A stretch of 64,000 nt of DNA. Source: Pontiella agarivorans. GTDB taxonomy: Bacteria > Verrucomicrobiota > Kiritimatiellia > Kiritimatiellales > Pontiellaceae. The notes beneath the pieces were generated by a model. The model saw nothing but the letters and a program-made list of their open reading frames with translations, was not told the origin of the DNA and searched no databases. The DNA lies in NCBI RefSeq assembly GCF_034531395.1, contig NZ_JARVCO010000012.1:496001-560000 (forward strand), in the 5' to 3' direction. Both the position numbers and the translations under genes were made by a program. Of this stretch, positions 1 through 64,000 are shown one piece after another (within the stretch, counting starts at the first letter, position 1; each line of letters starts with the position of its first letter).

Positions 1-3000
1 GTCATCAGCGGTACCGGGGGCGGTGTCGGCGGGAGTGGATTGTCAAAATACGGCTACGGCACGCTTTGGCTGGAAGGGAGCAATCCAAATAGCTATACCG
101 GCGACACCTGGGTGGATGACGGGGAGATGGTGCTGGCCAAGGTTGGTGGGAATGCCATTCCCTATGGCACGCTTGAGATAGGGGGAGGGGGAGGATTCGC
201 CGATACCGTCATCGTCCGGGAGGAGGCCGATTATCAGATCGGCACAATCCCCGTAAAGCTTTACTATCCCGGTTGGCTGGATGTGGACGACTACCGGGAC
301 ACGATCGGCTCGCTTACGTTTGTTTCGGGTGGACACGCCGGCAGCAGCTCTTCCGGAAAACTGTCGGTTGGCGGAGACATCGGCGTCCAGAGTACCTCTA
401 TCTCCTCTGCGCTCATCGACGGCAATCTGGGGCTTGGATCGCTGACGCGGACAATCGATGTCGAGAATGGCAGCGCGTCTCCCGACCTTGAGATCACGGC
501 CAATATCAGCGGCAACGGGGGGATGATCAAGACCGGTAACGGCCAACTTCTGCTGAGCGGCAACAATACCTATGGCGGTACGACCGTGGTGAACGAGGGG
601 TACGTTTATCTTGGGAGTGATACGGCACTGGGTTCTACGGCGTCCGGTACCACGGTTGGCGGATCGGCGGACATCTCAATACTTGTTTTGCTGGACAATG
701 TCTCCATTGGCGAGGAGGAGCTTGTGTTGGAACGGGTATATACCGATCTAGACAGTGTGGCTCTTTATGCAAGGGATAATACCGGTTGGGCAGGCAATGT
801 GATCCTCAATGAGAATTCGGCAATTTATGTCAGCGGCGCGTTCTCTTCGCAACCCGGCAATCTGGTGCTCAGCGGAGCCGTCGGTGGGCCGGGGTCGTTA
901 ACCATTCTGGGCAATGAAATCAGCAGCCTCACGTTCTCCGGCAGCGCACCCAACACCTATGACGGGGACACCTATCTTCAGCTTGGAACGCTCTATCTTG
1001 ACAAGCAGGGGGCCGTCGATGGGGCTTTGCCCGGGCCGGGCGGCCTTTATGTGGGTTCGGGAAGCGGTGTTTGGGACAGTATCGTGGTGAGGTGGCTGCG
1101 AGATTTCCAGGTCAACGAGAATGTGGATGTCCATGTCGTCCCTCCGGGGCTCCTCGATCTGAACGGCTGCACCGATATCCTGGGGAACCTGTATCTGACC
1201 AGCGCCGGGGCGGAGACAGATGGCGGAATCCTTGCCCTCGGCGGTGCCATTGAGGCTGATGTCACAACCAACCGCAATGCTTTCATAAGCGGAAACCTGA
1301 CCTTGATGTCGGGAATGCATACCCTCGAGATTTCCGAGGGCGCGACGCTTTCGTTCGGAGGCGGGTGTGTCAATGGTTCCGGCGACATCTTGAAAACGGG
1401 GGAAGGGGAGCTTGCGCTGTATGGTTCCAATACATTCAGCGGAGCTGTCGTTATCAGCGAGGGCACGCTGTTTATCGCCAACGGGAACGCCCTGGGCAGC
1501 AGTGCCGGCATTACCGTTGTCCGGGACGGGGCCTATATCCGGCTGGGCGATGTGGAGGTTGCAGACGAACCTCTTACTCTCTACGGAAGCGGGAATGGGA
1601 ATGGGGCATTGCAGCACTACGGCTTCGGCGTCTCCAATTCCTGGGGCGGGGCGATCACTCTGGCCGGTGATGTCGAAATCGGGGTGCCATACCTAACCGC
1701 CTCGTGCATGACCCTGAACGGAACCATCAGCGGATCCGGCGGACTCACCAAGAGCGGAGAGGGCGTTCTGGTGCTGTCCGGTTACGGTAGTAATACGCAC
1801 GCCGGTGATACGACGGTTCTCGATGGAACCCTGATCCTCGGGAAAACCGGCACCTCCGTTCCTCATTCGCTTTCGATCGGCAGCGTTGTGCCGGGTGCTT
1901 CGTCGGCGGAGGTCCGGCATGCCGCCAACGATGAAATCACCGGATCCGTTGTGGTCAACGCTTTGAGCTTTTATGATCTGGATGGGTATTTCGAAACGAT
2001 CGAAAACCTGACCCTGCGCGGCAGTGCGGACGTCGATACCGGAACCGGCGAACTGGCACTGTCAGGGAATCTGGAGGTTGACCCGATGTCGGTGATCAAT
2101 GCTTCTTCAGTGATCTCGGGGAACCTCCGTTTTTCAAACCCGGCGGTTCTCACGGTGGCGCAAGGGATTTCATTCGGCGGCAGCACCCCTGACCTCGTGA
2201 TTGATGCCGTTGTCGCCGGAAACAATGAAATTGCAAAGAAAGGGGGCGGTGAGCTTAAGCTCACTGGCGCGAATACTTTCGACGGGCCGTTTGCTGTGAA
2301 TGAAGGGGGGCTGTGGCTGGATAACGACCTTGGGTTGGGGACCACGTATGGAGGAACAACGGTCAACGGGGGCGGCTACCTGCTGCTCCTAAACGGCGGG
2401 CATACCATTGCCGGCGAACACCTGACCCTGAATTCAACCAACCGTACGTGGGGTGCACTCGCATCGGCCGGCGGCTTTAACGAGTGGGTTGGCGATATTA
2501 CCCTTGTTGCCGACTCGGCCGTTGGCGTTTCGGCCGGCACGGAGCTGCGCCATATTGGCGAAATCGACGGCGCCGGCGGATTGCGGATCATCAATTACGG
2601 AACACTCATCCTGTATGGTTCCTCCGCCAACAGCTTTACCGGCGACACGCATATAGATCGCGGTACACTCGAATTGTATAAGCTGGGCGTCAGCGCCCTG
2701 GTCGGCGATATATACATCGGCGATGGCGATGGCGGAGCGGATGTGGATGTCTTGCGGCTGAGGCGAGGTTCCCAGATTGCCGGGAGCCGGGTTGCAATGA
2801 CATCATCTGGGCTCTTTGATCTGAACCATTATTCCGAATCCATCGGCTCGTTGCACGGAGAGGGCCGGATTGCGCTCGGCACTGCAGGTCTCGCGGCCGG
2901 ATCGGACGGCACCTCCACGTCCTTTTCCGGGGTGATAGAAGGGAGCGGATATTTCAAAAAATATGGAGTGGGCACATTGAACCTTACCGGCAATAACACC

Positions 3001-3696
3001 TATTCCGGCACTACCTATGTCTATGAGGGAACTCTTCTGGTCAACGGCCAGCAGATTGCAAGCGACGTGAGCATATCCTCTTCCGCAACCCTCGGTGGAG
3101 CCGGTGCCGTGGGAGAAATCAACAGCCGCGGCATGGTGTCGCCTGGTAACAGTGTGGGCACCTTGACCGCCCAGAGTACGGTGTTGCAGTCAGGCGCTGG
3201 ATTCAAGGCGCAGATGGGAGGCTACCAAGAAGGTGACTATGACCGCCTGAACGTGGACGGCATTCTGGCGCTGCTGGATCCCGTGCTGACCGTTCTCTGG
3301 GATTTCATGCCTGCGGAGGGGGATTCTTTTACCATCATAGACAACATGGGCACCGATAAAGTAAGTGGCACATTCAAGGGGCTGGAAGAGGGGGCAACCT
3401 TTTCCGCCGGTATGGCGACTCTGCTCATCACCTACCAGGGAGGGACGGGTAACGATGTTGTGCTGGACGTAACGGGTGTTGACCCGCTCGAAGATCTGGT
3501 TATTACCTCTTTTGAACTCTCCGGTGGCCGCGCCGATTTTGAGTGGAACGGCGGCGTACCGTTTTTTGTGATCGAGAAGAAAGGCTCACTCACCAATGCA
3601 ACCTGGACGGAGGTCACCGCGCCGACGCGCGATTTCGTAGGCAGCGTGCCTTTAAATACCACCAACGGCTTCTACCGTGTTACAGGGGGGAATTAG
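1..3696 (+). CDS. Secreted autotransporter-associated beta-strand repeat protein (5' end missing)
   Basis: The reading frame is open from base 1, so the gene starts upstream of the window; the TTG at 40 lies inside a repeat and is not a credible start. At least seven copies of a repeat of the form ISGxGGLxKxGxGxLxLSGxNTYxGxTxVxxGxL can be read (codons near 1, 490, 1370, 1720, 2210, 2560 and 2930), the hallmark of the autotransporter-associated beta-strand (PATR) family, which builds long extracellular beta-helices. The last ~75 residues form a separate small domain ending in FYRVTGGN, and no outer-membrane beta-barrel follows, so it is unlikely to be a classical self-translocating autotransporter. 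A surface or secreted adhesin or polysaccharide-related role is inference only. Confidence 0.85.
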   Translation, partial: VISGTGGGVGGSGLSKYGYGTLWLEGSNPNSYTGDTWVDDGEMVLAKVGGNAIPYGTLEIGGGGGFADTVIVREEADYQIGTIPVKLYYPGWLDVDDYRDTIGSLTFVSGGHAGSSSSGKLSVGGDIGVQSTSISSALIDGNLGLGSLTRTIDVENGSASPDLEITANISGNGGMIKTGNGQLLLSGNNTYGGTTVVNEGYVYLGSDTALGSTASGTTVGGSADISILVLLDNVSIGEEELVLERVYTDLDSVALYARDNTGWAGNVILNENSAIYVSGAFSSQPGNLVLSGAVGGPGSLTILGNEISSLTFSGSAPNTYDGDTYLQLGTLYLDKQGAVDGALPGPGGLYVGSGSGVWDSIVVRWLRDFQVNENVDVHVVPPGLLDLNGCTDILGNLYLTSAGAETDGGILALGGAIEADVTTNRNAFISGNLTLMSGMHTLEISEGATLSFGGGCVNGSGDILKTGEGELALYGSNTFSGAVVISEGTLFIANGNALGSSAGITVVRDGAYIRLGDVEVADEPLTLYGSGNGNGALQHYGFGVSNSWGGAITLAGDVEIGVPYLTASCMTLNGTISGSGGLTKSGEGVLVLSGYGSNTHAGDTTVLDGTLILGKTGTSVPHSLSIGSVVPGASSAEVRHAANDEITGSVVVNALSFYDLDGYFETIENLTLRGSADVDTGTGELALSGNLEVDPMSVINASSVISGNLRFSNPAVLTVAQGISFGGSTPDLVIDAVVAGNNEIAKKGGGELKLTGANTFDGPFAVNEGGLWLDNDLGLGTTYGGTTVNGGGYLLLLNGGHTIAGEHLTLNSTNRTWGALASAGGFNEWVGDITLVADSAVGVSAGTELRHIGEIDGAGGLRIINYGTLILYGSSANSFTGDTHIDRGTLELYKLGVSALVGDIYIGDGDGGADVDVLRLRRGSQIAGSRVAMTSSGLFDLNHYSESIGSLHGEGRIALGTAGLAAGSDGTSTSFSGVIEGSGYFKKYGVGTLNLTGNNTYSGTTYVYEGTLLVNGQQIASDVSISSSATLGGAGAVGEINSRGMVSPGNSVGTLTAQSTVLQSGAGFKAQMGGYQEGDYDRLNVDGILALLDPVLTVLWDFMPAEGDSFTIIDNMGTDKVSGTFKGLEEGATFSAGMATLLITYQGGTGNDVVLDVTGVDPLEDLVITSFELSGGRADFEWNGGVPFFVIEKKGSLTNATWTEVTAPTRDFVGSVPLNTTNGFYRVTGGN

Positions 3697-3724
3697 TAAT
3701 ACGGGTGCGCCGCGCCTTTGAATA

Positions 3725-3743
3725 CACGGCGCGGAGCGCCGTG
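3725..3743. terminator. GC-rich hairpin between convergent genes
   Basis: CACGGCGC and GCGCCGTG form a perfect 8-bp stem around the loop GGA. It sits between the ends of two convergent genes and directly abuts the stop codon of the DAHP synthase gene. There is no U-run, so it could be a bidirectional stop or a REP-type repeat unit. Confidence 0.5.
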
Positions 3744-4769
3744 CTACGACAGCAGCATTTTTTCGGTGGTTTCCCAGTCGATGCACTGGTCGGTGATAGA
3801 GATACCGTATTCGAGGTCACCGGAAATTTTCTGGTTTCCTTCTTTGATAAAGCTCTCAACCATCACGCCGGTAATCGGGCAGTTTTCGCGGGTGCGCTGT
3901 TTCTGAATGCTTTCCCAGACCTTAATCTGGTTGCGGGCCACTTTGTTGGCGTTGGCGTGGGAGCAGTCGACCATCAGCGAGGGGGGCAGTCCGGCGTCTT
4001 CGAGTTTGCAGGCCGCATAGGTGACTTCCGGATATTGGAAGTTCGGTCCTTTTCCGCCGCGAAGTACCAGGTGGGTATTCGGATTGCCGGTGGTTGTGAC
4101 CACGGCGGTATGACCATCCTGGTCGATGCCGAGGAAACTGTGCGGATTGCTGGCGGATTCAATCGCATTGATGGCGATTTCGATGTTGCCATCGGTGGCA
4201 TTTTTAAAGCCGACCGGCATGGAGAGGCCGCTGGACATTTCGCGGTGGGTCTGCGATTCCGTGGTTCGTGCGCCGATGGCTGACCAGCTGACGAGATCGG
4301 CGGTATACTGCGGAACGATCGGATCGAGAAATTCAGTCGCAATCGGAAGGCCGAGGTTGGCAATATCGAGCAGCAGCTGGCGGGCAGCGGGCAGTCCGTA
4401 TTGCATGTCGTTGGAGCCGTCGAGGTGCGGGTCGTTGATGAACCCTTTCCAGCCGATGGTGGTGCGCGGTTTTTCAAAATAGACCCGCATTACGATAAAA
4501 TAGCGATCTTTCACCTGTTCGGAGAGTGCGGCGAGGCGCCGGGCATAGTCCAGTGCGGCTTCAGGATCGTGAATAGAGCAGGGGCCGATGACGATCAGCA
4601 GACGGTCGTCTCTACGATGAATAATATCGCGAACGGTTCGTCGGTCGGATACGACTTTTGCTGTCAGCTTATCGCCCAGCGGAAGCTCTTTTTTCAGTTG
4701 TGCAGGCGTAATGAGCTTTTTCAGTTCTGTTACGCGAAGGTCTTCGGTGAGATGCATTTCGTTTTTCAT
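3744..4769 (-). CDS. aroG: 3-deoxy-7-phosphoheptulonate synthase (class I DAHP synthase)
   Basis: Condenses phosphoenolpyruvate and erythrose 4-phosphate, the first step of the shikimate pathway to aromatic amino acids. The 341-residue protein matches the E. coli AroF/G/H type in length and order: N-terminal LRVTELKKLITPAQLKKELP, the substrate-binding stretch GPCSIHDP, the block RVYFEKPRTTIGWKG, GARTTESQTHRE and the metal-binding DCSHANANK. It lies 26 bases downstream of the radical SAM fusion gene on the same strand and is probably co-transcribed. The ATG is preceded by CCTCCTT, the complement of a Shine-Dalgarno sequence, so no normal ribosome site supports the start; translational coupling to the upstream gene is possible. 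Which allosteric type (Phe, Tyr or Trp) cannot be told. Confidence 0.95.
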   Translation of the reverse strand: MKNEMHLTEDLRVTELKKLITPAQLKKELPLGDKLTAKVVSDRRTVRDIIHRRDDRLLIVIGPCSIHDPEAALDYARRLAALSEQVKDRYFIVMRVYFEKPRTTIGWKGFINDPHLDGSNDMQYGLPAARQLLLDIANLGLPIATEFLDPIVPQYTADLVSWSAIGARTTESQTHREMSSGLSMPVGFKNATDGNIEIAINAIESASNPHSFLGIDQDGHTAVVTTTGNPNTHLVLRGGKGPNFQYPEVTYAACKLEDAGLPPSLMVDCSHANANKVARNQIKVWESIQKQRTRENCPITGVMVESFIKEGNQKISGDLEYGISITDQCIDWETTEKMLLS

Positions 4770-4795
4770 AAGGAGGCGGAATTAAACACATTGGA

Positions 4796-6556
4796 TCAGG
4801 GATTGGAAGTCCCTTCTTGTTTGCATTTTATGATGTTTTCCTGACGGTCCCTAAGGATTTCCTTATTGGTCCGGACGCCGTACGGATCGCGGTAGGGCAG
4901 CCCGCGGGAGGTCTCGCGGATCATGCGCATTTCGTGGGCGGGCAGGGGGATTTCAATAAGGTCTTCGCGCAACGCCGCACATGTTCCGCCACGCGCACGG
5001 CCGACCGGATCGGTTTCACCGACAAAGAAGCCGGCTTCCAGCAGTCCGGCCCGAACCGGAATCGCCGCGCAGTAGGTCAGCAATACGCCGTCCGGTTTCA
5101 TGACCCGTTTCAGTTTTCGGAAAAAATCAACCGTCCACAATTCGGAGTTCCGCTGGGTGGAAAAGGCGTCGAGGAAAACGAGATCGAAGGTGGTATCGGG
5201 CAGGTGTGTTACGGTGTAACGGGCATCGCCCCAGACGATTTGAATGGCCGATTGCTGATTGCCGAATGCTGATTGGGTTTCATAGAGATCGCCCAGAATT
5301 TTTTTCCAATCATTGGAATCCGTTTCCAGAGTTTGGATGTTTTGCGCCGCTGCGCCGACGACGCGGCGGTCCATTTCCAGCGCAGTGATTTTGAGCGAGT
5401 GGTGAGGCGAATCGGCGAATTCCAATGCGGATAATGAGTTGTAGCCCAGTCCGAAGCAGACATCCAGCAGTTGGACCTCGCCCTGTGCCAGCCGTTCTTT
5501 CAGTTTGCCGGGGACGAGGTATTTTTCTTCCGCCTCGAGCCGTGCGCCTTCCGGGGTGTGGTAATGCTCTTTATACTCCTCGTTCCAAAAGGTAGTGGAT
5601 CCATCCTTTGTTTCCACCGCCTCAAAATTCCAGTTTCCAGTTTCGGGTTTCAGATTTCCAAAGAGATCGCCCTGTTTCCATTCGCGGCAGGTCATCTGTT
5701 GTACGACATAGTCACGGAACTGGCCTTTGGCCATATGCCATTTCGGGGCAATGAGCTCTTCGTCGAGGGTGTCGGTGGTGAGGCGCATAATCGGAATATT
5801 CGGCGGCATGCGGCGGATAAAATCCATCAGATGTTCCGCGAAATCATATTCCATCAGCACGGGCAGGGGCGTGAGGGCATGTTCGAGCGCGAGCGTTGTA
5901 CCTTTTTCAATGTGAAGGTTGTGGATCTTTACGGCATCGATCGGCAGCGCGGCAAGGGTGTCGGCGGTTTGCCGGTAATCTTCAGCGGTTTCGCCGGGCA
6001 GGCCGAGGATGGCATGGACGGCGACGTTAAGGCCGAGGTCATGCAGTTTCCGAATCGACGTTTCGCTCGAGGCCCAGTCGTGGCCGCGGTTGATGCGGTC
6101 GAGCGTGCGGTCGTGGACGGTCTGCACCCCGAGTTCGACCCAGACTTCGATGTGTCTGTTCAGTTCGACGAGAAAGTCGTAGGCCTGCGGCGTGAGGCAG
6201 TCAGGGCGGGTGCCGATGCTGACCGCAGTGAAATCGAATGAGTCCAGCAGGTCGAGATAGAGCGGCTGCTGGCTTTTGCCGAAGGTGGCGGAAAAGGCCT
6301 GGATGTAGGCCATGTATTTTTTGGCGTTGTAGCGGTTGCGCGCAAAACGGATGGCTTCGTGCATCTGTTCTTTAACGGTGCCTGCACCGATGGTCTGTAC
6401 GGCGGCGGAGCCGCGCACATTACAGAAGGTGCAGCCGCCGGATCCATCCGCTTCGCGGTTGGGGCAGCCGAAATTAAAGTCAATCGGAACGCGGAACAGC
6501 GGCTCGCCGTAGTGTTCGCGCATGTAATCTTTGTAGGCTAAATAGGGGGAATTCAT
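4796..6556 (-). CDS. Radical SAM (YhcC/YtqA-type) fused to MnmD/MnmC1-like methyltransferase
   Basis: Residues 1-300 are a TIGR01212/YhcC-type radical SAM domain: the cluster cysteines are in FGCPNREADGSGGCTFCN (CX10CX2C), followed by the family block YMAYIQAFSATFGK and SIGTRPDCL. Residues ~315-586 are a Rossmann methyltransferase of the MnmD/MnmC1 type with the SAM loop LLDVCFGLGYNSL and the DAFST block. MnmD/MnmC1 methylates 5-aminomethyl-2-thiouridine of tRNA to mnm5s2U. From memory, the Bacillus radical SAM relative YtqA (MnmL) acts in the preceding conversion of the cmnm5 group, which would make this fusion a two-step enzyme for the wobble uridine. Both halves are recognisable and intact; the joint function is inference. 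The downstream neighbour is the DAHP synthase gene. Confidence 0.85.
   Translation of the reverse strand: MNSPYLAYKDYMREHYGEPLFRVPIDFNFGCPNREADGSGGCTFCNVRGSAAVQTIGAGTVKEQMHEAIRFARNRYNAKKYMAYIQAFSATFGKSQQPLYLDLLDSFDFTAVSIGTRPDCLTPQAYDFLVELNRHIEVWVELGVQTVHDRTLDRINRGHDWASSETSIRKLHDLGLNVAVHAILGLPGETAEDYRQTADTLAALPIDAVKIHNLHIEKGTTLALEHALTPLPVLMEYDFAEHLMDFIRRMPPNIPIMRLTTDTLDEELIAPKWHMAKGQFRDYVVQQMTCREWKQGDLFGNLKPETGNWNFEAVETKDGSTTFWNEEYKEHYHTPEGARLEAEEKYLVPGKLKERLAQGEVQLLDVCFGLGYNSLSALEFADSPHHSLKITALEMDRRVVGAAAQNIQTLETDSNDWKKILGDLYETQSAFGNQQSAIQIVWGDARYTVTHLPDTTFDLVFLDAFSTQRNSELWTVDFFRKLKRVMKPDGVLLTYCAAIPVRAGLLEAGFFVGETDPVGRARGGTCAALREDLIEIPLPAHEMRMIRETSRGLPYRDPYGVRTNKEILRDRQENIIKCKQEGTSNP
5304..5318. 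repeat. TTCCAA-N3-TTGGAA palindrome, one of a dispersed family
   Basis: Perfect palindromes of this form also occur at 11561-11575, 20405-20419 and 40569-40583. One-mismatch forms are at 9316-9330, 17899-17913, 20930-20944, 22268-22282, 38031-38045 and 40433-40447, and the related TTCCAGTCACTGGAA at 14230-14244. They lie both inside genes and between genes, and none was noticed in the 26-36 kb operon or after 44 kb. Confidence 0.6.
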
Positions 6557-6627
6557 ACGCAGGAGTTATGCGTATTCGAGTTGAAGTGGTCAAGGCACAA
6601 CATGCATTGCGCGCCTCACCGCCGGCA

Positions 6628-8508
6628 TCAGTCAAGCTGGATGCTCAATCTGATGTAGCGGTGCTCGTGATTCATCGGAATCCGGTTGGTGACCGTTACG
6701 AAGTCCTCGAAGGGTGCGCTTTCGCCAAAGGGGATGAATTCGGCGGTGGTCCAGTTCGGTGTCACCAGGTCGGAACTGTGTTCCAGCTGATAGGTTAATC
6801 CATACGCGGCCGGTTGGCTGCGCCGTCGATAGGTGAATTCCATCTGGTTCAGATCCGCCCGGGGCAGGAAGGTGGTGCGGGTTTCCGGATCCGGTCCGTT
6901 GGTCGGATTCCCGCCGAGCCCGAATTCGATCAGGTTGTTTTGTCCGTCCTGATCCGGGTCGGCGGACCACAGGGCATTGCTGCCGTAGAGCAGGTGGCTG
7001 TCGGTCCAGGTGAGATAGGGCGATTCCTCGACCCAGAGGACGCTCTGAGTAGAAAAGGATCCATTATCGAGGTTGTCCCAGAAGAGCAGGGAATGCTGAT
7101 TGGTGAGACATCCATCAAAGCCGTTGGAGCTCAGTGTGCCGTAGGCCATCCCGTTCGTCCAGGTGAGGGAGCCGCTTGAAACCGAATTGCTGACCCAGGC
7201 CGAAAGATTCGGGTTGCTCCATTGAATTAATGTTTTTTCCAGATGGAGCAGACTGTTTGACAGCGCCAGATCGCTGTTTTCCGGTCCCCGAATGATGAGC
7301 TCTCCTCCGGTGAGGGTACAGGCGGCCGCCGCGCCGCCGCCGGCCACGAGATCGGTCGTGCGCAGTATGCCGCATTCGAGATGCAGGGCGCCGGTGCCTT
7401 CCGGGCCGACCTGGACCGTTTCGTCGACGTCAAAGGTGCCGCCCTGAATGTGCACGGTACCGGTTGAAGAGCTCGCGGAGCTGATGATCAGTTCTTTGGT
7501 GTGAACGGTTCCGCCCGTCAACAGCATCGATCCTGCTGTCCGGCTGGAAGCGCCCAGCGTGATGGCCCCGTCGATATTCAGAAACCCGTTCGTCATGCAC
7601 AGGTCTGCGGAGGAGTCCAGTTGGCCGATTGTCAGCGGGGACCCGATCGTCTCCATCGTTCCGCCGAAGATATTCAGACGGGCTGAGGAATCAAACTGTC
7701 CCAGCGTGATGCCGCCGGCAAGTGCCTGCACCTGCCCGCCTTCGAGTGTGAACGAGCCGGTGCCGCGGGCTCCGATATTCAGGCCGCCGCATTCCAGAGA
7801 TCCGCCCGAAACGTGCACGGTGCCGGTGGGTGAGAGTGCGCCGAGCTCGAGCTTGGCCATGTGCAGCATTCCGGTGATGGAAACAGAAGAGGTGCCGGAG
7901 ATTTGGAGTTCGCCGAGGGCCTGCGGGCCTTTTCCCAGCGTGAGTGAGTCTCTGATGTTCATTGTACCGTTGGTGACGGTAATCCGGCCGATGCTCTCTT
8001 TGCTGCCGGCTGCGACCAGACCGTTTGATCCCATCACCGACAGCGTTCCGTCGTTGATGATGTCCAGTGTTGCGATGCATCCTGGATTATTTCCGATCAG
8101 AAAAGCGGTGTTGGTGATGGCGGATGATGCGGCTTCCATACCGAGAACGCTCCCGCCGTCAATCGTGAATCCGGATTCGCGATCGTCCTCTTTGAATCCC
8201 ATGCGCATACTGTACAGCTCAAGGCTTCCGGAAGGGTTGACGAGCAGATGAACCGGGACTGAGCCGTATGTATCGATCCATAATTTGTCCGTGGTGGCCG
8301 GGCCGCTGACAACGACGGTGTAGGCATTCGTCTGTCTATCGTGGTTGAGCCGCACCGTGGTATTGCTTGCGGGATAGCCGCCGGCCCAGTTGGTCGGCAC
8401 ATCCCAATACCCGGATACGCCGCCTTTCCATGTGGTGACGGCAACCGCCGGGCGGCTCGGCAGGAGCAGCAGCAGGAGCAACGGAATCAGATGGAGTTGC
8501 TTCGTCAT
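6628..8508 (-). CDS. Secreted beta-repeat protein with C-terminal calcium-type motif
   Basis: A hydrophobic signal peptide (residues 1-23, leucine-run then AVA) is followed by a G8/pectin-lyase-like N-terminal stretch beginning TTWKGGVSGYWDVPTNWAGG, a start shared by many Planctomycetes-Verrucomicrobia secreted proteins. Residues ~90-420 are irregular ~23-residue repeats with the pattern GxLxIxGGTxxxxxxxxLG, predicting a right-handed beta-helix. Near residue 525 the stretch DPDQDGQNNLIEFGLGGNP resembles a thrombospondin-3/dockerin-like calcium loop often found near the C-terminus of such exported proteins. No catalytic motif is recognised. It is transcribed from its own promoter at 8566-8595 and lies 71 bases upstream of the radical SAM fusion gene. 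Confidence 0.8.
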   Translation of the reverse strand: MTKQLHLIPLLLLLLLPSRPAVAVTTWKGGVSGYWDVPTNWAGGYPASNTTVRLNHDRQTNAYTVVVSGPATTDKLWIDTYGSVPVHLLVNPSGSLELYSMRMGFKEDDRESGFTIDGGSVLGMEAASSAITNTAFLIGNNPGCIATLDIINDGTLSVMGSNGLVAAGSKESIGRITVTNGTMNIRDSLTLGKGPQALGELQISGTSSVSITGMLHMAKLELGALSPTGTVHVSGGSLECGGLNIGARGTGSFTLEGGQVQALAGGITLGQFDSSARLNIFGGTMETIGSPLTIGQLDSSADLCMTNGFLNIDGAITLGASSRTAGSMLLTGGTVHTKELIISSASSSTGTVHIQGGTFDVDETVQVGPEGTGALHLECGILRTTDLVAGGGAAAACTLTGGELIIRGPENSDLALSNSLLHLEKTLIQWSNPNLSAWVSNSVSSGSLTWTNGMAYGTLSSNGFDGCLTNQHSLLFWDNLDNGSFSTQSVLWVEESPYLTWTDSHLLYGSNALWSADPDQDGQNNLIEFGLGGNPTNGPDPETRTTFLPRADLNQMEFTYRRRSQPAAYGLTYQLEHSSDLVTPNWTTAEFIPFGESAPFEDFVTVTNRIPMNHEHRYIRLSIQLD

Positions 8509-8565
8509 AGATATTCACTTCAGCTACCGGAAAGAAGGATAAGGGGCGGCTGAAACTGTGAATAT

Positions 8566-8595
8566 ATTGTACGGATATAGGATGCCGGCCGTCAA
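8566..8595 (-). promoter_or_regulatory. Sigma70-type promoter for the secreted repeat protein
   Basis: Read on the minus strand, TTGACG (8595-8590) and TACAAT (8571-8566) are separated by 18 bases. The predicted start of transcription is about 50 bases upstream of the ATG at 8508. This is the best -35/-10 pair I found in the window. Confidence 0.6.
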
Positions 8596-8615
8596 GCGAG
8601 CCGCGCTGTTTTCGG

Positions 8616-9932
8616 TCAGCGGTCGAAGAGGAGGCGCTGACCGCGGACGGCGGTGTTGATTTCGTCGGCCGCGTATGCGATTTCGCCGTTGACGAAGGTC
8701 GTGTCGATGGAGGATTTGAAGGTGACGCCTTCGAAGGGGGACCAGCCGCATTTATATTTGATGTTGTCTTTGGTGACGGTGTGCGGTTTTTCGGTATCGA
8801 TCAGCACGAGGTCGGCCCAATAGCCTTCGCGGATGAAACCGCGTTCCAGGCATTGGAAAATTTTAGCGGGATTATGCGCGGTTTTTTCGGCGACCATTTC
8901 GAGGGGGAAGAGTTCGACGGCGGTGGTCATGGCGCTCTGGATGAGCGGGAGGCCGGAGGGCGCGGAGCCGTAGGGGTTCAGTTTTTCTTCGTAAAGATGC
9001 GGCGCATGGTCGGTGCCGATGGTGTCGATGACGCCGTCGATCACAGCCTGCCGGATGGCGGCGCGGTCGGCCGGGGTTTTGATGGACGGGTTGCATTTGA
9101 TGAATGCGCCCTTTTCGTCGTAGTCGTCGGAGGAGAACCAGAGCATGTGCGGGCAGGCCTCGCCGGTGATCTTTTTGTTTTCCACGGCGCCGGCCTTGAA
9201 GAATTCGAGTTCTTTGGCGGTGGTCAGGTGGAGCACGTGAATCTGCGAGCCGTATTTGACGGCGAGTTCATAGGCGAGTTTGGTGGAGACGTAGCAGGCT
9301 TCTTCGGAACGGATTTTCCAATGTTCGGAAAAAGGTATGGCGTCGCCGAATTTCTCGCGGGCGGATTTTTCATTTTCGCGGATGGTGTTGGTGTCTTCGC
9401 AGTGCAGCGAAATCGGCACTTCGATCTGCCCGAAAATATTTTCGAGCTGCTCGGTGCGGTCGACGAGCAGTCCGCCGGTGGAGGCACCCATAAAGAGTTT
9501 AACGCCGCAGACTTTTTTCGGGTCCATGTCGAGCAGTTCGTCGATGTTGGTGTTGGAGGCACCGAGGTGGAAGGAATAGTTGGCGATGCATTTGGTGGCG
9601 GCCAGGGCGAATTTATCTTCGAGTACGGCGTTGGAAATGGCGGCGGGTTTGGTGTTCGGCATTTCCATGATGGAGGTGACGCCGCCGGCGACGGCCGCGC
9701 CGCTTTCGGAATGCATGTCGGCTTTGACTTCGAGGCCGGGCTCGCGAAAGTGGACGTGGCAGTCGATCATGCCGGGAAGCAGCGCTTTTCCCTGGGCGTC
9801 GATGATCCGGTCCGCTTCGCCGGAGAGAGACGGGGCGATGTTTTCAATTCGGCCGTTTTTGATGAGAAGGTCGCCCTCTCGGATTTTGCCTTCGTTGACG
9901 ATGCGAGCATTGGTAATGAGTGTCGTTTGCAT
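8616..9932 (-). CDS. pyrC: Dihydroorotase
   Basis: Cyclises carbamoyl aspartate to dihydroorotate in pyrimidine synthesis, in the cytoplasm. The 438-residue protein carries the amidohydrolase metal site HVHFREPG near residue 60, the block GVKLFMGASTGG, a histidine in SLHCED and the catalytic GTDHAPH near residue 306, with the typical C-terminal beta-sandwich return (YWADLVLIDTEKP). The length and the FMGASTG block are like the PyrC subgroup common in Bacteroidetes rather than the short E. coli enzyme. The ATG at 9932 gives the canonical N-terminus TLITNARIVNEG. It stands alone, with the small membrane protein upstream. Confidence 0.95.
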   Translation of the reverse strand: MQTTLITNARIVNEGKIREGDLLIKNGRIENIAPSLSGEADRIIDAQGKALLPGMIDCHVHFREPGLEVKADMHSESGAAVAGGVTSIMEMPNTKPAAISNAVLEDKFALAATKCIANYSFHLGASNTNIDELLDMDPKKVCGVKLFMGASTGGLLVDRTEQLENIFGQIEVPISLHCEDTNTIRENEKSAREKFGDAIPFSEHWKIRSEEACYVSTKLAYELAVKYGSQIHVLHLTTAKELEFFKAGAVENKKITGEACPHMLWFSSDDYDEKGAFIKCNPSIKTPADRAAIRQAVIDGVIDTIGTDHAPHLYEEKLNPYGSAPSGLPLIQSAMTTAVELFPLEMVAEKTAHNPAKIFQCLERGFIREGYWADLVLIDTEKPHTVTKDNIKYKCGWSPFEGVTFKSSIDTTFVNGEIAYAADEINTAVRGQRLLFDR

Positions 9933-10033
9933 GCGGGTCAGAATACGGGAGCGGCGGAGTTTTTAAACCACGAAATACACGAAATATACAAAAACGGTTC
10001 TATTTCATGGGCTTCAGGACTTTCCCGCGTTGA

Positions 10034-10276
10034 TCAGGTCATGATGGTGAGGGCAAGCCAGGGGATGAGGTTGAAAGTGATAAAGATGATTTTGTAGAAT
10101 GCGAGGAAGTAGTAGAGGGCTTTGTTGGTGGTTTCCTCGCTGAGACCGAACATGCGGCTGTGGACCTTGTAGATCAGGCCCCGGCAAAAGGCACTCATGA
10201 GGGCTGTGAAAATGAACAGCGCCAGATTGATCAGGGTCATCCATCCGAAAAACTGCCGCAGAAATTCCATATTCAT
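10034..10276 (-). CDS. Small two-helix membrane protein (DUF6868-like)
   Basis: An 80-residue protein with two hydrophobic segments (about residues 12-34 and 54-77) separated by a short basic loop containing LIYKVHSRMFGLSEE. This pattern fits the uncharacterised DUF6868 family of short inner-membrane proteins. The start at 10276 is supported by a strong ribosome site, GGAGGTG, five to six bases before the ATG; a longer frame to 10295 lacks one. Its function is unknown. Confidence 0.7.
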   Translation of the reverse strand: MNMEFLRQFFGWMTLINLALFIFTALMSAFCRGLIYKVHSRMFGLSEETTNKALYYFLAFYKIIFITFNLIPWLALTIMT

Positions 10277-10380
10277 GGCCCACCTCCATAATCATCCACC
10301 GACAAAGAATATTTCATAGGGTTGACTGAAAAGCGATAAAATGGATGATGCCCGTTTTGTTCCAGAGATTGGCGCTGTTT

Positions 10381-10409
10381 TTGGATTGGCTCAGAGGGCC
10401 ATCTATACC
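10381..10409 (+). promoter_or_regulatory. Candidate promoter of the menaquinone fusion gene
   Basis: TTGGAT (10381-10386) and TATACC (10404-10409) are 17 bases apart. Transcription would begin near 10416, which is after the upstream in-frame ATG at 10341 and so supports the start at 10446. Confidence 0.4.
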
Positions 10410-10445
10410 AAATTAGTCCCAATTAACCAACGAGGCCTGATTTCG

Positions 10446-12686
10446 ATGAGTAATTACGTTCAACCCCGAATCACCGATGAAGAAGCGCTGGATATGCTGC
10501 AGAACATGTCGACGGCGGAGCTGATGTACCGTGCGGACCAGATCCGCCGGGCGCGGCACGGCAGCAAGACGTACTATGTGCACAGCCATAATTTGAACCC
10601 GACCAACCTCTGTGTGGTTGAATGCAATCTCTGCTCGTTCTGGCGTCCGGAAGGGGCGAAGGATGCGTATATTACAACGCTCGATGATGCGCGTAAAAAT
10701 CTGGAACGGGCCCAGAACTGGAACCTGACCGACCTGCATATTGTCGGCGGCATGATTCCGGAGCTGGACATGAAATATTACGAAGATCTTTTCTCCCTCG
10801 CCCGGGAAATGCTGCCCGGCGTATTGCTGCAGGGCATGACTGCGGTTGAGATTCACTGGATTGCCGGAAATGCGGGAATTTCGGTCCGTGAATGTCTGGA
10901 GCGTTTGAAAGCCTGCGGTTTCGGGTCCATTTCCGGCGGCGGGGCGGAAATTTTCCATGCGGATGTGCGCAAGAAAATTGCGACGACCAAGATTCTGGCG
11001 CAGCACTGGCTGGAAGTGCATGAAACGGCACACGAACTCGGTATTCCGACCAATGCCACGATGCTGTTCGGCCATATTGAAAAGGATGAGCACTTAATTG
11101 ATCACCTTTCCCGATTGCGGACGCTGCAGGATAAAACCGGCGGTTTTCAGGCGGTGATTCCGCTGCCGTTTCAGGCAAATGGAAAGGCGCTGGGGATCAA
11201 ACACACCGTGAGCGGAGACCGGCAGGTCCGTGTGGCGGCACTTTCGCGCATCTATTGTGATAATTTCCCGCACGTCCGCATGCTGGTGAACTATATGGAC
11301 CGCAAGCTTCTGGGCGTGCTGACGCACAGCGGCGTCGACGATATCGGCGGAACGAGTCTGGAAGAACGGATTGCCAAAGAGGGCGGGGCTCCGCAGAGTC
11401 AGAAATTCTTTACCGCCAAAGAGATGGAAGATTTCCTGCTGAATCACGATCATACTCCGATTCTGACGAACAGCGTCTATGATGAGCTGATTCCGGAAGA
11501 GGGCACCATGAAGCATACCGGTGAGCGGGCGGATAAACCGGTCGAAGCCGCCCCCGAGGTTTCCAATCGTTGGAAGCCGATTCTTGACCGCGTGGAAGCG
11601 GGCGAGCGGATCAATGCGGAAGAAGCGGCAATTATCTATGACGAAGCCCCGTTCCAGGAATTGGGTCGTGTGGCGGCGAAGCGCCGTCAGGATGCGGTTC
11701 CGGGCGATATCGCGACCTATGTTTTTGATAAAAATCTGAATACGACCAATGTCTGTGTGGTGGATTGCAAATTCTGCGCGTTTTACACCAAGCAGGAAAA
11801 GTCCGATGCCTATGTGAAATCGCCGGAGCAGATTGTGCAGCAGGTGAAAGAGGCCGCTGAGGCCGGTGCCACGCAGATTCTGATTCAGGGCGGACTCCAT
11901 CCGGAGCTGAAACTGGATTATTACGAAAAATGCCTGCGCGGTATTCGGGATAATGTCGATATCTGGATTCATTCGCTTTCACCGACCGAAATTGAGTTTA
12001 TGGCGGCGATGGAACACATTTCGATCAAGGAATGTCTGCAGCGGCTGAAAGATGCCGGCCTGCAGTCGCTTCCGGGCGGCGGCGCGGAAATTCTGAACGA
12101 CGATATCCGCAAGCGGATCAGCCCGAAGAAGACGCGTTCGAAAGCGTGGCTGGATCTGATGGAGGATGCGCATTCGATCGGCCTGAAAACCACGGCGACG
12201 ATGGTGTACGGTTTCGGCGAAACCACCGAGCAGCGGATTGAGCATTTTATGAAGGTGCGCGATCTGCAGGATAAAACGGGCGGATTTACCGCATTTATTC
12301 CCTGGAGTTTCTCGGCCGATCATACCGACTTGGATTGCCCGCGGCCGCAGAACGGTGTCGATTATCTGCGCCTGATCGCAATGGCCCGGATTATTCTGGA
12401 TAATGTGCCGCATCTGCAGGCGGGCTGGGTGACGGAAGGCCCGGATGTTTCGCAGCTGGCCCTGCAGTTCGGCGCGGATGATTATGGCGGTGTGCTGATG
12501 ACCGAAGAGGTGGTCAGTGCCACCGGTGTGGACTATCAGGTCGATGAGGATCTCGTTCTGTTTCTGATTCGCGAGGCGGGCTATATTCCGGCGCAGCGGA
12601 CCACGCAGTATGAGAATATCAAGGTCTATGATGAGGCGCCGGCTGAACTGACCGAGGCAGAGATGTCTGTCGCTTACGTGGAGTAA
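10446..12686 (+). CDS. mqnE-mqnC: Fused aminofutalosine synthase-like (MqnE) and cyclic dehypoxanthinyl futalosine synthase-like (MqnC) radical SAM protein
   Basis: Two complete radical SAM domains sit in one 746-residue chain. The N-terminal half (to ~residue 360) has CVVECNLC (C56, C60, C63), the MqnE-like block SGGGAEIFHADVRKKI and HETAHELGIPTNATMLFGH. After a linker, the C-terminal half has CVVDCKFCAFY, GLHPELKLDYYE, PGGGAEILNDDIRKRISPKK and ATMVYGFGETTEQRI, the MqnC signature. These enzymes make aminofutalosine and later close the spiro ring in the futalosine route to menaquinone; MqnB/MqnD steps are not in this window. The start at 10446 has only a weak GAGG site but agrees with the promoter; an ATG at 10341 would add 35 residues. 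The stop is six bases before the next gene. A fused CofH/CofG pair was considered, but the SGGGAEI/PGGGAEI blocks and the absence of F420 genes favour Mqn. Confidence 0.85.
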   Translation: MSNYVQPRITDEEALDMLQNMSTAELMYRADQIRRARHGSKTYYVHSHNLNPTNLCVVECNLCSFWRPEGAKDAYITTLDDARKNLERAQNWNLTDLHIVGGMIPELDMKYYEDLFSLAREMLPGVLLQGMTAVEIHWIAGNAGISVRECLERLKACGFGSISGGGAEIFHADVRKKIATTKILAQHWLEVHETAHELGIPTNATMLFGHIEKDEHLIDHLSRLRTLQDKTGGFQAVIPLPFQANGKALGIKHTVSGDRQVRVAALSRIYCDNFPHVRMLVNYMDRKLLGVLTHSGVDDIGGTSLEERIAKEGGAPQSQKFFTAKEMEDFLLNHDHTPILTNSVYDELIPEEGTMKHTGERADKPVEAAPEVSNRWKPILDRVEAGERINAEEAAIIYDEAPFQELGRVAAKRRQDAVPGDIATYVFDKNLNTTNVCVVDCKFCAFYTKQEKSDAYVKSPEQIVQQVKEAAEAGATQILIQGGLHPELKLDYYEKCLRGIRDNVDIWIHSLSPTEIEFMAAMEHISIKECLQRLKDAGLQSLPGGGAEILNDDIRKRISPKKTRSKAWLDLMEDAHSIGLKTTATMVYGFGETTEQRIEHFMKVRDLQDKTGGFTAFIPWSFSADHTDLDCPRPQNGVDYLRLIAMARIILDNVPHLQAGWVTEGPDVSQLALQFGADDYGGVLMTEEVVSATGVDYQVDEDLVLFLIREAGYIPAQRTTQYENIKVYDEAPAELTEAEMSVAYVE

Positions 12687-12691
12687 AAACA

Positions 12692-13057
12692 GTGGCAAAG
12701 AATGTGCTCGGCGGGGAGCTGATTCCCTGCAGTTTGGATCCGCTTACGGGGTTTTTCCGTAATGGAAAATGTGATACCCGGGCGGAGGATCAGGGTATGC
12801 ATACCATTTGCGTGCGGATGACGGCCGAGTTTCTGGCCTATTCGAAATCGGTGGGGAATGATCTCTCGACGCCGATTCCCGAATTCGGGTTTCAGGGGTG
12901 CAAGGAGGGTGACTTCTGGTGCCTGTGTCTTTCCCGCTGGATTCAGGCGTATGATGCCGGGTGTGCCCCGAAAATCCGTTTGGAATCGACTCATGCTTCG
13001 GTGCTTGAGTTTCTTGAACGTGATACGCTTGAACAGTTTGCGGAAAAATCCGTTTAG
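12692..13057 (+). CDS. DUF2237 family protein
   Basis: This 121-residue protein begins with the family signature NVLGGELIPCSLDPLTGFFR and contains GNDLSTPIPEFGF, CKEGDFWCLCLSRW and LESTHASVLEF, all characteristic of DUF2237, a small conserved cytoplasmic family of unknown function with several conserved cysteines. The start is GTG at 12692, with GGAG eight bases upstream inside the end of the previous gene. The five-base gap from the Mqn fusion suggests co-transcription, but no functional link is known. Confidence 0.85.
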   Translation: MAKNVLGGELIPCSLDPLTGFFRNGKCDTRAEDQGMHTICVRMTAEFLAYSKSVGNDLSTPIPEFGFQGCKEGDFWCLCLSRWIQAYDAGCAPKIRLESTHASVLEFLERDTLEQFAEKSV

Positions 13058-13201
13058 TAACGGTCCTTGGTCAGCATTCGTAATTTTCCGCGAGGTTCTG
13101 ATTGCTGAAGTGATGAAAGCTCTTCTATTTTTTTTAGCTCTGTGATTAGTTGGCCGAATTGTTGCTTGTATGACCGCATGGGACAATTTGGTTAATACAC
13201 A

Positions 13202-14644
13202 ATGATATCGTTTTCGGCGGCCATTTTTTTTGATGCATTTCTGCATCTGGGGATCTATATTTTAGCCGGTCTGGTGCTGTACTATGTATTGTGCAAACAG
13301 GCCGATGAGCTGTTTGAAATCAAACATAAGAAAACCGTCTATGTGATGTCGATGGTCTTCGTTGCTCATACTTCTCTTGTGCATTTCCCTTGGTCTCCCT
13401 GGCCGTTAACCATGTTGCTCCTGCTGGCACTTTCCATTGCACTCGTCATCGCTTTTTTCGAAGTACCCCTCCGGGAAGCTGCCGTTTCTGCGGGAATTCT
13501 TGTTATCATATGCATGGTTGGAGGAGCTTCTGTTTCCACAATTTATTCCCTCATTTTTCCGGATTCGCCCACGTTTTCACAGTACATCGGGATGGATGCG
13601 CTTTTTCAGGAAATAAAAACCGAGAAAAGGAGCATCGTTGAGGTTGAACCGGGAGTAGAAAAGGTTGTTTCTGATACGTCATTAATTCAGCACAATGTCT
13701 TCGAGCTGTTTGAGGGCCGTATTGAAAATTTAAATGCCATGCTTCAAAGCCGGAAAGAAAAGAGAGCCACCGGCCAGATTCTGAAGGAACGGATGGCTGT
13801 GGCGATGGTTCGTTCGGGATTTGCGGTTCGGCGCGATTTGTTGAAAGCGATCCAGTCTGCAGATCCGCAGAAAACCATACTGCTGGCCTCCTTTTTTGCG
13901 GGCGCACAATCGGATAAGGCCGCGCATAAACTGGTTCAGAAAGCGCGTCAGTTTTTGCAGAAAAGAACGGAATATGTAGATGGATTTTCTTTGACGGAGG
14001 ATCAGCAGGTCCGGCTTCTGTGCTATATTGAGTATATCTGTTCGGATGGAATTTCATCTGCTATTGAAGAGGTTCGGACTGATACAATATGGAGATCCGA
14101 GGAGACTGCATTTTACGGCTCTGTTCTGGCCGGTCTGATACAGGCGGAATATGATATCCCAATGGACCGTCTGGTTGCGGATCCTCTGACCCGGGCAATG
14201 ATGAATCCCTCGTCGCTAAAGGGCATGGCTTCCAGTCACTGGAAAAGGTTGGGCAAAAACCCGCAGCTTGAATGGGAACAGGCACTTCTGGAGTCCAAGC
14301 CGGAAATCATTGTGAAGGCCGATACGCCGCCGAAGGAGGAAGAGGTGGTAAACCCGTATATCCGGGTAACCACTTCGATGGGGGTGGTGCTGGTGCCTGA
14401 TGACGCCGAAGCTACCGATGCGTGGATTGCCGCCGCCAACCGGTTGGCAATTCGTGGATTTGTGTCGCTGGATGATGAAGTTGTGATTCTGAGTACCACC
14501 GGTGATATCGTCCGGAAAGGACAGCAGTGGTACATTGAATTACAGGATTTTACCTACACCTTCGATATCACCCGGATTGATCGGAACCGCGTCTACATGA
14601 AAGCCGGTGAACGCATTGATAATAGCGTTGCTGTTTTTAATTGA
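13202..14644 (+). CDS. Membrane protein of unknown function with large cytoplasmic part
   Basis: A 480-residue protein not recognised. Four hydrophobic segments lie at about residues 6-30, 45-62, 67-86 and 92-118; the remaining 360 residues are soluble. The soluble part has a helical stretch (120-320) with many charged residues, a linker PPKEEEVVNP and a C-terminal ~100-residue beta-rich end. A possible promoter (TTGTTG, 17 bases, GACAAT at 13159-13187) would leave a leader of only about eight bases. The last eight bases overlap the end of the convergent GTPase gene. Confidence 0.7.
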   Translation: MISFSAAIFFDAFLHLGIYILAGLVLYYVLCKQADELFEIKHKKTVYVMSMVFVAHTSLVHFPWSPWPLTMLLLLALSIALVIAFFEVPLREAAVSAGILVIICMVGGASVSTIYSLIFPDSPTFSQYIGMDALFQEIKTEKRSIVEVEPGVEKVVSDTSLIQHNVFELFEGRIENLNAMLQSRKEKRATGQILKERMAVAMVRSGFAVRRDLLKAIQSADPQKTILLASFFAGAQSDKAAHKLVQKARQFLQKRTEYVDGFSLTEDQQVRLLCYIEYICSDGISSAIEEVRTDTIWRSEETAFYGSVLAGLIQAEYDIPMDRLVADPLTRAMMNPSSLKGMASSHWKRLGKNPQLEWEQALLESKPEIIVKADTPPKEEEVVNPYIRVTTSMGVVLVPDDAEATDAWIAAANRLAIRGFVSLDDEVVILSTTGDIVRKGQQWYIELQDFTYTFDITRIDRNRVYMKAGERIDNSVAVFN

Positions 14645-15524
14645 TTGCGCGTGCAAGCTGTTCCATTTTTTCCGCTTTGTCGCCTTCGCAAATCCAGGCC
14701 AGTCCATAGTGTTCACACGGTGACGCCGGTGTGAGTGAAAATTCCGCTTTGGAATAATCGAAATAAACCGGGCCATCCGGAGAGCGGAGGTACCCTTTCA
14801 CGCGATAGACGGAATCTTCGTGTTCCAGAATCAACGATTTGTAGCATTCCGGATCAACAGCATCATTCAGCTCCAGCGCAAATGCGGAATATCGGGGGTC
14901 GCGGCATTTCGCATATTCTCCGTGCAGGTCCGCGTGCGAACCGCCGGTTCCAAAGATAGGAAAATTCACCTGACCATATTCACACCTGCGCAAGTGTGCG
15001 CCGGGCTGGATATGCTGAATCTCAGCTTCGGTTTCCAACAGGTGCTGCTCGTTGAACAGATCGCATTTATTAAGCAGCACGAGATCGGCGGCCTCGACCT
15101 GATGAATGATATTCGGCAGGGTGTGAATCAGCCGGAGGAAACTGCGCGGTTCCACAATACTGATGATGTTGCTGAGTTCATAATGGTCGCCGAGACCGGT
15201 CTCTTTCAGCATATCGGCAATAACGCGCGGATCAGCCATACCGCTGGCTTCAATAATGACCCCTTCGGTATCGATATATTCCTCGTGGATTCGGCTCATC
15301 TGCCCGATAAACTCGGTGACCAGGCATTTGCAGAAAATGCTGCCGCCGGGAATAGAGACCACTTCGGGATTTTCTGCCGAAACGATGGCTCCATCCACAT
15401 CAAGGGCGGAGAATTCGTTGACCAGATAGATCCATTTCCGGTCTTTGTTCTGTTCAACAATCCGTTTGAGGAGTGTCGTCTTACCTGTGCCCAGAAAACC
15501 GGTTATCAGACAAATAGGAATCAT
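14637..15524 (-). CDS. COG0523 (CobW/CobP47K) family GTPase
   Basis: A metallochaperone-type P-loop GTPase: the Walker A GFLGTGKTTLL is near residue 10, a Walker B-like GVIIEASGMADP near 95 and the guanine-specificity motif LNKCD near 150. The start chosen (ATG 15524, MIPICLITGFLG) puts the P-loop at the usual place; the open frame extends further to 15566. The metal-binding motif normally written GCxCC reads here GGSIFCKCLV, so it is a shifted CxC. The C-terminal domain is short. It closes the corrinoid C1 gene row and may load cobalt or zinc into corrinoid or methyltransferase partners; that role is inferred from position only. Confidence 0.8.
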   Translation of the reverse strand: MIPICLITGFLGTGKTTLLKRIVEQNKDRKWIYLVNEFSALDVDGAIVSAENPEVVSIPGGSIFCKCLVTEFIGQMSRIHEEYIDTEGVIIEASGMADPRVIADMLKETGLGDHYELSNIISIVEPRSFLRLIHTLPNIIHQVEAADLVLLNKCDLFNEQHLLETEAEIQHIQPGAHLRRCEYGQVNFPIFGTGGSHADLHGEYAKCRDPRYSAFALELNDAVDPECYKSLILEHEDSVYRVKGYLRSPDGPVYFDYSKAEFSLTPASPCEHYGLAWICEGDKAEKMEQLARAIN

Positions 15525-15599
15525 GGTTTCAGTTCCGTTAAAAGCGACTCGAAATCCGAAACACACCGGAGAAGCCGGCAGGGTTCCGGAGTTCGAATT

Positions 15600-16955
15600 C
15601 TATTTCGCCGCCTCATCGATGGCGTTCACCAACGTGGTGATATCCGGTATGATCGAAGCAAACTTGGGTTCTCCGTTAATGCAGATGGTCGGCAGGTTTT
15701 TGACGCCCAGTTTCACCATCATTCCGATGCCCTCACGGACTTTGATTTTATGCTCATTAATGTAGCACTTCGCGGTCGTTTTTTCGGCGGCTTTTTTCAC
15801 GGCTTCCATCATATACTGGCACGGTGCGCAGGAGGTGGAGTCGAGCGTGATAACATCGAGAATTACGCCGTCAGCGGCCTGATAGTCCGGGACCTCCACA
15901 TCGTCAAAAGAATCCATTTCTTTGGCCTGGAGGGATTTTGCCGTTTCGCGGGCGTATTCATCATGCACCATATCGGCGACCGCCTGCAGGTTTTTGATCG
16001 GGACGGCGTAGGGCAGGTCGCAGCCGGGAGCGAGGATGAAGCCTTTATTTCCGCTTTTCTCCATAATATCGAGCACTTCCATTTTTGAATCCTCTTCATC
16101 ACCGAGCAGCAGCACGGCGGTCAGCTTGATATTGCCGCCGAAGGATTTTCCCTGTGCTTCGCAAAGTTCGCGCAGGTGGACCATGTCGATCTGCTCATCC
16201 ACCGAAATATTATCGGCCGTTGTCTGTGTCATCACTTCAAGGTTCCGGGTCACATCGCCGCAGACGAAGATGGAGGAGATGCCGCCGCGTTCACGGATGT
16301 GGTCATAAACGGCATTCATGGCCGGTGTTACAAACTGCTCAAAATGATCCGGAGAAATCTGGCTGGTCATGGGGTCCACCACTGCAATTACATCGGCCCC
16401 GTGATCGAGATAAATATCCGCCGATTTTTTACAGATTTCGGCGCAGTAGCTGATCACCTCAATCACGGCATCCTCATCATCATACATATCAAGGAAAATG
16501 TCGTTGCCCAGCAAATGGAGGGCGAGGGTGAAGGGGCCGCAGATCAGGCCGTAGAGGGCCGTGTCTTCGCCGATCTCATTTTTCAGTGTTTTCAGTGCTT
16601 CAACCACAATCGGGAAGCGGCCTTTGGTTTCATCCAATTCGGGAAGATCTGCCAGCGTTTTTCCCATCGCCAGCGGGTGCGTGGTAACCGCCGGCGGAAC
16701 TTCGTCGGCCCAGTGCAGGTCGCAACCGAGGATTTCCGCCTCGATCTGGAGGTCAAACATCACCGGAAGTCCGTCGGGTTTATAGAGTGATTTTGCTTTT
16801 TTCAGGCCTTCGACCAGCAGGTCGGCCGAGGTGAGATATTCGGTCGCTGTTTTTCCGATCAGAAAACCGCCGTGGCATCCCACAAACGGAAGCCAGGCCG
16901 GTCTGGAGGTTTCCCTGCCTGCAATTGCGTCTAAAAGAATCTGTTTGCCTGTCAT
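15600..16955 (-). CDS. URO-D superfamily (MtaA/CmuA-like) corrinoid methyltransferase fused to a thioredoxin-like domain
   Basis: Residues 1-345 form a uroporphyrinogen decarboxylase-fold methyltransferase of the kind that moves methyl groups to or from a corrinoid protein. The second half of the zinc site is visible as C232 (VCGDVTRNLE) and C312 (GFILAPGCDLP). The histidine two residues before the first cysteine in methyl-corrinoid:thiol methyltransferases is replaced by F230. Residues ~360-451 are a thioredoxin/glutaredoxin-like domain with the active site CAPC (376-379) and the cis-proline region VKNLPTICING. AAGGAG lies six bases before the chosen ATG. It sits in a gene row with corrinoid protein, RACo-type activator and DUF1638. 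Substrate is unknown; HemE itself is excluded by the context and the lack of its N-terminal arginines. Confidence 0.85.
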   Translation of the reverse strand: MTGKQILLDAIAGRETSRPAWLPFVGCHGGFLIGKTATEYLTSADLLVEGLKKAKSLYKPDGLPVMFDLQIEAEILGCDLHWADEVPPAVTTHPLAMGKTLADLPELDETKGRFPIVVEALKTLKNEIGEDTALYGLICGPFTLALHLLGNDIFLDMYDDEDAVIEVISYCAEICKKSADIYLDHGADVIAVVDPMTSQISPDHFEQFVTPAMNAVYDHIRERGGISSIFVCGDVTRNLEVMTQTTADNISVDEQIDMVHLRELCEAQGKSFGGNIKLTAVLLLGDEEDSKMEVLDIMEKSGNKGFILAPGCDLPYAVPIKNLQAVADMVHDEYARETAKSLQAKEMDSFDDVEVPDYQAADGVILDVITLDSTSCAPCQYMMEAVKKAAEKTTAKCYINEHKIKVREGIGMMVKLGVKNLPTICINGEPKFASIIPDITTLVNAIDEAAK

Positions 16956-17059
16956 GCCATGCTCCTTATTTAAAATGATCAGACCATGATAGGCGGAATA
17001 TCAATTCCGTATAGGCCGTTACGGATATTGAATAAAACAATCTTGCTGGAGCCCGGCCG

Positions 17060-17806
17060 TTAGATGTCTTTGGATGCACGGATGATGGTATCGTTGTGGG
17101 TGGTCACGATTCCGGAACCGGGCGAGATCACCAGAAAATCATCCGAGTCCCAATCGCCATGGAGCATACGGCGCAGCAGATCGAGACGGCCGGATACTTT
17201 TTTAAATTTCCAGCCTTTGGAAACGGCTTCTTCACGGGCGGTCTGTTCAAAGCTGTCATCGGGCTCCACGCCCATTTCAATGAAGGTAATCTGCGAATAG
17301 TTTTTTTCGGTATCGCACAGCTCCTCCCAGAGGAATTCAGCATTGTCTTCACCGTATTTTTCCACGAGCTGCTCATACGTCAGGTCCATCCCCAGCTGCG
17401 TCGGGATGGAGATGTCTTTCAGATCTTCCGCCACATAATCGCGTTCGATCCAGCCGGTGGTTTTGAAAAAGGTGCCGGGATTTTCGTTGAAATATTTTTT
17501 ATAGCGCCAACGGCTGCCGAGAAACAGGGTGATGCAGTCATGTGCCCGCGGAATGATCACGGGAACCGATCGGGCTTTTAATCCTTCGAGTCCGTTGTTG
17601 CAGAGTCCATAGCCCATGATGATGGCATCATATTTTTCTTCGGAAGCATTATCCACTTCGGCCTGAAGCCGCTTGAGCATCTCTGCTGTGGGGATGTCAT
17701 GAAGGCCTTTCTGCAGAAACTGCACATCAATTTCGTGCGGAACCGCTTTAAGCAGGAACTGCATCTCCCGGTAGAAAATTTCACAGCTGATCAGCTTGAG
17801 CTTCAT
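17060..17806 (-). CDS. DUF1638 domain protein
   Basis: A 248-residue cytoplasmic protein with the family blocks LISCEIFYREMQ, IIMGYGLCNNGLEGL, PRAHDCITLFLGSR and, near the end, SPGSGIV. DUF1638 proteins are repeatedly found next to corrinoid methyltransferase genes in anaerobes; their biochemical role is not established. The ATG at 17806 starts the conserved MKLKLISCE; six more codons are open upstream. It lies between the methyltransferase and the activator gene on the same strand. Confidence 0.8.
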   Translation of the reverse strand: MKLKLISCEIFYREMQFLLKAVPHEIDVQFLQKGLHDIPTAEMLKRLQAEVDNASEEKYDAIIMGYGLCNNGLEGLKARSVPVIIPRAHDCITLFLGSRWRYKKYFNENPGTFFKTTGWIERDYVAEDLKDISIPTQLGMDLTYEQLVEKYGEDNAEFLWEELCDTEKNYSQITFIEMGVEPDDSFEQTAREEAVSKGWKFKKVSGRLDLLRRMLHGDWDSDDFLVISPGSGIVTTHNDTIIRASKDI

Positions 17807-17894
17807 AATGAAAAGTATAGGCACAGAAATCTGAAAAAGGCACGAAAACTAAACTGGTTTGTGGCGGCATTCTTCAGGTTTTTTTACGGGATAT

Positions 17895-19559
17895 TTAATT
17901 TCCAGTGTTTGGAAAGTCGTCGAGTTCGAGATTCGGAATGGCGAGGGCTTCCTGATAGTGGTTAACGAAGTGGTCGGTCTGATTGAGCGTGATGACTTCG
18001 GGACGGCGGATCATTTCAAGGCACTTCGGGCGGACCTTCCGGTCAAGCAGCGCCAGAGTTGCTCCGGCCAGTGATCCATTGCCGATGATGTCGTATTTTT
18101 CTTTTCCAATATCCGGAAGCAGTCCGATGCAGATCGCATTTTCCAGATTGATGTGTTTGGCAAAACCGCCGGCCAGAATGACGTGGTCGAGGTCGTGCAC
18201 CGTTTTGCCCAGTTCTCTCAAGAGGGATTTCAGCCCGCCGTAAATTGCGGCTTTGGCTTTCAGAATTTCGGCCACATCGCCTTCGGTCACGGTAATTGAT
18301 TCACCGGTGGCTGAGAGCTGCGGAGCCACCAGCATGCAGGCGTGCATGCCGGCGACCTGTTCATAACGATCCTGCTGTTTCAGCAGTTCCACGTTGAACC
18401 GTCCGACCCTATTGATGAGTCCGCAGCGAAAGCCTTCGGCTATAAAATCAATGATGGCCGAACCGCACAGTCCCATGGGATTCGGGTCTCCGATGACAGA
18501 GAGTTCAAAGTCCAGCTTTTCATCAAAACGGACCGTATCGATGGCGCGGCTGGCGGCGCGCGCACCGTGCAACAGGCCGGCTCCTTCGAAAGCAGGACCG
18601 GCCGCCGTGGCGCAGGCCGTCATTTTTCCATCCAGATAGGCCACCATTTCGCCGTTGGTTCCGATATCGATCAGCAGGGCCAGATCCCCTTTTTTCCAGA
18701 CCCTGGATGGGTTCCGGACGGTGCGATGTTCGAAGACATACAGATCCGATGTGATGTCACCGCCGACGTAGCCCGAAATGGCCGGAATATCTTCAATCGG
18801 GGCGTCGGGATGGATATTGATGCCCAGATCGCCGGCCGTGCTTTCAAAGTGGCGGCTGACGGGCTCAAAGGGAATGACGCCGATGCTTTCCGGCGAAATT
18901 CCGAAAAAAATGTGCATCATTACCGTATTTCCGGAAAGAACTGCGTGCCGGATCGCTGTTTTTTTAATACCGGTTTTGTCGCACAGCCGATGGATCAGGG
19001 GATTCAGCGTGTGTTCAATCACCAGGTTTTTCAGTTTTTCCAGCTCACCCTCTTCTGAACACAGCGAGATACGCGAGACCACATCGTCGGCCTTCAGAAT
19101 CTGCTGGTTGTAGAGCGATTCCCGGCAGTCGACCTCTCCCGACGAAAGGTCGATCAGGGCCGCCACCACCGTGGTTGTTCCGATGTCCACAGCGAGCCCG
19201 AATCCACTTGAAAAACGCGGGTTGAGTGAGTGGGGCGGGAGTTCCATTTCATCCGCAATACGAGCCCCCTCGAAAGAAAGTACCGAAGATTCGGGCAGGA
19301 AAATTTCGGCGTCGTTGCTGAGCACCCGGGTCATGCACGAAAGCACCTCCCGGCGCTGTTCCGGGGCCACGGTGAACGTCTCCTCGAAAACGCGGTAGAC
19401 TCCCGCTCCCAGCAGCACGTTGCAGCTTGCACAGGAGCCTCGGCCGCCGCATTTGGCTTCGATGTGCCAACCGGCTTTGCGGGCGAGATCCATGATCGAA
19501 GCATTCGCCTCGTTCTCCACGTCCACCGCTTGCCCATCAAAGTGAATGCAAATGGCCAT
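17895..19559 (-). CDS. Corrinoid reductive activator, ASKHA/2Fe-2S (RACo/RamA-like, DUF4445)
   Basis: Such proteins use ATP and low-potential electrons to return oxidised Co(II) corrinoid proteins to Co(I). Residues 1-85 are a ferredoxin domain with CGGRGSCASC (CX5CX2C) and a fourth cysteine in VLSCMTRV. The rest is the ASKHA ATPase core with the phosphate loops LAVDIGTTTVVAALID near 120 and LLIDIGTNGEMV near 300, GPAFEGAGL and the adenosine block VILAGGFAKHINLENA. At 554 residues it is slightly shorter than the usual ~600. The ATG at 19559 has GGGGA five bases upstream. It directly follows the corrinoid protein gene, its expected partner. Confidence 0.9.
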   Translation of the reverse strand: MAICIHFDGQAVDVENEANASIMDLARKAGWHIEAKCGGRGSCASCNVLLGAGVYRVFEETFTVAPEQRREVLSCMTRVLSNDAEIFLPESSVLSFEGARIADEMELPPHSLNPRFSSGFGLAVDIGTTTVVAALIDLSSGEVDCRESLYNQQILKADDVVSRISLCSEEGELEKLKNLVIEHTLNPLIHRLCDKTGIKKTAIRHAVLSGNTVMMHIFFGISPESIGVIPFEPVSRHFESTAGDLGINIHPDAPIEDIPAISGYVGGDITSDLYVFEHRTVRNPSRVWKKGDLALLIDIGTNGEMVAYLDGKMTACATAAGPAFEGAGLLHGARAASRAIDTVRFDEKLDFELSVIGDPNPMGLCGSAIIDFIAEGFRCGLINRVGRFNVELLKQQDRYEQVAGMHACMLVAPQLSATGESITVTEGDVAEILKAKAAIYGGLKSLLRELGKTVHDLDHVILAGGFAKHINLENAICIGLLPDIGKEKYDIIGNGSLAGATLALLDRKVRPKCLEMIRRPEVITLNQTDHFVNHYQEALAIPNLELDDFPNTGN

Positions 19560-19656
19560 CGCTTCCCCTGTCGGAAAGTAAAAAGGTCGAAGATCAAACC
19601 GCCGCTTTTCAGCGAATCAAGATCTTCGACCTTTCAAACATTCGGTTTCCGGTCGT

Positions 19657-20283
19657 TTAAGCGGCAACGCCGAGAGCTTCCTTGGCGGCCAGCACGCAGG
19701 TGTTGGCATCGTCGGAATAGCCGTCGGCTCCGATTTCGTTGGCATAATCCTGCGTCACCGGCGCACCGCCGATCAGGATTTTTGCGCCGCTTCCGGAAAG
19801 TCCCGCAACCACTTCCTTCATGTACGGCATGGTGGTGGTGAGCAAGGCGCTGAGCAGTACGAGCTGAGCCCCGCTGTCGACAGCTTCTCTGTATTTTTCG
19901 ACATCGCAGTCCACGCCGAGGTCCATGACTTCGAAACCGGCCCCCTTAAGCATCATAGCGCAGAGGTTTTTGCCGATGTCATGGAGGTCGCCTTTAACGG
20001 TTCCAATCGCGACTTTTCCGATCGGCTCATGGCCGGCGGCTTCGAGCAGCGGTTCGAGCAGATCAAGTCCGGCCTGCATGGCGCGGGCGGCAATGAGCAT
20101 TTCCGGCACATAGGCTTCATTGCGCGAAAAGCGGTCTCCGATTTCCGCCATGGCCGGAACCATGGATTCCATCAGGATTTCCTCCACATCGGCTTTCTTA
20201 TCAATTTCAGTTTGAACGAGAGCGGCAACATCTTTGCGCTTTCCCTTCAGTACAGCTTCATAGAGTTCTTCGTTTCTAGCCAT
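19657..20283 (-). CDS. Cobalamin-binding corrinoid protein (MtaC/MtbC type)
   Basis: This is the methyl carrier between methyltransferases. The 208-residue length is standard: an N-terminal four-helix cap (residues 1-85, with EIGDRFSRNEAYVPEML) and a B12-binding Rossmann domain with the cobalt-ligating histidine in GDLHDIGKN near 110, then LLSALLTTTM and KILIGGAPV. The start at 20283 has GGAAGGAAG directly upstream. It leads a transcription unit that runs on to the activator, DUF1638, methyltransferase and GTPase genes, behind a terminator that separates it from the formate-THF ligase gene. Confidence 0.93.
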   Translation of the reverse strand: MARNEELYEAVLKGKRKDVAALVQTEIDKKADVEEILMESMVPAMAEIGDRFSRNEAYVPEMLIAARAMQAGLDLLEPLLEAAGHEPIGKVAIGTVKGDLHDIGKNLCAMMLKGAGFEVMDLGVDCDVEKYREAVDSGAQLVLLSALLTTTMPYMKEVVAGLSGSGAKILIGGAPVTQDYANEIGADGYSDDANTCVLAAKEALGVAA

Positions 20284-20392
20284 GGCTTCCTTCCCCCAAG
20301 TTCATTGTTTGCACCTTTTCGATCTTCATGTTTTACGCTTTGCCGACTGGCGGGAATAGAAGATTTATCGGAGAAAATCGTATAATCTTGCT

Positions 20393-20427
20393 GAAAAACC
20401 CCGTTTCCAAGGTTTGGAAAGGGGGTT
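20393..20427 (-). terminator. Intrinsic terminator after formate-THF ligase
   Basis: On the minus strand a 14-base arm AACCCCCTTTCCAA and its partner TTGGAAACGGGGTT pair with one mismatch around an ACC loop and are followed by a T-run. Smaller hairpins at 20441-20455 (CCCTGT/ACAGGG) and 20462-20483 lie between this and the upstream stop codon. The stem includes one of the dispersed TTCCAANNNTTGGAA palindromes. Confidence 0.65.
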
Positions 20428-20483
20428 GGTGTAAATCATTCCCTGTAAAACAGGGCATTTGGGGTTTTCCTCTATCTGGAAAA

Positions 20484-22247
20484 CTAAAACAATCCTGTCA
20501 CTTTGCCGGTATCGGTATCGACGTCGATTTTCCGGAATCCCGGATTGCTTCCAGTACCGGGCATCAGTTTGATATCGCCGGCCACCGGAACAATGAAACC
20601 GGCTCCTTTATAAATCAGCACATCGCGGATGGGCAGCCGCCAGCCCTTCGGTGCTCCCTTGAAGTCGGGATCGTGTGACAGACTCAGATGGGTTTTCACC
20701 ATGCAGATCGCCATCTCCACCGTTTTCGGATCATTTTGCATGGCCTCGATTTTTTTCGTAGCGGTTTCGGACCAGTCGACCCCGTCCGCACCGTAGAGTT
20801 CGGTGGCGATTTTGTGCACGCGCTCCATCAGCGGCATATCCAGATCGTACAGAAACTCAAACCGGTTTTCCTCTTCGCAGGCTTCGACCACGGCTTGGGC
20901 CAGTTCAACTGCGCCGTCGCCGCCGAGTTCCCAATGTTTGGAAACGGCACAGCGCGCGCCGGCTTCTTCGGCAATGCGCCGCACCAGATTATGCTCCGCT
21001 TCGGTGTCCGTATAAAATCCGTTGATGCAGACCACGGGACTGGCACCGCTCTTTTTAACGATGTTGATATGGGCCTTGAGGTTTTCACAACCCTTTTCGA
21101 GCAACGCAAGCTCCTCATGCGTGTAGGCGGGATCAAGCGGTTTTCCCGGTTTTACCTGCGGTCCGCCGCCGTGCATCTTCAGAGCACGCACGGTGGCCAC
21201 AATCACCACGGCATCGGGTTTCAAACCGGAGCAGCGACACTTCAGGTTCCAGAATTTTTCGAACCCGATGTCGGCCGCAAATCCGCTTTCAGTCACGAGA
21301 TAATCGCCCATGCGTGTTCCCAGCATGTCGGCAATCACGGAATTCTGTCCGATGGCAATATTGGCAAACGGTCCGGCGTGCACCAGCACCGGATTGCCCT
21401 CGATGGTTTGGATCAGGGTGGGGTTGATGGCCTCCAGCATGATGGCGCACATGGCGCCGTCGACTTCCAGATCGGCGGTCGTGATTTCTGCTCCTGATGT
21501 GCTGTAAGCCACCACCATTCCGGCAATGCGTTCGCGCATATCCTTCAAACTGTTGGAAACCGCCAGAATGGCCATCAGCTCACTGGAAACCGAAATGGCA
21601 AATCCGGACTCCATTTCCAGTCCGTCCATTTTTCCGCCTTTACCGATGGTAATGTTGCGCAGCGACTGCGCACAGAAATCCATTACCCACTTGATCTGCA
21701 CACGGTCGGGATCGATGTTGAGCCGTTCAATGCCGATCTGGGCGAGGCGCTCATCGTCGTAGTTATGTTCATGCTGCATGCGGGCGGTGAGCGCCACCAT
21801 GCAGAGATTGTGGGCGTTGGTGATGGCGTCGATATCGCCGGTAAGCCCGAGCGTGAACGGGGCGAGCGGAATACACTGCGCCAGTCCGCCGCCGGCCGCC
21901 GAGCCTTTAATGTTGAAGGTGGGGCCGCCGCTGGGCTGCCGTATGGCGCCGACGGGTTTTTTGCCGATTTTTCCAAGGCCTTCCACCAGTCCCATCGTGG
22001 TGGTGGTTTTGCCTTCGCCCAGCGGAGTGGGGGTGATGGCGGTGACGTCGACATATTTTCCGGGTTTGGAATTTTTGACGCGGCTCCAGGCTTTATTGTA
22101 ATCGATTTTGGCGACGTTGCGTCCCATCGGAATCAGTTCGCCGTCCTGCAGTCCGAGTTTTTCACCGATTTCCCGGATTGACTTCATCTGGGTTTCAGCC
22201 GCTTCGGCAATCTGCCAGTCCGCCATCTTTGTTGGATCAAGTTTCAT
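20484..22247 (-). CDS. fhs: Formate-tetrahydrofolate ligase
   Basis: Joins formate to THF with ATP, giving 10-formyl-THF; reversible, and the entry or exit of the methyl branch of C1 metabolism. The 587-residue protein starts with [18 protein letters not shown] and has the ATP loop [14 protein letters not shown] near residue 65, [13 protein letters not shown] and the C-terminal [10 protein letters not shown] and PGTGSNPG. The ATG at 22247 has AGGAGA seven bases upstream; the open frame continues to 22334 but would run into the end of the channel gene. It follows the formate channel gene by 37 bases, in the order folD, channel, fhs, and ends at a clear terminator. Confidence 0.97.
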
Positions 22248-22284
22248 AACAATTTCTCCTGTCGGTTTTCCAGGGATTGGAAAA

Positions 22285-23121
22285 TCAGTTCTCCTGTTTG
22301 CGCAGATAAAGAATCCAGTAGATGGTACCCACAAAAAGGGCGCCGCCGACCATATTGCCCACCGTTACCGGCAGCAGGTTGTTCAGCAGGAAGCCTTGAA
22401 GGGTGAGATTGGAAAGATCAGCCCCGTGCAGCTGGGAAACAATGTCCGGGTTGGATTTCAGGATCAGCCCGGCGGGAATCAGATACATGTTGGCAATACT
22501 GTGCTCAAAGCCCATCGCGACAAAAGCGGTGATCGGAAAAATGATCGAAAGGATTTTGTCGGTGACCGAACGCGAGCTGTAGCAGAGCCAGATGGCCAGG
22601 CAGACCAGAATATTGCAGAGCATGCCGCTGACAAAGGCGGCGGTGAAAGTATGGCTGACTTTATAATTTGCAATGGATACCGCTTTGGCACCGATCACCC
22701 CGCCGTGATCGGTCCACTGTCCGCTGAGGTGAAAAAGCAGGAGCATGGCGAGCGAGCCGACCAGATTACCGAGGAACACAAATACCCAGCCTTTGAGCAT
22801 CCGGGAAATCTTCACCTTTTTGGACAGGCAGCCCATCACCACCAGCGTATCGCCCGTAAACAGATCGGCCCCGGCCACGATCACCAGGATCAGCCCCAGC
22901 GAAAAAGCCAGTCCGCCGATCAGTTTGGTCATTCCGAATCCCATCGTGGAACCGGTGATGGCCAAGGTGTAAAATGCGCCGCCGAGAGCAATGAAAGAAC
23001 CGGCCTGTACGGCCAGAAAAAAAGCGCTGATGATATCGCGGTTGGCTTTACGCAGGGCCGAAGCCTCCGCCCGTTTGGCCATGGCCGCAGGAATGTATGC
23101 GTCGTATCGATCGTCGTTCAT
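22285..23121 (-). CDS. Formate/nitrite transporter (FocA/FNT) family channel
   Basis: A 278-residue inner-membrane protein with six hydrophobic segments and the family features ADLFTGDT near residue 85, LGNLVGSL and [10 protein letters not shown] near 205, the pore histidine being in the last block. Members pass formate, nitrite or hydrosulfide. Placement between formate-THF ligase and FolD argues for formate uptake or release. The ATG at 23121 (MNDDRYDAY) is preferred over one seven codons upstream because AAGGGG lies ten bases before it. Confidence 0.92.
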
Positions 23122-23148
23122 AAAAATTAAACCCCTTAACATGCTGAA

Positions 23149-23367
23149 TTAAGCCCGCAGACTGTCACAGAATTCAGCGATCAGTTCAACCGCATCGTTG
23201 GTTTTCTCCGGGGCACCGTCCATAGCCGTCCAGACGTAAGGCTGCACCGCAGGTTTCAGATCGCTTTTTTCAGGGCCGCCGAGAGGGGGCGCAGTGCGGC
23301 TTTTTCTGTGTTTCAATCGGGTGTTGCTCGGGTCAGCCTTCCAGCGGAGCCCGCTGAAAATGAGCAT
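23149..23367 (-). CDS. Doubtful small ORF between channel and folD
   Basis: A 72-codon frame whose start overlaps the end of folD by 35 bases, filling most of the 211-base gap before the channel gene. The predicted product is mostly polar, ends in ELIAEFCDSLRA and matches nothing I recognise. No ribosome site was found. It may be a remnant or chance frame; the gap otherwise shows no clear signal. Confidence 0.2.
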   Translation of the reverse strand: MLIFSGLRWKADPSNTRLKHRKSRTAPPLGGPEKSDLKPAVQPYVWTAMDGAPEKTNDAVELIAEFCDSLRA

Positions 23368-24235
23368 GATAATGCTGTTGCTGACGCAGGGCGGCCGTCA
23401 CGGTGTTTTTCATCAGAATCGAGAGCGTTACCGGGCCGACGCCTCCGGGCACCGGGGTGATCCAGCCCGCGGTTTCCTGGCAGGAGGCGTAGTCGCAGTC
23501 GCCAACCACTTTGGTTTTTCCATTTTCGTCTTCAATGACGTTAATGCCGATATCAATGACCACCGCGCCGGGTTTGATCATATCACCGGTCAGCAGACCG
23601 GCCTTGCCGACGGCCACAAAAACAACATCCGCACGGCGGGAGTGAACCGCAACTTCGCGCGTCATATGGTGGCAGACCGTTACGGTCGCGCCTTCGGCCA
23701 TCAGCAGAAAGGCAATCGGTTTGCCGACAATTTCGGAGTGGCCGATCACGCAGGCTTCGAGGCCTTCAAGCTTCATGCCGGTGCTTTTCAGGATCTCGAC
23801 CGAGGCCTTGGCGGTACACGGGGCCAGCTCCAGTTCGCCGTAAACAATGTTGCCGATCGATTTCGGGTGCATGCCCTCGACGTCTTTCAGCGGATGAATC
23901 GTTTCCTGCAGTGCTTTAATGGGCAGGTGTTCGGGGACCGGACGCTGGAGAATAATGCCGGTGACCGTCGGGTCAACATTGAGGTTGGTGATGGCGGCGG
24001 TCAGCTCCTCTACGGAAATGTTTCCGGGATAGTGACGCTCGTCGAATTCGATGCCCACTTTATCGGCATTGCGTTTTTGGTTGCGCACATAAAGATCCAC
24101 GGCGTTATCGTCGCCCACTTTAATGGAGACGAGTTTCGGGTTCCAGTTCTGCTTTTTAAGGGCAGCCACGTCCAGGGCAATCTGTTCCAGCAGTTTATCC
24201 GCGACTTCGCGGCCGGCAATATCGTTGTGATTCAT
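23333..24235 (-). CDS. folD: Methylenetetrahydrofolate dehydrogenase/cyclohydrolase family (FolD), altered active site
   Basis: FolD interconverts methylene-, methenyl- and 10-formyl-THF. The 300-residue protein has the conserved Y49 in DLYVRNQKR, Q97 in GIILQRPVP, KDVEGMHP, the NAD(P) loop VIGHSEIVGKP and the C-terminal TPVPGGVGPVT. Two active-site positions differ from the usual enzyme: the catalytic lysine (E. coli K54) is Q53, and the second aspartate of KDVDG (E. coli D121) is E120. The codon for Q53 was read directly (CAA). The ATG at 24235 has GGAGG six bases upstream; upstream codons to 24307 are not needed. It is the first gene of the folD-channel-fhs row and diverges from the PocR-AraC gene. 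Confidence 0.9.
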   Translation of the reverse strand: MNHNDIAGREVADKLLEQIALDVAALKKQNWNPKLVSIKVGDDNAVDLYVRNQKRNADKVGIEFDERHYPGNISVEELTAAITNLNVDPTVTGIILQRPVPEHLPIKALQETIHPLKDVEGMHPKSIGNIVYGELELAPCTAKASVEILKSTGMKLEGLEACVIGHSEIVGKPIAFLLMAEGATVTVCHHMTREVAVHSRRADVVFVAVGKAGLLTGDMIKPGAVVIDIGINVIEDENGKTKVVGDCDYASCQETAGWITPVPGGVGPVTLSILMKNTVTAALRQQQHYHAHFQRAPLEG

Positions 24236-24317
24236 CAGGTTCCTCCGTTGCCTTTTAAATAGGTTACCCCGCAGCGGTCTTCGAGATAAAAAAATGGATT
24301 TGTTCAATACTAAACTG

Positions 24318-24348
24318 TTGCGTTCTTGCCACCACGCACGACTATAAT
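24318..24348 (+). promoter_or_regulatory. Candidate promoter of the PocR-AraC regulator
   Basis: A perfect TATAAT at 24343-24348 stands about 43 bases before the ATG, with TTGCGT at 24318-24323, a long spacing of 19. The whole 155-base divergent gap (24236-24390) is where operators for both folD and the regulator would be expected. Confidence 0.4.
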
Positions 24349-24390
24349 CTGTTTTTCTGAAGTTTGGAACGGGATTTGAGTGGTGACGAT

Positions 24391-25602
24391 ATGTCGATCT
24401 TGTCGAATAGAATGTTTAATTCGGTAGCAAAGGATTATCTGCAGCAGTGTGGTCTGCAACTGTGCCTGTCCGACTGCGAAGGCCGGATTGTGATGCCGGA
24501 AAATATGAGCCCGGTGGAAAATCTTCCGGCCATGTGCCATCTGCGTTTTCATAACCTGAACGAGGCGGTGCGCTGGGGCGAATCCCATATCTTTTTTGTT
24601 GCGCCGGGCATCATGAGCTGGCTGGTTCCGCTGGTCGACGGAGTCGAGGTGAAAGGCGGGTTGTGCGGCGGCTGTATTCTGCTGGAGGATGATCCGCAGA
24701 GTATTCATACCGCGGTCAATTATTTTGTAGGCGAGGGCGGTCGGCGCAAAGATGCCGAAGCCTTTGTCCGGGGACTGCATGTTTTTGAGCAGGAGCGGGT
24801 TCGTCCGGTGGTGGATGCGCTGTATGAATCGTTTTATCAGTACAGCGGATGGAAGCCGCTGAAGCTCATGCGTAATCGCGACCGAATGCTGCAGCAGCGG
24901 CAGATTGCCGAAGAGATCCATCAGCGCAAGGTGGAGCAGAACCGGGCCTACCCCTACGATGACGAACGTATTCTGCTCTCACTCATTCGCGTGGGCGATC
25001 GTGCCGGCGCCCGAAAAATGTTCAATAAAATGCTCGCGGCAATGTTTCTGTATTCCCCTAAACCGGTGGTGGTCCGTGCCCGCGCCATTGAAATGATGGG
25101 ATATCTGGTGCGCACTGCCGTGGAGGACAGCCCGCTTTCCGAGCCGTTGCTCGAACGGCACATGAAATGGATTGAGCAGATTGTGGAGACGCACGATTTT
25201 GACGATCTGTGCAACGTGCTGCGTGAGGCACTTGATGATTTCATGAACAGCATTTTTCTGCAGGGGGTGAGCCCCGTCAGTCCGGCCGTGGGCAAAGCGC
25301 TGGATTATATCACTGCGAACTATACCGAGCCGATCGCGCTCGAAGATATTGCCGCCGCCGCCGGACTCAGCACCTTCCGGATTGCACATCTGCTGAAAGA
25401 AGCCACCGGAAAAACCGCACTGCAGAATATTCATTATCTGCGCGTACAGGAGGCACGGCGTCTGCTGGAGGAGACGGATCTGAGCTGCACCGATATCGCC
25501 TATGAAACCGGCTTCGGTGATCAGTCCTATTTCATTAAGCAGTTTAAAAAGTGGATGGGTATCACGCCGGCGAAATACCGGAAATCCGGCCGCGTTCGGT
25601 GA
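24391..25602 (+). CDS. AraC-family regulator with PocR sensory domain
   Basis: Residues 1-150 resemble a PocR ligand-binding domain: CLSDCEGRIV, a CHLRFHNLNEAVRWGE stretch and PLVDGVEVKGGLCGGCIL, a PAS-like fold linked with small hydrocarbon or corrinoid-pathway signals in anaerobes. A helical middle (160-300) follows and the last ~100 residues are two AraC helix-turn-helix units, IALEDIAAAAGLSTFRIAHL and CTDIAYETGFGDQSYFIKQF. The ATG at 24391 is chosen over a TTG nine codons upstream. It is divergent from the C1 genes and is their probable activator. The stop codon lies within a strong inverted repeat. Confidence 0.88.
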   Translation: MSILSNRMFNSVAKDYLQQCGLQLCLSDCEGRIVMPENMSPVENLPAMCHLRFHNLNEAVRWGESHIFFVAPGIMSWLVPLVDGVEVKGGLCGGCILLEDDPQSIHTAVNYFVGEGGRRKDAEAFVRGLHVFEQERVRPVVDALYESFYQYSGWKPLKLMRNRDRMLQQRQIAEEIHQRKVEQNRAYPYDDERILLSLIRVGDRAGARKMFNKMLAAMFLYSPKPVVVRARAIEMMGYLVRTAVEDSPLSEPLLERHMKWIEQIVETHDFDDLCNVLREALDDFMNSIFLQGVSPVSPAVGKALDYITANYTEPIALEDIAAAAGLSTFRIAHLLKEATGKTALQNIHYLRVQEARRLLEETDLSCTDIAYETGFGDQSYFIKQFKKWMGITPAKYRKSGRVR

Positions 25603-25631
25603 CTGCGGGTCAAGCGGAACACGGCCGGATT
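25583..25631. terminator. Long inverted repeat over the stop codon of the regulator
   Basis: AATCCGGCCGCGTTC and GAACACGGCCGGATT pair over 15 bases with one mismatch, enclosing the TGA at 25600-25602 and a ~19-base loop. No U-run follows, so termination is plausible but not proven. Confidence 0.45.
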
Positions 25632-25916
25632 ACCCGGTGGTTGGTAGTTCTCCTGTTTCCGTTTTGGGACAGGGCTTTCCATTATACAATGAACACAAGT
25701 TTATATCAGGTCATATGTTCGTTTCATTATGGATAAACAATCCGAATGCATCAGTATTATTGATTTATGAATTATATAATTTAGGTCATGTGAAGACGTG
25801 TTTTTTTAGTGTATTGAATTGTTCTTCTTTGAAGTTCTGTAGATGATGCATATTTTAGATATGTATCGTCGTCATATTGATTATGGCCACGAGTTTTTAA
25901 GTAAAAGGTTTTAGCA
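25632..25916. other. AT-rich leader before the defence operon
   Basis: No gene was found in these 285 bases. Base composition changes abruptly from GC-rich to AT-rich near 25675, which I take as the boundary of a transferred segment. TATACA near 25684 and TATAAT at 25775-25780 are possible -10 boxes, without a convincing -35. AAAAGG eight bases before 25917 is the ribosome site of the next gene. Confidence 0.5.
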
Positions 25917-27167
25917 ATGGGTGAAAAACAGATTAAAAGTAATGTTGATACCGGTATCACGATAAAGCGCAATGCGCGCTTAGAGTTTACCTTCACATTG
26001 GTATTGGTCGTAGCATTCATGCTCATGAGTATGTGGCTCGTGTTACAAGTTCGTGATGCGGATCGCGCAGAAGATCGAGAAAAACAGGCTGCTGCAGAGT
26101 ACAATGCTCTGTTGGAGAAAATTCCGAAGTATAAGAGTGAGGCGGAAGTTCTTGCCGAAAAAATCGGCTCATTAAAAGCGGAACTGGCCGGATTAGAAGA
26201 AAATTATGCAACAGTAAGCTCAAAGTATGAAAAAGCAAAAGAAGTCATTGCTGCAAGGAATCAGGCTTCTCAGGAATACACGGATCTCACCGCCAGAATA
26301 AGAGCTGGCGAAGCTACAATAAAAGAGCTCGAGACTCAGCGTGATGAATTACTGATTGCTGTGGGGAATGCTCGAGCCAAGAAATCCTCAGAACAAAAAG
26401 CGGTTTCTGATTTGCTCCAGAAAAAGCTAGAGCTAGGAACAGAAACCAGCGACCTCAATCTTCTAAAAGATAAAAAGGATTCGATCGAAAAGGAATTAGT
26501 ATCGCTCAAGTCGGAAAAATCATCTCTAAAAAATTCTTTAGCACAAATAACCCAAGATATCACATCCGAGCAGGAACGATTAACCAAACTTCGTGAGCAA
26601 GTTGCAGATGCACGGTCTGATCTGACGACCGCAGATTTGTCCTTGCGAGAAAAACAGGCAGATGTAGCAACATATCAGGCAGATGTGGATCGCCTTAAAA
26701 AACAAATTAGTTCCCTTAAGGTCGAGTTGAAGGGAATGGAACGGGAACGTTCAGCTTTACTTGAGTTACAGCAGAAAAACTCAATCCTAAAAGCAGATAA
26801 CTCAAGTCTGGAATCCGACGTATCAAAGCTAACCGCGGATAAATCAGTTCTCGAGGAGGATATTCGTGAATTGGAAGTTAAGAGTTCTTCAATATCATCG
26901 CAAATTAAACGGGTTGAGCAACGCGAAGCTGCTCTCGCCAGCAAAGAAGCCAGATTGGATGATTTAGATGTAGCGGTATCACAGAAAAAAGCTCAGTTGG
27001 CTGAATTGCAGACTGAAGTTGAGAAGGCGCGTACTGAATATTCAGAGCTGAGTGCCAAATATCGAACACTTTCAGAACGAGAATCAAGAGTTACTGAACG
27101 AGAGCGCCAAGTAGCGGCTCGTGAAGAATCTGTTCGTATCAAAGAATCCCAATCTGAGACTAAATAA
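25917..27167 (+). CDS. Membrane-anchored coiled-coil protein (first gene of CoCoNuT-like operon)
   Basis: 416 residues: a basic N-terminus, one membrane segment at about residues 24-43 (FTFTLVLVVAFMLMSMWLVL), then almost continuous coiled coil to the end, rich in E, K, S, L and Q with heptad spacing. No catalytic motif is visible. It starts at 25917 after AAAAGG and its stop shares a base with the start of the next gene. With the following four genes it matches the plan of coiled-coil McrBC-type systems, in which such proteins are thought to scaffold or sense. Base composition is clearly lower in G+C than the flanking genes. Confidence 0.75.
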   Translation: MGEKQIKSNVDTGITIKRNARLEFTFTLVLVVAFMLMSMWLVLQVRDADRAEDREKQAAAEYNALLEKIPKYKSEAEVLAEKIGSLKAELAGLEENYATVSSKYEKAKEVIAARNQASQEYTDLTARIRAGEATIKELETQRDELLIAVGNARAKKSSEQKAVSDLLQKKLELGTETSDLNLLKDKKDSIEKELVSLKSEKSSLKNSLAQITQDITSEQERLTKLREQVADARSDLTTADLSLREKQADVATYQADVDRLKKQISSLKVELKGMERERSALLELQQKNSILKADNSSLESDVSKLTADKSVLEEDIRELEVKSSSISSQIKRVEQREAALASKEARLDDLDVAVSQKKAQLAELQTEVEKARTEYSELSAKYRTLSERESRVTERERQVAAREESVRIKESQSETK

Positions 27168-29116
27168 TGACTAATTTACCATTTACTTTACTCCTATCTC
27201 TCTGGCTGGTCGTCAGCTTTATCAGCGTCGGTATTTTGGCAATAATGTGGAGGCTTCCCAAGTTTTGGGAATTTAAAAACCTACAAGGAAAATGCTCTGA
27301 GCTGGAACAAAGATATAAGTTGTTGGAGCCGGAGGTTGAGCAGGGGGCTCGAATGGCTGCTCAACTGAAACAGGATACTGCCAATGTGGAGTTGTTGAAG
27401 ACCCAGGTGGAAAAGCTTGAGCATGAGAAGCAACAACTTGAACCCATTGGGCAGAAAGTTGCAGAACTTGAATCTAAATTAGTTACGAAGCATGACGAGT
27501 TGAACCAAACGGCGGCAGAAGAAAAAACTCTCCGAGAAGAAATTATTCGTCTAGAGAGTGTTAAAAAAAGTGAAGAGGAGGGTATCGAGACTCGAAAAAA
27601 AGCTGTTGAAGAATTGTCGAAAGAAATTGAATCCTTGAATAAACGATTCTCAGAACTCCGAAAAAATATACCTTTAGCGGAAAGTGAACTGGTCTCTTTG
27701 AAGCAGCATCAAGAGCATGTTACTGGGGATATCATTCGGGTAGAGAGTCAGCTGAAAGAGTTAAGGAACTCACATGATGAGGTTAAGAAAGACCTCGATA
27801 AAATGACTGAAAAATACAGCTATCTTAAGGGAGAATCCCAAGCGTTAGAAAAAGAAATTGAAGCTCGTACGAAGCATCTTGAAGCTCTTAAAGCTGATCA
27901 TAAAAATGCCGGTGGAGTAAATGAGACAGATGATCCTATGGGCGATTTGTGGAGCCCTAATTTTGTCTTTTCGCAAACACCTAGGGTCAGTAACGAAGCT
28001 AACGAAGAGTCTCGTATGAGAGATTTATCCAAGAATCTTGAAAACAGAGGATTGGTGTTTGCTGATAGAACCTTAAATGCTTTCCATACTGCACTGAAAG
28101 TTGCAGACATTTCTCCTCTGACCGTATTGTCGGGTATCTCAGGTACAGGCAAAAGTCTTCTGCCAAGAGCATACTCAGATGCGATGGGAATTCATTTTCT
28201 TGGGTTGGCTGTTCAGCCTCGCTGGGATAGTCCCCAAGATATGTTCGGTTTCTACAACTACATGGAACAAAAATACAAAGCAACCGAACTTGCCAGAGCA
28301 ATGGTACAGTTTGAGCGATACAATAAGCTTGCTCATGGCGGTGATCTAAAGGACCAAATGATGTTGGTTCTCTTGGATGAAATGAATCTGGCTCGGGTTG
28401 AGTACTACTTCAGTGAGTTTCTATCAAAGTTGGAAATCAGACGAGATGTGGATCCTGCTAAACTGACGGATAGACAGAAGGTAGAAATTGCCCTAGAGAT
28501 GGGGCATGGTAGCAAAGGTATTGATGAAGTCAGGCTCTATCCTGATAGAAACATTCTTTTCGTTGGAACAATGAATGAGGACGAATCCACTCAGAATCTT
28601 TCTGACAAAGTACTGGATAGATCCTGCGTACTGCGTTTCGGGAAACCAAAGCAACTGCAAACCAATCAAGCAAAAGGCTCTGCGTTTTCAGCCGCGGGTC
28701 CCGACGGCATGTTGCCGAGAGATACTTGGATGAAGTGGACTGATCTTGGGGATAATACGCCGAGCGTATATACAGTTGATGTTATTGAACAACTAAACGA
28801 TGTTCTCAATATGACAGGCAAGCCCTTTGCTCACCGTGTGGGCAAAGCTATCGGCAACTACGTGCTTAGTTACCCAGACTGGATCAGCGGCCGCGAAAAG
28901 ATTGCTTTGGCAGATCAGGTTGAGCAGCGTATCCTTCCAAAGCTGAGAGGATTAGATGTAAACGAGCATCATGACGCATTTTCGAAGCTTTCTACAATTC
29001 TAGCTGATCTGGAAGATCCAGTTCTATCTGCTGCATTCGAAGAGGGTCGTCAAAGTAATCATTCTCGCGGTATGAACTCATTTATTTGGCGAGGTGTGGA
29101 TCGCTGTGAGAATTGA
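27167..29116 (+). CDS. Membrane-anchored coiled-coil McrB-type AAA+ NTPase
   Basis: An N-terminal membrane segment (about residues 4-27) and a long coiled coil (35-245) precede an AAA+ domain of the McrB/dynein-like branch. Walker A is GISGTGKSLL (near base 28135), Walker B VLLDEMNLARVEYYFSEFL (near 28365) and the nucleotide-specificity position is GTMNEDEST (near 28563), a variant of the McrB MNTAD motif. An arginine finger candidate is in VLDRSCVLRF. McrB proteins are GTPases that form rings and drive McrC nucleases; here the ring would be tethered to the membrane. Translation is coupled to the previous gene (TAATG) and to the next one by overlap. Confidence 0.85.
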   Translation: MTNLPFTLLLSLWLVVSFISVGILAIMWRLPKFWEFKNLQGKCSELEQRYKLLEPEVEQGARMAAQLKQDTANVELLKTQVEKLEHEKQQLEPIGQKVAELESKLVTKHDELNQTAAEEKTLREEIIRLESVKKSEEEGIETRKKAVEELSKEIESLNKRFSELRKNIPLAESELVSLKQHQEHVTGDIIRVESQLKELRNSHDEVKKDLDKMTEKYSYLKGESQALEKEIEARTKHLEALKADHKNAGGVNETDDPMGDLWSPNFVFSQTPRVSNEANEESRMRDLSKNLENRGLVFADRTLNAFHTALKVADISPLTVLSGISGTGKSLLPRAYSDAMGIHFLGLAVQPRWDSPQDMFGFYNYMEQKYKATELARAMVQFERYNKLAHGGDLKDQMMLVLLDEMNLARVEYYFSEFLSKLEIRRDVDPAKLTDRQKVEIALEMGHGSKGIDEVRLYPDRNILFVGTMNEDESTQNLSDKVLDRSCVLRFGKPKQLQTNQAKGSAFSAAGPDGMLPRDTWMKWTDLGDNTPSVYTVDVIEQLNDVLNMTGKPFAHRVGKAIGNYVLSYPDWISGREKIALADQVEQRILPKLRGLDVNEHHDAFSKLSTILADLEDPVLSAAFEEGRQSNHSRGMNSFIWRGVDRCEN

Positions 29117-30728
29117 AGGGGTAAAAGAGTTAAGAAAGCACCCTTGGGATGACAGGGTAACAGCTGATAGTTCAACAGTGGATGGTCGTGGTTCCGCTCG
29201 TATTGTGCTTGCCGATATGGGTAAGGAGATTTGGCTTGGCTCTCTTGAATTACCCAAGTCTGGATTCCCTTTTTTAAATAAGGGGGTATGGTACCAAGCC
29301 TATGATCTGCCTCTAACGAGTGCCCCGGGGCAAATTGAACAAAAAAAAACAGATATGCTGTCTGTGTTGGATATAGAGGTAACACAAACGAATTTAATGC
29401 CTCGTCCTAGAAGGGGAAAGGCTAAAGAAGACGATTCGGTAGAAGTTAAATCGCGCGATAAATGGCTCTTTTGGCAGCTACTTAGATACTTTGAACTGAG
29501 CCATCCCGATGATAATCTCGGAGAGTTTGAGGCTGGATATGGTGGTGCAGTTAGACGTTCTTGGGATTCTGTCAGGCGTGAGTGGATACACGCGAATTCA
29601 GATGAACCGGAAATTTCACTAATTGTCCGTTTAGCGAGTAACTCAGCCCTTGTTCAGGCATTGGACCTCATTACTCAAAGTCCTCGTCGAGTCTTGGAGC
29701 GTTACCGTTCAGATACACCAATAGGAAGAATACAGGAACTTGATTCTGCGTGTATCAGAAATTATGCCCACCGACCAGGAAGAAATTCGCTCGAAAAAGC
29801 GGGGCCAAAACAACGTCTTTACTCTGTATTGCGTAGGGAGAATATAGACACTCTAGAGAACCGTGTTTCTTTATGGGTGTTGACAAGGATGAGTGCGATG
29901 GCTGCAGAGTGGCTGGATCGAAATAGCCGTTTTTCAGATAGCCATAGACACACCGTTGTAAAGAGGTTGATGTCCTCTTTACAGGAATGGATAAACCGCC
30001 CAACTTTTTGTGACGTAGATATGCTCTTGGATTTGCCGTCAGAACCCAACTATCCCTTACAGTTTGAGTCTCGTTATAAGTACATTTGGGAAACATACTT
30101 GGCTATTAGGCGGGAAGATCAAGTATTTGAAGATGCTTGGACGTGGCAGCGAGTGCTGTGGGGTGAGTCGGGTCGTCAAATATTTCATGCATTTCTCACA
30201 GGAATATGGAGTGAGCTCTTAGTGTCCACTCCGGTTTTTAGAACTGAGGGACTTTCTGGGCAGTGGCTCATGCCGTTTCGTGCGCCAGGTCCGTTCAAAG
30301 GTCCCGTATATCTCTATGATTCACTTGATGTTAACACCGTTGGTTGGTCTTCGCTATGGAAGGAGAGTGAAGCTTTTCCTGATTTTGACCGGATCGGAAA
30401 GTGCGGATGTGATCAGGTTTTATGGTTTGGAGGAAAAGGTATAGCAATTTGGTATGTTCTCAAGGATCCTCATGCGATAAGTCTTGAAGAAATGATTCGG
30501 CAGGCACGTGAGAGTATGGACCGATCAGTGTCTGATAAAGATCAGTGGGTTGGACTGGTTATTGCGGCAGACCTTTCGGTAGAAGAAAAAGGACCTCAGG
30601 TTGAGCAGATTGGTATAGGTAATTCTATGTGTGTGGGGATTTCTATTCCTATGGATGCTCATCGATATTTCGAAGATATTGAAGCTGGAATTGAAATAGC
30701 ACTTGAAGCTGCTGGAGGCTGTGGATGA
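29106..30728 (+). CDS. DUF2357 / McrC-like partner protein
   Basis: 540 residues from GTG 29106, chosen because GAGGTG lies nine bases before it; GTG 29094 is also possible. The middle carries the DUF2357 hallmark RRENIDTLENRVSLWVLTRM (near base 29840), which marks the McrC-like partners of McrB NTPases. The C-terminal ~150 residues sit where a PD-(D/E)XK nuclease is expected, but I see only CDQVLWFGGKGIAIWYVL and no DxK or ExK, so the nuclease may be inactive. The start overlaps the NTPase gene by 11 bases and the stop overlaps the next start (ATGA). Likely adaptor or degenerate nuclease of the system. Confidence 0.75.
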   Translation: MRIEGVKELRKHPWDDRVTADSSTVDGRGSARIVLADMGKEIWLGSLELPKSGFPFLNKGVWYQAYDLPLTSAPGQIEQKKTDMLSVLDIEVTQTNLMPRPRRGKAKEDDSVEVKSRDKWLFWQLLRYFELSHPDDNLGEFEAGYGGAVRRSWDSVRREWIHANSDEPEISLIVRLASNSALVQALDLITQSPRRVLERYRSDTPIGRIQELDSACIRNYAHRPGRNSLEKAGPKQRLYSVLRRENIDTLENRVSLWVLTRMSAMAAEWLDRNSRFSDSHRHTVVKRLMSSLQEWINRPTFCDVDMLLDLPSEPNYPLQFESRYKYIWETYLAIRREDQVFEDAWTWQRVLWGESGRQIFHAFLTGIWSELLVSTPVFRTEGLSGQWLMPFRAPGPFKGPVYLYDSLDVNTVGWSSLWKESEAFPDFDRIGKCGCDQVLWFGGKGIAIWYVLKDPHAISLEEMIRQARESMDRSVSDKDQWVGLVIAADLSVEEKGPQVEQIGIGNSMCVGISIPMDAHRYFEDIEAGIEIALEAAGGCG

Positions 30729-33190
30729 AGGCTATAGGCATCGATTTGACCAATGCAGTTAGTCAATGTAGTTCCTGTGCAGATACTGATTGGTTTCCTG
30801 CTGTAATACTTCCAATGGTGCAGGATGAGCCTATTCTTGTAGGGAAAGATGCAAAACTGCACCGCCGTGGGGCAGGATTGCTATGGCCGCCAGAAAGTCA
30901 AATTCCTTACAGCAATAACCCAAAGTATGGAAAGGGTAGAGTTACCTTGGCTGAAGCATGGCGATATCTAGCATCATTTGAAACTCAGGATTCAGCATGG
31001 GATAACTATCAGCCTTTTCAACGGCAAATTTCTTGGCAGCCAAATCCTGCAGACAATCGCTCTAAGGTTTCTTTCTCAGCAGAAGATATTATTTCTGAAG
31101 CAGCTGGGGCATGCATTGATAATTTCTCTGACCATGATCTGATTTGTTTTGTTGTTCCCGATGATATAGGTGAAGGTGCACAGCAAGCTTTGCTTGACCG
31201 ACTGGGAGCAACATCCGCAGTCCATCTTCTGCCGCGTCCAATAGCCATTGCTACGGACTGGTGCAGTAGGCAGAATCCTGATAAATTTCGGATCATCGAT
31301 AGGGACAGCGGTTGCTGTGGCTATATCTGGGTGTTATCCGCAGGTTTAGATCGATGGGAGTTCTGTCCTATGGATATACGAAAAGTCTCATTTGGCCAGA
31401 CCGAGTTTCTTATACCGGTCAGGGATCACACGGAGCATAGTAGTGGGCTTGCCGTTGATGGATTAAGTATGCTTGCGGCATATGCTATCGGTGTGAACAA
31501 AGCGGATATCTCAGATGTCTGGTTCAAGATCGTATCCAGTAACCTGATAGAAGAGCTCCTAAATGACACAAGCCTGAATTGTTATACGGATGATTTTCAC
31601 AGAGCATGTTCTGCAGTTAAGGAATGGTCGGGCCGGTTAGCTAAAACGAATCAAGACTGCTCTATAAATCCGGATTCATTAAATTCAGAGCTAATAAAGC
31701 ATGCCAATAAATTTAAGAAACGAGATAGAGATTGTATTGGAACGATAGCCGATGGTTCATTAGCAGGACTTTGTATGGGTGGGGTTTCCATTGCTGGGCG
31801 AGTTCTAGATCAGTATGAAGACTATGGGATTTTCGAAGTAACGAATGGTAGCGCGACGCTCAATGGAGCGAAGCTGGTGGCTCAACAATTAGAACGGGGG
31901 CTTCCAACTTACCGAGATCGCATTGCACCGATAGAAATTTTCTATAAAGGAAATGACGAGTTTTGGGATCCTGTAATATCCACGAAGACGCTTATCGAGG
32001 GAACAACCGTAGAAGCGGGCAAAGTGGCGAGAACCAAAGAGCCGATTAAAGAGTTCTTTATTCCAGCAGGTCAGGACTCTCTAACTCTTATTTTGAGAAG
32101 GAAATTTGGAAATAAACAAATTATCCGTCAAGTGTCTGCTGGTTTGCGCGAAAGTGTGGCAGATAATGAAAATGTAGTTATCACCGCTGAAGTTCGTCCT
32201 GGACAAGGTTTTGCTACCGCTCTAATTCGTTCTCAACGCCCTGGTTTCTTTGAAACAAAACTAAACTGGAAAACAATGAAGGACGGAACGCCTCCTCCTG
32301 CTCCTAAATATGCGTGGCCTCCGGGTGTTGCGAATGTCCATTCAAATGTGTCGCGTTGGGATTTAGCTCCTTTTGAAGAGATTTCTAAAGTTTTATCAGA
32401 TTTCAGGCCGAGGAGGAATACCCCTCATGCGGTGTCAGAGTTTAGGAAATATATTGCTTTTTGGTTAAATGGTAACGAGCCATATCAATATGATGGAAGA
32501 ATCGCCAGTTCTGACAGCTTTAATCGATTTGCTAGGCCCGAGGTACTGGAGGAGTTGTCTCGGAACTTGGGTGATGCGATAGATCTGGCTCCTTCAAATG
32601 ATCAGCTTATTCGGTTAGCAGGTTGGATGTATGAGGCCTGTCCGGCAAGTGCTATTAAAGTTGCGGTTGAGCGAATCAAGAAGAGACAGGAGATGCCATG
32701 CGATCTCGAAGTTGCGGGAAAGGCCTTTGTTAAAAAAGAACACATCCAGGTGTTTGTTGAGATGTTTGTTGAGAGAATTAGAGAGCTCAAAAAAAACTAC
32801 AGCATAGATAGCAACAATAACTGGATAAGAGCCTTTCGTGACTTAATCAGATTTAGGGTGGATCCATTGCGTCCTGAGTTCATTAAGGACTCACAGATAA
32901 ATACGATTGAAAAATATATCATCGGTCTAATGTATTATGAATCAAATCGCCGTGGTCCGAAATATAACAACTGTTTATATATTGCGCCTCATATTCTTAA
33001 AAGACGTCGGTTTGATGATGAGTTTCTAGCTGTGGATAGTAAACGTTGGAAAGAATGGAATGAGATGTTCGAATATGCCAGTAAAGTTGGTATGAATCGG
33101 CAGAAAGACATGGCTAAGGCTATGCTGAAGTTATTGAAGGAAGAAGCCACACTTGGGGATATCAAGATTCTGGCAAGCAATGAAAAGTAA
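30725..33190 (+). CDS. Hsp70/actin-like protein with unknown C-terminal half
   Basis: The N-terminus MKAIGIDLTNAVSQ has the look of the first phosphate loop of Hsp70 (GIDLGTTNS) and is followed by LVGKDAKL, a stretch resembling the Hsp70 lid order, LLPRPIAIATDW (compare the EPTAAALAYG loop) and GVSIAGRVLDQ. Fold assignment is therefore to an Hsp70-like ATPase, with degenerate loops. Residues ~540-821 match nothing I know and are mostly helical with many charged residues. It is embedded in the operon by 4-base and 11-base overlaps with its neighbours, which argues for a fixed role in the same system. Hsp70-like members are reported in some coiled-coil McrBC loci. Confidence 0.6.
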   Translation: MKAIGIDLTNAVSQCSSCADTDWFPAVILPMVQDEPILVGKDAKLHRRGAGLLWPPESQIPYSNNPKYGKGRVTLAEAWRYLASFETQDSAWDNYQPFQRQISWQPNPADNRSKVSFSAEDIISEAAGACIDNFSDHDLICFVVPDDIGEGAQQALLDRLGATSAVHLLPRPIAIATDWCSRQNPDKFRIIDRDSGCCGYIWVLSAGLDRWEFCPMDIRKVSFGQTEFLIPVRDHTEHSSGLAVDGLSMLAAYAIGVNKADISDVWFKIVSSNLIEELLNDTSLNCYTDDFHRACSAVKEWSGRLAKTNQDCSINPDSLNSELIKHANKFKKRDRDCIGTIADGSLAGLCMGGVSIAGRVLDQYEDYGIFEVTNGSATLNGAKLVAQQLERGLPTYRDRIAPIEIFYKGNDEFWDPVISTKTLIEGTTVEAGKVARTKEPIKEFFIPAGQDSLTLILRRKFGNKQIIRQVSAGLRESVADNENVVITAEVRPGQGFATALIRSQRPGFFETKLNWKTMKDGTPPPAPKYAWPPGVANVHSNVSRWDLAPFEEISKVLSDFRPRRNTPHAVSEFRKYIAFWLNGNEPYQYDGRIASSDSFNRFARPEVLEELSRNLGDAIDLAPSNDQLIRLAGWMYEACPASAIKVAVERIKKRQEMPCDLEVAGKAFVKKEHIQVFVEMFVERIRELKKNYSIDSNNNWIRAFRDLIRFRVDPLRPEFIKDSQINTIEKYIIGLMYYESNRRGPKYNNCLYIAPHILKRRRFDDEFLAVDSKRWKEWNEMFEYASKVGMNRQKDMAKAMLKLLKEEATLGDIKILASNEK

Positions 33191-36100
33191 TCTGCAGGAC
33201 ATATGTTGGCGAGTGATTGCCGAGAAAGGGTTTCCTTTAACGACGCATGATGTGTACCGCCGTGTATGCATTCATGTAAATGAAAACGTAAAGGAATATG
33301 AGGTTTCAATAGCGCTGGGTGAATTGCAAGAGCAGGGCGCGCTTCAGCTTGAGGGCATGAATTGGAAGTTAATCAAGTCTCCACCTCCAGTTGCGACTGG
33401 ATCTAATAATGTCGTAGGTGGAGCAAAGCCCAATGATATTTCGGAGCAAGGAGATAAAACTTACACTGCCCCGGGATTAGACGAATCTTTCAAAAATAGT
33501 GGAACCGTTAGAAGTGGCCGGTGGGCAACATTCAGGCGGCTTGTTGATTACTATCTAGACTGTATCGAATTTACGGAAATGCCACAGGTGCGAGCCTATT
33601 TTGAAGGCCAAAATGATACCTGGGTGGGACTGAAATCTAATATTCAATGGGATCGGCTGCATGCAGGGCATCCGGTTGCAATACCACATTTTTCGGAAGA
33701 CCAAGCTGCTTTTCAGCGTAACAGAATGCAGCGAGGTGAAGACCAGTCCCTATATATAGGTTATCCAATCGAACTGGTAGAAACCAGAAATGGAAATCGC
33801 TGGTTAATGCCTATTTTACTCACTCCTGTTAAGGTAACGGATGGAGATCACAGCTTGCTGCTTGAGCAGGATGGGGTAGTAATGCCCAACCAAAAATGGC
33901 TCGATGATCGATTCCGAAGACCTGATGATAGAAATGCGCTTCTTCGCTTTTTGGGCATCTTAAATGCCGAAGATGACGAGGATTCGATTCAGGAGGCAAG
34001 GCGCGTGGGGATACTGGCAGAAAAGCTTGGACGTTATCTTGGCGACAAGCTAATGACCCCAATCCGATTAGATGAGTCTAGTTCACCTGACTGGGAAACT
34101 GCTAAGCCTGGCATCTATAACTCATGCATCATGTCAGTGGGTGGTCGCTATAAGTATACTAAAAGCTTAATGAGCGAACTTCGTTACATTGCGAATCATC
34201 TTTCGGACGAGCAACTGGATTCTACAGCATTAGCGTCACTTTTTCCTCATCAGAAAAAAGGTGAGGATCAAGCCGGTGAAGATGTTCAACAGCTTTTACC
34301 CAATTCATACGTAGCTGGTGTAGATCCTCTGAATGAGTTACAGGAGGAAGCTGTTCGTATGGCTTTGAACCTCCCTATGGCAGCTGTGACTGGTCCTCCA
34401 GGAACTGGAAAATCTGCTGTTGCTCGAAACATCATGATCAATATGGCGCTTCGAAATCGGTCGGTTTTATTTGCAAGCAAGAACCATAGGGCGCTCGATG
34501 CAGTAGAGCTGCCTTTAAATAAGCTGTCTGATAACGGGCCATTAGTTGTGAGGTCTGCCCGACAGGATTGGACTGCAAGGCAGCCTCTACATCAATTACT
34601 TCAGGAATTGCTCAATAGGCCTTTCGCTGAAGACAGTGAAGGGCTGGAGGAGCAGCTTGGTCACCTTAGGGCAGCTCTAGAGGCGAGAGAGCTGAATCGC
34701 GCAGATTTGTCAGTGATCTTACAAAAGAAAGAAGAGAGAGAGTGTGCCGCTGATAAAGGCGAACAGATTAAATCCAGCATACCGATGACGTGGAGGTCTG
34801 ATCGTATAGGGGAAGAAATTTGTAGGATAGTGGGGGAGCACTCCCCTAAGGAACTAAAATCTTTGCTCTCTGTCGCCCAATCAAAAGGGTTGAAAAAATG
34901 GATCTTTCAACTTTTTGTCAAAGCAAAGTTCAATGCAGCGATATCGCTGATTTCAGATATTACTGAAAAATTTAAGAAAGTGGATAATTCTTTTTGGGAT
35001 GCCTGCCTACTTTGGTCGGAGTATCAATCTGTTCAACAAGAGCTTGTTTATATTGATGAACATCTGAAGAAACTTCCTGATCGCAATCAGCTTAATGAAA
35101 TGGGTCAGGAGTTTCGCGATAAGGTAAAAGCCAGCCTAATGAAATGTGTCGATCTGGTTGCGCGAGGTGCGCTCGTGATCAGTGATGAAGAGCGACAAGG
35201 GTTGAGTTCTTTGAGAAGCGCATTACAAACATTTGGCCAGACTCGCCTAAACGCAGCTTTCTTAGAGCAAAGTGCATCTATCCAAAAAATATTTCCTCTA
35301 TGGGCCAGTACGAGCCAGTCGATGAAGAGCACCATTCCTTTGGTGCCTGGCTGCTTCGATCTTTTAATTGTTGATGAAGCTAGTCAGTGCGATATAGCAT
35401 CATCCATTCCTCTATTAGTCCGCTGCAGAAGAGCGATTGTCGTTGGTGATCCCATGCAGCTTCAACATGTAACAAAACTTCAGATTCAATCAGATCGGGA
35501 TCTTTTAACTGCACATCAGCTTACTGATAATGATCTTCAGCGATTTAGCTATAGAGTAAATTCCCTGTTCGATTGTGTTCGTTCTTCTATTCCAGGATCA
35601 AATTATGTAGCACTAAGAGAGCATTTTCGCTCTCATCCTGACATAGCCAATTTTGCAAGTGATTCGTTCTATCAGTCAGCTTTGTTGGTTCGAACAGATC
35701 CTCATCATTTTAAGCACTCGGTCAGGGGGAAAACCGGCATTCACTGGGATGATGTGGTTGGAGAGACGATCAGACCGGGCAAGGGGCAGGGTGGCGTTCA
35801 TATTCCAGAGGAACGTGAGCATATTATCAGGGAACTTTTGGAGCTCCAGAATAATGATTTCGATGGCTCAATAGGTGTGGTGACTCCTTTTAGAGTCCAG
35901 AAACAAAGATTGTCAGATGAGATACATCAACAGCTAAAGCCGGCATTCATAAAAAGAACTGATCTTAATGTAGATACTGCTCATGGTTTTCAGGGGGACG
36001 AACGTGATGTCATGTTTTTCAGCCTATGCTGTGGTCCCGATATGCCCGATGGCAGCCGAGGATTTATAACGAAGGATGGAAACCTGTTTAATGTAGCCAT

Positions 36101-36548
36101 CACGCGAGCCCGTGCAGCACTGAGAATGGTAGGCAATCTAAATTGGGCTCTTTCTTGCGATATTTCTTTTATCCAAAAATGTGCAAATCGTGCTGTTCAT
36201 GCGCAAACCAAGCCAGAAGATAAAGGCGAACTTTATCAATCGCCATGGGAGAAGAAACTCCATAAGGCACTGATTGATGTTGGAATTGATGCTGTGCCGC
36301 AATATCCGGTTGCAGGTCGCTTTCTCGACTTAGCCGTGCTGTCTCCTGTAAAGCTGGATATAGAAGTGGATGGGGAGGCTTTCCATCGTACTGCGGGTGG
36401 ACGCCGGAAAGATGATGACATTTGGCGCGATGAGCAAATGATGGTGTGCGGGTGGCAGGTGTGCCGTTTTTGGGTTTATCAACTCGAAGAGGACTTGGAC
36501 GGATGTGTACAGAGGATAAAAAAGAAGTTGTTGCGAGAGGAAGGTTAA
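33180..36548 (+). CDS. UPF1-like SF1 helicase with C-terminal PD-(D/E)XK nuclease
   Basis: 1122 residues from ATG 33180, overlapping the previous stop by 11 bases. Order: winged-helix-like N-terminus (1-70), a linker, Walker A GPPGTGKSAVARN (near base 34392), a long helical insert (34630-35330), Walker B IVDEASQCD (35368), VGDPMQLQHV, LREHFRSHPDIA, TAHGFQGDERDVMF and VAITRARAAL, the SF1B/UPF1 set. The final ~100 residues are a DUF559/Vsr-like nuclease with E in SPWEKKLH, D in FLDLAV and DIEVDGEAFH, which looks catalytically complete. UPF1-type helicases act on RNA or DNA ends. It is the last gene and the likely effector of the island. Confidence 0.88.
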   Translation: MKSNLQDICWRVIAEKGFPLTTHDVYRRVCIHVNENVKEYEVSIALGELQEQGALQLEGMNWKLIKSPPPVATGSNNVVGGAKPNDISEQGDKTYTAPGLDESFKNSGTVRSGRWATFRRLVDYYLDCIEFTEMPQVRAYFEGQNDTWVGLKSNIQWDRLHAGHPVAIPHFSEDQAAFQRNRMQRGEDQSLYIGYPIELVETRNGNRWLMPILLTPVKVTDGDHSLLLEQDGVVMPNQKWLDDRFRRPDDRNALLRFLGILNAEDDEDSIQEARRVGILAEKLGRYLGDKLMTPIRLDESSSPDWETAKPGIYNSCIMSVGGRYKYTKSLMSELRYIANHLSDEQLDSTALASLFPHQKKGEDQAGEDVQQLLPNSYVAGVDPLNELQEEAVRMALNLPMAAVTGPPGTGKSAVARNIMINMALRNRSVLFASKNHRALDAVELPLNKLSDNGPLVVRSARQDWTARQPLHQLLQELLNRPFAEDSEGLEEQLGHLRAALEARELNRADLSVILQKKEERECAADKGEQIKSSIPMTWRSDRIGEEICRIVGEHSPKELKSLLSVAQSKGLKKWIFQLFVKAKFNAAISLISDITEKFKKVDNSFWDACLLWSEYQSVQQELVYIDEHLKKLPDRNQLNEMGQEFRDKVKASLMKCVDLVARGALVISDEERQGLSSLRSALQTFGQTRLNAAFLEQSASIQKIFPLWASTSQSMKSTIPLVPGCFDLLIVDEASQCDIASSIPLLVRCRRAIVVGDPMQLQHVTKLQIQSDRDLLTAHQLTDNDLQRFSYRVNSLFDCVRSSIPGSNYVALREHFRSHPDIANFASDSFYQSALLVRTDPHHFKHSVRGKTGIHWDDVVGETIRPGKGQGGVHIPEEREHIIRELLELQNNDFDGSIGVVTPFRVQKQRLSDEIHQQLKPAFIKRTDLNVDTAHGFQGDERDVMFFSLCCGPDMPDGSRGFITKDGNLFNVAITRARAALRMVGNLNWALSCDISFIQKCANRAVHAQTKPEDKGELYQSPWEKKLHKALIDVGIDAVPQYPVAGRFLDLAVLSPVKLDIEVDGEAFHRTAGGRRKDDDIWRDEQMMVCGWQVCRFWVYQLEEDLDGCVQRIKKKLLREEG

Positions 36549-36601
36549 CCGTATCTCTTCTAATTTCCCTGTTTAGGTAAACTGGTTTAGATTCAAAACT
36601 A

Positions 36602-37639
36602 TTAATTCGGACGATCGGGCTGGGTGCCGGGTTCGGTTTTAATGGCCTTCGGAGAGGGGACGTGCGGAAAAGTTTTCCGGCATTCTTCCACGACGCGGTT
36701 GACTGAAATTTTCGGAAAGCTGTCGAAACCGGCGGGGTCGATGACCCAGTCGAGATGCCGGTAGGGAATTGTGGATATTTTTTCAGAGGTCTTCCGGTTG
36801 AACAGCATCAGGATGCGGGTGTCGAGGGCGAGACCGAAGTGCAGGATACCGGTGTCTCCGCCAAGAACGAGGGATGAGGATTTAATGAGTCCGGCGGTCA
36901 CGAGTAGTGATTTCCCCGTAATTACGGTGTGCCCGCGCGCCCGGACGGGCTCCAGATCGATTTCATCTTCTGCGCTTCCGCAGAAAAAGACCTGAATACC
37001 GTGTGCCTTGAAAAATCGGGCGACGGAGAGATATTTCAGCAACGGCCAGTTTTTTGATGCGCGGCTGGTAAACGGCTGGATCATCAGGGTGGGTTTTTCA
37101 GGATCAAGACCGTGTTCACGGAAAAGACCGGCGGCCTGTTCGGTATAGTTTTCCGGGAGATGAAAGGTGTTGTCGGGTTCGTTGATCTGCAGACCGCATT
37201 GCCGAAGCATGGAGAGGTACCAGTCGATAACATGCATGGAGGAGATGTCGCGGTCGAGGCCCCGGGTATAGGCCAGTTTGCGCATGCTGCGGTAGACCGA
37301 ACCCCAGCGCTGGGGCGCGCCGGTGAACCAGGTGATCCATGCGGTTTCTCCATAACCCTGCAGATCGATCACATGGGAGAACCGTCCGGGACGGATGCGG
37401 TTTAAAAGGGAAAAAAGGGTCGGGAGAGTTTTTCCCGGATGTTTCAGCGCATTGCGGTCGATGGAGATAATTTCATCGACCGCGCTGAATCCGGAAATCA
37501 GCGGAGCGATGGATTTGCACACCAGGAAACTGATTTGTGCGTCAGGATAATTCTGCCGCACGGCGTTGACGGCGGGCAAGGTATGCAGTACGTCGCCGAT
37601 GGACTTCAGACGGATAATCAGAATACGCTCTTTTTTCAC
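36602..37639 (-). CDS. Glycosyltransferase family 9 (heptosyltransferase-like)
   Basis: 345 residues with the ADP-heptose:LPS transferase plan: N-terminal ILIIRLKSIGDVLHTLPAV, the middle PTLMIQPFTSRASKNWP for sugar-nucleotide binding and LVLGGDTGILHFGLAL near 260, where the usual GGDTGPMHLA motif stands. These enzymes extend the lipopolysaccharide core in the cytoplasm. The start is GTG at 37639. It is isolated, on the opposite strand to the defence operon, and its GC-rich composition shows that the transferred segment has ended. The sugar donor cannot be told. Confidence 0.88.
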   Translation of the reverse strand: MKKERILIIRLKSIGDVLHTLPAVNAVRQNYPDAQISFLVCKSIAPLISGFSAVDEIISIDRNALKHPGKTLPTLFSLLNRIRPGRFSHVIDLQGYGETAWITWFTGAPQRWGSVYRSMRKLAYTRGLDRDISSMHVIDWYLSMLRQCGLQINEPDNTFHLPENYTEQAAGLFREHGLDPEKPTLMIQPFTSRASKNWPLLKYLSVARFFKAHGIQVFFCGSAEDEIDLEPVRARGHTVITGKSLLVTAGLIKSSSLVLGGDTGILHFGLALDTRILMLFNRKTSEKISTIPYRHLDWVIDPAGFDSFPKISVNRVVEECRKTFPHVPSPKAIKTEPGTQPDRPN

Positions 37640-37759
37640 AACTGTTTCCCTGTATTGAACTGCAATGACCGTGGGGGAAGCGGCGGCGGAAAAACAGTTA
37701 AGTTCCGTTAACCTTTTGTGCTGAAGTTTAGCGCTGTATTCGGACGGGGTTAGCGGGGA

Positions 37760-38599
37760 TTATTTCTTTTGCGGTTTCAGCCATTTCAATGAAACGAGAA
37801 ACGCATCTGTTTCGGCGAGGGTTTCTTTGTATCTGTTGTTTTCTTTGTCCGGATTGAAAAAGCCGTGGGGCATGTCTTTATAGAGAACAAGTTCGGAGCG
37901 GTCGCCGTTGTCTTTCATGATTTTCTGGAATTTTTCGGCGGTTTCAACGGGGATGAGGTTGTCGTTGGTGCCGAGGAAAACGATGGTCGGAGGCATACCC
38001 GGTTTGAGCTTATGCAGAGGGGAAAATTCTTTCCAGTATTTGGAAACACGGTCATGGCCGTAGCCGTTTTCTGAGTTGTCATACACCGGATTGAACAGCA
38101 CCAGCGCATTGGGAACGCAGCTGACGGATGAATCTTCGCCGGGTTCATCGAACCAGGACAGGGTGGCTGTGGCGGCCGCCAGATGCCCGCCGGCGGAGCC
38201 GCCGCCGGCAGCAATACGGTTGGGATCGATCCCCAGATTTTTCGCCCGCTGCCGCACCCAGCGCATGGCGGATTTGGCATCCATCACGCAGGCCCGCGGA
38301 TCGGTGCTGTGCGTTTTTTTGATACGGTATTCGGCACAGATGGCCACCATGCCTCGATCCGCCAGGTGTTTGGCCTGGGGGTAGAACTGTGAGGGGGATC
38401 CGCTGTGCCAGCCGCCGCCGAAATAAAAAATGATGGCTGGACGTTTGTTATTTTTATTCAATCCGGCGGGATTGAAGAAGTGCAGGCGAAGCTCTCCCTG
38501 AGGCGTTTCTTTAAACGGCACAATATTGTTGGGTTTCAGTGGGTCAGCGAGGGCTGAAAAGGCTGTGCTTAAAAGTAAAAGTGTGACCATCAGTTTCAT
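37760..38599 (-). CDS. Secreted alpha/beta hydrolase (carbohydrate esterase-like)
   Basis: 279 residues from the ATG at 38599, which begins a clean signal peptide (MKLMVTLLLLSTAFSALA); 20 more codons are open upstream but spoil it. The catalytic site is of the hormone-sensitive-lipase/BD-FAE type: oxyanion block FYFGGGWHSG, nucleophile GGGSAGGHLA, acid in FLGTNDNLIPVETA and histidine in DMPHGFFNP. Such enzymes remove acetyl or other acyl groups from sugars. Its place near carbohydrate genes is compatible, but it stands alone. Confidence 0.85.
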   Translation of the reverse strand: MKLMVTLLLLSTAFSALADPLKPNNIVPFKETPQGELRLHFFNPAGLNKNNKRPAIIFYFGGGWHSGSPSQFYPQAKHLADRGMVAICAEYRIKKTHSTDPRACVMDAKSAMRWVRQRAKNLGIDPNRIAAGGGSAGGHLAAATATLSWFDEPGEDSSVSCVPNALVLFNPVYDNSENGYGHDRVSKYWKEFSPLHKLKPGMPPTIVFLGTNDNLIPVETAEKFQKIMKDNGDRSELVLYKDMPHGFFNPDKENNRYKETLAETDAFLVSLKWLKPQKK

Positions 38600-38708
38600 G
38601 CGGATACTGTGAGAGTTTCTGGTGGGTTTCGTCAATCCCGGAACGATATACAGGTGCATTTTTTAAAATAACCCGGTAGAGTTTTCGGCTTTTGAAAGGA
38701 AGGATAGT

Positions 38709-39953
38709 ATGTTGGTTAAGTGGATTCAGGATCTGTTGATTTCCTACGGCACGCCGGAAGCGTCGGCCGATGAGTTTGCACTGGTGATTTCCGCCGCACT
38801 GATTTTTGCTGTGGCCTATGCCGTGTATTGGATTCTCAAAAACTATCTGCTCAAGGTGATTCGCCGTATCACCGAGAAAACGTCGAATAAGTGGGACGAC
38901 AAGCTGATGGAGTCGCGCGTGTTTCACCGCCTGCTGCGGCTGATTCCGCTCACCGTTATTGCCATTGGTCTGGAACGGATTGCGCCGGGCGGTTTTGTGC
39001 TGATTAAGCGCGTGGTGTTTGCAGTCATCATTTTTATCGGTGCCCGCACGGTCGAGGCCTTTCTGAATGCGGTATCGGATGTTTATCACTCCTGCATGGA
39101 TGAACACCGCAAGCCGATCCGCCCGCTTTTTCAGGCGCTGCAGCTGGTCACCTATTTTCTGGCATCCATTTTCATGATATCGGTGCTGCTCAATAAGGAG
39201 CCGTGGGGGCTGTTCACGCTCTTGGGAGGGATGACCGCCGTCACCATGCTCGTTTTCAAGGATTCCATTCTCGGTTTTGTGGCCGGAATTCAGCTGGGTG
39301 CCAACGATATGGTGCGCGAAGGCGACTGGATCGAAATGCCCAAATACGGCGCCGACGGCGATGTGATCGAAGTGTCGGTGAACACGGTAAAAGTCCGAAA
39401 CTGGGACAAGACCATCACCACGATTCCAACCTATGCCCTGATCTCTGATTCATTCAAAAACTGGCGCGGGATGAGTGAATCCGGCGGACGGCGGATTAAA
39501 CGTTCCATCTGTATTGATATGAACACGGTTCAGTTTGCCGACGAAGCCATGCTTGAAAAGTTCCAGGCCATGGAACTGCTTAAAGACTACGTCGTTAAAA
39601 CGCAGGAGGAAATCAACGCCGCCAACGCGGAGAAAAATATTGATCTGTCCTCTACAATGGTGAACGGCCGCCGGCAGACCAACCTCGGAATTTTTCGCGC
39701 CTATCTGGAGAACTATCTGCGCAGCAATCCGAAAATTCACAAAGGCATGACCTTTCTTGTCCGTCATCTGCAACCGACGCCACAGGGACTGCCGATTGAA
39801 ATTTATGTGTTCAGCGCCGATAAAAACTGGGCTGCTTACGAAAGTATTCAGGCCGATATTTTTGATCACATTCTGGCCGCAATTCCGGAGTTCGGCCTGC
39901 GCGTCTATCAGCAGCCTTCCGGCAACGACATTGCCGCCCTGAGCATAAGGTAG
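38709..39953 (+). CDS. MscS-family mechanosensitive channel (YbdG-like)
   Basis: 414 residues with four to five membrane segments before the MscS beta domain. The pore helix and following conserved block read GGMTAVTMLVFKDSILGFVAGIQLGAND, here cut to the core FKDSILGFVAG, then VREGDWIEMPKYGADG and KVRNWDKTITTIPTY. The long C-terminal region after residue 260, with IKRSICIDMNTVQF, is characteristic of the YbdG/MscM branch. It releases solutes on osmotic downshock. AAGGAAGG stands before the ATG. Monocistronic. Confidence 0.92.
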   Translation: MLVKWIQDLLISYGTPEASADEFALVISAALIFAVAYAVYWILKNYLLKVIRRITEKTSNKWDDKLMESRVFHRLLRLIPLTVIAIGLERIAPGGFVLIKRVVFAVIIFIGARTVEAFLNAVSDVYHSCMDEHRKPIRPLFQALQLVTYFLASIFMISVLLNKEPWGLFTLLGGMTAVTMLVFKDSILGFVAGIQLGANDMVREGDWIEMPKYGADGDVIEVSVNTVKVRNWDKTITTIPTYALISDSFKNWRGMSESGGRRIKRSICIDMNTVQFADEAMLEKFQAMELLKDYVVKTQEEINAANAEKNIDLSSTMVNGRRQTNLGIFRAYLENYLRSNPKIHKGMTFLVRHLQPTPQGLPIEIYVFSADKNWAAYESIQADIFDHILAAIPEFGLRVYQQPSGNDIAALSIR

Positions 39954-39996
39954 GCCGCACAGTTTGGGTCGGGTCCTGCCTTGTGGGAACCGGGGA

Positions 39997-40830
39997 CTAT
40001 TTTTTCGTCATCCTCAGCAGCGTAAAACTGACAGTCACGGTCAACGAGCTGAGTTGCATGACGGCGGCTTTGGCGGCGTCGGATGATCGCCAGAAAATCG
40101 GGGTCATCCGGATCAGGTCGGTGATCTGTTCACGGTTCAGGGCGACTTTTCCGCTGACGGCGATGCGGTTTGCCTCCTCGAAAAGGGGGGCGCATTTTTC
40201 CGCTGCGGTATCGGCCTTTTCCTTGAAATCGCCCGATGAAAACTGAAGCTGTTTTCTAAGCTCGATCAGATGATTAAAGCCGGGCACGCCGATGATCAGC
40301 ACCCCGTCCGGCTTAAGGATGCGGTGAAACTCGTCGTTGTTGCGCGGGGCCAGAATGCTGAGAATGCTGTCCATTGAATTCGTTGCAACCGGAATGTTTC
40401 GCATGCCGTTGGCCACGAACCACGCGGCATTTTTCCAACGTTTGGACGCGACCTGTATCGCCTTTTTTGAAATATCGATCCCGCAGAAAAAACCGCGGTA
40501 TTTTTCGCTCAGCGTTCCAAGCAGGTGACCCTCGCCGCAGCCGCAATCCAGTACCGCATTATCGTCGTTTCCAATCGTTGGAAGTTCGGTTACAGCCTCG
40601 GTGAGGACATCAAATGCCCCGGAATCAAAAAAACGCCGGCGGGCCATAACCATTTCCGGATCATCGCCCGGCTGTTTTGCTTTTCGCTGATGACTCAGCA
40701 GCAGGTTGGCATATCCTTCGCGGGCGATGTTAAACGGATGGCCGTTTTGGCAGGCAATCATGTTGTCTTGCAGCATAAGCGGCTCGCTGCAGACGGGGCA
40801 GCGGATGGGGGATGGTGTTGGAAGAATCAT
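39997..40830 (-). CDS. rlmA: 23S rRNA guanine-N1 methyltransferase RlmA-like
   Basis: 277 residues. The N-terminal zinc ribbon CPVC...CQNGHPFN and the following REGYANLLL and KQPGDDPEMVMARRRFFDSGAFD are typical of RlmA (formerly RrmA), which methylates G745 or G748 of 23S rRNA. The SAM loop is VLDCGCGEGHLL and the catalytic region contains SILAPRNNDEFHRILKPDG. The start overlaps the end of the rapA gene by four bases (ATGA), so the two are translated together. Confidence 0.92.
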   Translation of the reverse strand: MILPTPSPIRCPVCSEPLMLQDNMIACQNGHPFNIAREGYANLLLSHQRKAKQPGDDPEMVMARRRFFDSGAFDVLTEAVTELPTIGNDDNAVLDCGCGEGHLLGTLSEKYRGFFCGIDISKKAIQVASKRWKNAAWFVANGMRNIPVATNSMDSILSILAPRNNDEFHRILKPDGVLIIGVPGFNHLIELRKQLQFSSGDFKEKADTAAEKCAPLFEEANRIAVSGKVALNREQITDLIRMTPIFWRSSDAAKAAVMQLSSLTVTVSFTLLRMTKK

Positions 40831-43424
40831 ACTGCTGTGATTATACGGATGGCGTCAAGCCGCAGCCGGGCATCGGCCAGAAGCCGGTCGAGTCTGGAAA
40901 TGGATTTGCGGGCGTGGCGGAGTTCGTCGTCGCGGATATTATCGTTCACTTTCTGCAGATGTTCCAGACGCTGGAACTCGGCCCCCAGCGTTTTAAGCAT
41001 TTGCTGCCGCGCTTCGGAACGGATGTTTTCCGCCTGCTGTTCCGCCATGGTTTTACTGGTTTCGAGCATGTTCGGGATCATCTGTGTGCGAACGCCTTCG
41101 TGTTCCAGCAGTTTCCACGATTCACCGTCTTTGAGATGGCGGGTGGTGGTTTCCTCGGTTTCGGTTCCGGCATGGTCAATGGAAATGCTGATGGGGGTGG
41201 GGGGAAGAAAGCGGTCTGCATTCAATCCGGGCGGAGCCACGGTTTCGAGGATATAAACGGCCTGCAGTTTCAGCGGAACATCCTGTGCGGGATCCACGGC
41301 AATGGCACAGCTTCCGCGTTCGGTACTGCTGATCATTTCTCCGGCACCGGTAACCATCGGATGATCCCAGCTCATCAGAATCGTGTCGGGATGCACCAGC
41401 GCTTCGCTGCGGCTGAAGGTGATACGCAGGCCGTCGGGCGGCAGCGGGAACCATTCATCAAACAGCTGATCCGGGCGGATATGAAAAGAATGCCGGTCCA
41501 GGGCTTCGACTCGTATGCCATATTGATCGAAAAGGTTCAGCAGATACTGCTGCAGGTCGTCGGTCTGTTCGCAGGATCGGATTTCTTCGACCACTTCCCG
41601 TCCGATTTCCGGCCGGAATGAAGAGAGTTCAAGCAGGCGATCCCGGCCGGATTCAATCTGTTTCCGAACCCTGGAATACTCCGATCGGGTTTCCGCGATG
41701 ACCGCATCGGTAACCTGATCGAGCCGGTTTTTAAACCGTTCGAACATTTCATAGCCGCCGATCACCGGTTCGGCAAATGCATTAAGCCCTTCATGCAGCC
41801 AGCGAACGGTCTGCGCCTCTTCGGAACCGCTGAGGTAGGGGACATGAATATGCACATCGCCGCGCTGGCCGATGCGGTCCAGACGGCCGATGCGCTGTTC
41901 CAGCAGTTCGGGATCGTCCGGAAGATCGATGAGCACCAGATGCGAGGCCATCTGGAAGTTGCGCCCCTCGCCGCCCATCTCGGAAACCACCATTACCTGT
42001 GCTCCGTCCGGTTCGGCAAACCAGGCGGCCTGGCGGTCGCACTGTACCAGCGGCATCTTTTCGTGGAAATTGGCGATATCGACACCCGACTGCTTTTTAA
42101 TGGCCTCAACCAGTGCTGTGACTTCTGCCGCGGTTTTGCTGATGACCAGAATTTTTTCGGCAGGGTGCCCGTGGATAAATCCGACGAGCCAGTTAACGGC
42201 GGGTCTGGGCGCCGCCTCGTCTTCCAGTTGAACGAGATGCGGAATGCGCTTTGGAAATCCGGTCATGTTCCGACGGGTATTCCGGAAAATCACGCGGCCG
42301 GCGCCGTGACGGTCGAGGGCCTCGGCCAATTCCTGCTCCGTGAGGGTATCGAGTTCGGCTTCGATGGTTTGCGCGGCATCGGCATAGTGCGCGTGTTCGG
42401 CCATGAAACGCTCAACATCCGGATAGCGTTGCGGATCGAGCAGGTGCAGGCGGGCAAAATGACTTTCGAGCCCCATCTGTTCCGGGCTCGCCGTCAGCAG
42501 CAACAGGCGGGGAATGGCGCGGGCAAACTGTTCAACGATGGTGTATTCAATACTGCTGTTTTCCGGCGACCAGTGCAGGTGATGCGCTTCGTCGACAATC
42601 ATCAGATCCCATTTGCAGGCAGCAGCCTGCGCGGCCCGCTGTGGATTTCCGGCCAGAAATTCGATATTGGTGAGTACGAGCTGTTCATCCAGAAAGGGAT
42701 TTGTTACGGGATCACCGGTTTCGATGGCAGCGCAGCGTTCTTCATCAAAAATACTGAAAGAAAGGTTGAAGCGGCGCAGCAGCTCCACGAACCATTGGTG
42801 CACCAGTGCGTTGGGTACGAGAATCAGAACGCGCTGCACGATGTTGCACACCATTAACCGATGCAGAATCAGACAGGCTTCAATGGTTTTTCCCAGCCCG
42901 ACTTCATCGGCCAGCAGTACGCGGGGCAGTGGACGGTTGCTCACCTCGTGCGCGATGTAAAGCTGATGGGGCAGGAGGTCGATCCGCGCGCCGAGCAATC
43001 CGCGAACAGGCAGGCTGGAATAGCGATGCCGTGCACGCAGCGTTTCGAGCCGCAGGTCAAACAGGACGTTTTCATCAACGTGGCCGTTGAGCAGCCGAGT
43101 TTCCGGACGGTCGAATCCCGACGTGTCGGAGAGCTCGGTTTCCGGCAGCCGGAACCCATCGTCTGCGCAGTAGGCCACCAATCCATGGGGCTCCTCTTCA
43201 ACGGCGGCGATGACGAACGTTTTTCCGTCGTTGGATTTTACTTCATCGCCTTCAGCAAAGCGCACGCGATTCAGCGGCGCATTCGAAGCGGCATAGTTCC
43301 GCATTTCGCCGGCGGCGTGAAAAAAGACCTGCACGGTTCGGGTATTCGCTTCAACGACAATGCCGAGCCCCAGCTCGGGTTCGGTTTCGCTGATCCATCG
43401 TTGTCCGGGAAAAAAGTTCTGCAT
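40827..43424 (-). CDS. rapA: RNA polymerase-associated SNF2 helicase RapA
   Basis: 865 residues from ATG 43424 (MQNFFPGQRWISETEPELG, the RapA N-terminal Tudor-like start); an open frame of 31 more codons upstream is not conserved-looking. SNF2 motifs: LLADEVGLGKTIEA, IVDEAHHLHW, TASPEQ, then in lobe two SEMGGEGRNFQMA and EQRIGRLDRIGQ. C-terminal RapA-specific domains follow. RapA recycles stalled RNA polymerase. It precedes rlmA with a four-base overlap. Confidence 0.95.
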   Translation of the reverse strand: MQNFFPGQRWISETEPELGLGIVVEANTRTVQVFFHAAGEMRNYAASNAPLNRVRFAEGDEVKSNDGKTFVIAAVEEEPHGLVAYCADDGFRLPETELSDTSGFDRPETRLLNGHVDENVLFDLRLETLRARHRYSSLPVRGLLGARIDLLPHQLYIAHEVSNRPLPRVLLADEVGLGKTIEACLILHRLMVCNIVQRVLILVPNALVHQWFVELLRRFNLSFSIFDEERCAAIETGDPVTNPFLDEQLVLTNIEFLAGNPQRAAQAAACKWDLMIVDEAHHLHWSPENSSIEYTIVEQFARAIPRLLLLTASPEQMGLESHFARLHLLDPQRYPDVERFMAEHAHYADAAQTIEAELDTLTEQELAEALDRHGAGRVIFRNTRRNMTGFPKRIPHLVQLEDEAAPRPAVNWLVGFIHGHPAEKILVISKTAAEVTALVEAIKKQSGVDIANFHEKMPLVQCDRQAAWFAEPDGAQVMVVSEMGGEGRNFQMASHLVLIDLPDDPELLEQRIGRLDRIGQRGDVHIHVPYLSGSEEAQTVRWLHEGLNAFAEPVIGGYEMFERFKNRLDQVTDAVIAETRSEYSRVRKQIESGRDRLLELSSFRPEIGREVVEEIRSCEQTDDLQQYLLNLFDQYGIRVEALDRHSFHIRPDQLFDEWFPLPPDGLRITFSRSEALVHPDTILMSWDHPMVTGAGEMISSTERGSCAIAVDPAQDVPLKLQAVYILETVAPPGLNADRFLPPTPISISIDHAGTETEETTTRHLKDGESWKLLEHEGVRTQMIPNMLETSKTMAEQQAENIRSEARQQMLKTLGAEFQRLEHLQKVNDNIRDDELRHARKSISRLDRLLADARLRLDAIRIITAV

Positions 43425-43639
43425 GGCGGCGGAGAGTAGGGGAAACCGCACGGGAGGGAAATGTTTAATGAGAATGAGTTGGGGCCGGGCGCGATCGCCG
43501 GGTGCGCTTATACCCAACGGACCGGCCCGCCCGGCCGTTGTGCCCTGCCGGCTGAATGAAAAAATGCGGTGGTTTAATCCCTGTTTCGCGCACGGATCCG
43601 TAGTATGGTCCGGGTTGCAAATTTGATAGAGGATAGACT

Positions 43640-44128
43640 ATGGAGAATGAAGAACTGCAGAACAGTCCGCTGCACGGCCTTTCGGCTGAAGCGATGTTGA
43701 CGGAGCTGGTGGAATTTTACGGATGGCGTACGCTGGATGCCGCGATTGAACTGAAATGTTTCCGGATCCAGCCGACGATTCCCAGTGCGCTGGCTTTTTT
43801 GAAAAAGGCGGAATGGGCGCGAAACCGCGTGGAGGAATTTTATCTTTATGTCTACAAAGGCATGCCGAAGGGGAGTCCGGAGCAGATGGCGCTGAAACCG
43901 CGAGAACGCGGTTTTCCCCTTAAGGTGAAGCCGAAAAAACCGCGCCCGCTAAAACCGGAAGAAATCAAAGCGCTGCAGGCTGAGCGTGAGGCGCTGCTTC
44001 CGCCGGGAAAACGTGCGCCGAAGCGGCCGCCGCACCGGGAGTCGAGAGATTATCGGGAATTTGAAGAGCCGGGAGAGAGTTCTTTTAAATCCAAATTTTC
44101 CAGTTCGCCCTTTAAAAAGCCGCGATAG
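43640..44128 (+). CDS. VF530-type DNA-binding protein with basic tail
   Basis: Residues 8-75 match the VF530/DUF2132 fold: NSPLHGLSAEAMLTELVEFYGW, then IQPTIPSALAFLKKAEWAR and a helix EEFYLYVY. The family is a small DNA-binding-like domain of unknown role. Residues 90-162 are a lysine-, arginine- and proline-rich tail that usual family members (~75 residues) lack, suggesting nucleic-acid binding. GAGG lies seven bases before the ATG. Confidence 0.85.
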   Translation: MENEELQNSPLHGLSAEAMLTELVEFYGWRTLDAAIELKCFRIQPTIPSALAFLKKAEWARNRVEEFYLYVYKGMPKGSPEQMALKPRERGFPLKVKPKKPRPLKPEEIKALQAEREALLPPGKRAPKRPPHRESRDYREFEEPGESSFKSKFSSSPFKKPR

Positions 44129-44206
44129 CGGATTTGAAAAAGCATCTGGTCTGAACACGTCGATGTGCTGAATTTGCGGGACCGACCGGGGACTTCATTT
44201 TACTAT

Positions 44207-46432
44207 TCAGTACACCTCGAATTCATGGATATGAAGGGGGATCGGGCCGGAGTGATAGTTGATTTTAAGGCGAATAAAGCGGGCGGAGAATGGCTCGATT
44301 TCGTATTCGTGAACGGTTGAGGCGAGGTCATCGCGGTGGGTTCGGGAGGCGACACCGGTGTAGCTTCCCTGCTGTGTTGAAAGCAGTATGTCGTAACGAA
44401 AAGTGCGGGCTTCCTTGGCGAAATCATTGGTGAATACTTTGATCTTGGAAATGGTGTGGATATCCCCTAGATCAATATCGATTTGAGCGGGAAGCGGCGC
44501 TGCAGACCAATAGTTGCTTTCGGTGATGATCCCGTCGACGGCGAATTCCGGATTGCTTCTCACTCCTCCCATTGAGGTGAGGGGTTGACCGAGCACAAGG
44601 TTGTCGGGAATGAGTTCTTCAAACTGTTTTTTCATTTCTTTGTTTTCAGACAGTTTTGCCCCGCGGGCGGCAGGAATCCGTCTGCCGATCCAGTCTGGAG
44701 AGGCCTGTAGCGTTTGGAGAACCCGAAGGAGTAATTCCGAGGCTGCGCCGGAATTATTTTGTTGCTCCAGATAGGCCAGAATTTCAGCACACAGTTCTTT
44801 TTTGAAGGGGATATAGGTCTGTGCGAGTTTTCTGAAATCCTCTCTTTCATCCAGTGCCCAATGCATGAAGAGGGCCATGGTGAGCGGAGTCGATTTGATT
44901 TGGCTGCAGTTTTTAAGCATCTTCTCAACCTGTATATATTCCTCTTCCCGGGTCAGGTTGTTTTTCATGAATGCCTGGTTAACATCCCGAATCATTCGGT
45001 ATAGAGATTGAGGATATTCCCAAAAGGTTTGATCGGCTTTTCTATACTGCCCTTTCATGAAATAGAGGGCCGCCAGAAGATTGTGGTATTCGACGTTTGT
45101 GCTGTCGAGAACTGCAGCCGTTTTTATGTGATTAAATGCGCCTTCAATGTTTCCTCTGGATAGCGCATTCAGTGCTCTTTCGTGATATTGGGGGGCTGCA
45201 TCCCGTCCGAGTCTTTGGCGTTCCTCTTTTTCAATCTGGAGTTCGGCGAGGGCCTTAATGGCCTCTTCGCGGCTATTATGAATGAGCGCAAAAGCAATGC
45301 CGGCGGCCAGAATTAAAAGCAGGATAAATATGCCGGACAGGTTGAGTATCTTTTTCTGACGCAGATAGAAGAGGCGCATTTCCCGAAAGAAACCGGCGTT
45401 TTCCGCAGTCGCTGAAAATCCATTCTGGTAGTTGAGCAAATCCTGCCGCATTTCGCTTACGGAGGCATAGCGGTGCTTGGGGTTCAGTGCCAATGCTTTG
45501 AGGGTAATGGCCGAAAGTGCCGGTGGAATCTGTGCATCGGGGCAGCGGGTGGCCGGGGGAATGATGAGGCCTTGACAGGTTTGTTCCAGAACTTTTTCAG
45601 GCGTTTCCCCGGTAACCGGGAGGGCATTGGTCAGCATTGAATAGAGAATGGCCCCCAGCGAATAGATGTCCGTCTGGAAGGATTTATCCTCTTTTCCTTC
45701 AGCCTGTTCGGGAGCCATGAAACCGGGGGTGCCTTTTATCCGGCCGGAGAGCGTCATATTATTGAGTAAATCGGGGTTGAGCAGCAGTCGATCAAAATCA
45801 CCGCCGTCATAGTCCTGATTACCGATGAGTTTTCCGAGGCCCCAGTCGCAAACCACCACTTCCCCGTGCGCGCCTACCTGAATGTTTTGAGGTTTCAGGT
45901 CCAGATGAAGGACATTCTGCGAGTGGGCGTAGTCAATGGCATCGCATATTTTAAGAAAGATATTCAAAAGCGAAGCCAGGACATCCTTACTCAGGTGTTT
46001 ATTCGGGCTGCTGTGATTCCGGTTGATGATGACATCCAGACTTTCGCCGGTTTTCAGCTCCATAATGAAGTAGGGCGTGGAGTCTGCATTCAGGCCAATA
46101 TCGTAGACCTTGATGATATTGGGATGATCCAGCTGGGCTGTCAGGCGGGCTTCGCGCAGGAAAGGCTCATAAAGTTCTTCCGGGGAGCCCGGGTTGAGCC
46201 GGGCCATGGCCACATAGCGTGCGGTTTTTGGATTGAAGACTCGAAAAATAGATTTCATCCCGCCTCGTGCAAGCAGGACATCCGTCTGAAAGTGAGTCGT
46301 GGTGGGTTCCAGTTCGGAGTAGATGGGGGAAAATTCGGGCTTAAAGTCGCGTTCTGCAGTTTCGCTTTCATAATACAGCGACATGAGCCGGGTAAGTTTA
46401 GGCGAAGTTTCTGAATGATCCATTTTATCCAT
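44207..46432 (-). CDS. Transmembrane protein kinase-like receptor with discoidin (F5/8 type C) sensor domain
   Basis: Order: kinase domain (residues 45-335), membrane segment (363-385), helical TPR-like region (395-590) and a C-terminal F5/8 type C domain (DGIITESNYW...HIHEFEVY). Kinase motifs: glycine loop ARGGMKSIF, HLDLKPQN with D178, D196 in CDWGLGK and the APE-like MAPEQ. The beta-3 VAxK lysine reads VAMAR, so alanine 77 replaces the ATP-positioning lysine; it may be an atypical or pseudo-kinase. The topology puts the kinase inside and the sugar-binding-type domain outside. The start overlaps the stop of the sigma factor gene by one base (TAATG), so the pair is co-translated. Confidence 0.88.
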   Translation of the reverse strand: MDKMDHSETSPKLTRLMSLYYESETAERDFKPEFSPIYSELEPTTTHFQTDVLLARGGMKSIFRVFNPKTARYVAMARLNPGSPEELYEPFLREARLTAQLDHPNIIKVYDIGLNADSTPYFIMELKTGESLDVIINRNHSSPNKHLSKDVLASLLNIFLKICDAIDYAHSQNVLHLDLKPQNIQVGAHGEVVVCDWGLGKLIGNQDYDGGDFDRLLLNPDLLNNMTLSGRIKGTPGFMAPEQAEGKEDKSFQTDIYSLGAILYSMLTNALPVTGETPEKVLEQTCQGLIIPPATRCPDAQIPPALSAITLKALALNPKHRYASVSEMRQDLLNYQNGFSATAENAGFFREMRLFYLRQKKILNLSGIFILLLILAAGIAFALIHNSREEAIKALAELQIEKEERQRLGRDAAPQYHERALNALSRGNIEGAFNHIKTAAVLDSTNVEYHNLLAALYFMKGQYRKADQTFWEYPQSLYRMIRDVNQAFMKNNLTREEEYIQVEKMLKNCSQIKSTPLTMALFMHWALDEREDFRKLAQTYIPFKKELCAEILAYLEQQNNSGAASELLLRVLQTLQASPDWIGRRIPAARGAKLSENKEMKKQFEELIPDNLVLGQPLTSMGGVRSNPEFAVDGIITESNYWSAAPLPAQIDIDLGDIHTISKIKVFTNDFAKEARTFRYDILLSTQQGSYTGVASRTHRDDLASTVHEYEIEPFSARFIRLKINYHSGPIPLHIHEFEVY

Positions 46433-47031
46433 TAACGTTCGAGTTCTTTACGAAGCTGGGCAATCTCTTTCATCAGCCGCTGTCTGACCCGGTTTTTTAA
46501 TGTGCGAACGGATTCGGGATTAATACCGAGTTCTTTGCCAATCTCTCTGGATGATTTTCCTTCCAGCGAGAGTTCGAAGGCCTCTACGGCCACCCCTGAA
46601 AATAATTTGCGGATAGAATTGAGGGCGGTTGCGGTCAGATGCCTGACCCATTCCTGTTCAACGATCTGGTCTAAATCTGTTTGGGAAATGAGCTGTTCTT
46701 CACCTTGCAGTTCCGCAGCTTTATCGCGGCGTTTGTTATATCCCTGATTTTTTTTGATATAGTCGATGGCATAATTCCGAATCAGGCTGGATAGCCATGT
46801 CCGAAAATGAACCTGATATTTTTCACCATCGAAGGTGGAGAGATTCCGCCAGATTTTAACCATGATTTCCTGTGTGACATCATCAAAATCTTTACTGAAA
46901 AAAGACATTTGGCGGAGGACGGCGTGAATGAATCCCGTGTAATATTTGACAAATTCATTCCAGGCTTCTTCGTCATCACGATTTCTGGCCCGTTGAAGCA
47001 GTGTTTGTTTTGTTACCCATTCATCAGGCAT
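46432..47031 (-). CDS. ECF-type sigma factor
   Basis: 199 residues. Region 2 is visible as DFDDVTQEIMVKIWRNLSTF and FRTWLSSLIRNYAIDYIKK; region 4 as ELSLEGKSSREIGKELGINPE followed by VRTLKNRVRQRLMKE, a complete helix-turn-helix. It belongs to the ECF sigma factors common in Planctomycetes-Verrucomicrobia, which are often encoded beside a Ser/Thr kinase in place of an anti-sigma factor. ATG 47031 is chosen because GGGGA lies six bases before it; the ATG four codons upstream overlaps that site. The first ~130 codons and the promoter region are duplicated at 49.6-50.1 kb. Confidence 0.92.
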   Translation of the reverse strand: MPDEWVTKQTLLQRARNRDDEEAWNEFVKYYTGFIHAVLRQMSFFSKDFDDVTQEIMVKIWRNLSTFDGEKYQVHFRTWLSSLIRNYAIDYIKKNQGYNKRRDKAAELQGEEQLISQTDLDQIVEQEWVRHLTATALNSIRKLFSGVAVEAFELSLEGKSSREIGKELGINPESVRTLKNRVRQRLMKEIAQLRKELER

Positions 47032-47141
47032 GTGTGTCCCCATTCATCAGCATTTAAACGCTATCCATGGCATCCATTTCAATCAAGCTTCAATATAGGA
47101 AGCTTTTTTCATTTTTCTGTTTCGCCAGCTTAAGCAAGGTC
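46634..47141. repeat. Segmental duplication, copy 1 (sigma factor 5' part and upstream region)
   Basis: About 508 bases are colinear without gaps with 49601-50108 (offset 2967); I counted about ten base differences, i.e. roughly 98% identity. Similarity continues with an indel to about 47160. Confidence 0.93.
47085..47109 (+). terminator. Hairpin with T-run upstream of the sigma gene
   Basis: AAGCTTC and GAAGCTT form a 7-bp stem around AATATAG, followed by TTTT. The duplicate is at 50052-50076. It would stop plus-strand transcription just before the conserved promoter-like element. Confidence 0.45.
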
Positions 47142-47160
47142 GTAAGAGGGAGTATATAAT
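47088..47160 (+). repeat. Conserved ~73-base element, copy A
   Basis: Begins CTTCAATA, contains GGAAGCTTTTTT, CTGTTTCGCC and GGTCGTAA and ends in AGTATATAAT, which is a perfect -10-like box. It is followed directly by the broken transposase gene. Copy B is the duplicate at 50055; copy C at 58668 is diverged. Confidence 0.7.
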
Positions 47161-47395
47161 GGTTATGGTCATTCCACCGAAATACAGCATTGTTGAGGTG
47201 GTTGAGCACTTAACAGCTAATCGCCGTCGGTTTTGCGGGAGAAATTTGAATGGTTCTCAAAGGTGTGTTGGAAAGAACATGCTGCATTGGTTTCCGGGTA
47301 CTTCATCAGCAGTGTGGGTATTGATGAAGAAACAATCATTCGGTATGTCGAATACCGGGGATGGAAGGATTCAGATGGGGCTGTAAACTGGCGAA
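47159..47395 (+). pseudogene. tnpA: IS200/IS605 TnpA (Y1 transposase) remnant, truncated and frameshifted
   Basis: The frame from 47159 reads VIPPKYSIVEVVEHLTANRRR, the middle of a Y1 transposase (compare IPPKYS after the HUH motif). The match then continues in another frame from 47233 with GYFISSVGIDEETIIRYVEY, the conserved block holding the region after the catalytic tyrosine. A frameshift near 47230 splits it, and the N-terminal half with the metal-binding histidines is absent, so it is dead. It adjoins copy A of the conserved element and is followed by a 16-base palindrome. Confidence 0.8.
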
Positions 47396-47410
47396 GCGAA
47401 GCCATAGAAG

Positions 47411-47426
47411 CCCGGGCATGCCCGGG
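47411..47426. repeat. Perfect palindrome CCCGGGCATGCCCGGG
   Basis: A 16-base perfect inverted repeat lying just after the end of the transposase similarity. IS200/IS605 and REP-associated elements carry such hairpins near their right end, so this may be the surviving element end. Confidence 0.6.
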
Positions 47427-47710
47427 GATATCTATTCGTGAAGAAGGAAAAAGGAGGAGTGGGAAGAGTAAACTGTTCGCTATTAAGCAGGCAGGTGGTG
47501 CAGTCATCGCCGTGGTATGCGCGATCTTTACGTGTGGCTGGGAGGGTTCGACGGATTTCAACGGACTGTTTTCACAAGGGAACGTCCGGTTACGGAAGTT
47601 TGGTCGCGAAGAACCTGAATATTTCCACCTAATCAATGGTTATCCAGACAACCGGGCGATCTCAAGCCTAATCAACACTATATAGAACGAAACAAATAGT
47701 AGGGAGCAGG
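47427..47710. other. Gap between transposase remnant and SHD1 protein gene
   Basis: One frame stays open through to 47685 (EGSTDFNGLFSQGNVRLRK...), but it continues the frameshifted transposase frame past its homology and resembles nothing known. GGGAGCAGG immediately before 47711 is the ribosome site of the next gene. Nothing else was seen. Confidence 0.4.
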
Positions 47711-49576
47711 ATGAAAACGAAGGTTAAAGGACGGAGAAATATCAATAAAGGGGGGGCGAGCGGTTTTGTTATCAGTATTTCCATTCATGCTGCGGCATTT
47801 ATGCTGGCCGGTATGCTGGTGGTCTTTAATGTGACTAAAAAGGAAGAGAAAAAGTTTGTCCCTCCTAAGCCCGTTGACCGACCGAAGATGAAGTTGAAAA
47901 AACCGAGGGTGAAAATGAAGAAATCCGCCCGGCCCAAGTCGATGCGACGCATTGTGACTAAAGTGCAAAAGGCGAATATGCCCGAAGTTCAGCTGCCGGA
48001 AATGAATATTATGGGGAACGGCTTTGATGGTGATATCGGAGGATTTGATATTGTCTCCGATATTTCGGAAATGAGTGTTTTCGGTAGCGAACAGAGTATT
48101 GGCAACGATTTAGAAGGAGTGGTGTATTCTCTGCTGCATGATCGAAATGGCGGAACAATCAGTATGGGACCCGACCAGTTTCGTGATATCCTCCGTAAAT
48201 ATATCTTAAGCGGGTGGAAAGGCTCGGTACTTTCGAAGTATTATCAGTCCCCGAAAAAAATATATTCCACACATGTTATGGTGCCACCGGTTCCTACGGC
48301 AATAGCTCCCGGTATTTTCGGTGTTCAGGAGCTGGAAGATTATTTTCTTTTTATCAAATACGAAGGAAAACTGGTTCATAAAGAAGATATTAAATTCCGG
48401 TTCTGGGGTATTGGGGATGCTTATATTTTTGTAAATGTTGACGGTAAGGAAGTTCTGATGAGTGCCCTGGCTATTCATCATTCCTGGTTTGACTGGTGGT
48501 CGAGTACTGTCGGAGGCGATCGTACTTATGTTTTGGGTAATCAGCGGATGGTGATCGGTGACTGGATTGAATTAAAGGCGGGTGAACCGGTGGATATGAA
48601 GGTGCTGTTCGGGGAATGGAAGGGCGGAGAGGTGGCCGGTATGCTTCTGGTTGAAGTCGAGGGCGAGGAATATCCGATCTCACGTTCGGGCGGTCCTTTG
48701 CTTCCGGCTTTCAAAATGGAAGAGTTTTCCTGGGATCAGCTGACTGAAATTTCAAAGTTCCTGGCGGAGGGAGAGTGTTCGCTGACGAATGGTCCCGTGT
48801 TCAATGATTATTATACCGCGAAGATCTCTACGCCGGAGCCAGTTGCTTTCGGAGATGCAGAACCGGCGGTAGAGGAGGATATTGAGCCTGAACCATCTAC
48901 GATGCGGATCTGGACTACGGAAAAGGGCCGAACGATTGAGGCGGAATATTTATCTGCTGTTTCCGGAAAAGTTATCCTCAAGACGATTCGCGGTAAGCAG
49001 GTCAAAATTCCGTTGGGTGCATTGGCGCAGGATGATCGTGAATTTGTGCTACTCTCGAATCCTCCGAAACTGAACATTAATTTCTCGAAATCCACTAAAG
49101 TTCGCAAATTCGGGGATACTTATACCGGTGATGCACCACCGGTTCGCGGATCATTCTATACGTTTTCTGCTTCGGTCGAGCAAATCAGCATGCGGCCATA
49201 CGGTCTGGAACTGACTGCTGAATTTTATGCTATCGGGGAGGAAGTCGGTGGCGAGAAACATATTTTGCTGGATCACACGACCTCCTCTTTTACTTTGACC
49301 AGGGAAAATAATTTCATTCATGAATTCTCAGGTCGGGAAGTGGAAATGCTGGACTATATTATTAGTGATGAACGGAGGGGGCAACGCTATGGAGGCTACC
49401 TTGTTGTTATTCGCGATAAGCGCAGCGAAATTATTGCTTATGAAAGCTCCAGCGAAAACTTTTTCCGGAATCTGGATAAATTTAAAAATCTGCAGAATGG
49501 ATGGTACTTCGATAAAGATATAAACCGGTGTCTGCCGACGCCACCTGAAGCGAGGTCTGACCTCAGAGAAAACTAG
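47711..49576 (+). CDS. TonB-like membrane protein with SHD1-type domain
   Basis: 621 residues. The N-terminus has one membrane segment (about 17-42) followed by KPVDRPKMKLKKPRVKMKKS, a Pro/Lys-rich stretch like the periplasmic spacer of TonB or GspL-type energy transducers. A middle domain (145-350) is beta-rich and contains FIKYEGKLV and VNVDGKEVLMS, resembling PA14-like lectin folds. Near residue 400 the block RIWTTEKGRTIEAEYLSAV, then GKVILKTIRGKQVKIPLGAL, is an SHD1-type domain common in Verrucomicrobia and Planctomycetes. The terminal region is uncharacterised. It lies between the two copies of the sigma gene segment and may be an outer or periplasmic part of the same signalling set; this is inference. 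Confidence 0.7.
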   Translation: MKTKVKGRRNINKGGASGFVISISIHAAAFMLAGMLVVFNVTKKEEKKFVPPKPVDRPKMKLKKPRVKMKKSARPKSMRRIVTKVQKANMPEVQLPEMNIMGNGFDGDIGGFDIVSDISEMSVFGSEQSIGNDLEGVVYSLLHDRNGGTISMGPDQFRDILRKYILSGWKGSVLSKYYQSPKKIYSTHVMVPPVPTAIAPGIFGVQELEDYFLFIKYEGKLVHKEDIKFRFWGIGDAYIFVNVDGKEVLMSALAIHHSWFDWWSSTVGGDRTYVLGNQRMVIGDWIELKAGEPVDMKVLFGEWKGGEVAGMLLVEVEGEEYPISRSGGPLLPAFKMEEFSWDQLTEISKFLAEGECSLTNGPVFNDYYTAKISTPEPVAFGDAEPAVEEDIEPEPSTMRIWTTEKGRTIEAEYLSAVSGKVILKTIRGKQVKIPLGALAQDDREFVLLSNPPKLNINFSKSTKVRKFGDTYTGDAPPVRGSFYTFSASVEQISMRPYGLELTAEFYAIGEEVGGEKHILLDHTTSSFTLTRENNFIHEFSGREVEMLDYIISDERRGQRYGGYLVVIRDKRSEIIAYESSSENFFRNLDKFKNLQNGWYFDKDINRCLPTPPEARSDLREN

Positions 49577-49998
49577 GGCCTTAATTTTAGATCCGCCTCT
49601 GTCAGATGCCTGACCCATTCCTGTTCAACGATCTGGTCTAAATCTGTTTGGGAAATCAGCTGTTCTTCACCTTGCAGTTCCGCAGCTTTGTCGCGGCGTT
49701 TGTTATATCCCTGATTTTTTTTGATATAGTCGATGGCATAGTTCCGAATCAGGCTGGATAGCCATGTCCGAAAATGAACCTGATATTTTTCACCATCGAA
49801 GGTGGAGAGATTCCGCCAGATTTTAACCATGATTTCCTGTGTGACATCATCAAAATCTTTACTGAAAAAAGACATCTGGCGGAGGACGGCGTGAATGAAT
49901 CCCGTGTAATATTTGACAAATTCATTCCAGGCTTCTTCGTCATCACGATTTCTGGCCCGTTGAAGCAGTGTTTGTTTTGTTACCCATTCATCAGGCAT
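49573..49998 (-). pseudogene. Truncated duplicate of the ECF sigma factor
   Basis: Identical in protein sequence to residues 1-132 of the sigma factor at 46432-47031, up to EQEWVRHLT, after which the frame ends in ADLKLRP and a stop that overlaps the previous gene. Region 2 is complete, region 4 is missing, so the product could bind core RNA polymerase or -10 DNA but not a -35 element. The ribosome site GGGGA and upstream sequence are kept, so it may still be expressed. Confidence 0.9.
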
Positions 49999-50108
49999 GT
50001 GTGTCCCCGTTCATCAGCATTTAAACGCTATCCATGGTCCCCATTTCAATCAAGCTTCAATATAGGAAGCTTTTTTCATTTTTCTGTTTCGCCAGCTTAA
50101 GCAAGGTC
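49601..50108. repeat. Segmental duplication, copy 2
   Basis: Direct copy of 46634-47141 in the same orientation, 2967 bases away. The left breakpoint is within codon ~133 of the sigma gene; the right end lies in the conserved promoter-like element. Confidence 0.93.
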
Positions 50109-50126
50109 GTAAAGAGAGTATATAGA
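50055..50126 (+). repeat. Conserved ~73-base element, copy B
   Basis: Nearly identical to copy A because it lies in the duplicated segment, but with GTAAAGAGAGTATATAG at its end. It is 80 bases upstream of the metallophosphoesterase gene. Confidence 0.7.
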
Positions 50127-50206
50127 AGGACTGTTGGAGTGGGTTTCAGAATCGGGACATTGACGCTCCTCGAATAATGATAAATGTAAAATATTAAAAG
50201 AACTGC

Positions 50207-51514
50207 ATGATGCCTGCTCGAATGAATCGCTGTCAATTTATCGGAACCCTCTCTGTTCATGGAATCGCCATGACGTCAATGGCTGCCGCGCGGGCATCGG
50301 AAGCCCCCGCCAGCCCCGGAAAAGCGCTGATTGCCAGTCCGCCTGTGGTACAGAATCCGCGAGCAGCCGGCCTGGGCATCAGCCTGGCGGTTTCCGGCCT
50401 TGCCACGGCGTGGGTTGAGTATGGATTTGAAAAAGATAACCTGGCCTTTACTGCGGTGGCGAGTCAGCATGGACTGGTGGCCGCGGATGATCGGGTTTTA
50501 CACATACGGGTCAATCACAGCGAAGCATTTCCGACCCATACACCCATTTATTACCGTGTTGTAGCGCAGCCGCTGCACTATAAAAATGCGTATAAACTAG
50601 AGCGCGGTGAGCCGCAGTCAACGCCTGTCTATGCTTTGCGCCTTCCCGATCCCAATGCTCAAAATATTCGGGTGGTCAGCATTAATGATACACATGAAAA
50701 TGCCGAAACCCTGCGCCGTCTGAATACACAGATTGAAGCGTTGCAGCCTGATGTACTGATTTGGAATGGAGACACCTGTAATGATTTCAATGGCAATGAT
50801 GCACCGGAGCAAATTCTGCTTAACCCAGTTAATGATTTAAGCATGGCATGGGCGGCTACGCGTCCGTTGCTCTATTCCAACGGGAATCACGATGTTCGCG
50901 GGGAACGCGCCCGGGAAATTGTGAAGATCTTTTCACCTTGCCCGGAATCAACCGAACTTCCTTATAATCAAGCGCTGCGTTTTGGCCCGCTGGCTTTAGT
51001 CATACTGGATACGGGCGAAGACAAACCGGACCGTCATCCGGTCTTTGCCGGAACGGCCGCTTACGAACCCTACCGGGAAAACCAAGCCGTCTGGCTGAAA
51101 GGGGTATTGCAGCAGGAGGAAATCCGGAATGCCCCTTTTAAAGTTGCCGTCTGTCACATTCCATTGCGCGGGCTTGAGGGACAGCCGGATGGGACAACCC
51201 TTAAAGGGTATGCGCGTTACAGTGGTTTCGGTGCCAGACTTTGGCTTCCGCAACTCAAAGCGGCTGGTTTTCAAGGCATTATCAGCGGTCATACCCACGT
51301 GGCCCGCCATGACATGCCCACAACGGATATGCCCGTGCACCAGTTTATCGGTGGTGGTCCGAAGCCGGAACAGGCAACGTTAACGCTTATTGATGCGCAG
51401 CTGATCAATGACCAGGCAAGCATGCTGATCCAAATTACAGATCTGCACGGTCGCGTGCTGTTTAAGCAGTCCTTTGCTGAGGCCTCGTGGTTGAATCAAA
51501 AACATGGAATTTAG
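50207..51514 (+). CDS. Secreted calcineurin-like metallophosphoesterase
   Basis: 435 residues. Signal-peptide-like start (MNRCQFIGTLSVHGIAMTSMAAARASEA), a fibronectin/purple-acid-phosphatase-like beta domain (35-145), then the two-metal phosphoesterase core: INDTHEN (the usual DxH with N-D-T-H), IWNGDTCND, YSNGNHDVRG, VCHIPL and GHTHVARHD, so all metal ligands are present. It would cleave phosphoesters in the periplasm or outside. An ATG five codons further in (50222) gives a more usual signal peptide; no ribosome site discriminates. The conserved element is just upstream. Confidence 0.85.
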   Translation: MMPARMNRCQFIGTLSVHGIAMTSMAAARASEAPASPGKALIASPPVVQNPRAAGLGISLAVSGLATAWVEYGFEKDNLAFTAVASQHGLVAADDRVLHIRVNHSEAFPTHTPIYYRVVAQPLHYKNAYKLERGEPQSTPVYALRLPDPNAQNIRVVSINDTHENAETLRRLNTQIEALQPDVLIWNGDTCNDFNGNDAPEQILLNPVNDLSMAWAATRPLLYSNGNHDVRGERAREIVKIFSPCPESTELPYNQALRFGPLALVILDTGEDKPDRHPVFAGTAAYEPYRENQAVWLKGVLQQEEIRNAPFKVAVCHIPLRGLEGQPDGTTLKGYARYSGFGARLWLPQLKAAGFQGIISGHTHVARHDMPTTDMPVHQFIGGGPKPEQATLTLIDAQLINDQASMLIQITDLHGRVLFKQSFAEASWLNQKHGI

Positions 51515-51606
51515 GGCAACAGATTCCGGGGCGCACTGCGAATCTCTTTTAGGTAGAGATGACGTCACTATAAACCGAAAAGAGATATGATTTCAGAGGA
51601 TGTGTT

Positions 51607-54045
51607 ATGAAATGTACGAAACGGAAACGAAAACATAGTTTAGCCAAGCAGATCGTTCTTTTACTATGCGTCCCGCTCAGTTTGACCCTGCAGGCTGAAG
51701 CGGTGTCGTTCCATGAACAGACGCTGGACAATGGACTGATTTCCGTTGCCTTTGATTACAAGGCGGCAACCTTTTCCATTCAGGATGCAAAAAGCAGTGA
51801 ACCGCTGCTTTCGGATGCGCGCTTTGCATTGCCGTCCGGTGAAGCGCCCGCATCCGTTAAGGTAATGAGGGTTGATGACGTGCAGGATGCACTCGGTCAT
51901 GGAAAACGCGTCATTTTGGAAGTGATGGACTGGAACCTGCTCCGTTATGGATCTTATCACGGCAGTGGGCCGAAGCCCCCTCAGCACCTGTTTTCATATA
52001 CATTGTATGAAAACAATCCGGCCCTCGTGATCGGATTCGGCATGAAGGCACCTCATTATATCAGTATGCGACTGATGAAAAGTCAGCCTCTGGCCGGAGG
52101 CCGGCTTTTTGACGGACGACCGATGACCGAGCTGATCACACTGAACGGAACAGCAGGATCGGAGCCGACTCTTGTGAAGAAGGGCTTATCGCGCATTTCG
52201 GTCAACAGCCTGATGCTGACCACGCGGGTTGACGGCGAACGGCGCAGTGTGGTGTGGGGCGGACTCAGTTACAGCGATTTTGCAATGATTGCCACATTAC
52301 GAGATGGATCGCCGGGTTTCTTCGCCGAAGATCCTGTGGGACGTTTAGTTGATAGAGAGGAGACCTATCTGGCCCGGGATACCTTTTATCTGGATGTCTA
52401 CACGCGAGAACCCTTCGATGCATTGGAACGCTATGGACGCACCATGCGTCTGGCCAATCATGCAAAGCCCAATGTCTACGATTTTCCGATCTTATGCGGT
52501 TGGAGCGTGGGGCATATGAGTAAATTGCCCGGTGTCAACAATTCGGCTAAACTGGTTGAAGAACTTGCAGCGGCCAATGCGTGCGGATTGACCCGGTATA
52601 CTCAGGTTGCACTTCGTCTTGAGCCCGATAAATATCATTTCGATACTGAGCAGGGTTGGTGGGATGATGAACATATGCGCAAATTCGGGCATCTCGTACC
52701 GCCGTATGAAACCATTGCGTCGTGGAGTGATGCGTTGACGGCTTCGAACGGGGTGCCCTACATCTATATGCAGTTGGGGATGCCGTCCGATGATTTCGTG
52801 CGGGAGTTTCCGCAATACATGCTTTTCAACGACGGTTCGGATGTGGATCGAAAAAAATACGGCAAGGGGATCGTGAAAAAAGGGGTTCATTTGAAACACA
52901 GTCATCATGAGCCGTATGTAACCTACGATTATACCGATAAAGAATTTTCTAAACACTTCCTGAAGGTCTGGAGCAAGTTGCGGGCCGATGGCATCCGCGG
53001 CGTTAAAGTTGATTATCCGGTCACGGCATGGTGCGCGGAAGGTGGTTTTGATGATCGGTATGCCACGTGTAACTCGGCCTACCGTCGTGCTTTTGCATTA
53101 TTACGGGAGGCCATGGGAGAAGACGGTCTTATTGATGAACGTAATCTGGGATGTTCGGGGCGCCCTTGTCTGGATGTTACGGCCGGACTGGTGGATACTC
53201 AGCGTACCTGGTGGGATTCCAATAAATTTGAACCGGAAATGACCTCTCGCAGCGGTTTGCGCTGGTATAAAAACCGCACTGTTTTCAACTATTATTCCGA
53301 TACCAAGGCGCTGCATAATCTTTCCAAAGAAATTCAGCAATCGTTGATAACGATGAATTTTCTGACTAGCGGGCGCCTGGATCTATCCACCTCGTTCTCC
53401 CTTTTTACTCCGGAGATCACCCGCATCGTATCGCGCAGTTATCCGCATTATCGCGAGCCGATTACCGCGCGGCCACTGGATGCCTTTACGGGAGTGAGGG
53501 ATCCTCAGGTTTATGATCTGGAGCTCACGCCTGACTGGCATCAGATCGCGCTCTATAACACCGGGAAAAAGACGCGAAAGGTTTCTACGGCGATCAGCGG
53601 GGAACGGATCGGGAATGCGGTGGGGCTGGATCCGTCGGAGGACTATCATGCCTATGAATTCTGGACAGATACCTATCTGGGAAAGCTGCCGGGAACCGCT
53701 CGCCTTGAATGGGAACTGAACCCGAACTGTTGTGCCATGATTTCTCTGCGAAAAGCACGGCCTCACCCTCAGGTGATCAGCACCGATCGTCATTTACTTC
53801 AGGGCTGGGTTGATCTGAAGAATGTTCAATGGGATTCGACCACTAAAGTATTGAGTGGAACAGCTCATGTTATTGGTGGTGAGCCATTCAGAATTGTAGT
53901 CGCTGATAATGGGGGCAACGTGTCGGAAGCAACCGCAAAAGGCGGCGACGTTGAACGGTTGCCACATGCTGTTGCCGGTCTCACTTCTTTGACGCTCACG
54001 GCTTCTGTTAATTCCGACGTGGAGTGGGCGCTGAACTACAGATGA
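51607..54045 (+). CDS. Secreted GH36/GH27-like glycosidase
   Basis: 812 residues with a signal peptide (to about residue 32, ending LTLQAEA). Middle TIM barrel of the alpha-galactosidase clan: GIRGVKVDYPVTAWCAEGG carries the likely nucleophile aspartate (KxD) and GLVDTQRTWWDSNKFEP the likely acid/base region. N-terminal beta-sandwich (35-270) and C-terminal beta domain with a bacterial Ig-like end. Family assignment to clan GH-D is by fold motifs, not a close match, so substrate is open; alpha-linked galactose or related sugars of algal polysaccharide are possible. Confidence 0.65.
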   Translation: MKCTKRKRKHSLAKQIVLLLCVPLSLTLQAEAVSFHEQTLDNGLISVAFDYKAATFSIQDAKSSEPLLSDARFALPSGEAPASVKVMRVDDVQDALGHGKRVILEVMDWNLLRYGSYHGSGPKPPQHLFSYTLYENNPALVIGFGMKAPHYISMRLMKSQPLAGGRLFDGRPMTELITLNGTAGSEPTLVKKGLSRISVNSLMLTTRVDGERRSVVWGGLSYSDFAMIATLRDGSPGFFAEDPVGRLVDREETYLARDTFYLDVYTREPFDALERYGRTMRLANHAKPNVYDFPILCGWSVGHMSKLPGVNNSAKLVEELAAANACGLTRYTQVALRLEPDKYHFDTEQGWWDDEHMRKFGHLVPPYETIASWSDALTASNGVPYIYMQLGMPSDDFVREFPQYMLFNDGSDVDRKKYGKGIVKKGVHLKHSHHEPYVTYDYTDKEFSKHFLKVWSKLRADGIRGVKVDYPVTAWCAEGGFDDRYATCNSAYRRAFALLREAMGEDGLIDERNLGCSGRPCLDVTAGLVDTQRTWWDSNKFEPEMTSRSGLRWYKNRTVFNYYSDTKALHNLSKEIQQSLITMNFLTSGRLDLSTSFSLFTPEITRIVSRSYPHYREPITARPLDAFTGVRDPQVYDLELTPDWHQIALYNTGKKTRKVSTAISGERIGNAVGLDPSEDYHAYEFWTDTYLGKLPGTARLEWELNPNCCAMISLRKARPHPQVISTDRHLLQGWVDLKNVQWDSTTKVLSGTAHVIGGEPFRIVVADNGGNVSEATAKGGDVERLPHAVAGLTSLTLTASVNSDVEWALNYR

Positions 54046-54114
54046 TGACTGGCTCACCGATGAATGTGCAATTTGATATCCATCCGTAAGCGATGATTTA
54101 TTGTGGTTTTAGTG

Positions 54115-54144
54115 TATAATTGCTCTGCAAAATGAGTCGCAGAG
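54115..54144 (+). promoter_or_regulatory. -10 box with adjacent inverted repeat before the propeller genes
   Basis: TATAAT at 54115-54120 has no good -35. CTCTGC (54123-54128) and GCAGAG (54139-54144) form an inverted repeat directly after it, where an operator or an activator-dependent initially transcribed hairpin could lie. Confidence 0.4.
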
Positions 54145-54225
54145 AGAGGTTGATTCTCCGTCCATATGACCGGGTGCGGTAAATGGATAATGAATCGTAC
54201 TGATTTAACGGAAAAAGGAAATTAC

Positions 54226-55572
54226 ATGAAACGTAGTAGCTTATTCATTTTGATTTTTTTAGGTATAGGTATGGGCTCTGCCGAGTCTGCAGAATCTGTA
54301 TACCACGAGCCGGAAGGCCTTGTTCGGGGCGGAGCTTTTATAGACCGTTTTCTTCCGGTTCCGTTGCGTGGAAAACTTCGTTCCGATGTCTGGGGCGCGG
54401 CGAATGTGGTTCCGCGTGATGTGAATAACGGGATCGAGGATGCCGAATATTCCTATTGGGGTGGAAATATCATTGCAGGCGACGATGGGAAAAATCATCT
54501 ATTTGTCTGCCGCTGGCCGGAAGATAACGTGAAGGGCGGCGGAAAAGCATCCGGGCATCATACCTGGTGGAGCTCGGAGGTGGTGCATGCGGTCAGCGAT
54601 GATCCGCTCGGCCCGTATAAAGTGGTCGACACCATCGGCAAAGGACACAATCCGGAAATCTATCAGACGGCTGCCGGTACGTGGTATATCGGGGTGATGG
54701 GAAAGAAGGCCTATCGTGCAGAATCTCTCGAAGGGCCTTGGGAGCAGGTGGTGTCGACCTTCGACCGGACGGATGTTCCGAAGCACTGGCATGAAAACCG
54801 AACCTATGTGGCGCGGGAGGACGGCAGTGTACTGGCCATGTGCAAGGCCGGCACGCTATGGCTCAGCGAGAAGGGCGATGAAAACTTCCACCTCCTCACA
54901 GAAGAATCTGCCTATACACGGCCGCCGCAAGGGCACTATGAAGATCCGGTTATCTGGAGGGATGAGGTGCAGTATCATTTGGTTTACAATGATTGGTATG
55001 GCCGAGTGGCCTACTATAAGCGTTCGCCGGACGGCATTCATTGGACAACCGAGCCGGGCATTGCATTTACGCCTGAGATCATGAAGCACGAAGGCGGTAC
55101 GCAGGAAAAATGGTATAAATTCGAGCGGCCTAAAGTGCGGCAGGATCAATACGGCCGTGCCACCCATATGAATTTTGCCGTGATTGATGTGATCAAAGAC
55201 AATGATCTCGCGAATGATAACCATAGCTCGAAAAACATTGTCATTCCGCTCGTCGTTCCCCGCCGTCTGCAGATTCTGAATACGGAACCGATCACAGCAG
55301 GAACGAAAAAGATTCGCGTCAGGATATTGGCGGAAGACGGCTTTGATCCGGTGGAGGAGGTGGACCTCAAGTCGCTGACCTTCGGGGCACCGAAAGCCGT
55401 TGATTTCGGGCGCGGTTTTACAACGCTGAAATCAGAAACCGCCGGTAAGGATCTCATCGTCACCTTTGCCGGTTCGGCTCATGAAATCACTGCCGATAAT
55501 TTTGCAGCCAAACTCATCGGCCGCACCAAATCAGGCGCACTGCTGTTCGGGTATGCCAAACTTTCCAACTAA
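54226..55572 (+). CDS. Secreted propeller-type glycosidase (GH43/GH117-like), paralogue 1
   Basis: 448 residues from ATG 54226, preceded by AAAGGAA at six bases; the signal peptide ends in GSAESAES. Repeated blades begin with blocks such as EDAEYSYWGGNIIAGDDGKNH, PLGPYKVVDTIGKGHNPEI and HYEDPVIWRDEVQYHLVYND, a rhythm of W/Y-rich strands and ED/NPE acid residues like five-bladed GH43/GH117 enzymes. Candidate catalytic acids are the ED of IEDAEY, the E of HNPEI and the ED of HYEDPV. The C-terminal ~130 residues form a small beta domain. It is first of three tandem copies 18 bases apart. Confidence 0.7.
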   Translation: MKRSSLFILIFLGIGMGSAESAESVYHEPEGLVRGGAFIDRFLPVPLRGKLRSDVWGAANVVPRDVNNGIEDAEYSYWGGNIIAGDDGKNHLFVCRWPEDNVKGGGKASGHHTWWSSEVVHAVSDDPLGPYKVVDTIGKGHNPEIYQTAAGTWYIGVMGKKAYRAESLEGPWEQVVSTFDRTDVPKHWHENRTYVAREDGSVLAMCKAGTLWLSEKGDENFHLLTEESAYTRPPQGHYEDPVIWRDEVQYHLVYNDWYGRVAYYKRSPDGIHWTTEPGIAFTPEIMKHEGGTQEKWYKFERPKVRQDQYGRATHMNFAVIDVIKDNDLANDNHSSKNIVIPLVVPRRLQILNTEPITAGTKKIRVRILAEDGFDPVEEVDLKSLTFGAPKAVDFGRGFTTLKSETAGKDLIVTFAGSAHEITADNFAAKLIGRTKSGALLFGYAKLSN

Positions 55573-55607
55573 TATTCAATAGGAATCAATATGACCCATA
55601 AATCACT
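55141..55607. repeat. Gene-conversion tract, copy 1
   Basis: About 467 bases, covering the 3' third of paralogue 1, the intergenic gap and the first codons of paralogue 2, are nearly identical to 56497-56963 (offset 1356). Upstream of the tract the two genes diverge markedly. Confidence 0.9.
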
Positions 55608-56928
55608 GACCCTATTCAGCCTGTTCGCTTTGCTTCTTGGAATATCAACCTCCCTGTATGCATCGGATTATGTCCCTCCGAAAGGATTGGTTCACGGCGG
55701 ATCTTTTATTGACCGCTTTCTGCCGGTCCCTGTGAGTGGTCCCCTGCGCTCTGATGTCTGGGGCGCAACAAATGTGGTTCCGCGCGACGTGAATAATGGG
55801 CTCGAAGATGCCGAATATTCCTATTGGGGTGGAAACATCATCCTAGGAGAGGATGGAAAACACCACCTATTCGTCTGCCGTTGGCCGGAAAACAACATCA
55901 AGGGAAAAGTGTCCGGCCACAACACCTGGTGGGCTGCGGAAGTGGTGCATGCGATCAGTGACGGTCCGTTGGGACCGTATAAAGTGATTGATGTGATCGG
56001 CCCCGGTGTAACCCCGGAAATTTATCGACGCCAAGACGGCACGTTTACCATTGGCATTATGGGCGAGATGGCCTACACCGGACCGACTATAAACGGGCCC
56101 TGGACTCTAATTAAAGCTACATTCGATTCGAAAAAAGAGGAGTGGGATACACACTGCCGCACCTATATTCCGCGAGCAGATGGGTCGCTACTGATGATGA
56201 ATAAAAACGGTTTCATGTTCATCAGTGATAACGGCGAAGAGCATTTCCGTCAGGTGACCGAGCAAAGCGTCTACCCGAAAATCGAAAACGACTTCGAAGA
56301 TCCGGTTATGTGGAAAGATGAAGTGCAGTATCATTTGGTTGTGAATGATTGGCGTCGTCGTTATGCCCTGTATATGCGCTCTCCCGATGGCATTCACTGG
56401 AAATGGGATCCCGGCTATGCCTACACGCCCGAGGTGATGAAGCACGAAGGCGGAACGAAAGAGCAGTGGTATAAGTTCGAACGTGCAAAGGTGTTACAGG
56501 ATCAATACGGCCGTGCCACCCATATGAATTTTGCCGTGATTGATGTGATCAAAGACAATGATCTCGCGAATGATAACCATAGCTCGAAAAACGTTGTCAT
56601 TCCGCTCGTCGTTCCCCGCCGTCTGCAGATTCTGAATACGGAACCGATCACAGCAGGCACGAAAAAGATTCGCGTCAGGATATTGGCGGAAGACGGCTTT
56701 GATCCGGTGGAGGAGGTGGACCTCAAGTCGCTGACCTTCGGGGCACCGAAAGCCGTTGATTTCGGGCGTGGTTTTACAACGCTGAAATCAGAAACCGCCG
56801 GTAAGGATCGTGTCGTCACCTTTGCCGGTTCGGCTCATGAAATCACTGCCGATGATTTTGCGGCCAAGCTCATCGGCCGCACCAAATCAGGCGCACTGCT
56901 GTTCGGGTATGCCAAACTTTCCAACTAA
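55591..56928 (+). CDS. Secreted propeller-type glycosidase, paralogue 2
   Basis: 445 residues with signal peptide (ending SLYASDY). N-terminal and middle blades are closer to paralogue 3 (FTIGIMGEMAYTGP, KNGFMFISDNGEEHF) while the last third is almost identical in DNA to paralogue 1. The start is 18 bases after the previous stop, with AATAGGA in the gap. The three copies probably act on related linkages of one polymer. Confidence 0.7.
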   Translation: MTHKSLTLFSLFALLLGISTSLYASDYVPPKGLVHGGSFIDRFLPVPVSGPLRSDVWGATNVVPRDVNNGLEDAEYSYWGGNIILGEDGKHHLFVCRWPENNIKGKVSGHNTWWAAEVVHAISDGPLGPYKVIDVIGPGVTPEIYRRQDGTFTIGIMGEMAYTGPTINGPWTLIKATFDSKKEEWDTHCRTYIPRADGSLLMMNKNGFMFISDNGEEHFRQVTEQSVYPKIENDFEDPVMWKDEVQYHLVVNDWRRRYALYMRSPDGIHWKWDPGYAYTPEVMKHEGGTKEQWYKFERAKVLQDQYGRATHMNFAVIDVIKDNDLANDNHSSKNVVIPLVVPRRLQILNTEPITAGTKKIRVRILAEDGFDPVEEVDLKSLTFGAPKAVDFGRGFTTLKSETAGKDRVVTFAGSAHEITADDFAAKLIGRTKSGALLFGYAKLSN

Positions 56929-56963
56929 TATTCAATAGGAACCAATATGGCCCATAAATCACT
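56497..56963. repeat. Gene-conversion tract, copy 2
   Basis: Partner of the copy at 55141-55607; only scattered single-base changes were seen, for instance GGAATCAAT against GGAACCAAT before the start codons. Confidence 0.9.
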
Positions 56964-58308
56964 GATACAACTCACCCCGGTTGCTGTGTTTCTCAGCTTA
57001 TCCACTACGCTGTATGCCGTTCGTACACCGTCGGAATATGTTCCTCCGTCCGGTTTAGTCCGAGGCGGGGCGTTTATAGACCGCTTCCTGCCGATTCCGG
57101 TGAGTGGTTCCCTTCGCTCTGATGTCTGGGGCGCAACAAATGTGGTTCCGCGCGACGTGAATAATGGGCTCGAGGATGACGAATATTCCTATTGGGGTGG
57201 AAATATCATCGTCGGTGACGATGGGAAAAACCATCTATTCGTCTGCCGCTGGCCGGAAGATAACGTGAAGGGCGGCGGAAAAGCATCCGGTCACAACACC
57301 TGGTGGGCCGCTGAAGTGGTGCATGCGATCAGTGACGGTCCGTTGGGACCGTATAAAGTAATTGATGTGATCGGGCCCGGTGTAACCCCGGAAATTTATC
57401 GGCGCAAAGACGGCACGTTTACCATAGGCATTATGGGCGAGATGGCCTACACCGGACCGATGCTGAATGGCCCTTGGACAAAAATTAAAGCTACGTTCGA
57501 TTGTAAGAAGGAAAAGCTGAATACCACCTGTCGTACCTATGTTCCGCGAGCAGATGGATCGGTGCTGATGATGAATAAAAACGGATATATGTTCATCAGT
57601 GATCATGGCGATGAGCATTTCCGTCAGGTGACGGACCAAAGTGTCTACCCTAAAATCGAAAACGACTTTGAGGATCCGGTGATCTGGAAAGATGAAGTGC
57701 AGTATCATTTGGTTGTGAATGATTGGCGTCGTCGTTATGCCCTGTATATGCGCTCTCCCGATGGCATCCATTGGAAATGGGATCCCGGCTATGCCTACAC
57801 GCCCGAGGTGATGAAGCACGAAGACGGAACGAAAGAACAGTGGTATAAGTTCGAACGAGCGAAGGTGCGGCAAGATCAATACGGCCGCGCGACCCATATG
57901 AATTTTGCTGTGATTGATGTGATTAAAAACAACGACCTCGCGAATGATAATCACAGTTCAAAAAATGTGGTTATTCCTTTGGTTGTGCCGCGACGGCTGG
58001 AACTCTTAAACCAGGAATCCATTCTGTTGAATACAGAACCTGTTCAAGTGAAAATTCTGGCGGAAGAGGGGTTCCAGCCTTTGGAGGATGTGGATGTTGG
58101 TTCGCTGATTTTTGGCGCTCCTGAGCTGGTTAATTTCGGCAAAGGCTGCAAACCGATTAAATCTGAGGCCATCGGAAGCGATCTGATGGTGACCTTTGAG
58201 GGCCGAAAACATGGAGTAAGCCAGGATAATTTCACCGCAAAAATGATTGGACGAACGAAGAGTGGAGGACTCCTGATGGGGTATGTTGCGTTGCCCGGAC
58301 GCGAATAA
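56947..58308 (+). CDS. Secreted propeller-type glycosidase, paralogue 3
   Basis: 453 residues. The first two thirds are mosaic: the stretch RWPEDNVKGGGKASGH matches paralogue 1, while AEVVHAISDGPLGPYKVIDV and the middle match paralogue 2. The C-terminal domain is distinct from both (FQPLEDVDVGSLIFGAP), so the conversion tract stopped before it. Start at 56947 after AATAGGA. Last gene of the likely three-gene operon. Confidence 0.7.
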   Translation: MAHKSLIQLTPVAVFLSLSTTLYAVRTPSEYVPPSGLVRGGAFIDRFLPIPVSGSLRSDVWGATNVVPRDVNNGLEDDEYSYWGGNIIVGDDGKNHLFVCRWPEDNVKGGGKASGHNTWWAAEVVHAISDGPLGPYKVIDVIGPGVTPEIYRRKDGTFTIGIMGEMAYTGPMLNGPWTKIKATFDCKKEKLNTTCRTYVPRADGSVLMMNKNGYMFISDHGDEHFRQVTDQSVYPKIENDFEDPVIWKDEVQYHLVVNDWRRRYALYMRSPDGIHWKWDPGYAYTPEVMKHEDGTKEQWYKFERAKVRQDQYGRATHMNFAVIDVIKNNDLANDNHSSKNVVIPLVVPRRLELLNQESILLNTEPVQVKILAEEGFQPLEDVDVGSLIFGAPELVNFGKGCKPIKSEAIGSDLMVTFEGRKHGVSQDNFTAKMIGRTKSGGLLMGYVALPGRE

Positions 58309-58667
58309 AACCGTTGTGCGGTAGGGGTGCCGTGATGAAAATATAGAAAAATTCAGGCTCTGTCCGTGATGGGGTCTTTTTATTCCTCAGGGGTTCAATT
58401 TCCTGTGGTCCGGTGACCGAGAAACCATATCAGATTATGGCGGAGCCCGCGGAGTACACCTTTCACATTGCGCCGCTTTTCGGTGGAATGCATCCATAGT
58501 ATCTCATGGAACTCCAGGGCCTGTTTTCTTTGCAGATCCGGTGGATAAGCTCTCTGATGAGAGATATTCACTGCAGGGTCACATCCTGAAACATAGGGTT
58601 GAACGGGGACATACATTCCCGTTGAGCTGTAGATAAACGCTGTTCAGGAGGGGCCTTTTTAGTTCGT
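58309..58667. other. Intergenic stretch without a recognisable gene
   Basis: A 73-codon minus-strand frame (58395-58616) has no ribosome site and matches nothing known. GGGGTCTTTTTATT near 58371 and GGGGCCTTTTTAG near 58651 are T-runs after G-rich bases, possible weak terminators. The remainder shows nothing I can name. Confidence 0.4.
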
Positions 58668-58740
58668 CTTCAATGCGGAAGCTTTTTTATTCGTTCTTCT
58701 GTTTCGCCGGCTCACGCCAGGTCGTAAAGGAAGTATACAG
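58668..58740 (+). repeat. Conserved ~73-base element, copy C
   Basis: CTTCAATGCGGAAGCTTTTTT, CTTCTGTTTCGCC and GGTCGTAAAG align with copies A and B at roughly three quarters identity, ending in AGTATACAG. It ends 39 bases before the lectin-like protein gene. Confidence 0.7.
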
Positions 58741-58779
58741 AGAGAATAGAAAGCTGACTGATCAGATACGGAGATTGAG

Positions 58780-60405
58780 ATGAAAAAATGGATTATAGCC
58801 AGTTTGGCCGGGGCTGTTGCTTTGGGTACGCAGGCCAATATATTTAAACCCGGGTTTACAGATAATAATACGAACAATATTGACTGGAGTATGCTCGATA
58901 CCGGGTGGCAGGCCAAGGACGGCTGGAGCACGAATGCCACCGGGCTGGTCATGGGCAGTCCGGGGTTGAACTATGGAATTGCGCAGGTTGTTTCGATCGA
59001 TGATGAATCCGGGGATCTGCTGACCTTGAATTTTGATTGGACGCCGGCCAACATTCCGTCAAATACCCAGTTGACGGTTAAATATCAGCTGATCGGGTGG
59101 AATGAAGTTTCGCCGGCCAGTTCCGGTAACTTTTTCACCGGAATGAATTTTGATGGCCGGTATGTCGATACGCTCGGCGGGACGCACGAACGCGTGGATC
59201 TGGTTGCCGGCAGCGTTGGCAGCACCAACGGTTCAAACATGGGGGAAACCGATGTGACGGCATCGGCTCCCGGTGTCACGGAAAGTTACTCTGCGACATT
59301 TAATATCGGAACCGACATCAGCGAGTATGAGTTTGTCGGAATTCGCATTCATATTGATGGAGGCAACACCAATACCGTTGTCGGATCCACCATCGAAAAT
59401 ATCAGCCTCACGGCATCAGATGCTCCCCCGAATATGATCAAATCGGGATTAACCGATAATAATTCCAACAGCATGGACTGGGGCATGGAAGATACCGGCT
59501 GGCAAGCAAAAGATTTCTGGACGGCAACGGCCGATGGGTTGGTGCACGATACCGGAGATAACTGGTGCGTTGCTCAGGTGAATTCAATTTCCAATGAAAG
59601 CGGGTCGAAACTCACATTCAGTTTTGACTGGACGCCGACCTCAACCAATGCGTGGCAATTGAATTACCAATTGATTGGATGGCAGACCGATGGATCCGAG
59701 TCGAACGGTTCATTTTTTAACGGTATGAATTTTGATGGTAGACAGGCGGGGGTTTTGGACGGTGCTGCCATCCGTGTCGTGGATCTGACGAATGGGAACT
59801 CGTTCACGAATAAACAGAATCAGAGTGAAATCTTTGTGACTGCTTCAGGGCAGGGGATAACGACGAATTATTCCGTTACATTTGATATCAGCGGGTATGA
59901 CGCTGCGTTTAATGATATCAGCAAATTGGATTATTTCGGAATTCGCTTTCACATCGACGGCATTGCCTCGGGCGATGCAACCGCTGTGGGATCCACCATC
60001 GAAAATATTACCTTGGTGACCGAAAATTCAGGAATAGAACCGGGGTATGGTATCTGGGCTGCGGGCAAAGGCGTGACCGGCAGTGAAACCGACGATGACG
60101 ATGGTGACGGGCTGAGTAACAGAGGCGAATATATCTTCGGCGGGGATCCAGTGCCCCCGAACGGAGCACTTGACCAGGGAACTCGGCCAACTTTCGATCC
60201 CGCAACCGGCGCCTATCAGTTCTCTATTCGAAATGATAACACGCTCAACTATTATGTACTCACCAACCTTGATCTGGTGAACGGTTCCTGGGGCACCAAT
60301 GCCGGTCCGGTATCTGTTACAGGAAATGATGGGCTCATGGGCGACTACACTAATATGCTCGATACCGTGGAGAGCAAAATGTTCATCAAATTGTTGGCAG
60401 AATAG
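58780..60405 (+). CDS. Secreted protein with two lectin-like repeat domains
   Basis: 541 residues: signal peptide (1-19), two homologous ~200-residue domains (20-212 and 213-410), and a C-terminal part with a calcium-type loop TDDDDGDGLSNRGEYIFGGDP. Each repeat starts with TDNNxNxxDWxMxDTGWQAKDxW and has LxFxFDWTP, YQLIGW, FFxGMNFDGR and IRxHIDG followed by VGSTIENI. The same domain occurs once in the gene at the right edge, fused to a propeller glycosidase, which suggests carbohydrate binding. GGAG lies seven bases before the ATG and element copy C just upstream. Confidence 0.75.
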   Translation: MKKWIIASLAGAVALGTQANIFKPGFTDNNTNNIDWSMLDTGWQAKDGWSTNATGLVMGSPGLNYGIAQVVSIDDESGDLLTLNFDWTPANIPSNTQLTVKYQLIGWNEVSPASSGNFFTGMNFDGRYVDTLGGTHERVDLVAGSVGSTNGSNMGETDVTASAPGVTESYSATFNIGTDISEYEFVGIRIHIDGGNTNTVVGSTIENISLTASDAPPNMIKSGLTDNNSNSMDWGMEDTGWQAKDFWTATADGLVHDTGDNWCVAQVNSISNESGSKLTFSFDWTPTSTNAWQLNYQLIGWQTDGSESNGSFFNGMNFDGRQAGVLDGAAIRVVDLTNGNSFTNKQNQSEIFVTASGQGITTNYSVTFDISGYDAAFNDISKLDYFGIRFHIDGIASGDATAVGSTIENITLVTENSGIEPGYGIWAAGKGVTGSETDDDDGDGLSNRGEYIFGGDPVPPNGALDQGTRPTFDPATGAYQFSIRNDNTLNYYVLTNLDLVNGSWGTNAGPVSVTGNDGLMGDYTNMLDTVESKMFIKLLAE

Positions 60406-60432
60406 TTTTTATTCGCGGTTTCTTCATCATCA

Positions 60433-60461
60433 GAGCGTTCCGACAATTTGTCGGGACGTTC
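60433..60461. terminator. Strong hairpin after the lectin-like gene
   Basis: A 13-bp stem (GAGCGTTCCGACA with TGTCGGGACGTTC, including two G-U pairs) with an ATT loop, 28 bases after the stop. No U-run follows. Confidence 0.55.
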
Positions 60462-60655
60462 AACGTTGCCGGCCGCAGGATTTATAGGGTCTGGGTAATA
60501 GATTCAGGAAAAGTAAAAAAATGATCGTCTTGCAGCTCATATCGGCCATTGCTGTAAAGTGGGAATGGAATCTCACCAGTGTGAGTTTGATGTGGAATAG
60601 ATCACCGTTTCTGAAACGCGGTGAAGGTTAAAGCTGTAAAATAAAAAGGTAATAT

Positions 60656-63133
60656 ATGATGGAGAAGCGTCTTTATTTAGCGGGTATTGTGACTCTGCTG
60701 GCCGGCATGGTTTTTGGTTTTGAATACGAACCGTATTGGCCGGGAACGGAAATTCAGAATGATAACTGGCTCTATCTCGAGCGGGATACGGATCAGTTGC
60801 CGATGGATGCGGATAGGGTTTATCAGCCGGTGACTCTGCCGCACACGTGGAACGCGCTCGATACGTTGGAAACCAAGAAATATCGGCAGGCGGCCTCATG
60901 GTATCGGAAAAATCTGATGATCACGCCGGAACAGCTGAAGCAAAGGCTTTATCTGCGGTTCGGTGCTGCCGGACAGGAGGCGAAAGTTTATCTGAATGGC
61001 GAGGAGCTCGGAGCCCATCGCGGCGGCTACAGCGCCTTCACCTTTGAACTTACCGGAAAACTGAAAGCAGGCGAAAACCGCATTGATGTGTGGGTATCGA
61101 ATAAAATTAAGAACGATCTGATTCCGCAGAGCGCCGACTACAATTTTTACGGCGGTCTTTACCGCTCGGTTCAATTGATTACAGCTCCGGAAGTTTCGAT
61201 TTCGCGTAAGCATTTCGGTGGGCCGGGCTATCGCGTCTGGAGCGAGCAGGTTGGAGATGATTCTGCCGATATGAATGTGACCGTACAGGTGGACAACGGT
61301 TCATCAAAAGCCTCTTCCGTGACCGTGGCTGCGCGCGTGTTGGATCTGGATGGACGCCCCGTTTCTACCGGCCGGGCCGACGTACAGGTCAAGGGTGGTG
61401 AAACACGTGCGGTTGATCTTAAAATGGACGATGTGAAAAATCCCCGGCTGTGGAGCCCGGAGCATCCCGAACTCTACCGGGTGGAAATCGCGTTATCACA
61501 GAATGGCCGAATCCTGGATTCCGTCGTCGTCAATCACGGCTTTCGCTGGTTTAAGTTTACGGCGGACCAGGGTTTTTTCCTCAATGGAAAATCCTACAAG
61601 CTGCATGGCACCAACCGTCATCAGGATTATTATCGCAAGGGCAATGCGCTGCCGCTGGATCAGCATCTGGCCGATGTGAAGTTGATGAAGGAAGCCGGAG
61701 TTAACTGGCTGCGGATGGCGCACTATCAGCAGAACGATTATTTTGTACAGCTTTGCGATCAGCTTGGCATCCTGGTATGGGAAGAGATTCCTTATGTGAA
61801 TAAGGGGAAACCGGAGCTGATCGAACCGGTGATGCACTCCATGATGAAGGATTTGATTGAGCAGCATTTCAACCATCCGGCGATTATTCTGTGGGGAATG
61901 GGCAATGAAACGTGGATGAAGGATCGTGGAGACGGCTATGCCCACAACTATGATCTGATTAAAGGCGTGCGAGATCTGGTACACCGTGAAGATCCGGTGC
62001 GTAAAACGGTGTTTGTGATCGGGGACCGCAATTATGCGTCGGAACTCAAGGTGGTCGGACTGATGGATGTGTTCGGCTACAATCTCTATCGTGGCTGGTA
62101 TGGCAGCACGGGGTATCAATCGCTGACGGATCGGCTGAATGAACTGCATGCGATGAATCCGGATACACCGTTGATTCTCTCTGAGTACGGTGCGGGGTCG
62201 GACCTTGCGGTGCATACGGAAAAACCGCGCCAGCAGGACTTCAGCATTGAGTATCAGAATGATTTTCTCGAATCACATCTCGATCAGATTGAAAAGCTCG
62301 ACTGGCTGGCCGGCGCAAACCAATGGGCGTTCTGCGATTTCGGTGCGGCACACCGCGGTGATTCCATTCCGCATGTGAATCAGAAAGGGCTGGTCACGTT
62401 TGATCGCCAGAAGAAGGATGCCTTCTATCTGTTTAAATCGCGCTGGAGCACTGAGCCGGTGGTTTACATCGAATCGCCGTTCTGGACCGAGCGCAGCGGT
62501 AAGCCGAAAAAGACATATCGTGTATTTTCCAATATGGATACGGTGGAGTTTTTTCATAACGGGCGTTCGCTCGGAAAGCAGACCGAAGGTTTCCGCTGGG
62601 CTGTGACGCTGGTTGACGGAGAAAATACGCTGCTTGCCAAAGGGGTGTCTGGGGATGTTCAGCTCGAACACGGGTTCTCAGTTCGTTTCGGTGATAAGGA
62701 GGCGAAGTATCTTGTCCGGGCGTCTGCCGAAGAAGCCGCCAATCCGGCCAGCCATCTGGTGGACGGCAACCTGAACACGCGGTGGGGAGCCGAAGGTGAG
62801 CAGACTATTGATCTGGATCTGAAAAAAATAAGCCTCGTCAACGGTGTGAAAATTAAATTTTACAAGGGTGAATCGCGGACCTACAAGCTGGAGATTAAGG
62901 GATCGTCGGGCGGTAAAAAATCAACCGTGCTGTTTGCCGGTGAAAGCCGGCCGGATGCCGAGCTGCAGACCTTTCTTTTCGACCGTCAGCAGGAGCTCCG
63001 TTATCTGCAGGTTTTTGCCAAAGGGAACAATGAAAATAATTGGAACAGCTATTATGAAATCATTCCGATCGTGACGTTAGAGAAGCAGAACAAGAATCTC
63101 TACGAAACAATCGGGGAAGAATTCGCGCAATAA
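60656..63133 (+). CDS. Secreted glycoside hydrolase family 2 enzyme with C-terminal F5/8-type domain
   Basis: 825 residues: signal peptide, jelly-roll (50-180, SWYRKNLMITPEQ, EVYLNGEELG-like KVYLNGEELGAHRGG), Ig-like domain, TIM barrel (290-600) and two C-terminal beta domains. The acid/base glutamate is in LWGMGNET and the nucleophile in LILSEYGAGS, both expected of GH2. Near residue 705 ASHLVDGNLNTRWGAEG is a discoidin/F5/8 type C start. GH2 covers beta-galactosidases, glucuronidases and mannosidases; specificity cannot be read. AAAGGT is before the ATG; the second ATG three bases on is equally possible. Confidence 0.9.
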   Translation: MMEKRLYLAGIVTLLAGMVFGFEYEPYWPGTEIQNDNWLYLERDTDQLPMDADRVYQPVTLPHTWNALDTLETKKYRQAASWYRKNLMITPEQLKQRLYLRFGAAGQEAKVYLNGEELGAHRGGYSAFTFELTGKLKAGENRIDVWVSNKIKNDLIPQSADYNFYGGLYRSVQLITAPEVSISRKHFGGPGYRVWSEQVGDDSADMNVTVQVDNGSSKASSVTVAARVLDLDGRPVSTGRADVQVKGGETRAVDLKMDDVKNPRLWSPEHPELYRVEIALSQNGRILDSVVVNHGFRWFKFTADQGFFLNGKSYKLHGTNRHQDYYRKGNALPLDQHLADVKLMKEAGVNWLRMAHYQQNDYFVQLCDQLGILVWEEIPYVNKGKPELIEPVMHSMMKDLIEQHFNHPAIILWGMGNETWMKDRGDGYAHNYDLIKGVRDLVHREDPVRKTVFVIGDRNYASELKVVGLMDVFGYNLYRGWYGSTGYQSLTDRLNELHAMNPDTPLILSEYGAGSDLAVHTEKPRQQDFSIEYQNDFLESHLDQIEKLDWLAGANQWAFCDFGAAHRGDSIPHVNQKGLVTFDRQKKDAFYLFKSRWSTEPVVYIESPFWTERSGKPKKTYRVFSNMDTVEFFHNGRSLGKQTEGFRWAVTLVDGENTLLAKGVSGDVQLEHGFSVRFGDKEAKYLVRASAEEAANPASHLVDGNLNTRWGAEGEQTIDLDLKKISLVNGVKIKFYKGESRTYKLEIKGSSGGKKSTVLFAGESRPDAELQTFLFDRQQELRYLQVFAKGNNENNWNSYYEIIPIVTLEKQNKNLYETIGEEFAQ

Positions 63134-63185
63134 CAAATGATGTTGTGAGAGTGGGGAGTTGGTTGTGAAAATGAAGGATTATTAT

Positions 63186-64000
63186 ATGAGAAACGTAATT
63201 CGGTGGAAATGGGCATTGGTTGTTTGGGGAATGCTGACCCTCAGCTCTCATGCAAACCTGTTGATTGATTCGCATACGGATAATAACGAGAATCATTTTC
63301 TCTACAGCATGGTCGATTCCGGCTGGCAATCTAAAGCCCATTGGCAGGAAGCTCCCGGTGGCGGCCTTCAGGTGGTCGGCGCGGATAACTGGGGCGTTGC
63401 CCAGGTGGTTTCCGTTAGCACGAATATCGGCTCCGAACTGGTATTCGGCTTCGATTGGACGCCGGGACCGGCAGCCACGAATGCATCGCTTGCGCTGACC
63501 TATGAACTGGTCGGGATTAAGGTGACGAATACCGCCCCCGATGGGGCGGATATCATTTTTCCAGGAATGAACTGGTTCAATACGAAGGTGGAGACGGATA
63601 TTGCCAGCGGCGAGCGCACGGTGGTGGTCGATTTTCTGGCCGGAAATTTCCCCGTTGTGAGCGCATCGACCGGAGAGGCTTCTGTCAGTGCCCGGCAGGC
63701 GATCTCAAGTTCCGGGGAGACCGTATCGGTTTTGATCACCAACAGCGTGGCGGTCGGGAGTTATACCGACCTGAGTGATTACGATTATATCGGGATTCGT
63801 TTCGGCATTGACTCGAATGATGATCCAACGGTTGTGGGCGCCACGATAAAAAATATTCGATGGGGCGATCCCGAATCATGGGGGGGCGAGGTTCCTCCTG
63901 TAACAGCGCGTCAGAGCCTGATGGATTATTTTCTGCCGATGGAACCTCAGGGTCCGTTGGTGTCGAGCGGAATTTGGGGTTCCGCTGCGACGGCACTTCC
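63186..64000 (+). CDS. Lectin-like domain fused to propeller glycosidase (3' end missing)
   Basis: The frame is open to the right edge, giving 271 codons. The start at 63186 has AAGGA seven bases upstream; an in-frame ATG at 63171 is less well placed. A signal peptide is followed by one copy of the domain seen twice in the 58780 gene (SHTDNNENHFLYSMVDSGW, FGFDWTPGP, YIGIRFGIDS, VGATIKNI). The last visible residues, LMDYFLPMEPQGPLVSSGIWG, align with FIDRFLPVPLRGKLRSDVWG near the start of the three tandem propeller enzymes, so the cut-off part is probably another such glycosidase. Confidence 0.75.
   Translation, partial: MRNVIRWKWALVVWGMLTLSSHANLLIDSHTDNNENHFLYSMVDSGWQSKAHWQEAPGGGLQVVGADNWGVAQVVSVSTNIGSELVFGFDWTPGPAATNASLALTYELVGIKVTNTAPDGADIIFPGMNWFNTKVETDIASGERTVVVDFLAGNFPVVSASTGEASVSARQAISSSGETVSVLITNSVAVGSYTDLSDYDYIGIRFGIDSNDDPTVVGATIKNIRWGDPESWGGEVPPVTARQSLMDYFLPMEPQGPLVSSGIWGSAATAL

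Follow-up and report, generated by a model that had tools for sequence, protein, structure and literature searches.

What does an AT-rich island encoding two membrane coiled-coil proteins, a DUF2357 protein, an Hsp70-like protein and a UPF1 helicase-nuclease do in the genome of a Kiritimatiellia-class bacterium, and how was it acquired? The question was addressed in a 64,000-nt stretch of that genome, referred to here as the window, and in relatives of the five proteins. The island is very probably an anti-virus operon with the full gene set of a Type III-B CoCoNuT (coiled-coil McrBC), horizontally gained and tethered to the inner membrane.

Gene layout and base composition

Five plus-strand ORFs were found head to tail within 25917-36548, each overlapping the next (Table 1), which agrees with the original prediction of five same-strand overlapping genes at this place. 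The overlaps had been put at 1 to 11 bases; this held for cnuA/cnuB (1), cnuC/cnuD (4) and cnuD/cnuH (11 with the ATG start of cnuH, 38 with the TTG start), but for cnuB/cnuC the GTG start at 29094, which gives an N-terminus (MWI...) common to a homologue, would if used make the overlap 23 bases rather than about 11.

Table 1. Coordinates of the island, its five genes and the two flanking host genes in the window.
Feature	Position	Strand	Length	Remarks
cnuA	25917-27167	+	416 aa	membrane helix at residues 25-43, coiled coil after it
cnuB	27167-29116	+	649 aa	membrane helix at residues 8-26, coiled coil, McrB-type GTPase
cnuC	29094-30728	+	544 aa	N-terminal beta domain, DUF2357, nuclease-like C-terminus lacking conserved catalytic residues
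cnuD	30725-33190	+	821 aa	Hsp70-like nucleotide-/substrate-binding domains, degenerate phosphate loop; helical repeats
cnuH	33153 (TTG) or 33180 (ATG) to 36548	+	1131 or 1122 aa	UPF1-type SF1 helicase, insertion, Vsr-like nuclease
AT-rich accessory island	25603-36649	.	11,047 bp	between two host genes
Left flank host gene, AraC-type regulator	24364-25602	+		outside the island; kept in same-genus genomes
Right flank host gene	36602-37639	-		outside the island; 85% identical protein adjoins the left flank in genome G297

The GC content of the island was 44.1%, against 52.9% in the remainder of the window, and the mean for the same genome was 51.9% (sd 2.6) over 40 pieces of 10 kb sampled from 20 stretches, one of which (1/40) was as AT-rich as the island. 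Four hand counts of G+C in single 60-base lines, on which the AT-richness had first been proposed (19, 26, 33 and 38 of 60), were all exact on recount. Promoter and terminator scans yielded sites no commoner than in shuffles.

Two other features of the window were recorded. A Sigma-70-type sigma factor gene and then a gene for a Ser/Thr protein kinase with a C-terminal F5/8 type C domain lie at 44207-47043 (-), apparently as one operon, and five consecutive ORFs (445-812 aa) at 51607-60405 (+), flanked by a calcineurin-like phosphoesterase and a GH2 glycosidase, gave no Pfam match at 1e-5.

An accessory insertion between two host genes

In a genome of the same genus (G297) the left flank aligned up to window position 25602 and the right flank from 36650, at 83-85% identity, with 1,095 bp of unrelated DNA in place of the 11,047 bp; the left flank protein was 91% identical at the matching place. 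In a second genome (G289) the two flanking genes, the right one presumably a glycosyltransferase family 9-like gene as named from its sequence, were directly adjacent. The alignment and the adjacency therefore show the island to be accessory DNA inserted between neighbouring host genes. An integrase, a transposase and terminal or direct repeats were sought in the island and at its ends, and none was found. Horizontal gain of the operon by this Kiritimatiellia-class bacterium (Verrucomicrobiota), as had been proposed, is supported by the site lacking the operon in the same-genus genome.

On IMG/VR contig L204 (3091-15668) a complete H-A-B-C-D operon comes immediately after an integrase-like gene, and in that case III-B is carried by a mobile element. 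A search of the viral collection with P0002 alone returned no relative, a profile search later giving one, and the single-protein search with P0004 returned no plasmid match.

The CnuB GTPase

CnuB carries the motifs of a McrB-type GTPase (GISGTGKS, LLDEMN and a shortened NxD motif, MNEDE), and the NxD motif, Walker A and Walker B were present in the window CnuB and in all III-B relatives aligned. The anticipated McrB-type AAA+ domain was clear with PADLOC (PDC-M26A, 2.7e-38), though weak with Pfam (AAA_5, 0.003, below the cut-off). A maximum-likelihood tree of the GTPase domain placed the window sequence inside the Type III clade (100/99) and inside the clade of III-B plus III-C (96/94), with III-A as the sister of the latter and the other GTPases outside; Rhizobium and cyanobacterial loci, not the set of Bell et al., served as its subtype references, it held no CoCoPALM reference, some outgroup rows were long-branched, and III-B did not form one exclusive clade against III-C.

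The weak AAA_5 match, a dynein-related family and the only one that Pfam gives in CnuB, would suit a reading in which a housekeeping ATPase of the MoxR or dynein type stands by chance beside unrelated helicase and chaperone genes. We regard that reading as refuted, with a probability close to nil: the NTPase profile gave 502.5 bits for the window protein and 0.8 and -2.5 bits for MoxR proteins of the same genome, so that no grouping with MoxR or dynein-type ATPases was found, and the five genes, far from being scattered singly in relatives, form a conserved cluster in dozens of them.

Very long CnuB proteins (1443-1675 aa) were seen in L068 6591-10922, L074 and L079 6815-11842 (Phycisphaeraceae), with CnuH not found nearby.

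Domains of CnuC, CnuD and CnuH

CnuC matched DUF2357 in Pfam (2.3e-11), and its AlphaFold model (pLDDT 86.5), with beta strands across residues 12-99, found its best match in McrC of the solved McrBC complexes (8.7e-7). Catalytic nuclease residues were sought in the CnuC family alignment and none was conserved; the protein thus combines DUF2357 with an inactivated PD-(D/E)xK domain, as in III-B. CnuD had no Pfam match by itself; its family profile led to DnaK (1.2e-4), and its model (pLDDT 83.7) matched the fold of the DnaK nucleotide-/substrate-binding domains (9.6e-12). Helical repeats, termed HEAT-like solely for their pattern of helices, follow the Hsp70 part. The first phosphate loop of DnaK reads GIDLGTT, and at its place CnuD has the degenerate GIDLTNA. 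None of the PADLOC models matched CnuC or CnuD.

In CnuH, Pfam detected AAA_11 of UPF1 type (1.6e-16), AAA_12 (2.3e-24) and the MTES_1575 nuclease (2.2e-12), while the first ~75 residues were without a Pfam match. Walker A and Walker B are separated by 327 residues, a large insertion after Walker A, and the D, E-x-D and H residues of the C-terminal Vsr-like nuclease were invariant in seven aligned homologues. The DUF2357 protein, the Hsp70-like protein and the UPF1 helicase-nuclease of the original prediction are all borne out by these matches, the first two by fold as well.

PADLOC also reported MkoA (3.1e-46), MkoC (3.6e-43) and PDC-S37 (1.3e-40) in CnuH, all through the helicase. Mokosh, with its set of MkoA and MkoB or MkoC, was rejected as an identity for the operon, as only the helicase core matches (CnuH 390-1000); to our knowledge Mokosh has no McrBC parts.

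Membrane anchors and topology

Both predicted membrane coiled-coil proteins were recovered, CnuA and CnuB each having one N-terminal membrane helix and a coiled coil. When a helix was called as an N-terminal 19-residue stretch with hydropathy >= 1.6, it was present in CnuA of 69/72 loci and in CnuB of 75/81, four further CnuB proteins lying just under the threshold, and in one protein each of CnuC (1/79), CnuD (1/74) and CnuH (1/61); these counts are not independent events, because the loci share descent. The same helices were found in the Rhizobium III-B proteins and in III-C CnuB (5/5), and the III-A CnuB and Type I proteins checked were without one. Membrane tethering of the system, part of the original prediction, is supported by the retention of these N-terminal helices across homologues. 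The main text of PMC11090510 never applies "transmembrane" to III-B or III-C proteins and has no word starting "membrane", so the anchors of CnuA and CnuB are a new point with respect to that main text, which its supplements may already record. The conserved helices lead to a testable claim, namely that the membrane is where these McrBC relatives work, in contrast to those III-A and Type I proteins that were checked.

In CnuB the positive flank of the helix is the C-terminal one (55 vs 9), putting the GTPase on the cytoplasmic side. For CnuA, an N-terminus on the inside would be favoured by net charge (52 vs 12), yet K+R counts do not differ between the two sides. Three CnuA homologues (L044 6448-7806, L045 9198-10364 and L094 8154-9686) have an N-terminal zinc ribbon with two CxxC motifs before the membrane helix, a sequence feature that hints at a cytoplasmic N-terminus. 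The hits of CnuA to coiled-coil models in PADLOC (JetC, LmuB and others) were discounted as generic matches of composition.

The N-terminal membrane helix and coiled coil of CnuB are also what a CoCoPALM GTPase has; in CoCoPALM as described, the GTPase bears an FtsB-like domain and is associated with a gene of the signal peptidase family (PMC11090510). The island might then encode an NxD GTPase joined to a membrane coiled coil of the FtsB kind and engaged in envelope or pilus work, and not a nuclease-bearing defence. We hold this to be very improbable: the island is without a signal peptidase or pilus gene, it does contain the genes for CnuD and CnuH-Vsr, and the GTPase grouped with III-B and III-C loci, in a tree without CoCoPALM sequences. 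The sole DivIC match (Pfam), in CnuA, was rejected as FtsB homology, since it falls in the coiled coil and not in the membrane helix.

Distribution, gene order and neighbouring effectors

A profile scan of genome contigs confirmed 445 relatives, and the best 80 of the 445 loci were kept; these came from Verrucomicrobiota, Planctomycetota, desulfobacteria, Alpha- and Gammaproteobacteria, Cyanobacteriota and Bacillota. Among the non-III-C loci, with duplicates removed, CnuH-Vsr was the first gene in 46 and the last in 11 (57 unique), CnuH lacked a Vsr call in five, and it was absent from the examined stretch in 20, many of them at contig ends. Gene order gives no basis for a subtype, because the window and a separate clade of the GTPase tree both have CnuH last. 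In the phylum of the host a strong CnuB match was found in 11/289 genomes, including that of the window, and in none of the six other same-genus genomes among the 289.

Two membrane-anchored coiled-coil proteins together with a chaperone-like protein could also compose a membrane stress-response or cell-envelope maintenance operon, assembled from McrBC-like parts and without a role in defence. The literature search agrees with this insofar as it found no experiment on any III-B operon, and anti-phage function is for that reason argued by analogy. Yet the operon is patchy in the phylum and among same-genus genomes, it is inserted at an otherwise conserved site, the CnuH nuclease looks active from its residues, one relative adjoins Shedu and a restriction endonuclease gene, and other relatives lie near HsdM-like genes (judged by eye). 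A maintenance operon is on these grounds unlikely, and the III-B defence operon is retained as the preferred reading.

Some loci have other genes beside the A-B-C-D core. At L042 5181-8066 (+), L059 16148-19057 (-) and L070 16017-18848 (-) the core, with no CnuH found, adjoins an SNF2 helicase of ~950 aa, whose gene in L042 overlaps cnuA on the same strand; these SNF2 neighbours are ~40% identical to each other, L078 has a fragment (9054-10232, -), and L056 was grouped with L042. The SNF2-associated cores are a possible undescribed subtype. In L048 (5870-7846 and 15185-16600) the core, again with no CnuH, lies between two caspase-domain (Peptidase_C14) genes; one of the two also encodes a fused FGE-sulfatase domain, and the upstream gene overlaps cnuA. 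In L062 (7483-9540) the place of CnuH, after cnuD, is taken by a gene for a UvrD-type helicase. These SNF2, UvrD and caspase neighbours suggest exchangeable effectors around the core, in a few loci and in genomes where CnuH could sit elsewhere. A different variation was seen in L049 11303-14236 and L046 6971-10099, from the class of the host, in which CnuC and CnuD are fused (~980-1040 aa) beside a III-B type CnuH; the fusion resembles the CnuCD of III-A, but occurs within III-B-like operons. For specialists, the interest of the system lies in its conserved membrane anchors and in the effector variation around the A-B-C-D core.

Proposed mechanism

In the III-B operon, CnuB would assemble on the cytoplasmic side into a GTPase ring of the McrB type, with the CnuB helix and coiled coil as the link to the membrane. 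By analogy with McrC, CnuC would be seated in this ring and stimulate GTP turnover, its dead nuclease region contributing at most nucleic-acid binding. CnuD, with its Hsp70 fold and degenerate phosphate loop, may recognise RNA that is aberrant or of viral origin, or else a product bound to the ribosome. After triggering, and licensed by the membrane-tethered CnuB-CnuC GTPase, CnuH would unwind its substrate and its Vsr-like nuclease would cut foreign nucleic acid, with host RNA as a fallback.

The substrate might instead be DNA, with III-B operons attacking phage or plasmid DNA, and not RNA, as it enters at the membrane, and the tether putting the UPF1-Vsr helicase-nuclease at the injection site. 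The conserved membrane helices would fit this, as would the nuclease fused to CnuH, which is of the Vsr-like/DUF559 kind, whose relatives with known function are mostly DNA endonucleases. Against it stands the case of Bell et al. for an RNA target, built on the Hsp70-like nature of CnuD, the likeness of the helicase to UPF1 and the kinship with HEPN-bearing III-A systems (PMC11090510), and we give the DNA target a substantial chance, if somewhat below even. More speculatively, and with a rather small chance of being right, III-B and III-C together could be a membrane-signalling class of McrBC, in which the CnuA coiled coil senses phage entry at the outer face of the inner membrane, the CnuB GTPase ring works inside, and a general A-B-C-D core has different effectors attached to it (UPF1-Vsr, PLD, SNF2, UvrD or caspases).

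Comparison with known systems

Type III-B as defined by Bell et al. 2024 has a separate coiled-coil CnuA, a CnuB with an NxD GTPase, a CnuC with an inactivated nuclease, a separate CnuD with Hsp70-like and HEAT-like parts and a CnuH with a fused Vsr-like nuclease, is without TerY-P and CnuE, and occurs mainly in Alphaproteobacteria (PMC11090510). The window agrees with this description in CnuA, in the coiled coil and NxD motif of CnuB, in CnuC, CnuD and CnuH, and in branching within Type III; the island has five genes only, TerY-P and CnuE being absent. Type III-B is further characterised by an Ig-like domain in CnuC and by a wHTH and an OB-fold at the N-terminus of CnuH. CoCoNuT membership is supported by the gene set, the motifs and the GTPase tree. 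The further suggestion that the gene set may be a new subtype was not upheld and is rejected for the window, its gene set being that of the published Type III-B (PMC11090510).

Compared with the McrBC complexes of E. coli and Thermococcus (PDB 6hz4, 6ut6, 6ut7), the window shares the McrC fold in CnuC (8.7e-7) and McrB-type Walker motifs in CnuB. It differs in having NxD in place of NxxD, a coiled coil and membrane helix in place of the DNA-binding domain, a dead nuclease region, and the additional proteins CnuA, CnuD and CnuH. Type III-A (Photobacterium, Phytobacter and Klebsiella plasmids) has the NxD GTPase and the UPF1-type helicase in common with the window; unlike the window, it has TerY-P-type kinase/phosphatase genes, a separate effector gene, a long fused CnuCD and a CnuB without an N-terminal helix. 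An assignment to III-A was rejected, as CnuC and CnuD are separate in the window and neither TerY-P nor a CnuE with HEPN is present. The III-C loci (Synechocystis pSYSX and other cyanobacteria) were grouped with III-B in the tree, and their CnuB is 33% identical to that of the window; they encode a PLD-type nuclease and a helicase in separate genes, whereas in the window Vsr is fused to CnuH.

The Rhizobium III-B operons, intact in R. leguminosarum (NZ_CP071401.1) and with a disrupted cnuH in R. tropici (pRtrCIAT899b), have the same five components and domains as the window. In the latter (L038 498-6148) an IS21-family element interrupts cnuH, so that this III-B copy is probably inactive. The CnuB proteins of the window and of Rhizobium are 36% identical, the gene order is A-B-C-D-H in the window and H-A-B-C-D on the Rhizobium plasmids, and the window host belongs to Verrucomicrobiota and not to Alphaproteobacteria. 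The III-B gene set thus reaches well past Alphaproteobacteria, into Verrucomicrobiota, Planctomycetota, desulfobacteria and Gammaproteobacteria.

Follow-up and report, generated by a model that had tools for sequence, protein, structure and literature searches.

In ECF43 sigma factors the acidic DAED motif of region 2.2 has been lost, and a phosphorylated threonine supplies the charge (PMC8103513; PMC13147305). In these systems, where PknT is paired with EcfP and PknS with EcfK, the gene of a Hanks-type membrane kinase lies beside that of the ECF sigma factor and there is no anti-sigma factor. A kinase beside an ECF sigma factor is likewise found in the planctomycete groups ECF59, ECF61, ECF62 and ECF217, within the PVC group, and several of these groups are reported to keep a DAED-like motif, as do other kinase-linked ECF groups, whose mechanism the authors describe as open (PMC8999054).

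On the side of the kinase, the WNK kinases of animals and plants have been described as the only functional ePK family without K72; their K55, which takes the place of the third glycine in the loop, is needed for catalysis (Kannan et al. 2007, PMC1821047). The positive charge is likewise shifted from position 72 to position 55 (PKA numbering) in the CAK-chloro subfamily, but there the residue is Arg and not Lys, and the family is a distant, small-molecule-kinase-like one (PMC1821047).

The locus described here has the gene layout of the ECF43 systems, but its sigma factor retains an acidic region 2.2 and its kinase has a swapped lysine together with HLD and DWG motifs. The best overall explanation, and one that we consider likely, is that a DWG-type single-pass kinase with a relocated lysine forms a signalling pair with its own ECF sigma factor.

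The sigma factor and kinase genes

The window, by which we mean the whole 64,000-nucleotide stretch that was analysed (G000:C12:496001-560000), comes from the 4.4-Mb genome of a marine-type bacterium. The pair has the following features, where counts out of 126 refer to the swapped kinases surveyed below:

46432..47043, minus strand: ECF sigma factor P0002, 203 aa (Pfam Sigma70_r2 and r4_2; TIGR02937 sigma70-ECF above cut-off)
46870..46890, minus strand: sigma region 2.2, DFDDVTQ, residues 52-58; acidic patch retained, unlike ECF43 sigma factors
44207..46432, minus strand: transmembrane kinase P0001, 741 aa; its start overlaps the sigma stop (TAATG)
45464..46276, minus strand: kinase domain, residues 53-323 (PF00069, 120.8 bits; AF2 pLDDT 76.5, pTM 0.78)
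46253..46255, minus strand: K60, the relocated lysine, in place of the third glycine of the loop (ARGGMKS)
46202..46204, minus strand: A77, at the canonical VAxK lysine position (VAMAR, 74-78)
45899..45907, minus strand: HLD 176-178, catalytic loop, Leu replacing the HRD Arg (HLD 123/126; D178 126/126)
45839..45847, minus strand: DWG 196-198, metal-binding motif (126/126)
45281..45349, minus strand: single transmembrane helix, approximately residues 362-384 (Kyte-Doolittle peak 2.77 at 366)
44246..44554, minus strand: F5/8-type C (galactose-binding-like) tail, residues 627-729 (PF22633, 1e-9; PF00754, 2.8e-9)

The TAA stop of the sigma factor gene and the ATG start of the kinase gene have one A in common. 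P0002 consists of sigma-2 and sigma-4 domains only, which by Pfam and TIGR02937 makes it an ECF (group 4 sigma-70) factor. P0001 scores far above the curated PF00069 cut-off of 31.7 bits and is thus a Hanks-type Ser/Thr kinase; its best NCBIfam match is PknD, but far below cut-off. Basic residues precede the hydrophobic helix, and the kinase domain is therefore predicted to be cytosolic. One such hydrophobic membrane-helix peak is present in 67 of 68 paired kinases. Between helix and tail lies a weak TPR match (Pfam, residues 425-468). The open reading frames, Pfam matches, alignment and predicted helix topology bear out what a preliminary description of this DNA had read from the letters: an ECF sigma gene overlapping a gene for a kinase, a helix and an F5/8-type domain, with the kinase inside and the tail outside, and VAMAR in place of VAxK with D178 and D196 kept. 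That description omitted two points, the Leu that replaces the HRD Arg and the lysine at the third glycine. Since the HRD Arg is lost, activation-loop control must differ. D178 itself sits within HLDLKPQN.

Structural comparison relied on the AF2 model of the kinase domain, in which K60 opens strand 2 and A77 lies inside strand 3; a full-length AF2 model built from 4 sequences (pLDDT 48.6) was set aside.

Exchange of the lysine

The preliminary description had called the kinase lysine-less and suggested a survey of the VAMAR position among its homologues. The survey covered one phylum: same-genus relatives were collected, 60 longer stretches taken and 81 kinases aligned, and it was widened to 388 genomes of the phylum, from which 70 more stretches were read. 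Among the 81, all sigma-linked kinases whose loop could be read have Lys60 and Ala77, and the sole canonical kinase, L059, from the same genome and not sigma-linked, has Gly60 and Lys77. The 141 distinct readable kinases of the whole survey divide into 126 with K60/A77 and 15 near relatives with G60/K77, and the mixed state does not occur. In a sample from seven genomes chosen by Pfam Pkinase only, 31 of 32 readable kinases have Gly or Ser at position 60 and Lys77 (one is swapped, and one further kinase was unreadable). Swapped kinases were found in at least 14 families of Verrucomicrobiota; a search beyond the phylum, in a plasmid collection, returned only distant kinases of other taxa with approximately 32% identity.

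The 126 swapped kinase domains have a mean pairwise identity of 46%, and K60 and A77 are among only 20 fully invariant columns, while the neighbouring positions 59 and 61 vary freely. Because each is present in 126/126 despite this divergence, the pattern exceeds chance. E94, D178, K180, N183, D196 and G198 are likewise each 126/126. The idea that the lysine was simply lost is rejected by the presence of K60 in every swapped kinase, and the term lysine-less is not supported: the lysine appears to have been relocated to K60. A substitute from the glycine loop, the second idea of the preliminary description, is strongly supported by the survey. Judged from these alignments, the kinase is probably not lysine-less, and the relocated K60 is very likely functional.

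Of the beta-3 Lys, the HRD Asp and the DFG Asp, the beta-3 Lys alone is absent, and it is by such an absence that pseudokinases are usually recognized in sequence (PMC12599244). However, since all other catalytic residues are invariant, a dead pseudokinase is unlikely. Filters that treat kinases with no VAIK lysine as dead would throw out this whole clade.

Only two of the 126 swapped kinases bear HRD, L136 1492-3552 (G333) and L173 2340-4520 (G367); these are useful for separating the effect of HLD from that of the lysine move. The swapped kinases L152-L158 (family f42) are short (374-441 aa), and the few kb around them hold no sigma factor gene.

Likeness to WNK kinases and origin of the exchange

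In a profile comparison K60 aligns to K233 of WNK1 and A77 to C250 without gaps, the spacing of 17 residues being equal in both; the WNK1 sequence was checked letter for letter against PDB chains. WNK kinases and the swapped kinases thus have in common the missing beta-3 Lys and the Lys at the third-glycine position at the same spacing, and both keep the alpha-C Glu, the catalytic Asp and the DxG Asp. The swapped kinases differ in having Ala not Cys, HLD not HRD and DWG not DLG, and the present kinase in being membrane-anchored and sigma-linked. Among solved structures, the closest in sequence and in fold are bacterial kinases (PknB, StkP, Stk1, PknA and PknS) and not WNK.

In trees built without the trait columns, every swapped kinase falls on one side of a single branch. 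A rooted tree of Verrucomicrobiota kinases, which contains no WNK row, gives the order distant canonical kinases, kinases with DWG, HRD and VAxK, three with DWG, HLD and VAxK, and then the swapped clade (support 89/81; 90% of bootstrap trees; not starred). The closest sisters in the tree are thus PknD-like canonical kinases of the DWG type from the same phylum, which have the DWG motif in common with the swapped kinases but have Gly60 and Lys77, mostly HRD, and are mostly not sigma-linked. On these trees the swap seems to have happened once, later than DWG and probably later than HLD. The sister rows L166, L167 and L181, with canonical lysine, HLD and DWG, are apparent intermediates.

We interpret the swap, nested inside DWG-type bacterial kinases, as probable convergence with WNK and not descent. 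Gene transfer from WNK was considered and rejected, given the PknB/StkP-type nearest relatives and this nested position. Our literature search, which had the 2025 bacterial kinase atlas (PMC12233097) outside its scope, found no earlier report of a WNK-like swap in bacteria.

A single event also means that the 126 sequences are not independent, and the argument for function therefore rests on retention. It would be compatible with this single origin, which makes the co-occurrence of K60 and A77 one event, that the exchange is a neutral quirk of the lineage and that another residue serves catalysis. We give this very little credence, because both residues are completely retained at the divergence given above while their neighbours vary, and because the position of K60 is the proven position of the WNK lysine. 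Living canonical sisters (GGMG...VAMK) exist beside the swapped kinases (GGMK...VAMA), which makes the lysine step testable by reciprocal mutation.

Pairing of sigma factor and kinase

Among named relatives, the pair is carried by isolates of Pontiellaceae, which NCBI places in Kiritimatiellota, and by one MAG of Akkermansiaceae; seven other families of the phylum have such pairs as well. A partner-type sigma factor was found in the stretch for 74 of the 81 kinase genes, within 300 bp in 71 of these 74. The seven kinases without one are mostly at contig ends; the others are L059 and L099, the latter a true absence. The 71 adjacent pairs come in three gene orders: 34 sigma to kinase, 30 convergent tail to tail, and 7 kinase to sigma. 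That the link persists across all three arrangements would be difficult to account for if it had no function.

Sigma and kinase distances are strongly correlated over 68 pairs (r = 0.90; permutation maximum 0.17). Paralogues inside single genomes mirror each other in the same way, with r of 0.82-0.93 and 0/5000 permutations in each of three genomes (G000, G005 and G022), so that species history cannot be the cause. These comparisons show that sigma factor and kinase remain linked and diversify in step. The preliminary description would have given up the pairing if pairs were not conserved together in relatives; they are, and the pairing stands.

In the genome of the window (G000), 9 of 10 Hanks-type kinases sit in such pairs, and 8 full-length P0002 paralogues score more than 90 bits each. 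A single genome can hold up to approximately 24 relatives. Many swapped kinases have no sigma factor nearby (families f42, f48, f60, f63, f67 and f79), and the lysine swap is therefore wider than the sigma pairing and is not about sigma factors as such.

Proposed control of the sigma factor

We propose that K60 would take over the role of the beta-3 lysine, forming a salt bridge to E94 and contacting the phosphates of ATP in the manner of WNK1 K233, and that the kinase would therefore be active. The external tail, here F5/8-type and most likely glycan-binding, would alter the kinase, which would then act on its cognate sigma factor, most likely through phosphorylation. That the kinase controls its cognate sigma factor is highly probable; that it does so by phosphorylation we hold only somewhat more probable than the opposite.

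The pairing itself is the same as that of PknT with EcfP and of PknS with EcfK (PMC13147305), and the adjacent Hanks-type kinase of ECF43 is present here. By analogy, the kinase might phosphorylate a Ser or Thr in or near region 2.2 and so create RNA polymerase binding. This switch is very improbable here. The acidic residues whose loss defines it are present: region 2.2 reads DFDD, where ECF43 has an uncharged, Thr-bearing region, and among 68 partner sigma factors position 52 (D52) is acidic in 97% and position 55 (D55) in 100%. In addition, PknS has a canonical GxGGMG loop with DFG. The acidic patch is also retained in 22 partner sigma factors outside the family. We therefore reject an ECF43-type phospho-switch as a simple mechanism: a sigma factor that still has an acidic region 2.2 should not depend on phosphorylation for the charge that binds core. 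For a large set of sigma-kinase pairs, the ECF43 charge switch cannot by itself account for the control of the sigma factor.

Instead, phosphorylation may make the kinase let go of the sigma factor, or may adjust the sigma factor via the threonines of the N-terminal TRxTL motif. This motif is conserved in the partner sigma factors, with Thr or Ser in 97% at each of T11 and T14, and these two residues may be phosphosites, as candidates drawn from the alignment.

The main rival is a non-catalytic role, in which a pseudokinase would serve as a membrane-bound, ligand-controlled anti-sigma factor that holds the sigma factor and releases it when the tail binds its ligand, with no phosphorylation. 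The missing beta-3 lysine would agree with this, as would the operon and overlap layout, which is like that of sigma/anti-sigma pairs, and a region 2.2 that looks functional and so needs restraint and not added charge. However, a dead kinase should erode, and here the other catalytic residues are invariant (n = 126) and a Lys occupies the sole known compensating position; moreover, the swap is equally kept in kinases without a nearby sigma factor. We regard the non-catalytic role as improbable and favour phosphorylation, of the sigma factor or of the sigma-kinase contact.

More broadly, it appears reasonably likely that Verrucomicrobiota kinases independently found the WNK solution once and kept it, and that one branch became multi-copy, one-to-one sigma-factor receptors switched otherwise than by the ECF43 charge. 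One may speculate that the swapped kinases are also, like WNK, sensitive to halide or osmotic conditions.

Sensor tails and possible targets

The F5/8 tail is found in 3 of 40 scanned members, namely the present kinase, its G014 orthologue (62%) and its G022 orthologue (50%). Most tails of paired kinases are TPR and leucine-rich-like. Glycan-degradation genes are the probable targets in the mechanism that we propose. Among the scanned neighbours of pairs, sulfatases occur at 20/67, and there are also two lambda-carrageenases, GH43, GH10 and GH30; sulfatase-type genes lie on both sides of the G022 orthologue. These genomes are rich in sulfatases, with at least 138 each. Near pairs, sulfatases are only modestly enriched: in G000 their density is approximately 0.096 per kb against at most 0.038 genome-wide, in G022 the enrichment is weak, and G005 lacks it (0.051 near pairs, at most 0.064 genome-wide). 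Proximity of sulfatases was rejected as proof of a regulon on account of this unevenness. Because sulfatases are abundant genome-wide and their enrichment differs between genomes, glycan control is plausible rather than established. We put glycan genes as the targets at about an even chance, and a glycan as the external ligand at somewhat below that.

The preliminary description supposed that a carbohydrate bound outside is the signal and that the downstream glycosidase genes are under the control of the pair; both ideas are plausible but conjectural. The glycosidase genes of the window lie approximately 7-16 kb from the pair on the opposite strand, with other genes intervening, and include:

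60656-63133, strand opposite to the pair: GH2 gene with its own F5/8 domain

Beside this gene, 54166-58308 holds a tandem of three related genes (468, 445 and 453 aa) with stretches of DNA that are 71-87% identical. By sequence they are beta-propeller-glycosidase-like, the first being without a Pfam match.

Partial duplication of the sigma factor gene

Part of the sigma factor gene is present twice in the window, as a 525-bp direct duplication:

46634..47158, no strand assigned: copy 1, the sigma upstream region and first 136 codons, 98.1% identical to 49601-50124
49601..50124, no strand assigned: copy 2, leaving a truncated sigma-2-only ORF of 141 aa (49573-49998, minus strand)

The copies are 2967 bp apart, and between them lies ORF 47711-49576, which encodes an N-terminal membrane helix and an SHD1 domain. 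The genome holds approximately 11 more copies of this ORF, which show 44-60% identity, and several are interrupted by a stop codon at approximately residue 370. This multi-copy family may travel with the 525-bp duplication.
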